A stretch of 64,000 nucleotides of DNA from Owenia fusiformis. Its lineage: Eukaryota > Annelida > Polychaeta > Sabellida > Oweniidae. This document shows positions 1-64,000 of the stretch, in pieces (position 1 is the stretch's first letter; each line of letters opens with the position of its first letter). Below the pieces are notes generated by a model. The model was not told where the DNA came from and searched no databases. It saw only the letters and a list, made by a program, of their open reading frames with translations. The DNA is taken from NCBI GenBank assembly GCA_903813345.2, contig CAIIXF020000003.1:11484931-11548930 (forward strand). The letters run 5' to 3'. Both the position numbers and the translations under genes were made by a program.

Positions 1-39
1 CGCCACCAACGGACCGACCCTTTCCCACAACTGTGGCCA
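1..39 (-). CDS. Possible next exon of the CAP gene, cut by the window edge
   Basis: A good acceptor (tttattttag) ends at position 40 on the minus strand. The following bases stay open in the phase left by the exon 8 donor. Only 13 codons are visible and they match no family I know, so this is weak. Between this point and 751 I see only AT-rich intron-like sequence. Confidence 0.3.
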
Positions 40-751
40 CTAAAATAAAGGGATATAAAGGGTGTTAAAAGTATAAAACAGTATATACCAATATTTCCTA
101 CTACAGTATTATGGATGCCGATTTCTGATCATTGTTAAAGACCGAACTTTTATATGAAAGCATTCCATCCAATGAACAATGAACTTGGCGAGTTATAATA
201 GATAGCAGGTCAGGCTTTATATACTCCTTATATCAGATTACAGATATAAATAACATATAACAAGTTCCAACTAATAATGATAATAAGATAATGAAGTATG
301 TAGTATATACATTTAAGCCAGTGCGGTATATATTTGACAGTCGCATCACTTGTTTGATTATACCTTTTCTTTTGGTGCAGCAACTTTTACAAAAACTCCG
401 TAATTTCTTTCTCTCACATTATCTACAAAACATAATGTGATATCGTGCATGCATGTTACTATAGTTTTTATGACACATTGCTTGATCACTTTGAAACTAC
501 CAAACTATCTGAAACGACCAAAGGAATTTATGGCCATGAAGTCAGCCTGCAGTCAAAAATCTTACAGTCAAAAATCTTACAGTCCAAAATCAATTATGTA
601 GTCAATAATGATATATTTATGACCTCATTGAATAGTGTTAAAAGCCAATAATATATTTACGAACAGACATAATAGATTCTGCACCATTCGCCATTACAAT
701 CGATTGAACTTGAAATACTATTTCAGGAATACTATTAACGCATCAACTTAC

Positions 752-3700
752 GCTGGCAGGTGTCTCCGTACCATTTGCTAGTGCAAGTACATATGCATTT
801 TGCGTTGAAAGTTCTTACAGATCCTCCATTCTGACAGACGTGATGTCTGCACGCATTGGTTTCACCACTTTGAGTCGTTGTTGTGGTTGTAACTCCGCTT
901 TGTGTTGTTGTTGTAGGGGTAACCCCACTTTGTGTTGTTGTAGGTGTAATCTCACTTTGAGTTGTTGTCGTGGGTGTAACTTCACTTCGAGTCGTTGTTG
1001 TAGTTGGAACTCCGCTTTGTGCCGTAGTTGTGGTTGTAACTCCGCTTTGTGTTGTTGTTGTAGGGGTAGCCCCACTTTGTGTTGTTGTTGATGTAATCTC
1101 ACTTTGAGTTGTTGTCGTGGGTGTAACTCCACTCTGTGTTGTTTCTGACGTGGTGGTTGGACACGAACTCGTGTCATCAACGGGGACTTGGGTATATGCG
1201 GAGCATGTTAATGGGTCCGAACCAGCAGGAGCTAAAATATATACAAACGCACCGATAGTGACTTAGATATTTTTTGTACATACCGTGAGTCATGACCAGA
1301 ACATTCGAATACAAAAGAACGATAGGATATGGTTTGAGAGGGGCCATTGGTGGAAGGGTTGAGTTGGGTGTTTTGGTTGGGTGGAGATGCAGGATATAAT
1401 CTTAACTTTAATAATCAGATATTAATTTCGTTTTGAGATTACTGGATGTTTAAAGTAAAGATATGAACGTATTCTAAGTTATGATGAATATAATGAAATT
1501 GAGTCTTTATTAGTTTAGCCTCTACCTGTGATCACCAGACTATACTAAGTCTATCAAATAACAATTCTATGACCATTTTTTTCTCTGAAACGTTAGAGTA
1601 AAAACTGTATCTATCTTACTGCAAAGGGCGCAATCAACCATACAGTTAATACGCATCCAGGCTTGATAGGGGCTTCCATCTTCACAGTAACTATTAGGAT
1701 AAAGGTTGCAGTTCCCCAAAGCGTTTACACACTCGACTGAAATGAAGACAATTATACATCATGTAACAGTAAATTTCAACTTGAGAATGATCGGAAAGAG
1801 GATCATTGTCAGGTAGGTCGACAAATTCATAAAAATTTGAAAAACAAATAATTTTGTAATCAAAACATTTATCTTCTGAACTGCTAACAGGTGAAGTTCA
1901 ACACATGTGTTTTATCAATAGATTATTATAAGCATGGAGACATCATAAAGATTCTCGTTATTTAGATTATTTTATTATTTAGAAGTATTTTGTTTGTAGT
2001 TGAAGTCAAAATATCGAATGACACTTGTATTCTTCCTTTATTGAGAAAGTCAAAGAACTAAGATATTTATTACGTACCGTCACAACGATCACCCTTCCAT
2101 CCATCTTGACACTGACACGTACAGTCTGTACTTAGAGAAGCACAGTTCTGGCACACCGCGTTCGATTTGCATTCTAAGGAAACAAGAAGTAATTGAATTA
2201 AAAATATGTTCTGCACATATTGAAGGTAAATTTTAGATTTACGTAACACACTTTTCTAATGTCTTGGTGGACATCATAACGTCAGGTGCTCAATGAATCT
2301 TCACCTTGTTACTAATTACAAAACATCGATATGGATTTTCTGATTAATGTCTTTCGCATCACATCACAATACAATGACATAAGATTTCATCTCCCAAGAA
2401 TATATTTTTACTCACCACATCCAGAGTTGCATTTGGTACATTCCGATTCGATGGCTGCAATTAAAATAATACATCCCTTACATTTCTGTATCATTATTTA
2501 CACATGGCAGTGTCATGTTCATGTTTTTCTTATCCTAAGTTCAAATAGAATGTAAAGAGACAGAACGAAATTGAATAATATATGGTCTGAAGGTGTCCAG
2601 GTCTTTAATTTGTTTCAATATTAAAATGATAAAAATAAGAAAAATTGCATGTTTAAGGAGTAAATAATGCTAGCCCATTCAATATGGTGAAATTCAGCAT
2701 ACGTTGAACAGAAGCTGAACTACTTACACCCGGTCACTCACATCTCAATACACACTTACCTCATAGTCAATACAAAAGAAATCATAAGAGTCGGTGCCCA
2801 GTGTGTGGTTTAAGTTAGATAAACCATTCTTATTGGGTCTTAGGAGAATTAACAGCCTCGGCCTGGAGGCTTCGGCTATTATTTTATCTAAAACCCAACA
2901 CTCATAGTTTATCCTTAACCCCCCTATCACACCAAACTCGTTCTTACCCGTTCTTGCCAGTCCCATGAAAACGTCGTAAAACTGGCTCAATCTGGCTGTG
3001 GTCGGGAAATATGTCTAAAATAATTAGATACTTCGTTCATAAACAGTCTTCAATACGTCCATCTCATTCGCAGTTCGTTCAGGTCGCACCACGTCGGTGT
3101 GCAACGTCGTATAACGCGTCCCTTAGTCTAGAAGGTCATCATGACCTGATTACAGAACGGTATGGTCGCCATCGAATTATTCTAAATCACATTCCCCGTC
3201 CGGGAAAGTCCATGAAGTTCGTAAACAGACCGTAGAACGTTGAAGCTACGTTCATTCCGTTCGCAAACAGTTTAAAACCAGTTTTGATGAATGCAGTGGC
3301 AACGTGTTTGGTGTGATAGCTATATTTTTGCTAACTCGTTCATAAGCAGTCTTAAATACGTTCTTAATCAGTTTAAACCCGTTTGCAATTAGTTCTACCT
3401 CGTTCTCAATACATCCTCAGACAGTGCAGCTCGTTGTTAAAACGTCCCTAGTAGGATTGAAGTACGACGGTTCCGTTCGTAGTACGTCCAGCTCGTCATT
3501 AGTACGTTGTCACTCGTTCTAATTGTAGAACGTATCGACCACGAGAACATTTTGAGCATGTTCTAAGTTCTAGAGGACCTACCCGTTCGAGTACGTTCGA
3601 TGAAGTTTGTAAATAGACCCCAAACGGTTCAAAGTACGTCCAGTCCGTTCGTACACAGTTGAAGCCCGTTTTCGAGAACGTAGTGAAAACTAGTTTGGTG

Positions 3701-6700
3701 TGATAGTAGGGTAACGGAATATTCTCGCAAAATAAGAAAATATGGTTTTTATTGAAGTTATTTTTGAATCCACGTGTAATATAAATGACAAACTCACGCG
3801 GCCATCTGTTTACCTACCACAAAGGCCGTCGATACAGAAGTATTGTCCAAGGTTACATGCTGTGCATGGTTCACCCACTTTGTATGGATCGGTTGGGTAG
3901 TTACCACTGCAATAAAAACAAATATATGCTTGTGCTCGCCATGTTTAACGAATACCCACATTAAAATTCTTCTGTAGCAGATGTAAATGTGTTCTTTAAT
4001 CACTATTCTTACATCGGGTGTGGATCTATGCAAGGGATCGCCTTTTGGGTTTGTGTGTTTTGTGTTGTCATCTGAGACTATTTAGCATTTAACAAGACAC
4101 AGAGTGAACAGTAGTGGACTGTTGAATCGAATAAAGAGTTTTCGGGATGGAAAAAACAGCCCCCTTCGAATTGAATTTATCCAGAATTCCCCAAAATTAA
4201 TCATTATTTTACCTTCATACTTAGAAACATCCCCGAAAATTTCAGATGAATCCCTCAAACGGTTTGGCTGGAAACCTGCAGACAAGCCTCAAGAGACAAG
4301 ATTTTAGGACGTAAAATCCAAAACTGCCATCTTATCAGTGAACCAGATTGCCCAAAAAACTAACCAGTTCTGAACTTTAATAGATAGAAATATTCTTGAA
4401 ATTTTCACGTGAATCCCTGAAACGGTTTGGCTGGAAACCTGTAAACAAGGCTCGATAGAGAAGATTTTAAACGGAAAATAGCCGCCTCAACATGTACCAA
4501 GAATGTCCAAAACTATTCAGTTCTAAATGTTGCTGATTATATGGAAAACATACATGTATTTATACACATTTCCGTATTTGGGACATATTCCTCAATTCTA
4601 GACAAAACTGGACGTTTCCCATGGTAACCGTCGGACACACTAATATAAACTACTATAAAGTATAATCGGAGCTGTTGAAACGCTCTACTTACGCAGGCCC
4701 GTAGTGACAAACAAGCAGAGTGACGTCACTCCAAGTCTTTGTGGACGGTGCTTCGTCATACAGGATTGGACACCTATATGATCCGCAACCCAGTTCTCTC
4801 GAGTCTCCCCACACCACCTATGTTAAACATTAAAGCAAAGATTGAATTCCGACAGTTGACAATTAGTCAAACTCTTATAATATAAATATCAGAAAATATG
4901 TCAATATGTTCAGCTTTTCTCATGAAACTTAGATTGCAAAATGGTAAGAGGCGGAGTTATTCATTCGCATTATCATCAATTCTCCATTTCGCTGTTCGCT
5001 CTTTGAATCAGAACGTTCGCATATATGGTGCATATATGTACTCAAAAAGGACAAAATTTGATTGGTCAATATTTTTCAACGATGCATTTCGTGTAGCTAT
5101 TTGTGAGACCCGAAAGTTCTAAATCAAATTAATTACGCAATTTTGTTTTTACACCCGCAAGTAAAATAAATAAATGACACCATCGGAATTCTTCTTCTTT
5201 GTCATTGAATTAATAGTCAGTATACCAGATTTAATCAATAAAAGATTATACAATTAACAACAAAATTCGGAAACGAGTATGTAAGATTTGCTTTCGAACC
5301 ACTAAACTTGACCTAGATAATAGCGACGTGTCTTCTTTGGTCAAATGCTCAGTTGTTTGTGGGTTTTCAACGTAACTCTATAATGTAATATGAAGATGAG
5401 TACTTTTATTCAGTTGTTGCATCGATGTTACAGTTTGTAGTGCGGTAATATTGGCATGAACGTGTTGAAAGTCGAATGGAATTGCTTTTTCCAATATGGC
5501 GACTAGTCACGTGACTTCTTCTCTTCCGGAATATACTCCCATTTTCAATCATTGTTTTCACCCCGTTAGGAGCCAATAAAATGAAAAAAAATATATGTTA
5601 TATAAAGATTATTAAAAGACTAATTGTTTCTGATAGTTTGTTTTCTCCGATCGCATGGAGATTCGATCGAAAATATCGCTTGAAAAATGGGTATGAAAAT
5701 CCCCATGTTAAACCAACGGGGAAAAACAAGGTAGAAAAATTTTGTTCCCCCGCGAACTGCATCATGGGAAATATTTTGACCTTATAAGGAAAAACTTTCG
5801 CGCCATCTTTATTAGAGATTCAATACTACCGAATCCGCGATTTTAAGAATTTAATATATATATATATAATATATATCATAAATGGTCACTGTGCCCTATC
5901 ACCTAAAGAAATTTAAAATGTACAGAATCATATTGAAACATCACTTACTTCGACTTTTGATCTGATGGATCACATATGATGAAAAATCGCAATTATTTGA
6001 TTTAAATATTCCGTTCAATACATAATGTATATATTTTGTAATTGTAACGAGGAGATGACATTTTGTAACATCTTGGTAGATGCAGCTACACTAAACTGAG
6101 GCTGCGTTCCGATGTCCGATGGGCATGCAGTGAATTCTATCAGAGAGCGATTCTAATAGACAAATGCATTGAGAAGTGAAGAAACACGGAAAAGTGATTT
6201 GTCATATCATGGACGTATATCATACTGTACTTACTTGGGTATAATGGCCACAAGGTTTACCAGTCTGGCATGTTCTGGATGAAAAGTCGTAGAATGCGAT
6301 CTCATCATACCATGCCTTAACACCAGATACAATGTTCAGATCCCCGCTTGCGAAGTATAGATTCTGCCCGAGTGTACCCGAGAAAGGGACGGTGCCAGCA
6401 TCGCGGTCAGGAAACCCGTGGAACCAACCGCAAGCCTCTGCCCATTCCTGTGCCATGTCAGCGATAAACGAGTTCCACGTCTGAAAGGATGTTCATGAAA
6501 TCTTAATTATTGTTAAAAATGCTAAATAGTGTTCTCTCTCAAAAGTATTACTTTTAAACGATTACAATTACAAATAAGCGTTTGTCTAGCATGGAGGGAT
6601 GAAAAAGTAGTCTCTCCAAAATGTAAGGCAAAATACTAGAAATCCTTGGGTTTCCCTCAATTGTCATGACGTAACAGCGTATTTTGCAAAATGCATGGAA

Positions 6701-9700
6701 ACCAATAGTGACCTTAACTTCACCGATCTTCAAAGGCGACGGACTCCATTTCAAGATGGACGTGATGCGCGTTTTGGCAAAGAAGTTTGTTTACGATTGG
6801 AATGGCTGCTGATTTCTTTGCGGGATGTGTCGGTGGCTGTGCTGGGGTACTGGTTGGCCACCCATTTGACACAGTAAAGGTTCGTCTGCAATGCCAAAGT
6901 GGTCCGCAACGCTATACTGGGACAATACAATGTATTCGTTCTGTCGTTAAACATGAATCGGCGATGGCAATGATGCGAGGCATTACCAGTCCATTGATTG
7001 GACTTAGCTTCATGAATGCCATTGTTTTTGGCGTCCAGGGCAACCTCCAACGTCAGATGGACCAACCTGATTCTCTCACCTCTCATTGGATATCTGGCTG
7101 CGCAGCGGGACTCGTCCAAACTATTGTCACGAGCCCAATGGAGCTTATAAAAACCAGAATGCAAATTCAAGGATCTGGTAAAAGATATAGTCATAAATCA
7201 AGCCGATTTTACAAATCCTCGATTCATTGCGTTAAACAGATTTATAAGTACGAAGGTCTAAAAGGATTGCGACGAGGGTTCTTATTGACCGCAATAAGAG
7301 ATTGCCCAGGATTTGGACTGTACTTTGTTTCATATGAAATACTATGTGGATTATTTGCTAAAAGGGAGGCAGGGGGTTCCCAGGGTGAAATGGGCATACC
7401 TGGGCTCCTAGTGGCTGGAGGGTTAGCTGGAGTCATATCGTGGATCCCCTGCTACCCAATCGATGTTGTAAAAACTCGTATACAGGCTGATGGGATGACA
7501 GAAAGAATTTATAAAGGCGCTATAGATTGTACGAAGAAGTCTTACAACGCCGATGGTTTAATTGTGTTCACAAAAGGCATTACGCCGACTCTTGTTCGAG
7601 CGTTCCCCGTAAATGCTGTCACGTTTGCAGTATTTTCAATTGTGCATTATTATTTGAAGTCCGACAAAGACAACAAAGAGGACAGGCATTGGTTCATACA
7701 CGAGACAATGCCAGAAGTGATCGAAGGAGTTATTCATATATAAAAAAGTGTTTTCTTTTTTTTCAACTCAATTGAAAAATATCAAACGTTTCAATTTTCA
7801 TGTAAATTTCTGAGTCTCTAAGCTTACCAGACTCGAGGTCAACGACTGGGTCGACAATGAGCTGTTTTTCAAATGTTTCCCTTTGGTTCCATCCCATGAT
7901 GTAAATGTATATTGCTATAACTTAAATACATCAAATTAATATCCAAATCCTCTTCAAATTCTGATAATTCTTTACTTTCAAAGATTCTATAACAAGAGTT
8001 ATTAATTTTAATTCAAATGTTTGGTGTTTCAATCAATCTTGTAAATAAATGTCTAGAATTATAGACGCTATTCCCGAAGACCATTTTATTCTAACTTATC
8101 TTAATAATTGTATAAGTAATCGCTAAAAGCTCCAAAGATTAAAGTATATTATATACAGGAATAATAATTGAAATTAATAACCTTCTGTAAAGAAAAAATG
8201 TGCATTGTCCTTTACCAATCATATCTTTTTTATTTTTCGTTATTATCATACCAAACTGTCAGAGGTATAATGTATAAATACTTTGACCAAATGGAGAAAA
8301 TCAAAGAATTTTTGTAAATATGGTAAAAAGTTGAATTAAGGGAAATGGTCACATTAGTGATTTTGTGTTGCTTTTTAACCATTGCTAACTTTTTTAAATT
8401 TTCATCTAATTTTCTAAAATTTCTACAAGTCATTCACAATAAATATGCCATGTGCCTTCAAGATTTTAGTATTATTATACAAATTTTGAAAATGTTATGA
8501 CTGATAAAGGACCATGCACCTTTTATTCTTTACAGAAGGTATGTTGATTAATTACTCACATAAATTATTTGTTTATTTGCATCATAACTTGGCACATAGG
8601 TTAGCGTTTCCTACAAACTATTTACAGTGCAAATCTATTTTGTTGAATTTTTATGCGAGATATTTTTGGAAAAAAACAGTGACCTCAACCTTAAATTAGT
8701 GGGAACGTTTTTCGACGACTCATATTCCAAAATCTAAATAAAATAAGAAGACCACGATGAAAAAAATATTTTCATCTGTATTTATTGTTCTTATTGTATT
8801 TATTGTACTCATTGTATTTATTGTTACTTGTTGACGTACTCGTAGGAAGAGAGATGACGACATGCGATCTATGGTTGGCTTACCCGCCCAATGTATGGTG
8901 TCTAAATACGATGATTTTTTCGGATAATTCTCCGTAAGAGTCTAGGCGTCGGCTTCTGAGGCAGGGACTTAAGTTCACACGCATTGCAGCTTACAAAGCA
9001 CTATATGCAGTCAGATCGCTAATGTATCCTTCTAAAGGATGTGTTCAGATACTAGAATTATAGTATCTTTATTCAGTCCTCTTTGGAGTCACATGTTATT
9101 TTCAGGAATATATATTAACTCATTTAAGGCAGACATATTCCACTGTCCTCATAGTATGTGTCATATATCATTTTAAAGCTTGTCCAAAGTTACATTGATT
9201 TGCCAAGTATCATGGTTTAACTCCCAAGTGGGAAAAAGTTACAGTCATTTTAAAAGTTAGTGTTTTGTCAAAATAAAGTTCAATTTTACACAACATTACT
9301 AGTAAATGTGTCCCCCTTTGGCCATGTTAAGAGCGGCAATTATTTTCAGATATGACCTTTAAAGCCCTTCAAATAGGAGTGTGGAATTTTATAACCCTCT
9401 AAAACCTGTTGAGGGACTTTAGAAGAGTTTCCTTGGAGTTTCTACCCTCGAGAGTCTCTTTTTCCAACTCAATATCCATCCGACCCGAAAAGAATTGCTG
9501 CTGTTAAAATGGCCCGGGAGGACACATTGACTAGTGATTTGGCGTAAAATTGAACTTAATTTCGACCAAACACTAAATTTTGAAATGCCTGTAATTTTTC
9601 ACATTGGAGAGTTGAACCATGATACTTGGTGAATCAATGTTACTTTGGATTTAAAATGATATACGACACTAACTATGACGACACTGGTATATGTCTGCCT

Positions 9701-12700
9701 AGGGGGGCCCCATACTTTCGGGACACCAAGTACGTATATCTTTCACATTTGCACAAATAGTGCACCAAGATACCCAGAAAAGAAATAATATTTCATATGC
9801 CATCAATTGCAATAGTTGTTTCTGGCACAATCGTGAGTATGTTATTAACTTACACAAGGATCTTGGAGTTGCATTTTTAGCTAGAATGCATTGTATCATT
9901 ATGTAAGCAAGATGATGATTCGGTTAATAATTTACGGCGCTAAAATGAACTCGACGGGCGAATAGATGTTTCTCACCACGTGTTAAATAATGTCTTAACG
10001 CACGCTATTGAACATTTTAACGCCATTAGTTTACGACTGTATTTTGCCAACCTACCCTCGTTGTTTACGGGTGTATAGGCGTTAATTACGCCCGTGCAGA
10101 CGTGAAATTACACCCGTGCAGACGTAATTTACGCCCGTGTAGGCGTTAATTACGCCCGTGTAGGCGTTAATTAATTACTTTTTACCTGAGCATCTCTGTA
10201 TTTTAGTTTGGCGTTTTTAGAAAAATGAAAGAAATCGAATGTTAATTTTAATGTTATCATTTTCAATAAAAAAAATTCGCGTGTAGTTCATTATTTTATA
10301 TAGATCATCTTTTGAAATCTGATTACCCCCATGGATAATAGTGAAAAAACTCATTCAGTAGCATGTTACAAAACGCTTATTTCCTGGTCGGGATTGAATA
10401 TGGCTTTTATATATTACTATATTTAGTAGATAGTACCTCGGTCGATGTGATATTTCCTTCAGTATGTTATGACAAGAATCAACTACAAAATGCATTGACC
10501 TTTAAAATAACAGTCCATCTATTAGGCCTATTGAATACACTTTGACCAGACCGGCTTCTATAGATAAAGATATAGATTATACAAACCATGAAGCACACTT
10601 CATGTCGTTTACTTCCCTTATCACTATTCTTAGATATTGACCATACTAATTATTTAACAAACATGACGTATTCATGTAGGAAACCTTTTTACTTAGACAA
10701 CCGGTTCCAACTTCCCGGATATACAATACTTTCAATTGTTAAAAACAATGCGGGAAAGCTTTCTAAGGGGTCTATATAATAATGTCTGATCTTCTGATTA
10801 TCATAAATATCTTACTATCTAAATGGATAAATGCAAGATTAAGACACGAATGTAAAAATGCCTATGAAGGGCCAAATTAGGGGTTAAGACGTATTATGTA
10901 ACAAAGCAGGGTGTCTTGAAGAGGGACTTTGTGAAGTTAAGAATTCTTAACTAGATTTTTTTCTAACGATGACATCATTGTATCCATGGTTACGACAAAT
11001 GATTTTATTGCAAACAACCTGTTATTTGAATGGCCTTCCTTAAAATCGAATCTTTTTTAATATTTACGTTGACATTTTGAGGACGTCGATAACCAATTTG
11101 CGAAACGTGTAGTAATTTGATAGTCGGATCTTATAGCATCTCGATTCCAAACATTCATTCAAAGAGGTAATTGAACTCGGTTATTATCAATTTAAACTTC
11201 GATACAACGTTAATTGAATTTAATTCAAAGCATTTCAAACATGTCTTTGAATTGGGTCTAGCCAGTTGTTTTTATAATAGTGAATCCTCATCTTTTTCCA
11301 TTTGTAGTGTCAAAATTAAAAAAAGTCTACCATTTGTTTTTATTGGCGACTTGATCAAGAAGTTAATCAAGAATGATGATTACATGGGGAGTAAGATGAT
11401 CCCTTATTTGAGCAGAATCAGGAAAACATTGAACACTGCGATGGGTTCCACAGAAAAGTCAGAATACTTTATACCATATTCAATGATTAACGGACTTTTG
11501 CCCGAGTGACTCAAAACGAGTATTTTAGTAACTATCCAATTCAGATTAGACGTTTGGAACGTTTGATTGAAGAAAAGACCATCCCATGTATATGAATATT
11601 GATGTCGCAAATCTATTGCAAAAATATTTAAAAAGTTCCATTCGAATTATAGGCCACATTGAAAGAAAGAAATCGACAAATGTTTCAGGAGAATGAAAAA
11701 TGGGAAAATTTGGAGTCATAAGAATAAATTCAAGTAGCATGTCTTATCATGTCTTATATACACGTGATCCCCCTCCATCCGACCCCCCTCTATCCCAAAT
11801 TAATTTATTTCGATTTTTTTTGTATAACGCATGGAAACTAACTTTAAAAAGTGAGCAATGTCATTAGTATTGTGATAATAACGTCCCTTATACCTATTTA
11901 TTACAGGTCGTGTAGACCATTGTTGCCCGATTTATATCAAAAACATTGACTTTTGCACGTTAGTGATGATGTGCCTTTTTTAATAGATCTCATATCTTAG
12001 AAAGGTATCAGTTCAAAAAAATACGAGATGACCTAACATATTTGCCATGCACTGCGCCTATTCATTTGGCAATTCAGTTGTAAATTTTCTCTTGAAAAAA
12101 TAAATCTTCCAAATTGGTTGAGTTTTCTTGCAGAAATCGCCTAATCCCCCCTCCATTTTTTGTGTACGATCACCGGGTGTGTATATATTGGACATATTTC
12201 TATATTAAGGAGTATATTAGGAACGGTGTATACAAACTACGTTATGCAAAATCAATGAACATTGGTGACTCGTATAAAAGGCGGGTCATAGTTCACAATA
12301 ATTTCCAACGTCTTACCGCGTAACATTTTCTCCGATAAAAGCTAAAGTACATTCCCCTCCATTTTTTAATAGAAAGTCCTCTTCGGAGCGTGGTCATATT
12401 TTGCGATAAAAACATTAAATTTGGAATATTGACCCAATCTATCTAAGGAAGACATGAACAGATTAAAGGCAGATTTAGTGGCCTTAACAGCTATCCAATG
12501 AATCAGATTGCCAAATTCATCCGAGGGGGTGTCGATAGTTATTGCATGTGCTTATATTTCCCCAACAAAACAAAAAAACATATCACACTGATCAAATAAA
12601 ACCGTTTAAGCTTACATTAATATAATAATGCACTGTTCAATATGAAGTATCGATGCAATGTTTGAGCTTATATAAGAAACAAACATATTTACACTCCCCT

Positions 12701-14268
12701 CAAATTCAAAGTTGGCAACCCAAATTTTTAATGGATAGCATATCCAAAGCCTCTCAGAGACTGAATCTCAAATGTGTTCCTTAGTTAATTACACTAGTTC
12801 AAAGTTTGACGCTCCGATTAATGTTTTTAAATCATCATACTATATAAAGGCTTTGATAATTGATACAAATGCTACATTTTGTCACGATAGTTGCATTTCA
12901 AGTCTTTTTTTCAGAAATCAAAATTAGGGCTAGCTGTGTGAAAAACATGTGCACGCTTTATCGATTCCTCCATCCCATATCTCGAAAGCCATTGCTCCAA
13001 AGCTTTAAGGAACATTTTCCATATACGAGTATTCAAGGGCTTTTGGATTTGAAAAAACTTATATTGGATACATAGAAAAAAACTACACACGATAATGCAT
13101 TGGATTTACTACTAACAATTTTATATCTCATTTTTTATTTTCTACTCCACAAAAAAGAAAATATCAACTTACATGAATATACATTATTTTTCAAAATTGA
13201 TCTTGAGTTTTTCACCGAAATATAAATATAGTCTAAATTGGAATCGACTTCCAATTTATATCTCGCATTTGCAATATAATCGTGTCGTTCCTGTATTTTA
13301 GAATCGTCCAAACTTCTAATCTTTTCACGCATCAAGCGATTTCGACCCCTGAGTTCAGTGTACTGTTTACGCTTGTCTTTATTTATTCATATTCCAAAGT
13401 GATTTCTAAAACATTTAAATGCTGATATTAACGTGTTCATCATCATTATATTTTGGAAGTATTTCACCTATTCTAAACAACTATTTTAAAATCTTAAACT
13501 TTCACACAAGTGAGAAATGCATATTAAAATGATGTTTTTGAAAATTACTTTACGTTATAAAAATATAGTTTGTTTTGATTCCGGTCTAATTCCGGTAACA
13601 TCTACTTTACATATACCTATTTTTTCGAAAGAAATTGATGCCAATCGTATTTTATTAAAATAATTTCATTAAAATAATTTTATAGAATCACGGAATGCAT
13701 TATTTCGAAAGAAATTAATGTCAATCGTATTTTATTAAAAAAAAATTCATTAAAATAGTTTTATAGAATCACGGAATGCATTTCTAAAAAAAATCATTAT
13801 TACCGAGAATAAATATTTAATTGTAAAAAAAAAACAATTGAAATTATGATCCCATTTTTGTTTTAATTGCAATTTCAATCAAAATTGCTTAGCTAGTAAG
13901 AATTTTCAAATGTTGAAACTAGAACTGACATATGCTGGACAAGTTGTGAAATGTGCATTGGCGGACAATATACTTACCAGAAGGTACATATTAGAAGGAA
14001 CTCTCGGTTCCGATCTTCTCTTGGTATTATGTTCATCGAGAACTCGTTGTATCTGGGCTTCTGTAAAGCCAGTTCCTTGAGCGTTCCTTTTCTGTCTTGG
14101 TGATCTCTTAACCATTTGATCTAAGCCGACATTAGCGTTCGATTTCATCGACACCGGTGCTTCTTCATGATTTGCTAGAGCATGATGGAATTGAAGAAAT
14201 GCTAATATTGGCATCCACAAACGTAACTGTTGCAACAGTTCAAAATTATTCATATCTCTAATTATCAA
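752..14268 (-). CDS. Secreted CAP-domain protein with EGF-like, ShKT and Thr-rich repeat modules (8 exons, 3' end possibly outside window)
   Basis: Exons on the minus strand, with matching phases and GT-AG ends: 14268-13978, 6480-6235, 4817-4693, 3906-3818, 2454-2416, 2173-2078, 1736-1620, 1231-752. Exon 1 gives a hydrophobic signal peptide (the second Met, MNNFELLQ, is the likelier start), a basic RQKR furin-like site and the first CAP helix (VLDEHNTKRR). CAP signature 1 (GHYTQ/VVWGDS) is rebuilt across the exon 2/3 joint, and signature 2 (LLVCHYGPA/GNY) across the exon 3/4 joint. A Cys-rich hinge and EGF-like module follow, then an ShKT six-Cys module in exon 7. Exon 8 has about ten TTTTQSG(V/E)TP-type repeats and a second EGF-like module ending in GDTCQ. 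Exon 8 then meets a strong donor (gtaagt); without splicing, a stop follows at 737-735. The usual first CAP glutamate (GENL) is Gln here (GQNL). Family members are extracellular; their substrate is generally unknown. Confidence 0.85.
870..1155 (-). repeat. Coding tandem repeat, Thr/Gln/Ser-rich (mucin-like)
   Basis: About ten imperfect 24-30 bp units encode TTTTQSG(V/E/A)TP. The stretch is rich in potential O-glycosylation sites and probably forms an extended spacer between the ShKT and second EGF-like modules. Other-frame ORFs here (Gln/His/Leu- or Cys-rich) are by-products. Confidence 0.85.
2922..3710. repeat. Inverted-repeat bounded element with internal GTTCGT-type short repeats
   Basis: Left end CTATCACACCAAACT (from 2924) is matched inverted at the right end as AGTTTGGTGTGATAG (to 3706). 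The interior is a dense array of loosely repeated 9-12 bp words built on GTTCGT, ACGTTC and CAGT, and GGTGTGATAG occurs again at 3310. It looks like a non-autonomous DNA transposon or MITE with subterminal repeats. I see no coding capacity and no clear target duplication. It lies in CAP intron 4. Confidence 0.55.
4128..4640 (-). repeat. Dispersed repeat, same family as the one near 44.8-45.9 kb
   Basis: Imperfect tandem blocks contain aaaatccaaaactgccatct and ccctcaaacggtttggctgg. On the other strand these read like the gccattttggattttccgtc and aaccgtttggtag blocks at 45.4-45.9 kb. Related copies lie at 48.8-49.4 and 56.9-57.5 kb. It is non-coding; short ORFs on both strands are incidental. 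Confidence 0.6.
6802..7743 (+). CDS. Mitochondrial carrier (SLC25 family), SLC25A29-like; intronless
   Basis: A 313-residue protein, the usual length for a three-repeat SLC25 carrier. I chose the ATG that gives MAADFFAGC because it aligns with the start of SLC25A29/ORNT3-type carriers. The three carrier signatures are PFDTVKVRLQ, PMELIKTRMQ and PIDVVKTRIQ, one per repeat, each followed by the second-helix pattern. RRGFLLTAIRDCPGFG is typical of the basic-amino-acid and acylcarnitine branch. The family sits in the inner mitochondrial membrane; the A29 branch moves basic amino acids such as arginine and lysine. The exact substrate here is inferred only. The gene is a single open exon inside CAP intron 1, on the opposite strand, which fits a functional retrocopy or a naturally intronless gene. 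A possible poly(A) signal lies at 8044. Confidence 0.92.
   Translation: MAADFFAGCVGGCAGVLVGHPFDTVKVRLQCQSGPQRYTGTIQCIRSVVKHESAMAMMRGITSPLIGLSFMNAIVFGVQGNLQRQMDQPDSLTSHWISGCAAGLVQTIVTSPMELIKTRMQIQGSGKRYSHKSSRFYKSSIHCVKQIYKYEGLKGLRRGFLLTAIRDCPGFGLYFVSYEILCGLFAKREAGGSQGEMGIPGLLVAGGLAGVISWIPCYPIDVVKTRIQADGMTERIYKGAIDCTKKSYNADGLIVFTKGITPTLVRAFPVNAVTFAVFSIVHYYLKSDKDNKEDRHWFIHETMPEVIEGVIHI
8044..8049 (+). terminator. Possible poly(A) signal of the carrier gene
   Basis: AATAAA about 300 bp after the carrier stop, in AT-rich sequence where chance matches are common. Confidence 0.3.
9127..9700. mobile_element. Large foldback element with ~190-bp inverted arms
   Basis: The left arm (9127-9318) starts AGGCAGACATAT and contains CATTGATTTGCCAAGTATCA and GTTCAATTTTAC. 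The right arm (about 9512-9700) repeats these inverted and ends ATATGTCTGCCT. Identity over the whole arm is around 80% by eye, with about 190 bp between. There is no coding capacity and no clear target duplication. It is probably a long-TIR non-autonomous DNA transposon, lying in CAP intron 1. Confidence 0.8.
10069..10186. repeat. Short tandem repeat, ~22-bp unit, about five copies
   Basis: The unit is close to GTGTAGGCGTTAATTACGCCCG. Its core GGCGTTAATTACGCC is nearly its own reverse complement, so each unit could pair with itself or its neighbours. Confidence 0.75.
13622..13784. repeat. Direct tandem duplication of ~80 bp
   Basis: Two adjacent copies run from TTTCGAAAGAAATT through ATAGAATCACGGAATGCAT. 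They differ by a few substitutions and a poly(A) length change. Confidence 0.85.
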
Positions 14269-16190
14269 ATTTGTTGATTCAAAGTTAATGTATCTGTTTC
14301 CCTGGCTGTCTCGTCACCATCTAATTTCAAGTTCATATATGTCTTTAAGATTTTTAAAACGGTCCTTTTATATGTTCTTCGTCTTTTCAATAATGTTTGT
14401 TGATCATAATTGCAGTTTTCATTGACGCATTTTCAATTGATACTTTGGGTGTAAACCCATAAGATTGGCACGAAGCAATTGTCAAAGGTCCACAAAAATA
14501 GTTCCTATAGTACGTCGCTCCTATCCAATCGCTCTTCACAACTCCTCGGACGAAAAATGACTAAATTCAACAAAGTCCATACTTTTTTTATGACAGAAAG
14601 AGACCACGCCTCTTAAATGAGTTACTGTAGACATATTCTTCGATTATTAGTTAATGCTATTGTTTCTTGGCTCCGAACGATCAGAGGTAATTCATTCTTT
14701 TGTTTCTTCTCCGTTTTAGAATAGCAACCATTCTAACCAATTAACTGCATCACGAATTGCTATTATGAGGGGAAGCTTTATTGTTTGTATTTTAAACAAT
14801 GTCCCTATAAGTCAACCCAGTGTCCTTGTATCTTTGTGTAGTTTTTTTTATTTTTAATTGAATTCGTCTTCATGGAACTCCCAGGGTAATCCAGAAACTC
14901 TATCAAATATAATTTTTACTTATAGCCAGACACCCAGCGTGAATGGATAAATAATTTAAGTTCCCTTTCAGCGTATGTCACCATTCTCAGCGGGATTCTC
15001 GGACATTTTGTGCGGCCGAGCTATCAATCAAATTATATTTTCTCGACTTGTACCAACTCTACGCAGCTTTTTTTTATCAACAGTTGCCAAACTTTTGTCA
15101 GGTTATCGATCGGGGGTATTGTCAATCGGGGTGTCGACCCTGGAAACTGTTTACATAAATATACAAGTCGTCACTTGTAGTTTTTTTACTTCTTACTAAG
15201 TAGTTAATCCATTGAGCCAAGAGAAATGTATTTCACCCGGGGCTAAAATATCGCTTACTCATAGTCATTACATGTTATTATACGGTAAAATGAGCAAAGT
15301 GTGTTATTCTATATATATTATAAGCAATTCTGGCTTCTTGCCTGTCAACTGAAGCCTTTGCCATTCTGTTTCCTCTTTACCCGAGTTGACGTTTTAAACC
15401 TGAATACCTAATAATTTCGAAAAGTATTTCATTGTAACAGTTTATAACAATAGTTGTAGAAATATGCCTCACGTGAACTCGATTTTATGGGCCATACGCC
15501 AGGGTGAGGACGTGCGCAGACTTTGCGCAATAAAAACAAATTAGACATTAAGATTCAACAAATTAAGAATAAAACAAAATGCACCGATAGTCTTTACGTG
15601 TATTTCCGAAAATCAACCTTTTTAATGTTTATAAGTTCAGTCAAATGCGTTTTAAGCTAATACATATTGAAAAGCAAGGATCGATAAAAATCATTTTATT
15701 AGCGATATATGATCAAAATGTCTCCAGGTTGCCTTTATATTTTGGTCGTAGCAAACAAAACCTCATGAGACGGGGATCTAGTTCGTTCCCTGTAACATTT
15801 TCCCAGGCGCTGATGTATTCAACAAGAAGATTAGTTTCCTTAAATGCTTAAACGAGTAATAAAAATGGATATTCATAGAGCTTAAAACTGTTCACCAACA
15901 AAATAAAAATCTAATGAAAATAAAAAGTAAAACACCTGGTCACTGAAAAGTCAATTTTAAAATTATTGCGTTACTGTACAAATAAAGCACCTTACTAATA
16001 ATCTCATATTTAACGAAGCCCCCCCCCCCCAAAAAAAGAAATCACAAGTAAGGTCCCGCTGAAAACGCGAGGTAGGCTTCATAACTATTCCATGATATGA
16101 TATCGAGCTTCTTTATATAAACGCACATGAATGTGCCAACAACGGACCACTGTCTTATTCTTGGCCAACATCGAATATGTTCCTTCTGCA
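14269..16190. other. No gene seen
   Basis: Upstream of the first CAP exon; it presumably contains that gene's promoter, but I cannot place one. A C13/A7 homopolymer tract lies at about 16020. Short ORFs here match nothing I know. Confidence 0.4.
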
Positions 16191-16194
16191 TTTT

Positions 16195-16835
16195 ATGCCA
16201 CTTGTTACGCTGTAAACACGATACAAAAATATGTCATATTCCGCAACGAATATGGCATATTCACTTGCGGTGTATGGCAGATTCACCTGCGGTATATGGC
16301 ATACATACTAACCAATATGAACGCGATACGGAAGTACGCAATTGTCAATTACATCGATTGAACGAACAAGTAAAACGTTATAAATTATTATAATGATTAC
16401 TGAATCAACAGTACTGTGTATCGAATATATTAACTTAGCAGAAGCATCAGTCACCAATCTCGCGTAATAAACTTTCTCAATCAAACCAGGATTCATATAT
16501 TAGTACTCGACGCACTGACTATATTGGTAATCCAGCGTAGTTTTACATTTAGAGTCGATTTGCGCAACCAATCAAATCAAGGCTTTCTGTATCACGTTTT
16601 CACCTGCGGTATATGTCATATTCACCTGCAGTATACGGCATATTCCGCAAGTGAGTATGACATATTCTGCAGGTGAGTATCGGGTATTTACTGAAATCAA
16701 TGTATCGCATATTCACTGCGGAATATCGCATACTCACCTGCGGAATATGCCATATACCGCAGGTGAGTATGGCATATTCACCCGTATCACGAATACCGCG
16801 CAACCATGAATGTATGCCATATACCGCGTAACACC
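16195..16835. repeat. Scattered ~20-bp repeat present in both orientations
   Basis: Words such as TTCACCTGCGGTATATGGCA and its inverse (GCCATATACCGCAGGTGAG) recur at 16195-16310 and 16595-16835. Many neighbouring copies are head to head and form short imperfect palindromes. The 285 bp between the two clusters is unique. Confidence 0.75.
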
Positions 16836-19267
16836 ACTTACCATCGACTTTAGATATGTTAAATGTGCTTTTAACAAACTCAGAGTGGGTCTTCTTTTAA
16901 AATAGCAGCTATATGCTCATAATTTCACCAGTGTTAGTGACCCCTTTTGTAAATGTAAAATGTCCTCTGCTTGTAAACGAGCGTGAAACTTTATTTGCAG
17001 GACTGCGAACTTCAGATCGTCATCTTTTGGTTCGGAGTTTGAACACAGTTGACAAAATTCAGCTTCTTTTGTATGGTGATGAAGATTTGGATAATTCATT
17101 AAATGAAAATTAATAGAACTAATGAGTCATTTTGTGAATCAAAGTTTGGTTTCGGTTTGGCTAATTTTTGCATGCATGTGTTAACTCATCCCTGGCCCGT
17201 GGGATTATAGTTTCTTATATGAGTTATAACATTACTTTTATTTTTAAATGTTAATGTATTCCTATTCATATTGTCTAAAATTGCCGCTAACGTTTTTCAT
17301 AAAACTTTGGGAATCAATTGCATGTCCATTATTGTTAACTAAAGGAATAAATTTATGTATAAAACAATTGAATTAAAAAGCTTTGTACAGCATATACGTA
17401 TAATTTGAGTGAACAAAAGATAAACCCCCTTTCTTTCGTGGGGCTTTAGCAGAACAAAATTCATCACCCCGTTTAAAATAGCCTCGGGGATAGCATATTC
17501 GCTTCCCAATTTTAGGCATTTACGTCGTCCAGTCCATGTATTTAAAATAGGGCGAATTTTACGGGGCCATGACATAGGCTCTTTCTAGGCGGGCATACGC
17601 GATTCTAGTATTTTACGCATAGGACATTTATTATAATGCAATACCCATTGAGAACATCAATATGAAAAGAAAATTAGAAAACAATCAATTGAGAGAAACG
17701 ATCATTTTGCTTGTCCCTGGATAACTTGTCGTGTCAGATCGAGCGGTCGTTTACATCATTCAAGGTGAACGTATAATGAACATTCTAGCAAATTAATAAT
17801 TAAGATTTTTACAAACGCAATTCTGCAAACTAATAGCATGCACACAAAAATACAGATCAAGTTCTAATTTTTTATTTCATTCTACAGTAGAACTGTATAT
17901 ATGTTTTTCAAAATTTTTCAATCACAAAATTCAAAATTTTCATTGTAGCGAAGCAACTGTTGGCAGTGAGAATACTTTCAAAATACATTTAAAATATCCT
18001 TTAACGTTTCAACACCTCAGAGACATGTTGTCCGAAAGCTTAGAACTCTTCAACCTGGTACCCTAAAAATAAAAATATGTTCACGTTTTCGTGTTTTAGA
18101 TTTGAAATGACGAAAGGCAAATGTTATAACGTCAAAAGCTTTTTCGAATTTCAAAAATAAAAATTATAACAAAGTTCACATTTTTATAACATTTAAATTC
18201 ACTTGAATGAGAAGCCTGGAGTTAGAGGTCATTTCAAAGGTCTAAACAAGACATGGATATGTTTGAATTCAGAACAACAATGCCAATTCACTAATAGGAG
18301 ACGTTAATGTAGTCAAAATTCTAAAAAATATAATGATCGTTTTTAAGTGTATCAATTTTTCATTCGACAGATACGGCTTAAGAATCTGAACAACACTAAT
18401 TCAATATTTGCCATGAAGTAGAACTTCGTTTAAAAAGACCAAATATTTATTGGATTCAATAACAAAAAAGAAACATGATACAATGTGGTTGCGCCTGATA
18501 CTTTGAATGGGCAGTTTTTCAGAATAATTTCATAATGACAAAGGTATTTTGTTCCTGACGCCCCTGTGTCATGTGGCCCAGTACTAGAATCAACAAAAAT
18601 GCAAACAAGCTATATTCCATCAGTTTATATTTTGAAATGTAACAAACTATTATTTACACAACAGGTTTTCAATAGAAAACGAAACACGCAAATATAGACG
18701 TATGTTATGAAACGACGTCAAAAACATAAACAGATATATCAACCATTGATTTGATAATTCGTAAAAAGTGTATACACAATGCAACAAAAAGCAAATGTTG
18801 TTGTTTGTTAAAAATAATTTGTTATTTATTTACTATTCATGAAGGCTGCACATGAACGCCATGTTGTTGTCTCTAAATATTCTTCAGTCAAAACTTTCCC
18901 GTAGATCCATTCAATGCGTTTATCGACAATTGCGAAGTCAAGTGGATCTTAGAACCCTTGACTTCTGGACAATTACCGGTTTAACGACTAGATATTTTAT
19001 GAAGTCGATCCACAATTGCCTCGGGCGTTTCTTCACAATGGACTTGTTTATTGTCAATGAAGTGCATTGTGAATGAAATCAGCATCGAAATGCATCCTTC
19101 CCCTCAGCAGCGCAGCAAGGATTTGAAAGGAGGTGGTTCGAATATTATCGGCAATTTGTTGGAGGCATCTAATGGTGAATTTGGTGAAAATGTTTTCAAA
19201 TAATCTCTACTTAATTTGATTAAATTTTGCCAAATTTGCTTAAGCTTTGTCAAATTTGCTTATAATT
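16836..19267. other. No gene seen
   Basis: AT-rich unique sequence with ORFs below 80 codons. A 28-bp exact duplicate of 19008-19036 (CCACAATTGCCTCGGGCGTT core) recurs near 19374. Confidence 0.4.
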
Positions 19268-20048
19268 TTGTCAAAGGATGGGTATCGATATGCATGGTCA
19301 ACTTTTTGAACACAGGTTTCTCTTAAACCAGTCATCAAAACATTCTGAAAATTTTACATATCGTCAATTTAATCCACAATTGCCTCGGGCGTTTCTTCAC
19401 ATCGTCAATTTAATGGTCATCTTTTGAATGGTAACAATATAATTTGAAATAAATATATACATGCTTTTCTCTATATTGTTTTAGAAAAACACCAGACCCT
19501 TCGAATTCTTTTTTTCTTGGTATCATATATTCGGAATGGAATGAAACATCTATCCGATCCTCATTGGAACAAAATGTCATAAACACAACGTGTTCAGGTC
19601 TCTCAATATTGTAATTATTCAAAAGTTTGGTTGATAAAATATTTTGTTAATGAAATAAAAGGTTTATCTTAATTTTTAGCTAGTTTGGGGGTTTTTGTTT
19701 TAATTTTTTGAATACTTTTTGTAAAATCAACCAAAATTTTCTTTATATAACTATAATTATAATATTTAGAGGTCAAAGACTGCTATTTTGTTCCAACAAA
19801 CTTCGGTAAGATATTTTATTTCATTCTCAAGAATTGGTAAAAAGGAACAAAAAACAATTGCACTAAAAACAAAAACTTTTTACAAAAACTGTTATATAAG
19901 ATACATATGAATATTTTTCGCATTAGATTGTTGTCAATCAGTCAAAATTACATAAAGGACCGTGTTTTTTACAGAATGTTTTCAGTAATTGGTTTAAGAG
20001 AAATACACGGTTAAATTCAGTTCACCATATTGATACCAATCCTTTGCT
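19268..20048. repeat. Inverted repeat pair with ~85-bp diverged arms
   Basis: GGTATCGATATG, CAGGTTTCTCTTAAACCAG and AAAACATTCTG in the left arm (19268-19352) are matched inverted at 19966-20048. The arms are clearly related but not identical. The 610-bp interior has no recognisable coding. It is possibly an old non-autonomous transposon. Confidence 0.5.
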
Positions 20049-21101
20049 TAATTTTGGTCCATTTTATTTTTTTGTCAGTTTGCTGGAATTTAAAGTTATT
20101 CATTTGCCAAACAATTGCAAGAGCAAAATCATAAAGGAGGAGGGGAGTTAGCGCAACGGATGACCAAACTTAGCTGAAAGCAATGATTTTCCCTATCGGA
20201 AAATAACATGGGAAATATTGTTTTCCACTTTATCTAAAATGAATCACTTATTCCTTAGATCCATCTTCGGGTCTTTGCTCGGCGGTAGGTTGTATATAGG
20301 TTGGTAGACTTTCCCCCGTGGAGTAAAATTTCAGCGAAACCTTTGTTCGGACATGAAATGATTAACCACGTACATTTAAAATGATCATAATACAATTGCA
20401 AAGTTTTAAGCACAGAGACCACAAGCTAACAGTTTCACAAGCAGTAGAGAGGGAAAATCTGTCGGTGAATATGCGTCCATTTTGATGCGGAAAGGGCCCG
20501 TCCCGTCACAGAGTGTCATAGAGTCAGTGCACAGCGAATATAGTCCGTCAATGAAATCTCACCATGGGTTGTATTTATACCACAAACTATTTTGAATATA
20601 AGGTCTGTTTTTGAAATTTGATACTTTATAATAGGTATCTACTTTACTCTCTATTTGAACTTCCAATGTTCTATTGAAAATCGTAATGAACTACGTTAAT
20701 CCAATACATGAAATATTTATGATGTCAGACGTTTCATATGTACTAGACCCATGACAATGATAAAAGTACGAACATGGGTCATAATAACCGATTAATAACA
20801 ATGTATTTGTATTTCCCATAAAAATATGATTTCAATAAATATCCATTATTAATTCATCAGCTGATTTCAATACTTTACAACGCCTTTCAATTTGTGATCA
20901 CGATATTTAACAACTTCACGTTTGAACAGCATATTGACATAAAACATGAACTATATATTGCTACAAAATCCATTCATTTATAATCAGTATGAAATATATG
21001 TGGTACTCCCACCCAATGCCCAACAATTTGTCATCTAGTCTGAGCCAAAGATAAGCCATCCGCACAAAATTATTAGGTGCTTTCACTTCTAAGCCAGGGT
21101 A
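20049..21101. other. No gene seen
   Basis: AT-rich, no open frame of note and no repeat that I recognise. Confidence 0.4.
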
Positions 21102-23180
21102 TACGAGGGTTGTCCCAGAAGTAATGCACTATTTGCTCTAACTTTGTCAATAATTGATATTTTTCCATGAAAGTTTCAGTAAATGTTCCTTAGAGATATT
21201 TTAATTATTCTACAAATTTGACTGATGATACTATGTTGAAGTTATAACAAATCAAGTTGGTGAGTTTGGGTAGGGTTGGGCAGGTTATACAGTCACGCCA
21301 AAAGGAATAGAAAATTGAAAATATGAAATAATTAATCAACAAATACCATTATGTGTAGCGATAAGAAGTATGCTCAAAAATACATTTTAAGATACTAAGA
21401 TTTTAAGATACTATTAGGTGCACATCCTAGACTTAATGGATGTATATTGCACAGTGTACCATTTCACATGTTCTCAAAATATTGCCTTTTGCATGTTACG
21501 TACTTTCGATGCCTGTCAGGTCGAACACTCTTAGCAATTTCTTCAATCATGACTTGTGGAGCTTTTGTCTCCCATGTTTGGAGTTGTCATCCGGGGTCCA
21601 GTCATCACTTTTAAAGCTCTTCTGTCACCCCATAATTGTAGTTCTATCTGGTGTATACTCCTTTTATACTTTCTTCATGGTAGCATAAGGTTGTGTGGCC
21701 GTGAGTCCATGTAAAGTATGAAATTGGGCCACCAAACGCAAGGCCTTCTGTTATCAGGTGAGAATTGCAGCCATTTTTTGCAATTTTTGACCGTGACTGA
21801 ATTTGAATTTGTGACTATTGAACTGTGGTATTATGACATCACAGTGCTAAATATCATAATTTGTACTTAAAGTAATATAGAATGAATTTAAGGCAATTTT
21901 AGCAAAAAATATTTCATATTATCTGAAGAACACTGTCTTACCTTGATACTAGGATATATTCAACCCATATAACTGAAGGATATCGGAGATTTCTCATTTT
22001 GAAGTGGGTACATTGAATTTGATTTCACATCGTCCAGTTCGAATAGACTAGGTGCGAGTAGAAATAATCTTGATTTACGTCATTAAATATTCAAAATTCA
22101 GTCAAGGTGATGTCATATTTGAAATCTGCATGTAAAAGTACATCTAGAAATATGGTTTCGAAAATTGTTTATCAACTTTGAAAATTTATTTTTTTTGAAA
22201 ATGTGACTTCTTGTTCGGGTTGATTCCCCATAGACCCCATGATACAAAATCACAAAAAGTGAAATATCTTTTCTTGTATTGGATAGATAACATTTTCCTT
22301 TACTGGACATATTTCAGTTTGCATAACTATTAGATACATAAGGGTTATATGAAAATTGAATCATTAAAACAGATGTGATTTAAGTTTAAGGGAACTTTCT
22401 CCTATACCCGCCAGGCTATCTGACCCGAACGAGCCACCTGGTGGTGAATCTGGTAACTACCTACTCGCATCTGCGTTATTATGCGCACAAGTTGATGACG
22501 TCACCAAAGTATGTTTGTTTCCATATTTTCTTGCATATAAAACTTGGGAGAAAATTTGACCTACTTTTGAAATGAGTAATTTTCGTGTTCTGTACGTAGT
22601 GATTACACAATGTTTTCTTAATTATGTGTTCCTGATATAATGATTATTATTTTGCAAGAAATAGATTGAGTGATTGTCAGAAATAAGTGGAACCTAGAAT
22701 ATGAAAAAATTCTCCTAACCTCTCAATTTGAATAGCTCACAGTGAAGTCAAAACACAACCAAGGTCAGTATATATATAAAAACGATGTTTATATGTACCA
22801 ATGTGCTTTGGGATTCAGATTTTCTTATTCATATATAGGTTGAACTAACATTTCATCCGTTCTAAATTACTTTAATGAACATCATGCTGAATAAATTGAA
22901 CAATTTCTCAAACATTTTGTTCATTTAAAAGAAAAAATATTCATAAAATAACAGGTTGGAGCTTTTCATAATTAGAAAAATTGGTACCTGCCCCGCCTAC
23001 CCCTACCCCCGTGTTGCTATAGCAACCATTTTAAGACTTAATATCAACGTATGATGCTGAAACTCTTCAGGATATAACATATAAAACCTCAATTGTTATA
23101 TATACCAAATTTCAGCTGAAGTGAAGAGTATTGAAGAAAGTTAGAGCACATAGTGCATTTCTTCTGGGACAACCCTCGTA
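21102..23180. mobile_element. Mariner/Tc1-like element with ~46-bp terminal inverted repeats, no intact transposase
   Basis: The left end TACGAGGGTTGTCCCAGAAG continues through ATGCACTATTTGCTCTAACTTT. The right end is its near-perfect inverse, ending in CCCTCGTA. TA dinucleotides sit at both outer edges (21102-21103 and 23179-23180), as in the IS630-Tc1-mariner superfamily. At ~2.07 kb it is longer than a typical mariner, and I find no transposase frame, so it is non-autonomous or heavily decayed. It contains one copy of the dispersed repeat at 22.13-22.33 kb. Confidence 0.72.
22131..22335 (+). repeat. Dispersed repeat, copy 1 of 4
   Basis: The key words ATGGTTTCGAAAATTGTTTA, TGTGACTTCTTGTTCGGG and AATATCTTTTCTTGTATTGG recur in the same order at 33117-33330. 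A shorter copy is at 39602-39685 and an inverted one near 40300-40420. Confidence 0.8.
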
Positions 23181-23610
23181 CATGCAACAATTAGTGCAGA
23201 GTGGCCATTCAACGATCATCGAACAGTGTCAAAGTATATTTAAGTTTGGATATTTCATCAAGACTAACATATATTTTCATTATCTACAAAGAAACCCCCT
23301 GGATGAACATTATTTCTGCTGATATTCCTCTTGAAACGTGGCGGATCTTAAAATTCTTTAAGTGGGACTCCCTTTATAGGAGCTTTGAACTGAATTTACA
23401 CTTCTTAATGCTGAAATTGATAGTTTTTCATAAAGATAGTTTATTCAGAAAGATGGCGGTAGTGAATAGATACTAACATTCGCATTCTATTTATAATCAC
23501 TTATCTATATATACTTTAGGCAAGTATAATATTAAATATTCACAGTCGTCTCCGTATCGTATATTTTGTTAGTTTCTCATATCTTAACTCTGTGTCGAGA
23601 GGATTATATA

Positions 23611-25138
23611 TACGAGGATTGATCATAAAGTTCTCATAATATACATTTAATACTATGTATTCTTTAAGGTATCGTATTGATAATTTCACGGAATACGAAA
23701 TGCAACATAAAATAACCTTCTGATCCAGAAAAATATTAAGTATGCACCAGAAATATCCAATTAGAAATGGTTGCCAAAGTAACCAAAAATAAGAGGACAA
23801 AAAACTTGAAAGGATGATCCCCATTAACCCTGCTTTATGATCAGTTCTCAAATGAGCTATCAAACACACTGAAATTTTCATTTTTTCAATTAATTAAATG
23901 GTCATGTGAAAATTAAAGTATGATGTCACAAGAGATGTTTGTCATGCTTCATTTGCAATGATATAAGACCTTGTGGCTGCTTTGCACACGGTGTGTGATT
24001 TCATTGACATTTTTGTAATATTGTTGTTATTAATCAGTTTTAATCAGTTTTAGTATGGGCAAAGGATTTCCGAAACCCAAACATGTTTTATCATGATCAG
24101 CAATTTATTTTTCCCTCCCAGGATCCCTGGTCAGTCATTTTGCACCATGTCGTCCCATTATTTCCAGATTGTATTGTTACGATTGCATTTTAGCTGATGT
24201 TGAGAAATCAGAGGTTGCAGATTTGGGTCTACATATAACTTTTGAGTAGTGATTTTTAAGAACTTGTTTTTCGTATGGGTAATCATATGGATACGTATAG
24301 GCCTTGCAGAGCGAAAATCGCTGATGAACAATAACTAAAACACATTTTATTATGGTTCCTTGTTTGTCAAAATAACCATGAAAACTAAATTTTTATACAC
24401 TTCCATTTTGTTTTTGTCTCATTGCCTTATTCTGCCCATCTAATTATACAGAATATGACTCATGTTCAATTTTGACTGGTAAGAGTATAAACGGTCAGTA
24501 ATTGGTTCACCATGGGCGTTCAACTCTAATTGAAATGGCTTTCAACACTAATATAATTGAAAGACCATGAGTTCACTGAAAGAACTTTTATTTGGTGACA
24601 AATAATGTCAAATCTGCTTTTTTGTTTGCACTACATGTATATGCCATGGGTTATGATGTCCTTTGTTAATTACCTGCAAAGTACACTAGTAAGCGATCGT
24701 CCCATTATTTCCACATTGTTATAACTATTAGTTATGATCATGTGACTATTAGTCACATGGTTAAAATTATATAATCTGATTGGCTCTGCTGCCTACCCAA
24801 ACGATATGACAAGGTGGGCCTAAATTGTTTCCCATTTTGCACTTATAACAATGTGGCACATAATATCTCCAAAAGGAGATAAGATCCATTGAAATGGACC
24901 TTAGGAATGAATACCTTGAGAAAGATAGCATACTTACCTCAAAACCTGCAAAAATGAGTGGAAATAAAAACAAACAAGTCCTTATTAGAGAGATGTGTAA
25001 TAGGGGGGGGGGGGTCAGAAGGGCTGTAGCAAGACTATCTGCTAGATATGCGCTAAACAATTAATGAAAATTTCATCGGAATATATCGAAATTAAAGAAA
25101 TTAGAGAGATAATGGGAATTTTGTGATCAACCCTCGTA
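23611..25138. mobile_element. Second mariner-like element with ~30-bp terminal inverted repeats
   Basis: The left end TACGAGGATTGATCATAAAG is matched inverted at the right end (GGGTTGATCACAAAATTCCC read from the other strand, ending at 25138). TA is present at both borders. The length is 1.53 kb. The interior has no transposase that I can recognise. It is adjacent to, but distinct from, the element ending at 23180. Confidence 0.65.
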
Positions 25139-26339
25139 TATTTCAATGAAGTTGCGGTAGGTTAACACGTTTCCCCCCATTTTCACTCTAAAACACAGAA
25201 GTATCTGCCAAATGATCAAATCATAAAATGCAAGATTTAAAGTTTGACGAGGGGGAAGATTATTTAGACATCACCGCTGCACTAGATAAATGGAACTTTA
25301 ATGTGTACCTGGTGTACGGGCCTAAGATAAAATAGACACGTTTACCCAAGCCATTGAAGTCCAATGTACACATTGAAAAAAATATAGTAGTACACTTGAA
25401 TCAAATATAAGGACCTCAATTGATAGAACTGCATTTAAAACTCCAGTTTTTATCTCGATTAATGGCCTATAAAATGAGTACTGTACTAGTGGTTTGTACT
25501 TGAGTTTATATCTAATGACATTATTCTCATTTGTTGTTTTATAACCGTTAAACCAAATTTGAAACGGATGAATAAGGTTGAATAGACAAAAAACTGTTTC
25601 GATGCAACTCGAATAAAGAATTCGGTGGAAGCAGTGTTAATTTCAATCCCGAGATATTTAACGATATAAAAATACGTTTACAACGACAACTACGCCAACG
25701 AGAGGCCTATATACAGTATGTCTAAGACTATTTCACTCCAAATATATATATGACTTTGGAGGACTAAAATCGATGTCAAACAACGAAACAACACACCTTG
25801 GGATCACAAAGGCCTCCAATAGAATTCAACAAAGGTGAGTGGAATGAAGTTTTGCAAAAATACTAAATATCAATAGGCACCTGACTTTAAACATCTAGCA
25901 TTTTGTTTAAAAATGGACTCGACGACTCAATATGTATCCTTTATTTTCTCTTATTGTATTAAATATACAATTGTTGATTTAAAAAAACTAATGAAATATC
26001 GTTGCAAGTAGATAAAAGGGATCACAATTTAAATAGCTTTTGCAATCATCGCAATATGCGATTGTATGTTTACAATATCAATACATACTAGCACATATCA
26101 TTTTAAATTCAATAACACCATTCAAGTATGGAGGTGTTAATGTCTTTTTTATAATGTTTATCTTATTAATTTACGAGTATCTGCTGTGGGATGAATACAA
26201 TCCCAGATGAACAGCAAGGTAAATCGAAATGAATTATGAATTATCTGACAATGTACATGTACTCCATCAATTAAACATATCTTAATAGTCCAAGGTGAAA
26301 AAGAGCAGCCCCTCTGTACCCCTCCCACCTATCACTCTT
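25139..26339. other. No gene seen
   Basis: AT-rich spacer between the mariner-like element and the minisatellite; no convincing open frame. Confidence 0.4.
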
Positions 26340-27930
26340 GTTTCCCACTCCTCGGTCCCTCTCCCTTGACACGTCACTCCATCATCATCTCGTTCCCATG
26401 CCTTCCCCAATCTCCCCCTCATTTCCTCCCTTGGCCCCCCTCCCTCGACACGTCACTCCATCATCATCTCTTCCCATGCCTTCCCCTATCTCCCCCTCAT
26501 TTCCTCCCTTGGCCCCCTCCCTTGACATGTCACTCCATCATCATCTCTTCCCATGCCTTCCCCAATCGCCCCCTCATTTCCTCCCTCGGTCCCCCTCCCT
26601 TGACACGTCACTCCATCATCATCTCTTTCGCATGCCTTCCCCAATCTCCCCCTCATTTCCTCCCTCGGTCCCCCTCCCTTGACACGTCACTCAATCTCAT
26701 CTCTTTCGCATGCCTTCCCCAATCTCCCCCTCATTTCCTCCCTCGGTCCCCCTCCCTTGACACGTCACTCAATCATCATCTCTTTCCCATGCCTTTCCCA
26801 ATCTCCCCCTCATTTCCTCCCTCGGTCCCTCTCCCTTGACACGTCACTCCATCATCATCTCGTTTCCATGCCTTTCTCAATCCCTCATCATTCCCTCCCT
26901 CGCTCCCTCCCCCTTGACACGTCACTCCATCATCATCTCTTTCCGATGCCTTCCCCAATCTCCTCCCCATTTCCTCCCTTGTTCCTCCCTTGACACGTCA
27001 ATCCATCATCATCTCTTCCCATGCCTTCCCCAATCGCCCCCTCATTTCCTCCTTTGGTCCCCCTCCCTTGACACGTCAATCCATCATCATCTCTTTCCCA
27101 TGCCTTTCCCATGCCTTTCCCAATCTCCCCCTCATTTCTCCCTCGGCCCCTCTTCCTTGACAGGTCACTCCATCATCATCTCGTTCCCATGCCTTCCCAA
27201 ATCTCCCCCTCATTTCCTCCCTCGCTCCCTCGCTCCCTCCCCCTTGACACGTAACTCCATCATCATCTCTTTCCCATGCCTTCCCCAATCCCCCATTTTC
27301 TCCCTCGGTCCATCCCCCTTGTCACGCCACTCCATCATCATTTCGTTCCCATGCCTTCCCCAATCTCTCATTTCCTCCCTCGGTCCCTCCCCCTTGACAC
27401 GCCACTCCATCATCATCTCGTTCCCATGCCTTCCCAAATCCCCCATTTTCTCCTTCGGTCCATCCCCCTTGACACGCCACTCCATCATCATTTCGTTCCC
27501 ATGCCTTCCCCAATCTCTCATTTTCTCCCTCGGTCCCTCCCCCTTGACACGTCACTCCATCATCATCTCGTTCCCATGCCTTCCCCAATCTCTCATTTCC
27601 TCCCTCGCTCCCTCCCCCTTGACACGTCACTCCATCATCATCTCGTTCCCATGCCTTCCCCAATCCCTCATTTCCTCCCTCGGTCCATCCCCCTTGCCAC
27701 GCCACTCCATCATCATCCCTCTGCCATGCCTTCCCCAATCTCTCATTTCCTCCCTCGGTCCATCCCCCTTGCCACGCCACTCCATCATCATCCCTCTGCC
27801 ATGCCTTCCCCAATCCCTCATTTCCTCCCTCGGTCCATCCCCCTTGCCACGCCACTCCATCATCATCCCTCTGCCATGCCTTCCCCAATCCCTCCTCATT
27901 TCCTCTCTCAGCGGTCGCGCTATCTCATCA
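26340..27930. repeat. Minisatellite, ~75-80 bp unit, about 20 copies, pyrimidine-rich plus strand
   Basis: Each unit contains CCCTTGACACGTCACTCCAT, CATCATCTC, CCATGCCTTCCCCAATC and TTTCCTCCCTCGG. Unit length is about 77-80 bp in the left half. It settles at exactly 75 bp in the last units (starts near 27694, 27769 and 27844), which are nearly identical. A period divisible by three keeps several frames open, so long ORFs on both strands (up to 398 codons) are by-products. Confidence 0.95.
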
Positions 27931-28032
27931 ATTTCGGTTCCACCCACCATTCCGTCTTCTATCTCTCATTCTCCCCCCTCTCTCACACATTTTCTCTCTC
28001 CATCTTCTCACTTCTGTTATTTAGCCAGCTGA

Positions 28033-28884
28033 CAAACAAAGCCTGCTTGTCCGGGGATAGAGTTCAATGTCTTAGTTCAAGTACACAATCTTATACGCGT
28101 ACTCTGTGATAGGTGAATTATTTGTAACACCAGCAATTACCACATGTAAAGAATGTTTATGCGTTGTCCTTTTAAAAAATATGTTTTATAAATGTTTCAG
28201 TCATGTGAAGGACGAGTGTATGAACAGCATTTGAATTGCAAAGAAACCGATGTTCGAAACAAGTTCGTGGAGGTCACAGAAATGTATGTACATTCCAGTT
28301 CGGGTATTAAAAGATCAGACGGAGTGGTTCTCTAGTTGAGTCAAGTAAACTAACATAACAATTAAAGGTAAGGGTACACTTCCTTTCAAAAATTTCAGAA
28401 TCTTGCCTCTTCTTTGGATGGCCTATTCAAGCCTGTTTAAATTTACATTTAATGTTTTCTACTAAAATATCATATTGGGCATTTATGACATTTCATAATG
28501 TTGCCAGACATAACCGGATTAAATACATCATACGTATTGGGGTTTTATTGTTTTTTCATACTTCTAGAGAGGAGCGTATCATCATTTGGCATGTAACAGA
28601 CCACACATTGTTACATAATCAATATCAAAGATAATGTATAAGTAAGCAAAGGAATGCCGAACAATCATATTAATAATTAATAACTACGTACGTAAGGACA
28701 CCTGTTAGTTTTAATAAATAATATCAATATTTTCATTTTATTCAACTAAGTGTAATTAATATCTCATTGAATCATCAATAGTAGTGTTGATTAATTGAAA
28801 AATAAACTGAATATAATTTTGTTACAATAAAAAAGCTTCGCTTAAAACAATTGTATAACTGTGATTTCTATCGGTGAGCATAAA
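28033..28884. other. Spacer upstream of the ankyrin gene
   Basis: AT-rich, with no open frame of note. It probably contains the ankyrin gene promoter, but no motif is strong enough to call. Confidence 0.4.
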
Positions 28885-29640
28885 ATGAAACCCTCCTATT
28901 TTACAGTGCTTCGGAATAAAGCCGAAATGTTGAAACGGGAAAGAGAACATTTTAGTTTATTTTCAACCTGCAAACCGTTAAAAGACCTCTCCAAGCGGCT
29001 CCTACATGCGATACAAATTGATGAAACTTTCGAAGTGACCTCTATTCTACGGGCAAATAAAGAATTGGCAAAAGGAATTATTCTAACATTCGTGTACATC
29101 CACAACTTTGGCGATGGTACGGCGCTACATGCCGCAGCTTATCTCGGACACAAGGATATAGTAAGAATATTTCTTAAATTAGAAATTGACGTGAACACAA
29201 GGGACACGAGGAATAGGATTGCCTTGCACGCAGCGTCCGTCGGAGGACTTGTTACAATGGTTGACTATCTTATAAAGGAAAACAGTGAAATAGACTCTCG
29301 GGACAGGTGGGGCCAAACGCCATTACACAAAGCTTGCAGCCATGGGTTCACAGAAGTGGCTTTACTGTTGATTAAGAAAGGTGCTCATCCCGATTCCACA
29401 GACAATTATGGCAGGACTCCTTTAGATTTAGCTGTTTTAATGAATAATTATAACACAGTAGAAACCCTTACAAAAAAGTTTAGACATAACTCAAAGGAAA
29501 AGAAGAGCGACTCAAAGAAAAAGAAGGGCGACTCAAAACAGAGAAAAAGTGACTCAAACGAGACTAAGAGTGATTCAAATGGTAAACAGACGGACCAAAA
29601 CAAGAAAAATGGCGACCACTCGCAGGAAAGTTCAGTTTAG
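28885..29640 (+). CDS. Ankyrin-repeat protein with charged C-terminal tail, intronless
   Basis: A 251-residue frame from the first true ATG (MKPSYFTVL). Residues about 75-185 form three to four ankyrin repeats, with the hallmark GDGTALHAAAYLGH, RIALHAASVGG, GQTPLHKACSHGF and GRTPLDLAV. An N-terminal helical stretch precedes them. The C-terminal ~55 residues are a low-complexity tail of repeated SDSKKKK, GDSKQRK and SDSNETK units, rich in Lys and Ser. Ankyrin repeats bind other proteins. There is no catalytic domain, signal peptide or membrane segment. I cannot name an orthologue. Confidence 0.85.
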   Translation: MKPSYFTVLRNKAEMLKREREHFSLFSTCKPLKDLSKRLLHAIQIDETFEVTSILRANKELAKGIILTFVYIHNFGDGTALHAAAYLGHKDIVRIFLKLEIDVNTRDTRNRIALHAASVGGLVTMVDYLIKENSEIDSRDRWGQTPLHKACSHGFTEVALLLIKKGAHPDSTDNYGRTPLDLAVLMNNYNTVETLTKKFRHNSKEKKSDSKKKKGDSKQRKSDSNETKSDSNGKQTDQNKKNGDHSQESSV

Positions 29641-29705
29641 AAATTCAATTGCCTTAGTAATAGGGGTCGGGGGTTTAGCCAAAAAATCTTAAAATATCAT
29701 GCAGT

Positions 29706-29757
29706 TTTTTACCAGTTTTTCTACCAGTTTTCACCAGTTTTTCTACCAGTTTTTCAC
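29706..29757. repeat. Short tandem repeat of ACCAGTTTTTCT
   Basis: About five 9-12 bp units just after the ankyrin stop, perhaps in its 3' untranslated region. Confidence 0.7.
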
Positions 29758-31311
29758 TTATCAATTGATTTTAGCAATTTTTGGGCCAAAATTGTCAAAA
29801 AGGAAACCCCTGGAAATTTTTGAAAAGAAGCTGGCTACAGGCCTGAGTATATAAATCAAGATTATCTTATGATCGAGTCCTTCATAAGGTTTTGCAATAT
29901 GTAAATTCTACACAAAGTGATAAAATGTGTCAGTTAATTGTGAGAGCTTAATGCTATGAGTACTTTATAGTGCAATTGCGATAGGTACTACATGGGTAAA
30001 GACTTAAATAATATGAACTGCGTACTTGTGTTTAAAATATGCATAAAATTATACAATATTATGTGTGGAAAGTAAGTAGTAGTCTTCAATGTGAACAACA
30101 CAACACTTAAAACACTGTCAGGTAAAAAATATGCAAAATTTCATGAGCAATTAAACTCATGGACATTTTCTCCAATTATGATGTACTATGATGCAATAAG
30201 TCATACAATACGTATGTATGCACTGTATTAACTAGTTAACTATACAATGTACAGATGTTACAAAACAAAATTCTAAAACCACTGCATACGATTATTCAAC
30301 ATGTACTGAATAAAAGTTTACAATATGTAATATGTACACACTGTGTAATACACAACACTATAAAAAACATTTGCGGTGTTAAAGATTCATTATGTCAGTT
30401 AACACTCATTCTTGGATCCATAGCCTTTGCTATATCCCTTGGAATACCCTCTCAAGCATTAGATAAACAGGGGCTCTGATAATTCCGAATGCACGGATAA
30501 CAATACTATGTATAACATAAAGATATACAATGTGTAATTTAATAATGCATATATAGTGTAACATATGATTTGCATCAGCAAACAAACAAACATTGAATGA
30601 GGAGTATTTTATAACTGCTTTTTATATCATCAGCAACAGTCCTGCTGATGATGTTTTCTTCAAATAATCAAACATACTACAAAAAAGTTTTTATTGCTAA
30701 AAATATATTTATTGAGATACATGTATGCATTTGATTTGCTAGAACAGAAAACAGTAAAAGTATACATAATGTTCAATGTCATATATTCTACCACTACTTT
30801 AAAGGCTATACATCCGCTCAATGAAGATCTTTGCCATTGCTGATATCAACATTTATGATTTATGCACGTTATGCGAAGGAGACCTCGATAAAGGATCAAG
30901 TGCGCTCTCCATCCTGATCTCCCCATGAACAAAAATTAATTCATCTGATTTTTCAAAATGATTTTACTGCTTTTATTATTACATTTACATGTAAACTAGT
31001 ATCTTGTTGACCTATATTTAGCACTGTATTGATGAATGGACCACTTATTAGGGCCAATATTCAATCACAAAGTGTACAGGTGTAGAGATGACAAACCAGG
31101 AAGTCTTTTTGTGTCTGTCAAAATCCATTTGCATCCTAGGCATCCTTACATCTTATCCAAATATGTTATTGATTCATAAAACATAACAGTATAATCTTTG
31201 GATTTACAAAGTTGTATGGCATTTCATAAGTGTAAACGTTGCTTTGGCATTTTTCTATAGCCATTATTAGGAAAAAATGATGAAAAAATGTATAATCTTT
31301 TCATTTGAAGT
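29758..31311. other. No gene seen
   Basis: AT-rich sequence with only short ORFs. ATTTATTGAG-type words and a pair of short AGTCCTGCTGATGAT-like palindromes at about 30640 are all I note. Confidence 0.35.
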
Positions 31312-31412
31312 ATGACCTGAATCGATTGCAAACTTCATATTTGCACATCTGATGTGATATACCATTTGTGTCATATTGTGAAATTATTTAATTTGCAATC
31401 GATTCAGGTCAT
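31312..31412. repeat. Perfect 21-bp inverted repeat with a 59-bp loop
   Basis: ATGACCTGAATCGATTGCAA(A) at 31312-31332 is exactly inverted at 31392-31412. It could form a hairpin or be the ends of a very small element. Confidence 0.85.
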
Positions 31413-31542
31413 AGTGTATTTTAGGTATTTTTGTGAAAATGAATAGAAACCAATGACCTCCATTGTAATCTGATGATATCCACATGTTAAGTCAATGGAG
31501 AACATCCAATGTCAAGTCAATACACCCTTGCTGAACTAACAA

Positions 31543-31983
31543 TATAGGAACGTTTCAGCTACTACATTCCTGTTATAGAGAAGATATTTGAACAGTATTT
31601 CCTGTGTATCTATTGCTTGGATAAACATTCCCCATTCTCTGAAGCAAATGACCACACCATTCCAAGACACCCTCATGAAGAATTGAAAATTGATAGACTA
31701 GATATAAATCCATCACTGGAAAATGCTATTACAGAAGAGAAAAACTATGGTGTCATCTCTCATACTGTGAACTTGAAAAATGGGTCCATATTATGTAATG
31801 ATGACGATGAAACAGGTATAACAATCAAGAGAATCCAGAGTCCAAAACTCATCAACCGACTGTTTTGCCCAAAAATCGAGTTTCAGAGCCATTAACATTC
31901 CTTGACAGTGACGATGAGCAATCAACAGATGGACCATCCGTAAATCTCGATGAATTTGTAAGCTCAGCTGAACGAGCCTTTTA
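31543..31983 (+). pseudogene. Frameshifted coding fragment of unknown family
   Basis: An open frame begins just after an in-frame stop at about 31540. It reads (RFSYYIPVIEKIFEQY...) through a charged region to PKIEFQSH, stop at 31895. A one-base shift at the A-run near 31870 joins it to a second acidic frame (LTFLDSDDEQSTDGPSVNLD...) that ends FVSSAERAF at 31983. Both halves look like a real protein C-terminus. A tttcag acceptor-like site at 31552-31557 means it might instead be a last exon. The family is not recognised. Confidence 0.45.
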
Positions 31984-33116
31984 AGGAACAGATTCCTTAA
32001 AACAAATGATTCAATTTCAAGAATTATAATATTATCGATTTCCATTTTTTGAAATAGTGGTAAGTGGAATCTTTCTAATGACCAAATGAATGTAGCATTG
32101 TTATTGTTTTTGGACACCTTGGATACTAGATTTATTGCAACATATATCAGGTGTCCCAAAAAATGACAAGTATTTTCTCAGCAACTGATGGTCCAAATTC
32201 ATTAAAAAATTGCAAAGTTGCCTTAGAGTATCATTAGCAAGTTGTAAAAATATATAAAAGATCAAGTAAATATTCTGTGACTTCAAAATAGCGTGTCAAA
32301 AATTCACATACCAGAGCTCTACAATGAGACCTCTTTTGTGCTTGTCCCAGCTACCAGGTGATAGTATCTGTCAATCAGTCAGAATAGCTTGCCTGTGTGT
32401 CATGTCTAATTAATTCTTTCATTCTTACCAATATACAAAATCCATTCATTCTCAAAATTCATTGGAGGTGATATTGTTAGAATAGATATGGAGAAGTATT
32501 TTTGCTTGGAAATTGATTAATAAGTGACTTTTACAATGAAAATTGTTATTTTAACATAGTTGTCTTTAATTTAAAAGTACATATATAATATGAGACCAAT
32601 CTCTAACGTGTTCATAACACTAGCAGGAGATATCCTAAAGTACCTCAAGTAAAGTTATTAAAGAATTTGGCTCATTCATTGCTGAGAAATTACTTGTCAA
32701 ATTGCTTCCCATTTTTGGTACAAACATCATTGCGCTGCTCCGGTATGGGATATTTTAACATGCCATGTCGAATTTCTTAGTACTCACATAAAATTTACCT
32801 GATCTTCTTCATATTTTTATACCTTGCTAGGGATACTCTTGGGCTACTTTCTACAAATTTTCAGTAAATTTAAAAATAAAGTAAACCTTTGGCAAATCAT
32901 ACATACCTTCGGACAGCTGTGAACAAGATGAAAAATTGGTCAAGAGAACTCGTTTGAGTTATCTAATCTCCGTAAAATATTACCAAATATGTGTTTATAG
33001 CGTAGCTTTGGTTTGGTAAATCATTTAAGTATGATAAAGTGCAAAATTCTTCCATTGAAAACTACAAAAAACTAATAACTACTTTTACTGTATCCACAAA
33101 TTTCGACTAGCCACAG

Positions 33117-33332
33117 TGTGTAAAAGTAAATCTAGAAATAATGTGGTTTCGAAAATTGTTTATCAACTTTGAAAATTAAATTTTTTATGAAATGTGATTT
33201 CTAGTTCGGGAGATTCCCATAGACCCCATGTTATAAACCACAAAATGTGAAATATCTTTTCTTGTATTGGACAGATAATATTTTCTTTGACTGGGCATAT
33301 TTTAATTTCTATATCTATTAGATACATAAAAA
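33117..33332 (+). repeat. Dispersed repeat, copy 2 of 4
   Basis: About 80% identical by eye to the copy at 22131, over ~200 bp. It lies just beyond the last visible EF-hand exon. Confidence 0.8.
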
Positions 33333-33363
33333 TACTAGCACATCATGCTGTTATGTTTCCCAC

Positions 33364-34486
33364 CTTCAAAATCTACTTTGCCATCTTTGTTAAGGTCTGC
33401 TTCTTTAATCATCTCTACCACATCATTCTGCAATTATAGAAGTTCGTTAGAGTACGACAAACGCAGACCCCCACAAAGCATACAATTGCTTCTTGTATCA
33501 ATGTATTATAGTTCTTCCTTATATCAAATGTGATATCAAAAGAGCTACATGTTTAAGATAGAACTCGCGCTTGAATGTGTATAATAATTTAAAAAGAGCT
33601 GCCTTGCTTCCGTATGACGTTACAGTTCACTGATTATTAACGTACCTCTGAAATGTGTTCTCCTAATTTACAGAGGACATCGTATAACTCCTCCTTCGAG
33701 ATATATCCATCTTTATTCTGATCAAAAACGGTGAAGACTTCCTGTAATTCTATCTCGGGATCTTTTGTCATCCGGTTAGCCATCAGGGTGACGAATTCAT
33801 CAAAATCTATCCTTCCATTTTCTAGAATAAAACACAAAGTTTATAAAGAACAGAGTTTAAAACAAGGTGGAGCACAAAGACCTATTAACCCAGACTAGTT
33901 ATCGACATGGACACATATTATAATATTATGTTGCTGAAGTAACAGGGATTAAATGTCAATGAATTCACCATTCATTTCAATATTCGAATTCAATATTAGT
34001 TCAATATGCCTTGAAGTTGTAATATCAAAATTGCAAAAGCATTTAACGAAACGTTTTGACACAATTATTCAATTTTAAGAAGTTTTTCGATGAAGTTTTT
34101 AAAACCTTTTGAAACGTTTCAGGGAAAATTAGTATACGATATTCGTCAATATAATAACATATTCCGAGGATATACTTTTAAGTGAAAATGCGTTAGATTG
34201 ATACTTTATGGTATGAGTCGGAACTACAATTTATAAAGCATACACACGTGGTATCATTAAGGTAAACATAAATATATCACATCGTCATTAATTTAGATTC
34301 CCGTAAAAATACGGTAGGTTGTCAGGTCTGATATCAACTTACTATCTGTATCTACTGATTTAATGAGAGCCTTGATCTCGCGAGGGGTAGGCCTCAGCCC
34401 CAAAGCCATCATAATGCGGGTCAGCTCATCTTCGCAAATCTCGCCATCACTGTTAAGATCAAATACGCTGAATGCTTCTTGGAACT
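33364..34486 (-). CDS. Calmodulin-like EF-hand protein, partial (three internal exons)
   Basis: Exons 34486-34343, 33821-33646 and 33427-33364 join in phase with good acceptors and donors. They encode all four EF-hand loops in calmodulin order: DLNSDGEICEDE, DTDKNGRIDFDE, DQNKDGYISKEE and DLNKDGKVDFE. The flanking helices (EFQEAFSVFD, ...LMANRM, ELQEVFTVFD, DVVEMIKEAD) also match calmodulin. All calcium-binding positions are canonical. The first exon (the start Met to the residues before EFQEAF) and the last exon are not found. The final visible exon either splices at gtggga or runs to a nearby TAG. Divergence from true calmodulin suggests a calmodulin-like paralogue. It acts as a calcium sensor; the target is unknown. 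Confidence 0.85.
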
Positions 34487-34714
34487 CTAAATGAAAAATA
34501 ATTAAGTGCCCAAATCAAAAACATACTTAATGCTTACGAATAATAAATCAAAAATAAGTGACTGTCCAGTTCAAAGATATTGAATATTTATTGAAAACCT
34601 AAATTAGAAATAACTGCTCAGATCAACCATATATTGACAGGCTATCATCAAACATTGAATCATTCTAGAAATCAGAAAATAAAAAGTATTGTAATCAAAT
34701 AGGGCATATTTTAC

Positions 34715-35166
34715 TTTATTATATCATAACCATAAAACGGGTGATTTGATTGGCTAATTCAGTACCATGTTATCAAAAATACCATGGCGCATTTCACAGC
34801 TCCCCTAATTTTGGGAATAAAAGACGTATTGCTCGGCGTTCTCGCCCGGCTGGGAATTCTGACAGCTGCACTGGACGAAAAACTTTTACAATGATACTTG
34901 TATGTTTTTTATAATGATTGATTGAAATAAATGTTCACATGTTAAAACAGTTTTTTCTATATTTCTATGAAATGCAAAGTGATCGTAGAGGATGTCTAGC
35001 AATGATATAATAAAACAAATATTTCATTCTATGTTCGGGCAATACCTATTGCACTTTCAATAGTTTTTGCAGCATGTATTTCCCTCGACTGTAGGCTGTA
35101 GGTTGTGGGCAATACATACTGCAAAAATCATTGAAAGATGAAAGGGTATTGCCCAAACATAGAATA
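34715..35166 (-). mobile_element. Foldback element, copy 1 (minus orientation)
   Basis: A ~62-bp inverted repeat (35025-35086 / 35105-35166; words GGGCAATACC, GCAAAAATCATTGAAAG) forms a hairpin. The adjoining sequence back to 34715 (ACTGGACGAAAAAC, AATACGTCTTTTAT, GGGAGCTGTGAAAT on the element strand) matches the copy at 38.66-39.28 kb in opposite orientation. It lacks the internal coding remnant of that copy. Confidence 0.75.
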
Positions 35167-35879
35167 TAATATTTGCCTAATATTTCTGCCTTATATAATA
35201 CTGTTGTAATTATTGGAAGTGAAGACTTTCCCGAAGAACCAATTCCATTATATAACATGAGTAGGCCTAGTTTCAATTATATAACATGGTTAGTTTCAAT
35301 TAAAGCTCGTTTTCATTGTAATAGCCGACTATGTCACGATACGTGAACTGTAGGTACACTCATGTTAAATGCAACACATGTCAAAATAGTTAACAAAAAA
35401 CAGCAATAAACACCAGTAAAAGACCACGAACCTTACTAAATTTTTAGAATTTTGTATCCTGAATCTGGTAGTAATCTGGCCTAATGAATATACGGAGAAT
35501 GCAAGCCGAGTTCATAATATTTACCCAGGTTTAATACTATGAGGATGATAGCAATGGAAATGATTAACCTTTAATGCATAGTTGAGCGATATTATAATCA
35601 AATCAGGAATCTGTGTAATTTGTGTTACTCTAGGAACGGAAGGGGAAATCCTTAATAGATGAATAAATGATGTCTTCCCACTTTTATAGTATTTTCATTT
35701 AGAGGGATGCCTTTGGCTTCGACAAAATACCTGAGTAATGCTTTCACGGAACCATACAAATTTATTTTTGAGGGGTAAGCCTCACCCCTAGAAATCAACC
35801 CTCCTGTGGAAAAAACGTTTGTTAGTGTAATTAATTTTTTTCTATTATAATTTATTGCCATGATACTCAAGAAATTTGA

Positions 35880-36325
35880 ATTTTGGGCCAAAGTATCCAC
35901 CGCCGGGAGAAAAATTATGACCCAAGTCTTAAGATTTTACAATTTTGTAAAGGTAAAGGACCCTATCTTCTGAGAACACACTAAACTGTGCATCTGTCTG
36001 TGTGAAGGTGCCTCTCCACTACTTCATCAAGTGCTTGGTTCCCCAAGAATACATAATTGTTAGAGTTTACCAGTGCGTCAAGTTCGAAATGGACTTCATT
36101 TGAATAACAGACCAGCTCAAACAGCCCGAAAGTGGCCATCTGTGGCATGTTGCTTGGAATGCAGAAATATTGTGACTATCAGTCCGATGGTCATGAAATA
36201 TGGTAGGTTGGTAGGAAATTAAATGATGTACAAATGCGTAAAATATCAGGGAGTTATTTTTAAGAATGACAAAGATAATAGTAAAAACTAGGGTTGCCGT
36301 TTTTTTGACCACCCTGTATTTCAAT
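35880..36325 (-). pseudogene. Mariner/IS630-type transposase remnant with one terminal repeat
   Basis: From 36325 leftward, the element end reads TACAGGGTGGTCAAAAAAAC, a typical Tc1/mariner-like terminus. Inside, the minus strand reads SNEVHFELDALVNSN and ERHLHTDRCTV, then CVLRR. This fits the second catalytic-Asp region of invertebrate DDE transposases of the (S/D)EAHFHL.G.VNKQN...H.RPLH..KVTVWC type. Here TGG (Trp) has become TAG and the helix-turn-helix part is missing. It is a decayed, internally deleted copy. Confidence 0.6.
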
Positions 36326-36329
36326 GCTT

Positions 36330-38640
36330 CATTCGGACCCGAAGTATCATTCGACTTCAAATGTATGATTCCCGTTATTACTTAAATTATATAATATGTA
36401 TATCATTCGGGCTTCAACACGGAGCAATACAATTGAATTCCTCTTTTGTACTGCACTAGCTTGTATCCTCACCACTCATTCGTTTTTCTGTGAAACCATA
36501 GTTTTTGTTTCGTGATGGGCTGGTTGCAAGATGAGTGTGACGCATTTGTACTTCGCTTTCCTGAAACAATAGAATGTAGTCAAAACATGCCCCGGCGATC
36601 GTGCTTGAAAATATTAAACAGGTGGTAAACAAACAAAGGACCGAGTGTGTTGTATGAATTGTTGTCAACACTCTTAACAGAACTACTGGAGCAATCATTT
36701 TCATTAATATTTTAACAGACTAAAATGATTCAAAGTAAGGCTAAATTTAAGAAAAAAATCATACAAAATGCCAACGTGAATCATGTATTTGATATTCATA
36801 TAAATCGGAGCACGTCAGATTGAAATGATTGAAACCTGCTGTTTGTAAAAATACACTCCAGTTTTTAGTTTAAGATCATAGGCTGACATATGGGTTATGA
36901 GTGAAATTATGGCACAGTGTATGGTATTCATTTTGAAAATTTTTGCAAACTCAAGTAATAGGTTCCTAAACTGATGATGATTATTAGATATTGCAATGAA
37001 AAAGTATTCGTTAATGATATCACTGGTTTTGATCAAAGCCTTTGCAAATATGAATAAATACTTTTTAAACGACAAACTACTTAATGACTGCTGGTTTTCT
37101 AATAAATATACTTACCATTGTTTATCCACATATAAGCTCATTAAAACAATAACAAAGTCTGTCAATTTCTTCTCTTTGCATAAGGATTCGGATGTAAATG
37201 ATTCAATTCTTCGCACCAGTCTCTCCCAACTAGATTTACGTTTTTAGGCTTTTAATGAGGAATGCTTTTCAGGTCATATTAAGCTGTTTTTATAAGAGCC
37301 TTAATCTGTCATGGTCGAAACATGTCAACGCTATAGGCCAATGGTTCGTGTTATGTTTATTAACATTTGTAAGTAAATCAGCTGCTTGATTTAATATTGC
37401 CAACTCTAGATGTATGCAGAGTTTGACCTGAAAAATCATTAAATTGTTGTTCAAATTATCCGAAAGTGTCCTAGACTTGGTTCAATCTACAAGTTGCAGA
37501 TAACATCCTCAAGTTAGCGCATCTACAAGAAGTTTCCTAAAATTATCTCTGTGTTTCATACGTGTTTATGTTTATCGAGGTGCAATATAATCGCTTTGAT
37601 TACTCAAGGGCTCTCATACTCCCAAACTGTATTGTCGGCCAATGCGGCAGTTGCAGAAGGTAAAATGCAGAACAGAAGTTTTAGGGTCTGTGCCTAGTCG
37701 GAGTTTGGACTTCCTTGAAACATTTGTTGAGTTGTATTGATTGACAAACTAAGAGCAAGTTTGTCAGTAAAATCCGTTTTAAACTAGCAAGTATTGTTCA
37801 CAAATGGTGACCGCGACCTTGTACTTATGAGTGGTCCTATATGCGGTGCTGTATAAATGAACATTTATTTAGTGGCTTAAGGTTCACGATGCGTAAAGCC
37901 AAGCGTTGTTGTCTGGCTTCTCTTTAGAAATAAACATATGCATCGCAAACTGGCTATACCTTTTTGATTCACCATCAAAATCTCATACAAACTGCACTTA
38001 ACTTTGAAACGTCGGTTGAATGATATTCCTTGCATGCACCTGTCCTCCATGTTTGATCACTTTTTATGATGTCAAGTATGTTCCTTGATTTGTACCGACT
38101 CCTAAGAAACAACCAGTATTAGTGAGTATGGGGAAATTTATCTTGTACAGCCTTTTATTACAATGCATCCTCAGAACACAGGCCTATGGCTCCAAAATCC
38201 AGAATATCTTCAGATCTTCGTACGAGTAACAAGTTCAGTAGCATTGTGTTCGGAGGATGTATACATGTCATTATTGATTTTCTTTTGCCCTATTAAAATG
38301 ATGTAACATATGAAAAAATATCAAAGATTAAGTGTATGAATTGTTTTTATAACTATGTGACGTCTTCTCAATATACTAAAAAGGGGCATCCCACTTTTAG
38401 CATATCTCATTTGGATTGCATCTGGTTTATTCAGCGTGTTGTTTATGCGAGGACTTTGGCAAGCTTCATTGCCGACCTTGCAGAAACCATTTACCTCTAC
38501 ATGAATTGCAATATGTATCATATATCAATTTTCGAAATGTAGAGTTTCGATTAGAGTAAGAAACAGACGTGGGGTCATTATTTTGAATTATAAATATTAA
38601 ATTCAGAAGTTTGGTCAGGCAATGCTATTATTTTCATAAA
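36330..38640. other. No gene seen
   Basis: AT-rich sequence. ORFs of up to 86 codons on both strands show no recognisable features. Confidence 0.4.
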
Positions 38641-38649
38641 ATACTAAGC

Positions 38650-39280
38650 AACTATTTCATTCTATGGAGGGCAATACCTGTTCATCTTTCAATGATTTTT
38701 GCAGCATGTATTGCCCGCAGCCCGGAGGGCGAGGGAAATACATGCTGCAAAAATCATTGAAAGTGCAACAGGTATTGCCCGAACATAGAATGAAATATTT
38801 GTTTTATTATATCATTGCTAGACATTCGCTTACTTTGCAGACTGGCACTCTTGTAATATTCCCCATCCTTCGTTCGCAGTTCCCCAAAAAATCCTCTAAA
38901 ATTCCATCCAGAACGATTTTATCGATAGATTTAACGTGTATTTCGTCCACATAACACTTGAAAATGTTCTAAGACATTAGATGTCATTCCGTTGATATAA
39001 TGGTGTTTTTAGAATGCACATCCCTCAAGATGTCGTTCTTTTCATCGGAATTCAGACTTTTAAATCTTTTTCCGTCTGCCATTTCGATGCACGTCACAAC
39101 TGTACTGGACGAAACGGGACGATTCAGAATTCCCGGGCGGGCAATACGCCGGGCAATACGTCTTTTATAATTCCAAAATTAAGGGAGCTGTGAAATACGC
39201 TTTGGTATTTTTGATCACATGGTACTGAATCAGCCAATCAAAGGACACAAATTCTAGCAATGATATAATAATATTAATTA
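38650..39280 (+). mobile_element. Foldback element, copy 2, carrying a decayed coding segment
   Basis: A ~62-bp hairpin (38658-38720 / 38731-38792) with arms about 90% complementary is followed by TTATATCATTGCTAGACATTC. A 240-bp coding remnant comes next, then a shared tail (ACTGGACGAAACGGGAC, AATACGCCGGGCAATACG, GGGAGCTGTGAAATACG, GCCAATCAAAG). The motif AGCAATGATATAATA lies at both the hairpin side and the far end. Copy 1 lies 3.5 kb away in opposite orientation. Confidence 0.75.
38821..39082 (-). pseudogene. Frameshifted Crypton/ZMYM/QRICH1-type N-terminal domain remnant
   Basis: An ATG at 39082 opens MADGKRFKSLNSDEK, then NDILRDVHSKNT, then a stop. A shift leads to FKCYVDEIHVKSIDK and ILEDFLGNCERR, and a further shift leads to DGEYYKSASLQSKR. 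Order and spacing match the helical domain before the recombinase-like domain in Crypton-derived proteins (RF..L...EI..L...KDS.NT... / F...R..DG..YKK.SL.SIR). At least two frameshifts and a stop make it non-functional. Confidence 0.6.
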
Positions 39281-39601
39281 TTGCAGCAGAAAAATGGAAA
39301 TTTCACGAATGGGTATATTTATGTTATGTTTAAGGTTTGAGCATTCGTCCCGTTATTCTCGACTTATTTATATTTTTGGAATGGAGTTTGGACTGTGTTA
39401 AAATCTTCTCACATTCGACTGTTTTCTTTTCAAAATTCATATTTGCAAGTTAATCAAATAATATGTAGAGATTTCGTTCATACACGAAAGCATAACTTAT
39501 ATAGCTATAACGTTATAATTATAACTTGTGAATATACAAGATGCGAATAGAAATACTCTTTAGGATGTAACTAACATGGTCTCCAAAAGTCTACCTCCAT
39601 A

Positions 39602-40420
39602 CCACAAGTATAGAAATATGGTTTCGAAAATTGTTTATCAACTTTGATATTTTTTAAATGTGACTTCTAGTTCGGGGATAACACAACTAAATGCTATAAC
39701 ATGCGTATTCCCATACAAACGATCTGTCTTCCAGAGAAAACTAAGATTTGTGGACATGTTTTGATATCATGCCATCATACCCGAGTATGTCCTCTGTCAA
39801 GTTTAAGAGTGTACTATCCTTACTCTTTTGTTTATTTCGTGGTATGACGAAAGTAGTTCTATTAAAAACCTGTTTGGGGACTTCAATGGTATACTACAGC
39901 ACCATCTTTGGATAGAATACTCTAATTTGCAGGCATATATGAATAACTTGGAAACATGTGAGCATAACAGTGAACGGTAAAATCTTTGAAATTATTTTCT
40001 GCTGATGAATGACCTTGGAAGTGGTGAATTGGTCAATGTACACAAATATGATGACGTTTTGGTACTCCTACTATGTAAGAGAGCAGAACTTCTGATTTTT
40101 GTGGGATATTCTTGTTGAAATCTTTTGACATGAAGGTGAGATGTCGCTGTATTTCTCTGAAATTCTTTGAAAATCGATGGGCTGCGATTTGAGAAATTCT
40201 AATTTGAACTTTGTCAATTGAACATGCATCCTAATGGTACAAAAAGTAAGGAGAGTTCTACCGAATCAAAACTTGTCATTAATTTTTTCGTTTTTTTATA
40301 ACCCGTAACTTTTTGTGATTTTGCAATGGGGAATCAACAAGAACTACATAGTCACATTTTCGAAAGAATTAAATGTTCAAAGTTTTTAAACATTTCTAGA
40401 TGGCATTTTTAGCGTCTTTT
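39602..40420. repeat. Dispersed repeat, copies 3 (direct) and 4 (inverted)
   Basis: At 39602-39685, ATGGTTTCGAAAATTGTTTA and GTGACTTCTAGTTCGGGG match the copies at 22.1 and 33.1 kb. At 40300-40420 the same words appear on the other strand in more diverged form. The DNA between is unique and AT-rich. Confidence 0.6.
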
Positions 40421-41480
40421 TCATATTTTTAATTTCATGTTTGAAATTTCAATTTTCTTGTCAACCATTTTTTCAATTCTATGTTTGACAATCAATATTT
40501 CTTGTTTGATATTACACTTTTTAATTCAAAGTTTTTATTCAGTTTTAGTGGTGTTGTTTAAAAATAAATCTTTAGTATTTGATTGATATTCTAAATGAGC
40601 AATTACACGTCTATCAAACTGCGAAAAACAGCTTGGAAAAGGGAAAATTAAACATCAAAGACCATAAGAAAAATGTATATATGTTTTTCTAATTTGAAGT
40701 TATCAACATTTACTTTGAATTTTTTTCCTTATTCCTTATTTGATGTTTTTGAAAAATTGCTTTGATTTTAGATTTTTTAATTTTAAACATATTTCCTTAT
40801 TTGATGTTTTAAATATATATATTTCCTTTGTTTAACTCCGGACTCTCCAAATTAAGTTCGGACTTACCGCCAGTGTACATGCAAGAATGCTTTGTAACCT
40901 CGTTTTGAATTACGCGATTCATAGTCCGCGGATGTGCCCTCGTTTTGATTCCCCATCGTGATATATATTTATGTCATCAAATTATTATTTTTTCGAATAC
41001 TATGTTCTCAATTCCCAACTACGTATACGTTCGTCAGAAAATAAGAAATTACGCCAATGAAGAATTTATTATACACTTGTCACTGGTATTTTGTATACTA
41101 GCTTTTTGTATGTCTATTTACAAATTCGTTACAATGAAACGAAATGTACACAAACGCATAAAACGGTGTTTAATGACATGAGTCCCATTAAACTACAGTT
41201 TTTTTGTTTAAAAAAGAATGACAACAATCGGGTGAATTTCATATTGACTTTATGCGAAATTTGCAATTCAATAAAAACCTTTATACTTATTGTTGGCTTA
41301 GGATTTCATGAACTACCAACATGTGTATACGATCTGATCAGTTAATTACTGAGGCATTCTACTAATGATAATATATATACAACTGTATATCCGTACTAAT
41401 TACTGTTGTAGTTAACAATGCCGTGATCATTTAAATAACTGTTTTGAAATAATTTTAATTGTTAAACAGTATTGTGGACG
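40421..41480. other. Spacer upstream of galaxin gene A
   Basis: AT-rich with no recognisable coding; two 78-84 codon ORFs at 40945-41345 have no features I can support. Confidence 0.4.
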
Positions 41481-41486
41481 ATAATG

Positions 41487-41494
41487 TATAAAAG
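41487..41494 (+). promoter_or_regulatory. TATA box of galaxin gene A
   Basis: TATAAAAG inside GACGATAATGTATAAAAG, 69 bp before the final ATG. The words GATAATGTATAAAA are kept at the same place before genes B and C, although the flanks of A and B have diverged. Confidence 0.65.
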
Positions 41495-41562
41495 TGAAAT
41501 AAAACACATGTATTGCCTCATTACTACACGTGTCTCAGGACGCTCGGGCCACGATACTTAGC

Positions 41563-44500
41563 ATGAGGAAACTTCTTTTACTAAGCCTTTTGGGGTATGT
41601 GATATCGTTAGTTTAATTTTAATTGAGATGCCGGGTTTACTAGGCTCAGTTAATGGCTCTTATAAGCACATATAAATATTTTTAACATTCATAATTGTTG
41701 CTTTAGTAGGAAACACATCTTTCTATTGGACTTATTTATATTATAACATGGTTAATGCAATATCAAATATGTCATATTCTGATTGTTTCGAACGGCTCGC
41801 AATTAGACCATCAAGACTGAAGAAACGGGAATTCAAAAGTTCAAATGAGGTCAAAACTTGATTAGGTAAACCCAGGGGAGGGGGGGGGGGGGTCGAGTAT
41901 TTTTTAGTATTCGTAGAATATTGAAATTGAAGGAAATCATATGTGATTGCAATTTGAGAAATTATGTAGTCGAATTTCATGGCATTATACGTTAAAATAA
42001 TAATTACTTTGTTTGATAATTATTTTGACTTTTGACTTTGTTTTAATGGCGTTTTTAAATGTGGTGAAACAAGTTTTCGCCTAACACATCCATCGGGACC
42101 GAATGGTAAATATGTTTTATAAAAAATAGTACGTGATTAGACAGTTTGATATGTCAAGAGAACTAGGCCGCTTTTGATCTTTTACTCTTTTACTGTAGTA
42201 TTGTAATGAAGCGAGTATGAAATTAAAATAGACTTTTGGTTTTCTGTTTGTCAATGGGATATTGGAGCCTTGTTTTTCTTCTGATTGGTAACGCCAGATT
42301 TTTTACCAACTGTGTTTTGTAGTGCTTTTTTCTTCCCCCTTTGACACTTATACCTACATAGGTTCTGGATTAATTGAACTGCATCTCAAAGTTTCGACAA
42401 TTTAATCTCCGGTTCAGAGTAGCCAATAATGGAGAGGTTAAGCTAACGATGTTTTTCACAACGTAACCGTGAACGCAAAGTACAAAAATTAACAAAGGAA
42501 TGTATCGAGCGCTCATAGTTTCATGCGCGCTTAGTCTACTTCAGATACTCTTTCAGCATCAGAGTTTCGGGTTTAGAACGGGATAATTTGAAATTTGACG
42601 TTGGGTCAACGGGAACCATTTTACTCGTGTCTATTGAACACTATGCTGTCAATTTTGATTTCGATGCACAGTTGAATTCTTGCTGAACACGATGATGTAT
42701 GTCATGCATGATTTAGCGCCAAAAATCTTACGAAACGAGCTCGTTTAAAATATGTATTAGAAAACCAGCTATAAAACCGCATCAATGACATACTATAGAA
42801 TCATTACACGCTATGGTGTAGTCTAAACAAACACTGGATTTGAACGGCTATTTATATGAGAAGGCTACATGAATTTGTATATGGTCAAGTGATACGTACA
42901 GGTTTAGTTTCGATTATATATGCAAAGCTTAACCTCTCCAATGACAGAATGGGTGCCGCAACAAAAAGGACGGGGATTAAATTGTGTCGATTGCATTAGG
43001 TTAAATAGTTAAATACAGGTACTGTAATTATCATATACACATTTACATTTGATAGCTTGTGTTTGGTACAACACATATCGGCTGGAGGTAGGAAAAAGAA
43101 TAGAAATAAAAAAAATCGCAACAAAACAACAACAACCGAGGCACCCGGTGATGGTGATGATACAGGCTTCCGAGGAGGATTCGGGGGATACCCTGGAGGA
43201 GGTGGGGAATACGGCGGCGGATTCAATCCAGACTTTGATGGCGACGGCAGGGGAAGTGACGGATGTGGAGCTGGTGGTTGCGGATCTGACACAAGTATTA
43301 CAACAACTACCCAACGACCCAATGTTAGTGATGTTGATGAACAAGGGCTGCCAATTCCTGATCCAAAGGAGGACACCACATCATCGGAGGAAGCTCCTCG
43401 GACTTTAGATGAATGTAAGCATCTTGTGTTACTGGTATACTCCTAACGTGTAGGCCAGAGCGACATGTCCAGGCATGGTTTCCCAGGGGTGACAGTCCCT
43501 TTCTCGTACATGTTAACATATCGCTTTATATCTAAGCCTAAATACAAAGCGTCAGCAGGACTCATACAAAATATGGAGGCAGGATAACTATATGCCTTTA
43601 TTACTTATTGATCTACAGTAGCTATATCTGTGTGTCACCAATTCTTTGCCATTGTAGTTTCGATTGGACCTGAAGAAGATGGCATTACATCAGCCCAGAG
43701 TGCAAAAGTTTACTCCATCCCTCCTCCTGGGTTTGACGGGTCGGATAGCAAGGCTGACGATGCTCCAGCTGAAATGAAATCTTTAACTAATGATGTGAAA
43801 ACAATAACTGAGAATAATGTTTTGGAAAGAAATTCGATCGGTAAGTCTTCATAATAATTGAATTACAATTGGTGCAGCAATAACATCTGCAAAATTGTAT
43901 GAAACATTTGCAATTCCTTCCATGACACACTAATGTAATTCCATATTCGTCAAATGCGATATCACAGATGGAAACTGTACAGCGTAAGGTAGGAAGGAGG
44001 ATTCCGCTTTTGCAGAGTGCCCGTTGCATACGAACCCCTCGATTGGTGGGGAATGGAATACAGAGTTAATTAATGTTTATATGGATGCTCCAAAACCTGC
44101 CAATGGCTAATATATACAAACTGGTGATGATTTTTAGAATGACAGTTATGGAATTTAAAATTGCTTGTATACGAATGACCTCTCCAATTGCATATATATA
44201 TTCAATTTGAACTCTTGTAAGAAATGGAATAGGTCAAATTATAACCTACAGTGTACTCTTAGTGGTAAAAAGGAACCTGAAACAATGGATCATTTCCTGT
44301 TTCAATGTGATGCATTCAGCTTTGAGCGTCTGCAAATGAACAATACACATCATGGAACATTTGATAACGATTATAACATAATTTAATATTATGAATGTTG
44401 CTTTGACGTGGTAGGTCAATGTAACAAGAAGGGGGTAGTGTAGCTTCATTTAATATTACAAATGTTGATTTGACGTGGTAGGTCAATGTAACAAGAAGAG

Positions 44501-47500
44501 GGTAGTTAAGCTTCATTTAACAATAAATCAGAAACAGTTACAATAAACATAGTAGTATTATAACCAAACCAAAGTTCCTCCATTTTGCTAATTTGACACA
44601 ACGTCAAAGTAAGCAGTTATGGAATAGTAATGAAATTGAAATAACTTAACTACAATATACTATAGAAGAGAGATGATATACGACAATATGATATTTAAAA
44701 CAATATGACAACACATACCAACACCTAGATATATAAAATATGCATTCGACAGATCGATGCATTACACCATGCAAATGTGATAATATATTCGGTTGAAACA
44801 CTTTTTATGTCCCCACCACATAGTGTGGGGCCATATTGTCGGCCTAGGCGCGTCCGTCCGTCTGTCCGTCTGTCTGTCTGTCTGTCCGTCTGTCTGTCCG
44901 TCCGTACGTCCGGCAGTTTTCTCAAAAACCGCTACAGATATCACCTTCAAATTTTCAGGGATAACTTATGAGTGCATACAGATGTGGTACCTACTCGATA
45001 CCTACTTCCTGTCGGCCATTTTGAAGTCAAATGCTAAATTCTTTGTCTGCAAACTTTAAGAAAAACGGCTTCACAGTTGCTTTTAAAACTTTATCATCTT
45101 GTTCAGCTCACTTCATTCTAGATCTGATTAGGTTTTGGACCTGTTAGCTCAATCATGTCAGCCATTTTGAATGTTTTAAGAAAAGTTACAGCACGATAAT
45201 ACTTTTGTATCATATTGAATGGTGTTTTTCAGTTTTCATACTTTAACTATTTAGTAGCTTTATAAATAATATCAGGTGTACCTTGTTGTAAAAGCCTATG
45301 TTATTGTTAACAGTAGTTATATGTGATAATTTTGTAAAAAGAAATCAGCAAAAACTCATAATCACTTTTTTATTGTCGGCCATTTTGGATTTTTCCGTCC
45401 TAAAATCTTGTCTGTAAAGTCTTGTCTACGCGTTTTCAGGTGAACCGTTTGGTAGATTAATTTCAAATTTTCAGGGATGATTTTTAGTATGAGAATCTAG
45501 ATCTGATTAGTTTTTGGGCATTCTGGGTAAATGTCAAGGCAGCCATTTTGGATTTTCCGTCCTAAAATCTTGTCTACGCATTTTCAGGTGAACCGTTTGG
45601 TAGATCAATTTCAAATTTTCAGGGATGATTCTCAGTGCATTCTGGATAAATGTCAAGGCAGCCATTTTGGATTTTCTGTCCTCAAATCTTGTCTGTAAAG
45701 TCTTGTTTACATGTTTTCTGGTTTACTGTGTGACGGATCAATTTCAAATTTTCAGGGGTGGTTTTTAGTATGAAAATCTAGAACTGACTAATTTTTGGGC
45801 ATTCTGGGTAAATTTTAAGGTGGCCATTTTGGATTTTCCGTCCTCAAATTGTGTCGGTAAAGTCTTGTCTACTCATTTTTAGGATAACCATTTGACGGGA
45901 TCACCCATAGGTGGGCACATTTTGTACACATTTGTGTTCTTGTTTAAATCAGCAATTGATTAATTGAACATCTATTTATTTTCATGAAAATATTGAATAA
46001 TCCAAAATGATTGTATTATTTATTATCTAATAATTGAGGTATTGTCAAAAAATTAAATTTATCTATTCTTTTTCAACATGGTCCCGCTGATACTTTGATT
46101 TCACGATTCCTTCAATAGATATTGGTGATGGGCTAACAGCGGACAAAATTGAAAAATCTGATACACCAAGCGAAAACAAGAACGAGGATGCTTCGATGGT
46201 CGGTCGATCAAATTCATTCACAAAAAAGTATTGGTACTATCCCCCCGCACCAGTTCGATGTGCTGGCCAATTATTCGACCCCATACGCTACTTTTGCTGT
46301 TCCGGTAAACTCTACTGGAAAACTTTCTTTTATCGTTATTATTGGTACAGCAGTGTGCCGTATGTAGACGCATGTTGCTGCGGAACGCCGTACAATTCGC
46401 AAATATCATTTTGCTGTAAAGATAGGGTGTACTCGATCGAAAAGATTGGTCGACCAGGCTATATTGGTTGCTGTAACGGCCAAGCATACAACAAAGACAA
46501 GCAGTTGTGCTGTGGTGGAAAACTGTACAACAATGAATATGGATGTAGTTTGCAATGCTGCGGTAGTAAGGCGTACAGTAAGACAAACGGCTTGTGTTGT
46601 AATGATATACTCATACCGCGTAGAGGGAACACTCCAATGTCGTGCTGCGGGAACAGCGTTTACAATCCCCAAACTGAAAAATGCTGCGGAAATTGTGCGA
46701 CAAAATTGGTTTCAGGGGAGGAGTGCTGTGGGGAAGGTATATACAAGCCTGCAACGGAGATATGCTGTGGGGGAAAGGCGTATCCCAAGAGCAGATACAA
46801 TTCGTGTTGCTGGAATCCTCCTAATGGAGTCGGTAGTCGTCCGTACGATAGTCGAAACTATTTATGCTGCGGGAGCAGAGTGTATCGTAAAATATACGGC
46901 ATTGGCACGAAATGTTGTAGCTGCTACATGAATGGGAAATACATTGCAAAGATTTATAACAACGCCAAAAGTCGATGTTGCGGGTGTCGCGTTTACACTA
47001 TGCCCAACCCCAGTTACACAAGTTGTTGTTGCAACTATAAATACTATTACTTCAATCGATACTGCCCGTACTTCCCGTATTACTATTACTTCCCCAGGCC
47101 ATACTATTACCATCACAACTATCCGACATGTAGACTTATAGATCCATCTCAACATTCCTGCTGTAATGGCAATGTATTTGATAAGTTTGGGCCATACGAC
47201 AGATGCTGTAACACTGTACGCTACGATAGAAGATATTACATCTGCTGCAATGGACAAGTGAGAAAGAGAGTGAGCCCAACGACAACAACCTGCTGTGGAA
47301 CAGAGCCGTATAACTACCGTGAAAACACATGTTGTTACAACCAGGTAGACGAATTGCCGTTGCATATATTTTTATTTCTTCATCCTAGAGTAAAAATACC
47401 ATTTCTTTCTTCAAAGCTTAAAATTATGTATTACTGGTTGGAATATTAAGTAATGATGATACATATAGGTTCTCCGAATAACTGATGGCAAACGCTCATG

Positions 47501-48414
47501 TTGTGGATACGAACTATACAACTACAAGACACACAAATGCTGTAATGGTATTGTGATACCCGGTGGGAACAACTATATATGCTGCGGGAACAGAGCGTGG
47601 GACGGCACGCTTTATGGATGTTGCGGCAATGAACCATTTTATAAACCACGTTGGAGTTGCTGTAATGGCATGAAAGTCAAAGGCGGAGGCAATGATGCAA
47701 GGTAAGTAAAACAGAATTTAAAAAATCAAATGCAAAATACGTATGGTGTATCGGCTTAGTCTCTACGCTTAAATGACAGAGGGGTGGCTAGCTTTGCAAC
47801 TGCCAAAGGGAAGGTCGTTATGCATACATATGTGAGAATACGACTTTAATATGTTTGTTATGGTTCAACCCCCACCTATAATGAAAATGTCAAACATGAT
47901 TTAAGGATCAATATTTTGTTATTTTACTAAACCGAATTAAAGGAATAAATCATTCATGATAGTAAAACGTGTGCGAGCCTCACAAGCACAAAATGACCAT
48001 CTGGGGTACCTTATTGAGAGGTAACACATGAAGCAACATCTCAGAAACACATGCCAAATAAACTATTCATAAATATAATCATACTGCTCGTAATTGTGTT
48101 TTCAAAGGTTATCATCATAACGTCTATCTTCCCCTGTTGATTATACCTGACAACATCTCTGGGCCCTAGATATGTTTACTTGTTTCATTAATGTGTAGAT
48201 TGACATAATTAATATGGTTACTAATTGCAGGTGCTGTGGGCTGAAGACGTATAACATAAACACACATTTATGTTGCTGCAGATGCATCCATCCGAAACAG
48301 TCTTCGGACCAGAGTTGTTGCGGCTCCCGCACATATGACAGGCGAAATGAGAAGTGTTGCCGTAACACTGATACGGTTGTCCCATCAAATCAAATGTGTA
48401 TTGCGGGGAGTTAA
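41563..48414 (+). CDS. Galaxin-like secreted di-cysteine repeat protein, gene A (6 exons, 738 aa)
   Basis: Exons 41563-41594, 43056-43414, 43658-43840, 46119-47344, 47469-47701 and 48231-48414 join in phase with no stop. The signal peptide (MRKLLLLSLLGLCLVQHISA) is split by intron 1. Exon 2 encodes a Lys/Asn-rich stretch, then a Gly-rich run (GGFGGYPGGGGEYGGGF), unlike genes B and C. Exon 3 is acidic (PPPGFDGSDSKADDAPAE). Exons 4-6 carry about 30 CC pairs, mostly CCGGKLY-, CCNGQAY- or CCGSRVY-like, spaced 10-25 residues apart, plus a Tyr/Pro-rich patch. This is the galaxin pattern, known from coral skeletal matrix and galaxin-like proteins of other calcifiers. It is much longer than coral galaxin. 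Exons 4-6 are almost identical to gene B, while exons 1-3 are not, so the gene is a hybrid. The matrix role is inferred. Confidence 0.88.
42409..42955. repeat. Inverted repeat pair in intron 1 of gene A
   Basis: AATGGAGAGGTTAAGCT near 42428 is inverted as AGCTTAACCTCTCCAATG near 42927, about 480 bp apart. It is possibly a small non-autonomous element; no target duplication seen. Confidence 0.4.
44165..44386 (+). pseudogene. LINE-type reverse transcriptase C-terminal remnant
   Basis: The frame ends with TNDLSNCIYIFN, then CTLSGKKEPETMDHFLFQC, DAFSFERLQ. This fits the C-terminal LRTGH.LN.YL..(C..C)....ET.EHFLF.C..Y pattern of non-LTR retrotransposon polymerases, with one expected Cys replaced. 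Only ~70 residues remain and upstream sequence is not open. It lies in intron 3 of gene A. Confidence 0.5.
44388..44521. repeat. Tandem duplication of ~68 bp behind the LINE remnant
   Basis: Two copies share TTTGACGTGGTAGGTCAATG, AACAAGAAG and TAGCTTCATTTAA-like ends. Such duplicated 3' tails are common in non-LTR elements. Confidence 0.8.
44800..45920 (+). repeat. Dispersed repeat with (GTCC/GTCT)n microsatellite and ~120-170 bp tandem blocks
   Basis: It begins TTTATGTCCCCACCACA, then GTGTGGGG. A 60-bp GTCC/GTCT microsatellite at 44846-44910 follows. Four imperfect blocks containing GCCATTTTGGATTTTCCGTC, AAATCTTGTCT and TTTCAAATTTTCAGGGATGA run from about 45370 to 45900. I recall this type of repeat as common in mollusc genomes. 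Opposite-orientation relatives lie at 4.1, 48.8 and 56.9 kb. Confidence 0.75.
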
Positions 48415-48490
48415 TTGTTGCTGAATTGAACTGTGTCTGTTGAACCATCACATATTTAACAACAACATGCATGTAAATAGTTCCAATTCA

Positions 48491-48496
48491 AATAAA
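48491..48496 (+). terminator. Poly(A) signal of galaxin gene A
   Basis: AATAAA 77 bp after the stop, conserved at the matching place after gene B. Confidence 0.6.
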
Positions 48497-48819
48497 CAGT
48501 AAATGTACTGCAATAATTACTTTCCGTTACAATAAGGTTGCTTAGCTAATGTATTTTACGAATATGCATTCTCTCAACAACCAACCTCCAGGGATTATTT
48601 TGATGTCTTTGGAAAACAAATCATTGTTACTCACCTTCTGGGCTTATCAATAAAGTTCCAAGGCAATGACTGACGGCAGATGAAACAAGCAACCTACGTC
48701 TTCCGTGCAAATAAGCAAGACGGTCTTGACGGCAAGTGATAAATTAATTGAAGGAGCTTTAGGAAAGACCGGGTGCACTTTATAAATTAAAATTGAGTTA
48801 ACATAAATGGAAAACCCAA

Positions 48820-49395
48820 ACCTTAATCGATTTTGGTCATCTTAGCAAATATCAATTCCAAGAAAGTAAACAAGACAGGGGGTGAACAGTATCCCTCCCT
48901 TGCATAGAACAGACAGTTTTCCGGACGGAAAATTCAAATTGGCATCGTTAACTCGAACGAAATGACTAAAGAACTAAATCAACTCATAGTTTTCATACCA
49001 CGACACATATATTCCTTAAAAGATTTAAAATCAACTCATCAAACGATTAAACGTATAGACAAGACTACGCTTTACAAATCTAGAAATTTCAGATGAATCC
49101 ATAAATCGGGTTTGTTTGAAACGTGTCGACAAGACTTTACAGACAAGATTTTTGGACGGAAAATCCAAAACGGCCGTCTTGCCGTCTTTACCTTTACCCA
49201 GAGTGACCATGCAAAGAAACATACCTGAAAATTTGAAATCAATCCGTCAAAAGGTTCGTGTATAAACACGTAGATATATAAACAAGACTACAGACAAGAT
49301 TTTAGACCGGAAATCCAAAATAACTGAAAATTTAAATCAATCCGTCATATAGTTTGGAGACGCCTTGACAAAATTAAGTTGACGCCCGCCAAGCA
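48820..49395 (-). repeat. Dispersed repeat copy in the A-B spacer
   Basis: GGACGGAAAATCCAAAACGG, GAAAATTTGAAATCAATCCG and AAGACTACAGACAAGATTTT repeat three times. This is the reverse orientation of the family at 44.8 kb. An almost identical block lies at 56.9 kb because it was copied with the large duplication. Confidence 0.7.
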
Positions 49396-49775
49396 AACTG
49401 ATCTAAATATGGAACCCAAGGGTGCGATACAAATACGCGTATGATAGGTATAATGACATACCAATGACTGTCCAAACATATGGTTTCCTGAATATCTAGG
49501 ATCAGGAATGGAATTTAAAAAGTTTATTCAAATGGCGAATTCAAAGGATAGCGAGAGTAAAATGTTGGCGTCAATGAAATCGGATGCCACTATTTTTCCA
49601 TTTCAATCCTTACTTTTATTTCTGACAATTAGATATCTGATTAAATTATGACAATTTAGAATACAGGTCAGTCAAGTTTCACTAGAATTAAAAGGATCTA
49701 CTTTTTCAAAATTATTGACAATATAACCCGAGTTATCAAGACCTTATGATGAAAGACAGAAAAGTGTCGTGTAGA

Positions 49776-50112
49776 CACTCTTAAAAATGAATTACTTGAG
49801 TATTTCCCAAGTATTCCCCAAGTATAAAAATTACTTAAAGTTAAATACTTAGGTTTACTTCATTTTACTTAGGGTTAACTTATATTGTCATTTTGAGTTT
49901 TTTAATTGCTTAATTATGTAAATGAGTATTACAATTACTACAGTAAGTATTTCAATTTATTTCCTTGTATTAGTAAATTCACCATAAATGAATTACTTAA
50001 AAATTACTTAAAAATTATTCAGTAGTTCAAGATTATTTAAGTAATTTTTGACTTAAAATGAGTAGTACAATTTCTCAGTATAAGGAAATCCAAGTAATCA
50101 TTTTTAAGAGTG
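49776..50112. mobile_element. 337-bp MITE with ~22-bp terminal inverted repeats
   Basis: It starts CACTCTTAAAAATGAATTAC and ends in the inverse GTAATCATTTTTAAGAGTG. The duplicated B-C spacer lacks it and reads GTGTCGTGTGGACGATC at the empty site. GA at both borders suggests a 2-bp target duplication. The interior is rich in ATTACTTAAA words and non-coding. Confidence 0.85.
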
Positions 50113-50493
50113 GACGATCATTTTACGAGCAATCACTCTACATAATTTTATTCGACAATCGATGTTCAGAAAATTCCATTATTTTTAACTTCGTGACAAT
50201 GAAGGCAAATTACACATATTCACAAAACATATTCAAAAGACCAGAATCCCATAAAACCCATCGTTTTTGTTGCATAAACAATCAGACGAGATGATTATTG
50301 ACTATATGCTATACAACTTTATGTTTATATCTCGTTGGCTTAGAATTCTGCCGGCAATGGATGATTAGTAAATTACCTATTCAACTTTTTGTTTAATTTT
50401 TAACATGTTCGCATTTACTATTGAACAACTGATAGCATCCATAAAAATGTTGAAAACGTTTCAAATTGTAAAACAATGATGTGGGCGATAATG

Positions 50494-50501
50494 TATAAAA
50501 T
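50494..50501 (+). promoter_or_regulatory. TATA box of galaxin gene B
   Basis: TATAAAAT in GGGCGATAATGTATAAAA, 58 bp before the ATG. Confidence 0.65.
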
Positions 50502-50558
50502 CGCAGAAATAACAAATTACATCATAGTTGACAAGTGCCTCCCAACGCTAAGACTAGA

Positions 50559-53500
50559 ATGCTTGGATTAAAGAGAATTTTTCTAATAGGTTTTATAAGG
50601 TACGTAATATATGTTATTTTAGTAAGTGCTTATTTCACTATGAATCATTACAAATTAGTAGGTTGTTATCATATTTTGAGTTTGACTATTTTCAGCGAAA
50701 TATTATACTTGTTTATGTTGCTCTTTTTTTCATAATACTTAAGTAAATCACATTGATATGTATACATCTGAATTCGAGTTTGTCGAACCCATATACACTG
50801 AAATTGTAATTAAGGGATGTCAACTTCCGTCACCTAGTACATTTCACTGACAGATATGTCAGTTAACTTTGAACTAATTGTGTATACTAGTGTGTTCAGT
50901 CTTATCATTCACGTATTGTAGTTTGTGCTTGGTACACTATATATCCGCTGGACAGAAAAAGAATAGGACCAAGCCTACAAAGAAACTACGCAGAACCGAA
51001 CCCCCGGAAACTACGAAAACGACAACAATAAACACAACCACATCAGATGGCAATAACGTCACAACACCGACAATAATAACCACGACCACATCAAATGATC
51101 TTGGAAAGAATAAGAATAAGAATAGGAATAAGAATAAAAAAAATAAGACTAAGGCACGCAAACCCAAACGTCCCAAGAATACGCCATTAACCACAACCAC
51201 ATCAAATGGCCTTCGTTCTGGATTAGAAATTCCCGAGTGTGTTCCTAGTGATGTCCCTGATTTTTCAGGCTATTGCCCACCCGGGTATAATCTCAAAATT
51301 CCCGAGTGTTGTGTTCCTGTACATGTGGATTTTGACCCATTCGGGGGTGGGATTTCTGGCGAAGGAAATGACATTTGTCCAACCGGGTATGAACTCAATA
51401 TAACATGTACTACAAATAGTACTACTACTACAACTGAAAAACCTGTTAGTGATGTTGACGAAAACGGACTCAAAATTACTAATCCAGTGGAGGACAAAAC
51501 AACATCTGAGGAGGCTCCTCTACCAAATGATTTAGGTGAATATTGTTTGTTAATTTTGCATTATTCTTATGTTAATGTTTGCCAAATGAAACGGAAATAA
51601 AAGAAAATAAAAAAGCATTATTACTTTACTGATTTCAGATACGTTGAGCTAAATACGTTGTGTGAAACCCCTCTTATTTGAAGATAAACTTAATCGAAGT
51701 ATTTTTTTTAGTTTCGAGTGGAGCTGAAGAAGATGGCATTGCATCGGCCGAGAGAGCAACAAATAATTTACCTCCTCCTGGATATGACGGGTCGGATTCC
51801 AAAGCTGACGACACTCCAGCGGAACTAAAATCGTTGTCCGATGAGGAAAAAACGATTTCCGAGAAAGCCGTTTTGGAAGGCAATACAATTGGTAGGTTAC
51901 TGTTTAGTCGCTTTGACATGTCTATTGAGGGCGAAGAATGCACATATATTTTGGAAGGATTAAATATTAGATGTTAACACATAAATCACATAAATTCACA
52001 ATGTGATAAATCAGAATAGGTTAGTAAAAGTGTCTGAAAAATACCGAACAAAGTCTGTGTCTTTTTATGAGAGATGCTCGAGTATAGAATTTGCTATACA
52101 ATATTTATATTCTTTTATGAACTTCTTTGTGAGAACCATGTACATTAAGTAATAGCCAGTGATTACCCAATACCCGTTCTCATATATTTATAAAGATTTA
52201 CCATTGAGTTTTTCGATCATTTCATTTGAGAATGTGGTTGTTATGAGATATAATGCACAGCGAAAAATGATAAAGTATCCTGCCTGGATACTTTCGGGAT
52301 ATTATATGAATATGGAACACATCCTTAAGAATCCGTGATAAATACTCTAAGTATCACGATTTCGGAGATGCATGGATATTATTGAGAGACGGAACACTAA
52401 TATCCAGAAATATCCGTAGTTCTGGAAACTACTGATATATGTCTCGTTTATTCACGGATACTTCAGGATTCAACTGTTATATCATTCGGATACTCAGAAA
52501 TACGGTTGAATATTCAATTATATTTTCGGGATATTTAGGGATACTTTTGGAATATTAATAAATACGGTCGGGATTCTTTACATACAGCAAGGATATTTTC
52601 GTTCACATTGACTCTAAAACTCGGAGAGCTATTTGCATACATAACATGTCCAAGCTGAGAATACATTGATATATATCGAGCATTAATATGTGAAAAGCTC
52701 TCAAAGCCCGACAAACTAAACACAAAGAGATTTAATAACTTTGTACAGTATTGACGACCTTTTTCGCTTTAAGCGGTCATTGCATACTAATACTAAATAT
52801 TTCAACTTTGAAAATGCTTCGAAGTTTATCCTAGGAGTCCAAAATAACGTTCTGAGCTGTGTCGATATTTCTTCTCAATTTATTGATATCGCGCCGACGT
52901 CAGAGAACAAGCTTCCGGTTTAATCGGCTCAGCCAGGAAGTATGCAATGGCGACTAATATTTGTGTTTGTTTCCTTAATTCGAAGCCATTTTTCAATGTC
53001 TTCGAATATCAAAATGTAGTCAACAAAAGCTTGTTAGTAAAGTGCATAACATCCCCTACAAGATGAATTCACGTTTATATCTTGAAAGTTCGACTGAAGC
53101 CAGATAAAATGAGAAAACTACGAAATGCACACACTAAAATTCGACGGATTCACAGTATTATTCAAATAAATCAGTCGACATGAAGGAAATGGTATTTCTA
53201 CTCGAGTCCTTTTTAACTTTAATACATCTTCCGTGCTTAGAAGCAAATTTTTCATCATAGAGCGGCTTATTGTTGATGTAATCGTCGATTGAATTTCCCA
53301 AACTACCACAAGTTTTTCGATGGCAGCCATCGTTTTGAGTGGTTTAGATATCACGAAGAGAATGTTGTTTCAGCAGAAGATACAATATATTTCACATTCT
53401 ATATTTGGTGAAACGCCAAACAAACGTTTTAAATACACTCAAGTTGTAAATTGAACGTTAACTATATTAATTATTCCGGATACTCAAAAATATTTCTGAA

Positions 53501-56496
53501 TACTATGGAAGTCAAGTATCCTGGAATATCCTTAATTCGGATATGTTGAAATTTGGAAACTTTGAGTATCCAGAAATATCCTTTTAAATATATTTCTGGA
53601 TATTTGAAGTATCGGTATATTTTAGGATATTCCAGAATACGACAAATATCCGGGATTTGGGATATCTATAAAAACTATTGGATACTATGCCATTTTTCGC
53701 TGTGATGTATGTGTGGGGTGGTAACATTTCTCCATTTCTAAACGATTTACTAGTCTAATTTCTTGATTATATTTTCCGATATCACCTTAAAGCTCAAATG
53801 GAACCAAGTGATACACATTATGATCTATAGAAGAATAAACTGCAATTTGAATTTAAAATGACCACCACCAGTAGTTGATTCAATTAAGGGGGAAATATGT
53901 CCAAATCATTGGCCCTACATGTGTATGCTAATTTACCCGTGTTCACGACGTCTTTTTACTGTAATAGGAACTTCTATATGGAAATGGTCAATCGTTACAA
54001 TTGAGATGAGCTCCTCTCTTGATAACAAACATAAAATTAACAATAAGGAATACATAATTATTTAACATAGTACTATGCAATACATTCTCTTCAATATGGT
54101 TCCGCTAATATTTTAATTTCATGATTTCTTCAAATTTATCTATTCTTTTTCAACATGGTCCCGCTGATACTTTGATTTCACGATTCCTTCAATAGATATT
54201 GGTGATGGGCTAACAGCGGACAAAATTGAAAAATCTGATACACCAAGCGAAAACAAGAACGAGGATGCTTCGATGGTCGGTCGATCAAATTCATTCACAA
54301 AAAAGTATTGGTACTATCCCCCCGCACCAGTTCGATGTGCTGGCCAATTATTCGACCCCATACGCTACTTTTGCTGTTCCGGTAAACTCTACTGGAAAAC
54401 TTTCTTTTATCGTTATTATTGGTACAGCAGTGTGCCGTATGTCGACGCATGTTGCTGCGGAACGCCGTTCAATTCGCAAATATCATTTTGCTGTAAAGAT
54501 AAGGTGTACTCGATCGAAAAGATTGGTCGACCAGGCTATATTGGTTGCTGTAACGGCCAAGCATACAACAAAGACAAGCAGTTGTGCTGTGGTGGAAAAC
54601 TGTACAACAATGAATATGGATGTAGTTTGCAATGCTGCGGTAGTAAGGCGTACAGTAAGACAAACGGCTTGTGTTGTAATGATATACTCATACCGCGTAG
54701 AGGGAACACTCCAATGTCGTGCTGCGGGAACAGCGTTTACAATCCCCAAACTGAAAAATGCTGCGGAAATTGTGCGACAAAATTGATTTCAGGGGAGGAG
54801 TGCTGTGGGGAAGGTATATACAAGCCTGCAACGGAGATATGCTGTGGGGGAAAGGCGTATCCCAAGAGCAGATACAATTCGTGTTGCTGGAATCCTCCTA
54901 ATGGAGTCGGTAGTCGTCCGTACGATAGTCGAAACTATTTATGCTGCGGGAGCAGAGTGTATCGTAAAATATACGGCATTGGCACGAAATGTTGTAGCTG
55001 CTACATGAATGGGAAATACATTGCAAAGATTTACAACAACGCCAAAAGTCGATGTTGCGGGTGTCGCGTTTACACTATGCCCAACTCCAGTTACACAAGT
55101 TGTTGTTGCAACTATAAATACTATTACTTCAATCGCTACTGCCCGTACTTCCCGTATTACTATTACTTCCCCAGGCCATACTATTACCATCACAACTATC
55201 CGACATGTAGACTTATAGATCCATCTCAACATTCCTGCTGTAATGGCAATGTATTTAATAAGTTTGGGCCATACGACAGATGCTGTAACACTGTACGCTA
55301 CGATAGAAGATATTACATCTGCTGTAATGGACAAGTGAGAAAGAGAGTGAGCCCAACGACAACAACCTGCTGTGGAACAGAGCCGTATAACTACCGTGAA
55401 AACACATGTTGTTACAACCAGGTAGACGAATTGCCGTTGCATATATTTTTATTTCTTCATCCTTGAGTAAAAACACCATTTCTTCCTTCAAAGCTTAAAA
55501 TTATGTATTACTGGTTGAAATATTAAGTAATGACTCGATGATACATATAGGTTCTCCGAATAACTGATGGCAAACGCTCATGTTGTGGATACGAACTATA
55601 CAACTACAAGACACACAAATGCTGTAATGGTATTGTGGTACCCGGTGGGAACAACTATATATGCTGCGGGAACAGAGCGTGGGACGGCACGCTTTATGTA
55701 TGTTGCGGCAATGAACCATTTTATAAACCACGTTGGAGTTGCTGTAATGGCATGAAAGTCAAAGGCGGAGGCAATGATGCAAGGTAAGTAAAACAGAATT
55801 TAAAAAATCAAATGCAAAATACGTATGGTGTATTGGCTTAGTCTCTACGCTTAAATGACAGAGGGGTGGCTAGCTTTGCAACTGCCAAAGGGAAGGTCGT
55901 TATGCATACATATGTGAGAATACGACTTTAATATGTTTGTTATGGTTCAACCCCCACCTATAATGAAAATGTTAAACATGATTTAAGGATCAATATTTTG
56001 TTATTTTACTAAACCGAATTAAAGGAATAAATCATTCATGATAATAAAACGTGTGCGAGCCTCACAAGCACAAAATAACTATCTGGGGTACCTTATTGAG
56101 AGGTAACACATGAAGCAACATCTCAGAAACACATGCCAAATAAACTATTCATAAATATAATCATACTGCTCGTAATTGTGTTTTCAAAGGTTATCATCAT
56201 AACGTCTATCTTCCCCTGTTGATTATACCTGACAACATCTCTGGGCCCTAGATATGTTTACTTGTTTCATTAATGTGTAGATTGACATAATTAATATGGT
56301 TACTAATTGCAGGTGCTGTGGGCTGAAGACGTATAACAGAAACACACATTTATGTTGCTGCAGATGCATCCATCCGAAACAGTCTTCGTACCAGAGTTGT
56401 TGTGGTTCACGCACATATGACAGGCGAAATGAGAAGTGTTGCCGTAACACTGATACGGTTGTCCCATCAAATCAAATGTGTATTGCGGGGAGTTAA
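50559..56496 (+). CDS. Galaxin-like secreted di-cysteine repeat protein, gene B (6 exons, 825 aa)
   Basis: Exons 50559-50599, 50922-51535, 51712-51891, 54196-55421, 55551-55783 and 56313-56496 join in phase. The signal peptide is MLGLKRIFLIGFIS plus LCLVHYISAG from exon 2. Exon 2 (204 codons) encodes Thr-rich runs (INTTTSDGNN, many TTTT), a strongly basic stretch (NKNKNRNKNKKNKTK), and a Cys/Pro segment (ECVPSDVP...CPPGYNL...ECCVP). It ends in the VSDVDENGL motif also found in gene A. Exon 3 is acidic, with PPPGYDGSDSKADDTPAE. Exons 4-6 hold the CC repeats. In exon 5 one repeat has changed from YGCCGNEPF to YVCCGNEPF. Intron 3 is enlarged by a 1.45-kb transposon. The role is inferred as for gene A. 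Confidence 0.88.
52256..53704. mobile_element. 1449-bp non-autonomous DNA transposon, 25-bp TIRs, 3-bp target duplication
   Basis: The ends are CACAGCGAAAAATG...AGTATCC and its inverse, with about 22 of 25 bases matching. ATG is duplicated on both sides (52253-52255 and 53705-53707). Gene C intron 3 has the clean empty site, AGATATAATGTATGTGTGGG. The interior carries many GGATAT and GGATACTT words in both orientations near the ends, as subterminal repeats. CAC termini with a 3-bp duplication fit the CACTA/CMC group, but this is tentative. Two minus-strand ORFs below 80 codons match nothing. Confidence 0.88.
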
Positions 56497-56578
56497 GTGT
56501 TGCTGAATTGAACTGTGTCTGTTGAACCATCACATATTTAATAACAACAACATGCATGTAAATAGTTCCAACAATTCA

Positions 56579-56584
56579 AATAAA
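56579..56584 (+). terminator. Poly(A) signal of galaxin gene B
   Basis: AATAAA 83 bp after the stop, equivalent to the signal after gene A. Confidence 0.6.
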
Positions 56585-56879
56585 CAGAAAATGTACTGCA
56601 ATAATTACTTTCCGTTACTATAAGGTTGCTTAGCTAATGTATTTTACGAATATGCATTCTCTCAACAACCAACCTCCAGAGATTATTTTGATGTCTTTGG
56701 AAAACAAATCATTGTTACTCACCTTCTGGGCTTATCAATAAAGTTCCAAGGCAATGACTGACGGCAGATGAAACAAGCAACCTACGTCTTCCGTGCAAAT
56801 AAGCAAGACGGTCTTGACGGCAAGTGATAAAATAATTGAAGAACTTTAGGAAAGACCGGGTGCACTTTATAAATTAAAA

Positions 56880-57485
56880 TTGAGTTAACATAAATGGAAA
56901 ACCTACACCTTAATCGATTTTGGTCATCTTAAATTAGCAAATATCAATTCCAAGAAAGTAAACAAGACAGGGGGTGAGCAGTATCCCTCCCTTGAATAGA
57001 ACAGACAGTTTTCTGGACGGAAAATTCAAATTGGCATCGTTAACTCAACGAAACTAGAATGACTAAAAACTAAATCAATTCATAGTTTTCATACCACGAC
57101 ACATATATTCCTTAAAAGATTTTAAATCAATCCATCAAACGATTTGACTTTAAACGTATAGACAAGACTACGCTTTACAAATCTAGAAATTTCAGATGAA
57201 TCCATAAATCGGGTTTGTTTGAAACGTGTCGACAAGACTTTACAGACAAGATTTTTGGACGGAAAATCCAAAACGGCCGTCTTGCCGTCTTTACCTTTAC
57301 CCAGAGTGACCATGCAAAGAAACATACCTGAAAATTTGAAATCAATCCGTCAAAAGATTCGTGTATAAACACGTAGATATATAAATAAGACTACAGACAA
57401 GATTTTAGACCGGAAATCCAAAATAACTGAAAATTTGAAATCAATCCGTCATATAGTTTGGAGACGCCTAGACAAAATTAAGTTG
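56880..57485 (-). repeat. Dispersed repeat copy in the B-C spacer
   Basis: Duplicate of the block at 48.8-49.4 kb, differing by scattered substitutions and small indels. Confidence 0.7.
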
Positions 57486-57890
57486 ACGCCCGCCAAGCAA
57501 ACTGATCTAAATATGGAACCCAAGGGTGCGATACAAATACGCGTATGATAGGTATAATGACATACCAATGACTGTCCAAACATATGGTTACCTGAATATC
57601 TAGGATCAGGAATGGAATTTAAAAAGTTTATTCAAATGGCGAATTCAAAGGATAGCGAGAGTAAAATGTTGGCGTCAATGAAATCGGATGCCACTATTTT
57701 TCCATTTCAATCCTTACTTTTATTTCTGACAATTAGATATCTGATTAAATTATGACAATTTAGAATACAGGTCAGTCAAGTTTCGCTAGAATTAAAAGGA
57801 TCTACTTTTTCAAAATTATTGACAATATAACCCGAGTTATCAAGACCTTATAATGAAAGACAGAAAAGTGTCGTGTGGACGATCATTTTA

Positions 57891-58010
57891 ACATTGTCTA
57901 GAAATGAAGTAACTCCCTACCCGTCTTTATCATTTGCTACATTCTTAATAAGTAATGTTTGAAAAAAACATGAACCTGCTTTTTTAACTGGTTTCCTGTC
58001 AGTTTCGTTA
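57891..58010. other. 120 bp present in the B-C spacer, absent from the A-B spacer
   Basis: Compared with the A-B spacer (CATTTTACGAGCAATC), this stretch is extra and is flanked by TTA on both sides. There are no terminal repeats, so a microhomology deletion in the A-B copy is likelier than an insertion here. Confidence 0.6.
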
Positions 58011-58378
58011 CGAGCAATCACTCTACATAATTTTATTCGACAATCGATGTTCAGAAAATTCAATTATTTTCAACTTCATGACAATGAAGGCAAATTACAC
58101 ATATTCACAAAACATATTCAAAAGACCAGAATCCCATAAAACCCATCGTTTTTGTTGCATAAACAATCAGACGAGATGATTATTGACTATATGCTATACA
58201 ACTTTATGTTTATACCTCGTTGGCTTAGAATTCTGCCGGCAATGGATGATTGGTAAATTACCTATTCAACTTTTTGTTTAATTTTTAACATGTTCGCATT
58301 TACTATTGAACAACTGATAGCATTCATAAAAATGTTGAAAACGTTTCAAATTGTAAAACAATGATGTGGGCGATAATG

Positions 58379-58386
58379 TATAAAAT
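58379..58386 (+). promoter_or_regulatory. TATA box of galaxin gene C
   Basis: TATAAAAT, same context as in gene B, 58 bp before the ATG. Confidence 0.65.
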
Positions 58387-58443
58387 CGCAGAAATAACAA
58401 ATTACATCATAGTTGACAAGTGCCTCCCAACGATAAGACTAGA

Positions 58444-61400
58444 ATGCTTGGATTAAAGAGAATTCTTCTAATAGGTTTTATAAGGTACGTAATATATGTT
58501 TTTTAGTAGTGCTTATTTCACTATGAATCATTACAAATTAGTAGGTTGTTATCATATTTTGAGTTTGACTATTTTCAGAGAAATATTATACTTGTTTATG
58601 TTGCTCGTTTTTTTCATAATACTTAAGTAAATCACATTGATATGTATACATCTAAATTTGAGTTTGTCGAACCCATATACACTGAAATTGTAATAACGGC
58701 ATGTCAACTTCCGTCACCTAGTACATTTCACTGACAGATATGTCAGTTAACTTTGAACTAATTGTGTATACTAGTGTATTGAATCTTATTATTCACGTAT
58801 TGTAGCTTGTGCTTGGTACACTATATATCCGCTGGAAAGAAAAATAATAGGACCAAGCCTACAAAGAAACTACGCAGAACCGAACCCCCGGAAACTACGA
58901 AAACGACAACAATAAACACAACCACATCAGATGGCAATAACGTCACAACACCGACAATAATAGCCACGACCACATCAAATGATCTTGGAAAGAATAAGAA
59001 TAAGAATAGGAATAAGAATAAAAAAAATAAGACTAAGGCACGCAAACCCAAACGTCCCAAGAATACGCCATTAACCACAACCACATCAAATGGCCTTCGT
59101 TCTGGATTAGAAATTCCCGAGTGTGTTCCTAGTGATGTTCCTGATTTTTCAGGCTATTGCCCACCCGGGTATAATCTCAAAATTCCCGAGTGTTGTGTTC
59201 CTGTACATGTGGATTTTGACCCATTCGGCGGTGGGATTTCTGGCGAAGGAAATGACATTTGTCCAACCGGGTATGAACTCAATATAACATGTACTACAAA
59301 TAGTACTACTACTACAACTGAAAAACCTGTTAGTGATGTTGACGAAAACGGACTCAAAATTACTAATCCAGTGGAGGACAAAACAGCATCTGAGGAGGCT
59401 CCTCTACCAAATGATTTAGGTGAATATTGTTTGTTAATTTTGCATTATTCTTATGTTAATGTTTGCCAAATGAAACGGAAATAAAATAAAAAAGCATTAT
59501 TACTTTACTGATTTCAGATACGTTGAGCTAAATACGTTGTGTGAAACCCCTCTTATTTGAAGATAAACTTAATCGAAGTATTTTTTTTAGTTTCGAGTGG
59601 AGCTGAAGAAGATGGCATTGCATCGGCCGAGAGAGCAACAAATAATTTACCTCCTCCTGGATATGACGGGTCGGATTCCAAAGCTGACGACACTCCAGCG
59701 GAACTAAAATCGTTGTCCGATGAGGAAAAAACGATTTCCGAGAAAGCCGTTTTGGAAGGCAATACAATTGGTAGGTTACTGTTTAGTCGCTTTGACATGT
59801 CTATTGAGGGCGAAGAATGCACATATATTTTGGAAGGATTAAATATTAGATGTTAACACATAAATCACATAAATTCACAATGTGATAAATCAGAATAGGT
59901 TAGTAAAAGTGTCTGAAAAATACCGAACAAAGTCTGTGTCTTTTTATGAGAGATGCTCGAGTATAGAATTTGCTATACAATATTTATATTCTTTTATGAA
60001 CTTCTTTGTGAGAACCATGTACATTAAGTAATAGCCAGTGATTACCCAATACCCGTTCTCATATATTTATAAAGATTTACCATTGAGTTTTTCGATCATT
60101 TCATTTGAGAATGTGGTTGTTATGAGATATAATGTATGTGTGGGGTGGTAACATTTCTCCATTTCTAAACGATTTACTAGTCTAATTTCTTGATTATATT
60201 TTCCGATCTATAGAAGAATAAACTGCAATTTGAATTTAAAATGACCACCACCAGTAGTTGATTCAATTAAGGGGGAAATATGTCCAAATCATTGGCCCTA
60301 CATGTGTATGCTAATTTACCCGTGTTCACGACGTCTTTTTACTGTAATAGGAACTTCTATATGGAAATGGTCAATCGTTACAATTGAGATGAGCTCCTCT
60401 CTTGATAACAAACATAAAATTAACAATAAGGAATACATAATTATTTAACATAGTACTATGCAATACATTCTCTTCAATATGGTTCCGCTAATATTTTAAT
60501 TTCATGATTTCTTCAAATTTATCTATTCTTTTTCAACATGGTCCCGCTGATACTTTGATTTCACGATTCCTTCAATAGATGTTGGTGATGGACTAACAGC
60601 GGACAAAATTGAAAAATCTGATACACCAAGCGAAAACAAGAACGAGGATGCTCTGATGGTCGGTCGATCAAATTCATTCACAAAAAAGTATTGGTACTAT
60701 CCCCCAGCACCAGTTCGATGTGCTGGTCAATTATTCGACCCCATACGCTACTTTTGCTGTTCCGGTAAACTCTACTGGAAAACTTTCTTTTATCGTTATT
60801 ATTGGTACAGCAGTGTGCCGTATGTCGACGCATGTTGCTGCGGAACGCCGTACAATTCGCAAATATCATTTTGCTGTAAAGATAAGGTGTACTCGATCGA
60901 AAAGATTGGTCGACCAGGCTATATTGGTTGCTGTAACGGCCAAGCTTACAACAAAGGCAAGCAGATGTGCTGTGGTGGAAAACTGTACAACAATGAATAT
61001 GGATGTAGTTTGCAATGCTGCGGCAGTAAAGCGTACAGTAAGACAAACGGCTTGTGTTGTAATGATATACTTATACCGCGTAGAGGGAACACTCCAATGT
61101 CGTGCTGCGGGAACAACGCTTACAATCCCCAAACTGAAAAATGCTGCGGAAATTGTGCAACAAAATTGGTTTCAGGGGAGGAGTGCTGTGGGGAAGGTAT
61201 ATACAAGCCTTCAACGGAAATATGCTGTGGGGGAAAGGCGTATCCCAAGAGCAGATACAATTCGTGTTGCTGGAATCCTCCTAATGGAGTCGGTAGTCGT
61301 CCGTACGATAGTAGAAACTTTTTGTGCTGCGGGAGCAGAGTGTATCGTAAAATATTCGGCATTGGCACGAAATGTTGTAGCTGCTACATGAATGGGAAAT

Positions 61401-63725
61401 ACATTGCAAAGATTTACAACTACGCCAAAAGTCGTTGCTGCGGCTGTCGCGTTTACACAATGCCCAACCCCAGCTACACAAGATGTTGTTGCAACTATAA
61501 ATACTATTACTTCAATCGATACTGCCCGTACTTCCCGTATTACTATTACTTTCCCAGGCCATACTATTACCATCACAACTATCCGACATGCCGACTTATA
61601 GATCCATCGCAACATTCCTGCTGTAATGGCAATGTATTTGATAAGTTTGGGCCATACGACAGATGCTGTAACACTGCACGTTACGATAGAAGATATTACA
61701 TATGCTGCAATGGACAAGTGAGAAAAAGAGTGAGCGCAACGACAACAACTTGCTGTGGAACAGAGCCGTATAACTACCGTGAAAACACATGTTGTTACAA
61801 CCAGGTAGACGAATTGCCGTTGCATATATTCTTGCTAATAACGGTTTTCATACCAAATATGATATGGGAGATTTATATCAAAAATCTATATCAAGAGATC
61901 TTGCAAAAGTATCTCTAGTGAGTGCAGTTAAGATGTCATTTCTTCCTTCAAAGCTTAAAATATGTATACTGATTGAAATATTAGTATCACTTGATGATAT
62001 AGGTTCTGCGAATAACAGATGACAAACGCTCGTGTTGTGGATACGAACTATACAACTACAAGACACACAAGTGCTGTAATGGCATTGTGGTCCCCGGTGG
62101 AAACAATCATATATGCTGCGGGAACAGAGCGTGGGACGGCACGCTTTATGGATGTTGCGGCAATGAACCATTTTATAAACCACGTTGGAGTTGCTGTAAT
62201 GGCATGAAAGTCAGCGGTGGAGGCAATGATGCAAGGTGAGTTATAAGAAGTTTGTGGTATCTCCGTTACGGTGTAATGACACACATCGAATGATATAATA
62301 TTTGTTATATGATATTAATTATGTTTACAATATCTAGTATTAATCTATAGTATCTTAGAACTAAATCAGAAAAATGCATTCTGAATTCACATATTTGTGT
62401 ATCCATGTGAATCAATTAAAATGATTCATACAGGATTCACATTTGTGTGTATCCATGTAAATCCATTGACAGGATTCACATTTGTGTGTATCCATTGATT
62501 CAAACAGGATTCATGTTTGTGTGTATCCATGTGATTCCTTGGACAGGATTCATACAGGATTCACAGTTGTGTGTATCCATATGAATCCATTCACAGAATT
62601 TATACAGGATTCACATTTGTGTGTATCCATGTGAATCCGTTGGCAGGATTCGTACAGGATTCACATTTGTGTGTATCCATTGACAGGATTCAAACAGGAT
62701 TCACGTTTGCGTGTATCCATGTGAACCCATTGACAAGATTCATACAGGATTCACGTGTGTGTGTATCCATGTGAATCCATTGACAAAATTCATACAGGAT
62801 TCACCTTTTGTGTATCCATGTGAATCCATTGACAGGATTTATACAGGATTCACATTTGTGTGTATCCATGTGAATCCGTTGGCAGGATTCGTACAGGATT
62901 CACATTTGTGTGTATCCATTGACAGGATTCAAACAGGATTCACGTTTGTGTGTATCCATGTGAATCCATTGACAAGATTCATACAGGATTCACGTTTGTG
63001 TGTATCCATATGAATCCATTGACAAGATTCATACAGGATTCACATTTGTGTGTATCCATGTGAATCCATTAACAGAATTTATACAGGATTCACATTTGTG
63101 TGTATCCATGTGAATTCGTTGACAGGATTCGTACAGGATTCATATTTCTGTGCATCAATGTGAATCCATTGAAAGAAATCATATTAGATTCACATTTTTG
63201 TGTATTCATGTGAATTCATTTACAGGATTCATACAGGATTCACATTTTGTGTGTATCCATGTGCATATATTTACACGATTCATTCAATATTTGCACACTG
63301 AGAGTACAGTTCGTATAAATCCAGTATGTATCCATGCGAATACAGTCACAGGATTCATACAGGATTGGCACATCGCGAATGTATCCATGTGAATCCAGAC
63401 GCCTTGATTCATAAGGATTGACAGCAAAGGATCCTGTAAGATGTGAAGTGTTATTAGTGACAAGGGTCTGCGTATATTTGGTTATCTATAAAGCTGCAAT
63501 ATTACTCTTCAGTTGCGATCACTGCGTGTCTTGTATTTCAGATGCTGTGGACTGAAGACGTTTAACAGAAACACTCATATGTGTTGCTGCAGATGCATCC
63601 ATCCGAAACAGTCCTCGTACCAGAGTTGTTGCGGCTCCCGCACATATGACAGGCGAAATGAGAAGTGTTGCCGTAACACTGATACGGTTGTCCCATCAAA
63701 TCAAATGTGTATTGCTGGGAATTGA
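58444..63725 (+). CDS. Galaxin-like secreted di-cysteine repeat protein, gene C (6 exons, 825 aa)
   Basis: Exons 58444-58484, 58806-59419, 59591-59770, 60579-61804, 62003-62235 and 63542-63725 join in phase. Exons 1-3 are nearly identical to gene B; exon 3 encodes the same protein. Exons 4-6 are more diverged from A and B (for example QMCCGG for QLCCGG, RCCCNYK for SCCCNYK, DDKRSCC for DGKRSCC). Introns 4 and 5 and the 3' flank differ from A/B outright. Every CC pair is kept, which argues for selection on the repeat scaffold. Intron 5 is filled by a 50-bp minisatellite. Gene C appears to be the older 3' end of the array, joined to a recently copied 5' half. Confidence 0.88.
62366..63412. repeat. 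Hairpin-forming minisatellite (~50-bp unit, about 20 copies) in intron 5 of gene C
   Basis: The consensus runs GTGTGTATCCATGTGAATCC, ATTGACAGGATTCATACAGG, ATTCACATTT. GGATTCACAT is followed 12 bases later by its exact inverse ATGTGAATCC, so each unit can fold into a 10-bp stem. Units vary by substitution and short deletions, most at the right end. Open frames through it are incidental. Confidence 0.92.
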
Positions 63726-63793
63726 TTGTTGCTGGAAAACCCAGTGTCCTAATTGAACAAATACATTTATTTATAACAAAGTTCAAGATATGA

Positions 63794-63799
63794 AATAAA
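63794..63799 (+). terminator. Poly(A) signal of galaxin gene C
   Basis: AATAAA 69 bp after the stop, in a 3' flank unrelated to those of A and B. Confidence 0.5.
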
Positions 63800-64000
63800 T
63801 TACAAAATATGTGCTTGAACATTGATAATGGCAAGGCGTCCATGTACACGAGTATAGTTTAGAATAGAAATAGTTAAAGATAAGAGAGCAAGTCAATAAT
63901 ATTCTTATTAAAAGGATGAGAAAAAATTTAACTCAATCTAGGGTTGAGTAAGGCTTTTGTTGCTTGATCAATGCAATTGCAAAAATATAAATGAAGACGC

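Follow-up and report, generated by a model that had tools for sequence, protein, structure and literature searches.

Galaxin-like proteins occur repeatedly in coral and calcareous-sponge skeletons and in the shells of molluscs, and the diversification of this family has so far been poorly resolved. Coral galaxin is composed of repeats of ∼30 aa with two di-cysteine (di-Cys) motifs each, and a dibasic processing site is reported for it. In Amgalaxin-like 1 and 2 of Acropora millepora (660 and 582 aa, respectively), an acidic domain follows the signal peptide and precedes the di-Cys repeats; in Amgalaxin-like 1, this domain has a pI of 3.21 and the Cys-rich region a pI of 12.39 (PMC2726143). The calcarins of Sycon ciliatum are described as secreted proteins with a di-Cys every 10–15 residues and a single Cys flanking the array at each end, and beta-hairpins linked by di-Cys are predicted for them. 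According to the same account, Cal12, Cal4, Cal6, and Cal2 are consecutive on one S. ciliatum chromosome, and galaxin-like genes occur in pairs, triplets, or series in Acropora and Sycon (PMC12419799). For cysrichin of Hyriopsis cumingii, a role in the shell is reported to be backed by RNAi and in vitro work (PMC10045328). Here, we analysed a 64,000-nt stretch of the Owenia fusiformis genome (hereafter, the window), which contains three tandem galaxin-like genes.

Gene models and family membership

The three genes, each with six exons, are located on the forward strand at positions 41563–48414 (gene 1), 50559–56496 (gene 2), and 58444–63725 (gene 3). The exons of gene 1 are 32, 359, 183, 1226, 233, and 184 nt long, and those of genes 2 and 3 are identical in length (41, 614, 180, 1226, 233, and 184 nt). 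All 15 introns have GT-AG boundaries, and intron phases (2, 1, 1, 0, and 2) are common to the three genes. The encoded proteins are 738, 825, and 825 aa long, and the terminal stop codon is the sole one in each, whereas the two alternative frames of each spliced CDS contain 18–21 and 66–73 stops. The proteins contain 30, 31, and 31 di-Cys runs, respectively; when the gene 1 protein was shuffled 2000 times, the count averaged 6.8 and reached 15 at most. Between the bodies (defined below) of genes 1 and 3, 25 of the 66 differences are nonsynonymous, compared with 52.9 expected (P = 8e-14). The constraint test gave no significance for the young heads of genes 2 and 3 (5 of 8 nonsynonymous, P = 0.28). 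A TATA-containing block is present upstream of gene 1 (41473–41493), and 20 of its 21 bases are common to the corresponding blocks at 50480–50500 (gene 2) and 58365–58385 (gene 3).

The three gene models are thus confirmed as predictions from the sequence. An earlier note on this DNA had described three stop-free genes with a shared six-exon plan and shared phases, encoding proteins of 738–825 residues with about 30 di-Cys repeats, and the spliced models bear out each of these points. The 18 junctions that it predicted should read 15, because 18 exons are distributed over three genes. It had also called the proteins secreted; all three indeed have N-termini of the secretion type, with a hydrophobic stretch assessed by eye, and secretion is to this extent a prediction. 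Its assignment to the galaxin family, for which it had proposed a profile search, was upheld: all three proteins match Pfam Galaxin_repeat (PF24748) over five stretches each, with E-values of 9.7e-57, 2.7e-56, and 1.5e-56 and scores of 191, 189.6, and 190.3 bits (profile cut-off, 28). Membership of genes 1–3 in the galaxin family is secure. In gene 1, 24 of the 29 di-Cys spacings are 13–16 residues (12 of them exactly 13), which corresponds to two di-Cys per about 29 aa; the irregular spacings are 26, 19, 20, 21, and 45. A single Cys lies 12 residues before the di-Cys array and another 14 residues after it.

Other searches added no further relatives. Weak Pfam matches to GRP, YxzE, CCDC106, and VKGC were below their cut-offs and were rejected as compositional, and the only two matches in a sequence search of solved structures (E = 0.11 and 0.3; Mediator subunit 31) were taken as chance. 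In viral contigs, eight stretches fit a search pattern, none of which encodes a relative, and a literature text search with peptides of the window gave no match. Within the window, every one of the 43 and 42 rows returned by tblastn searches with genes 1 and 2, respectively, lay inside the exons, and the CC-10..15-CC pattern had no match on either strand below position 41500; these results indicate that the window has no extra copies or relics. Rfam and tRNA scans of the window detected nothing.

Head and body architecture

Each gene would encode a bipartite, secreted precursor of the extracellular matrix. The head, a low-complexity and net-acidic region (pI 4.42, 5.18, and 5.18 in genes 1, 2, and 3), comprises exons 1–3 together with the 37 residues at the start of exon 4. 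The body comprises the rest of exon 4 and exons 5 and 6; it is 510 residues long and net-basic (pI 8.85–8.91), and it contains 30 di-Cys motifs in every gene, because the 31st di-Cys of genes 2 and 3 sits in the head. In gene 1, exon 1 (41563–41594) provides the start codon and a signal-peptide-like sequence, exon 2 (43056–43414) a Gly/Asp-rich head of the type that we call A, and exon 3 (43658–43840) an acidic part. Exon 4 (46119–47344) contains the end of the head, a KK site, and 21 di-Cys runs, and exons 5 (47469–47701) and 6 (48231–48414) contain further di-Cys repeats, the latter with the stop codon. Genes 2 and 3 have a Thr/Lys/Asn-rich head of a second type, B, encoded by exons 1 (50559–50599 and 58444–58484), exons 2 (50922–51535, with six further Cys in gene 2, and 58806–59419), and the acidic exons 3 (51712–51891 and 59591–59770). 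The exon 3 part has a pI of 4.18 in gene 1 and of 4.05 in the two B-head genes; in the latter, the acidity is located there, and the part encoded by exon 2 is net-basic (pI 8.77).

The head may be freed at the KK pair, although gene 1 has 8 dibasic pairs in all and each of the other two genes has 12, so that cleavage at this site is a guess. The head, possibly after its release, would modulate mineral, water, or further matrix components. In the most likely fold, short beta-hairpins are joined by di-Cys pairs into a ladder, and the body would act as a cross-linked matrix scaffold. A single-sequence structure model of exon 4 contains 34 short strands at low confidence (pLDDT 52.2, pTM 0.27), with 16 of the 21 di-Cys in or beside a strand; this is only a modest excess, because half of all residues are so placed. 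Hairpin-like strand pairs are predicted both for exon 4 and in the model of a 185-residue piece (pLDDT 71.0), with no disulfides seen in the output. A Foldseek search of the 185-residue model against the PDB returned 11 matches up to E 10, none of which reached E ≤ 0.001.

Mosaic structure and history of the array

Divergence along the array follows opposite patterns in heads and bodies. Between genes 1 and 2, the heads (exons 1–3) show a dS of about 1, and introns 1 and 2 align no better than shuffled sequences, whereas the bodies (exons 4–6 with introns) are 97–99% alike (dS 0.022), introns 4 and 5 being 96.8 and 99.1% identical. Between genes 2 and 3, the heads are 96–100% alike (dS 0.016), and introns 1 and 2 are 95.6 and 100% identical, whereas intron 5 is only 48% identical. 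The body of gene 3 (exon 4, 60579–61804; exon 5, 62003–62235; exon 6, 63542–63725) diverged earlier, with a dS of about 0.14–0.15 and an omega of 0.13–0.14 against those of genes 1 and 2. Gene 2 thus combines a B head with an A-type body (exon 4, 54196–55421; exon 5, 55551–55783; exon 6, 56313–56496), and the dS values together with the intron identities establish that, as assembled, it is a mosaic of genes 1 and 3. The earlier note had missed this feature of the middle gene.

A perfect 66-bp tract at the end of intron 3 coincides with the ends of a duplicated unit of about 8.1 kb. Its copy in gene 1 (46055–46120) marks the left end of the unit, that in gene 2 (54132–54197) the junction of the two unit copies and the putative crossover point, and that in gene 3 (60515–60580) the right end of the second copy. 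Two insertions are each confined to one copy of the unit. The best reading of these features is an origin of gene 2 by unequal crossing-over. The A and B heads, as old paralogues (dS about 1), would have come first; the bodies would then have been homogenised (dS about 0.14), before one unequal crossover took place within the 66-bp tract. This crossover would have duplicated the unit of A body, spacer, and B head, so that gene 2 arose in frame as a hybrid of B head and A body (dS about 0.02).

An assembly artefact could also generate such an arrangement, if only two genes exist and two haplotypes of the A-body/spacer/B-head segment were strung in tandem by a jump at the 66-bp tract. The uniformly low divergence of both halves of the unit (dS 0.022 and 0.016), amounting to ∼2%, could equal that of two haplotypes, the two one-copy insertions fit alleles of a highly heterozygous animal, and the join falls exactly at the perfect shared tract. 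However, unequal crossing-over predicts an identical join and equally uniform divergence, and all three genes retain their exon phases and both splice sites. We regard an artefact as unlikely, although it deserves serious consideration.

We consider it fairly probable that the genes encode secreted matrix precursors with an acidic head and a di-Cys body and that recombination at the head/body border drives the evolution of the array. An immune or symbiosis role in place of a structural one is suggested by EsGal1 of the squid Euprymna scolopes, which is also called a galaxin and is described as an antimicrobial, non-mineral protein that influences symbiont growth (PMC5216023, PMC7853314), and the strongly basic bodies would fit such a role. 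Nevertheless, the long acidic, Thr-rich heads with N-glycosylation motifs and the 30-motif body are closer to skeletal galaxin-like proteins, with EsGal1 judged by its description only, and this role appears rather improbable. An explanation of the low body divergence by strong constraint on the repeats since A and B separated, with no transfer or homogenisation, is very hard to sustain: the omega of 0.13–0.14 does indicate a constrained body, but body dS (0.02–0.15) is far below the head dS of about 1.0, the near-identity of introns 4 and 5 in genes 1 and 2 contrasts with unalignable introns 1–3, and the alignment of intron 4 between genes 1 and 3 also scores well above those of 100 shuffles.

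Recombination at the border may have a longer history. Intron 3 of gene 2 contains a degenerate second copy of the splice-acceptor region (54084–54131), which is present as an identical copy in gene 3 (60467–60514) and was not found in gene 1. On a tentative and rather speculative reading, the locus would be a head-swapping array with the intron 3/exon 4 border as the focus of recombination; diversifying heads (acidic, Gly-rich, or glycosylatable) would thereby be paired with one continually homogenised disulfide-ladder body, and in-frame hybrids would give rise to new matrix proteins. Two successive border exchanges would then be recorded: an older one, the body homogenisation, which left the acceptor remnant in intron 3, and a recent one, which produced the hybrid gene. 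We dropped the 66-bp identity as proof of the old transfer, because constraint or repair at the recent crossover would also preserve identity; the order of the older event is thus inferred. In a literature query on gene conversion or unequal crossing-over in galaxins, none of the 8 papers listed out of 1,263 contained the word galaxin, which does not prove the pattern to be new to the literature.

Comparison with known galaxin-like proteins

The protein family, the acidic front part, and the clustering of genes are already known, and apart from the mosaic the locus is a further member of a known family. The Thr/Lys/Asn- or Gly-rich N-terminal parts that the earlier note had pointed out correspond to the B and A heads. 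The acidic N-terminal part and the tight gene cluster, which it had likewise emphasised, are both present but not new, in view of the acidic domain of Amgalaxin-like 1 and 2 (PMC2726143) and the clusters published for Acropora and Sycon (PMC12419799). Its further proposal, that the cluster may be a lineage-specific system for biomineralisation or for tube or egg matrix, is a conjecture drawn from the galaxin family. If the mosaic is real, it would provide base-level evidence that the head and the di-Cys body are separate recombining evolutionary units, as well as natural B-head/A-body and B-head/B-body pairs for probing head function.

Cysrichin, a mollusc galaxin-like protein, has di-Cys repeats in common with genes 1–3, but it is described as a protein of 163 aa and five repeats that lacks a long head (PMC10045328). 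The calcarins share with genes 1–3 flanking single Cys, a di-Cys array, and neighbouring genes, and their secretion and predicted hairpins would match those predicted for genes 1–3; they have 10–23 di-Cys, compared with 30 in genes 1–3, and no head/body hybrid gene is described in the available text of PMC12419799. Genes 1–3 match the ∼30-aa repeat with two di-Cys of galaxin from Galaxea fascicularis and Acropora. Acropora galaxin, however, is given as 338 aa long, with a mature pI of 4.52 and no acidic domain (PMC2726143), whereas the proteins of genes 1–3 have a basic body and are more than twice as long. With Amgalaxin-like 1 and 2, genes 1–3 share the order of signal peptide (putative in genes 1–3), acidic domain, and di-Cys repeats, and with Amgalaxin-like 1 also the bipartite charge (PMC2726143). 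Compared by description, the proteins of genes 1–3 are longer (738–825 aa) with 30 di-Cys runs in the body, and their Gly- or Thr/Lys/Asn-rich heads are less acidic overall (pI 4.4–5.2).

Gene models and family membership

We rebuilt the three tandem plus-strand genes (gene 1, 41563-48414; gene 2, 50559-56496; gene 3, 58444-63725) from the sequence, and the coordinates given in an earlier note proved exact. As that note had claimed, all three splice into six exons with the sole in-frame stop at the final codon and with the same intron phases (2,1,1,0,2); GT-AG is present at all 15 introns, and the 18 predicted junctions must be corrected to 15. The proteins, described there as 738-825 residues with about 30 di-cysteine repeats, comprise 738, 825 and 825 residues with 30, 31 and 31 di-Cys runs, respectively; shuffling the gene 1 protein 2000 times yielded 6.8 runs on average and 15 at most. 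Their galaxin-like identity was borne out by the Pfam Galaxin_repeat profile, which all three match at 190-191 bits (cut-off, 28). In gene 1, 24 of the 29 di-Cys spacings are 13-16 residues, indicating two di-Cys per ~29-residue unit, in agreement with the description of coral galaxins, which likewise have two per repeat unit (PMC2726143). The array is flanked by single Cys residues, at a distance of 12 residues on its N-terminal side and 14 on its C-terminal side; calcarins have likewise been described with a single Cys at either end (PMC12419799).

A single-sequence AlphaFold2 model of the exon 4 product (mean pLDDT 52.2, pTM 0.27) contains 34 short strands, mostly paired about a two-residue turn, and places 16 of the 21 di-Cys runs in or adjoining a strand, positions that make up 51% of the residues; a 185-residue piece modelled separately reached pLDDT 71.0 and pTM 0.42. 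This predicted fold agrees with, and does not prove, the published prediction for calcarins of hairpins linked via di-Cys (PMC12419799). Foldseek gave no match with an E-value of 0.001 or below, and a sequence-based search of solved structures returned no relative.

Each protein consists of a head (exons 1-3 and the first 37 residues of exon 4) and a di-Cys body. Measured from after the signal-peptide-like start to a KK pair, the head of gene 1 (A type) has 208 residues, pI 4.42 and net charge -15, and is Gly-rich with Asp; those of genes 2 and 3 (B type) have 292 residues, pI 5.18 and net charge -6, and are Thr/Lys/Asn-rich with additional Cys, a net basic exon 2 part and N-X-S/T motifs upstream of the body (six in gene 2, five in gene 3). 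Exon 3 encodes an acidic part common to all three. The body has 510 residues in each gene, with 14.1% Cys, 11-12% Tyr and a net charge of +36 to +40. The KK pair before it would fit the dibasic processing site reported for coral galaxins (PMC2726143), but the case for this putative cleavage is weak because there are 8 dibasic pairs in gene 1 and 12 each in genes 2 and 3.

The substitution pattern behaves like that of coding sequence. Nonsynonymous changes account for 25 of the 66 differences between the bodies of genes 1 and 3 (52.9 expected, P 8e-14), 9 of 16 between those of genes 1 and 2 (P 0.026) and 138 of 212 between the heads of genes 1 and 2 (P 7e-5); the near-identical heads of genes 2 and 3 are uninformative on constraint (5 of 8, P 0.28).

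Mosaic structure of gene 2

From exon 1 through intron 3, genes 1 and 2 differ strongly (exon 2, 58% and exon 3, 76% identity), and introns 1 and 2 align no better than shuffles. Beyond this point they are almost the same: identity is 99.3, 96.8 and 99.1% in exon 4, intron 4 and exon 5, 99.1 and 97.3% in intron 5 and exon 6, and 98.4% in the first 250 bases downstream. Genes 2 and 3 are 97.6-100% identical in exons 1-3 and, where alignable, 95.6-100% in introns 1-3; identity is 96.4, 94.0 and 92.9% in exons 4, 5 and 6, and intron 5 (48%) and the downstream region (50%) are no more alike than unrelated sequences. Synonymous divergence is 0.016 between the heads of genes 2 and 3 and 0.022 between the bodies of genes 1 and 2, as against 0.14-0.15 between the gene 3 body and the other two and roughly 1.0 between A and B heads, where the exon 2 alignment is uncertain. 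At exon 4 sites where one gene differs, the grouping of genes 1 and 2 is favoured from position 3 onward.

The change coincides with a 66-bp tract that is perfect in all three genes (46055-46120, 54132-54197 and 60515-60580) and straddles the acceptor site of intron 3, with 64 bases in the intron and two in exon 4. The similarity of genes 1 and 2 begins exactly at 46055/54132 and continues beyond the genes into the following head; therefore, the array holds two tandem copies of an ~8.1-kb unit (A body, spacer and B head), bordered by the tract. Such an arrangement is what a single unequal crossover joining the third introns of an A gene and a B gene would produce. A tandem misassembly of two haplotypes predicts the same picture for gene 2, and we consider it rather unlikely.

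Directly 5' of the tract, both gene 2 and gene 3 contain a second, degenerate version of the acceptor region, 48 bp long and identical between the two (alignment score 30; at most 16 in 1000 shuffles); no such copy was found in gene 1. We read this extra copy as a possible remnant of B's own acceptor, left by an older event in which B would have acquired the body, although it could equally stem from a local duplication. Intron 4 of gene 3 aligns with that of gene 1 (score 44; shuffles at most 21) and identity is 93-94% in exons 5 and 6, whereas intron 5 and the 3' flank do not align above chance (10 and 20 of 100 shuffles, respectively, reach the score), suggesting that the gene 3 body was homogenised exon by exon or that intron 5 and the 3' flank were replaced. 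Much of intron 5 is taken up by a minisatellite specific to gene 3 (62497-63283, ~50-bp period, 16 copies).

Upstream of all three start codons lies a 21-bp TATA-containing block (41473-41493, 50480-50500 and 58365-58385) in which at least 20 of the 21 positions are conserved, and alignment of the 500-bp 5' flanks of genes 1 and 3 scores 79, far above shuffles (at most 32). The old A and B promoters are thus still related, which may fit shared expression.

Other features of the window

A 1449-bp insertion in intron 3 of gene 2 (52256-53704) has terminal inverted repeats of 14 bp and what seems to be a target duplication (ATG), and looks like a non-autonomous DNA transposon; intron 3 of gene 3 shows the empty site. 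An element of 337 bp between genes 1 and 2 (49776-50112) has terminal inverted repeats of 15 bp and no counterpart at the corresponding position between genes 2 and 3. Further upstream, minus-strand pieces at 735-14313 resemble, by eye and motif only, one secreted gene, whose first exon (13906-14313) would be CAP-like and whose last (735-1262) Thr-rich and EGF-like, with a CAP motif of the GHYTQ type near 6249; neither end piece was supported by Pfam. Amid these pieces is a plus-strand, single-exon mitochondrial carrier gene (6766-7743; Mito_carr, E 3.7e-67). An ankyrin-repeat open frame with a repetitive Lys/Ser/Asp-rich tail is located at 28846-29640 (Ank_2, E 3e-29). The minisatellite at 26350-27909 (75-bp period, ~20 copies) is open in several frames of both strands, and these long frames are probably not genes.

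Comparison with published galaxins

The locus was correctly seen and is ordinary in its galaxin family membership; its recombination record is better than ordinary. We came across no description of a galaxin gene that is a head/body hybrid, the one search directed at this being confined to its eight top-ranked papers. The Gly-rich or Thr/Lys/Asn-rich and acidic N-terminal parts, which the earlier note took to be lacking in coral galaxin, are present here, but the architecture with an acidic part is already known: Acropora galaxin-like 1 and 2 share the part order and the acidic/basic split (PMC2726143), and thus the head/body architecture is not new. Galaxins are also named among slipper-snail shell proteins and bivalve shell-secretion genes. 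For cysrichin of a freshwater mussel there is RNAi and in vitro support (PMC10045328), and a squid galaxin is reported to be antimicrobial (PMC5216023, PMC7853314). Neighbouring genes are described as well: galaxin and galaxin-like genes adjoin each other in Acropora, and Sycon has a row of calcarins; duplication and altered expression have been proposed (PMC12419799).
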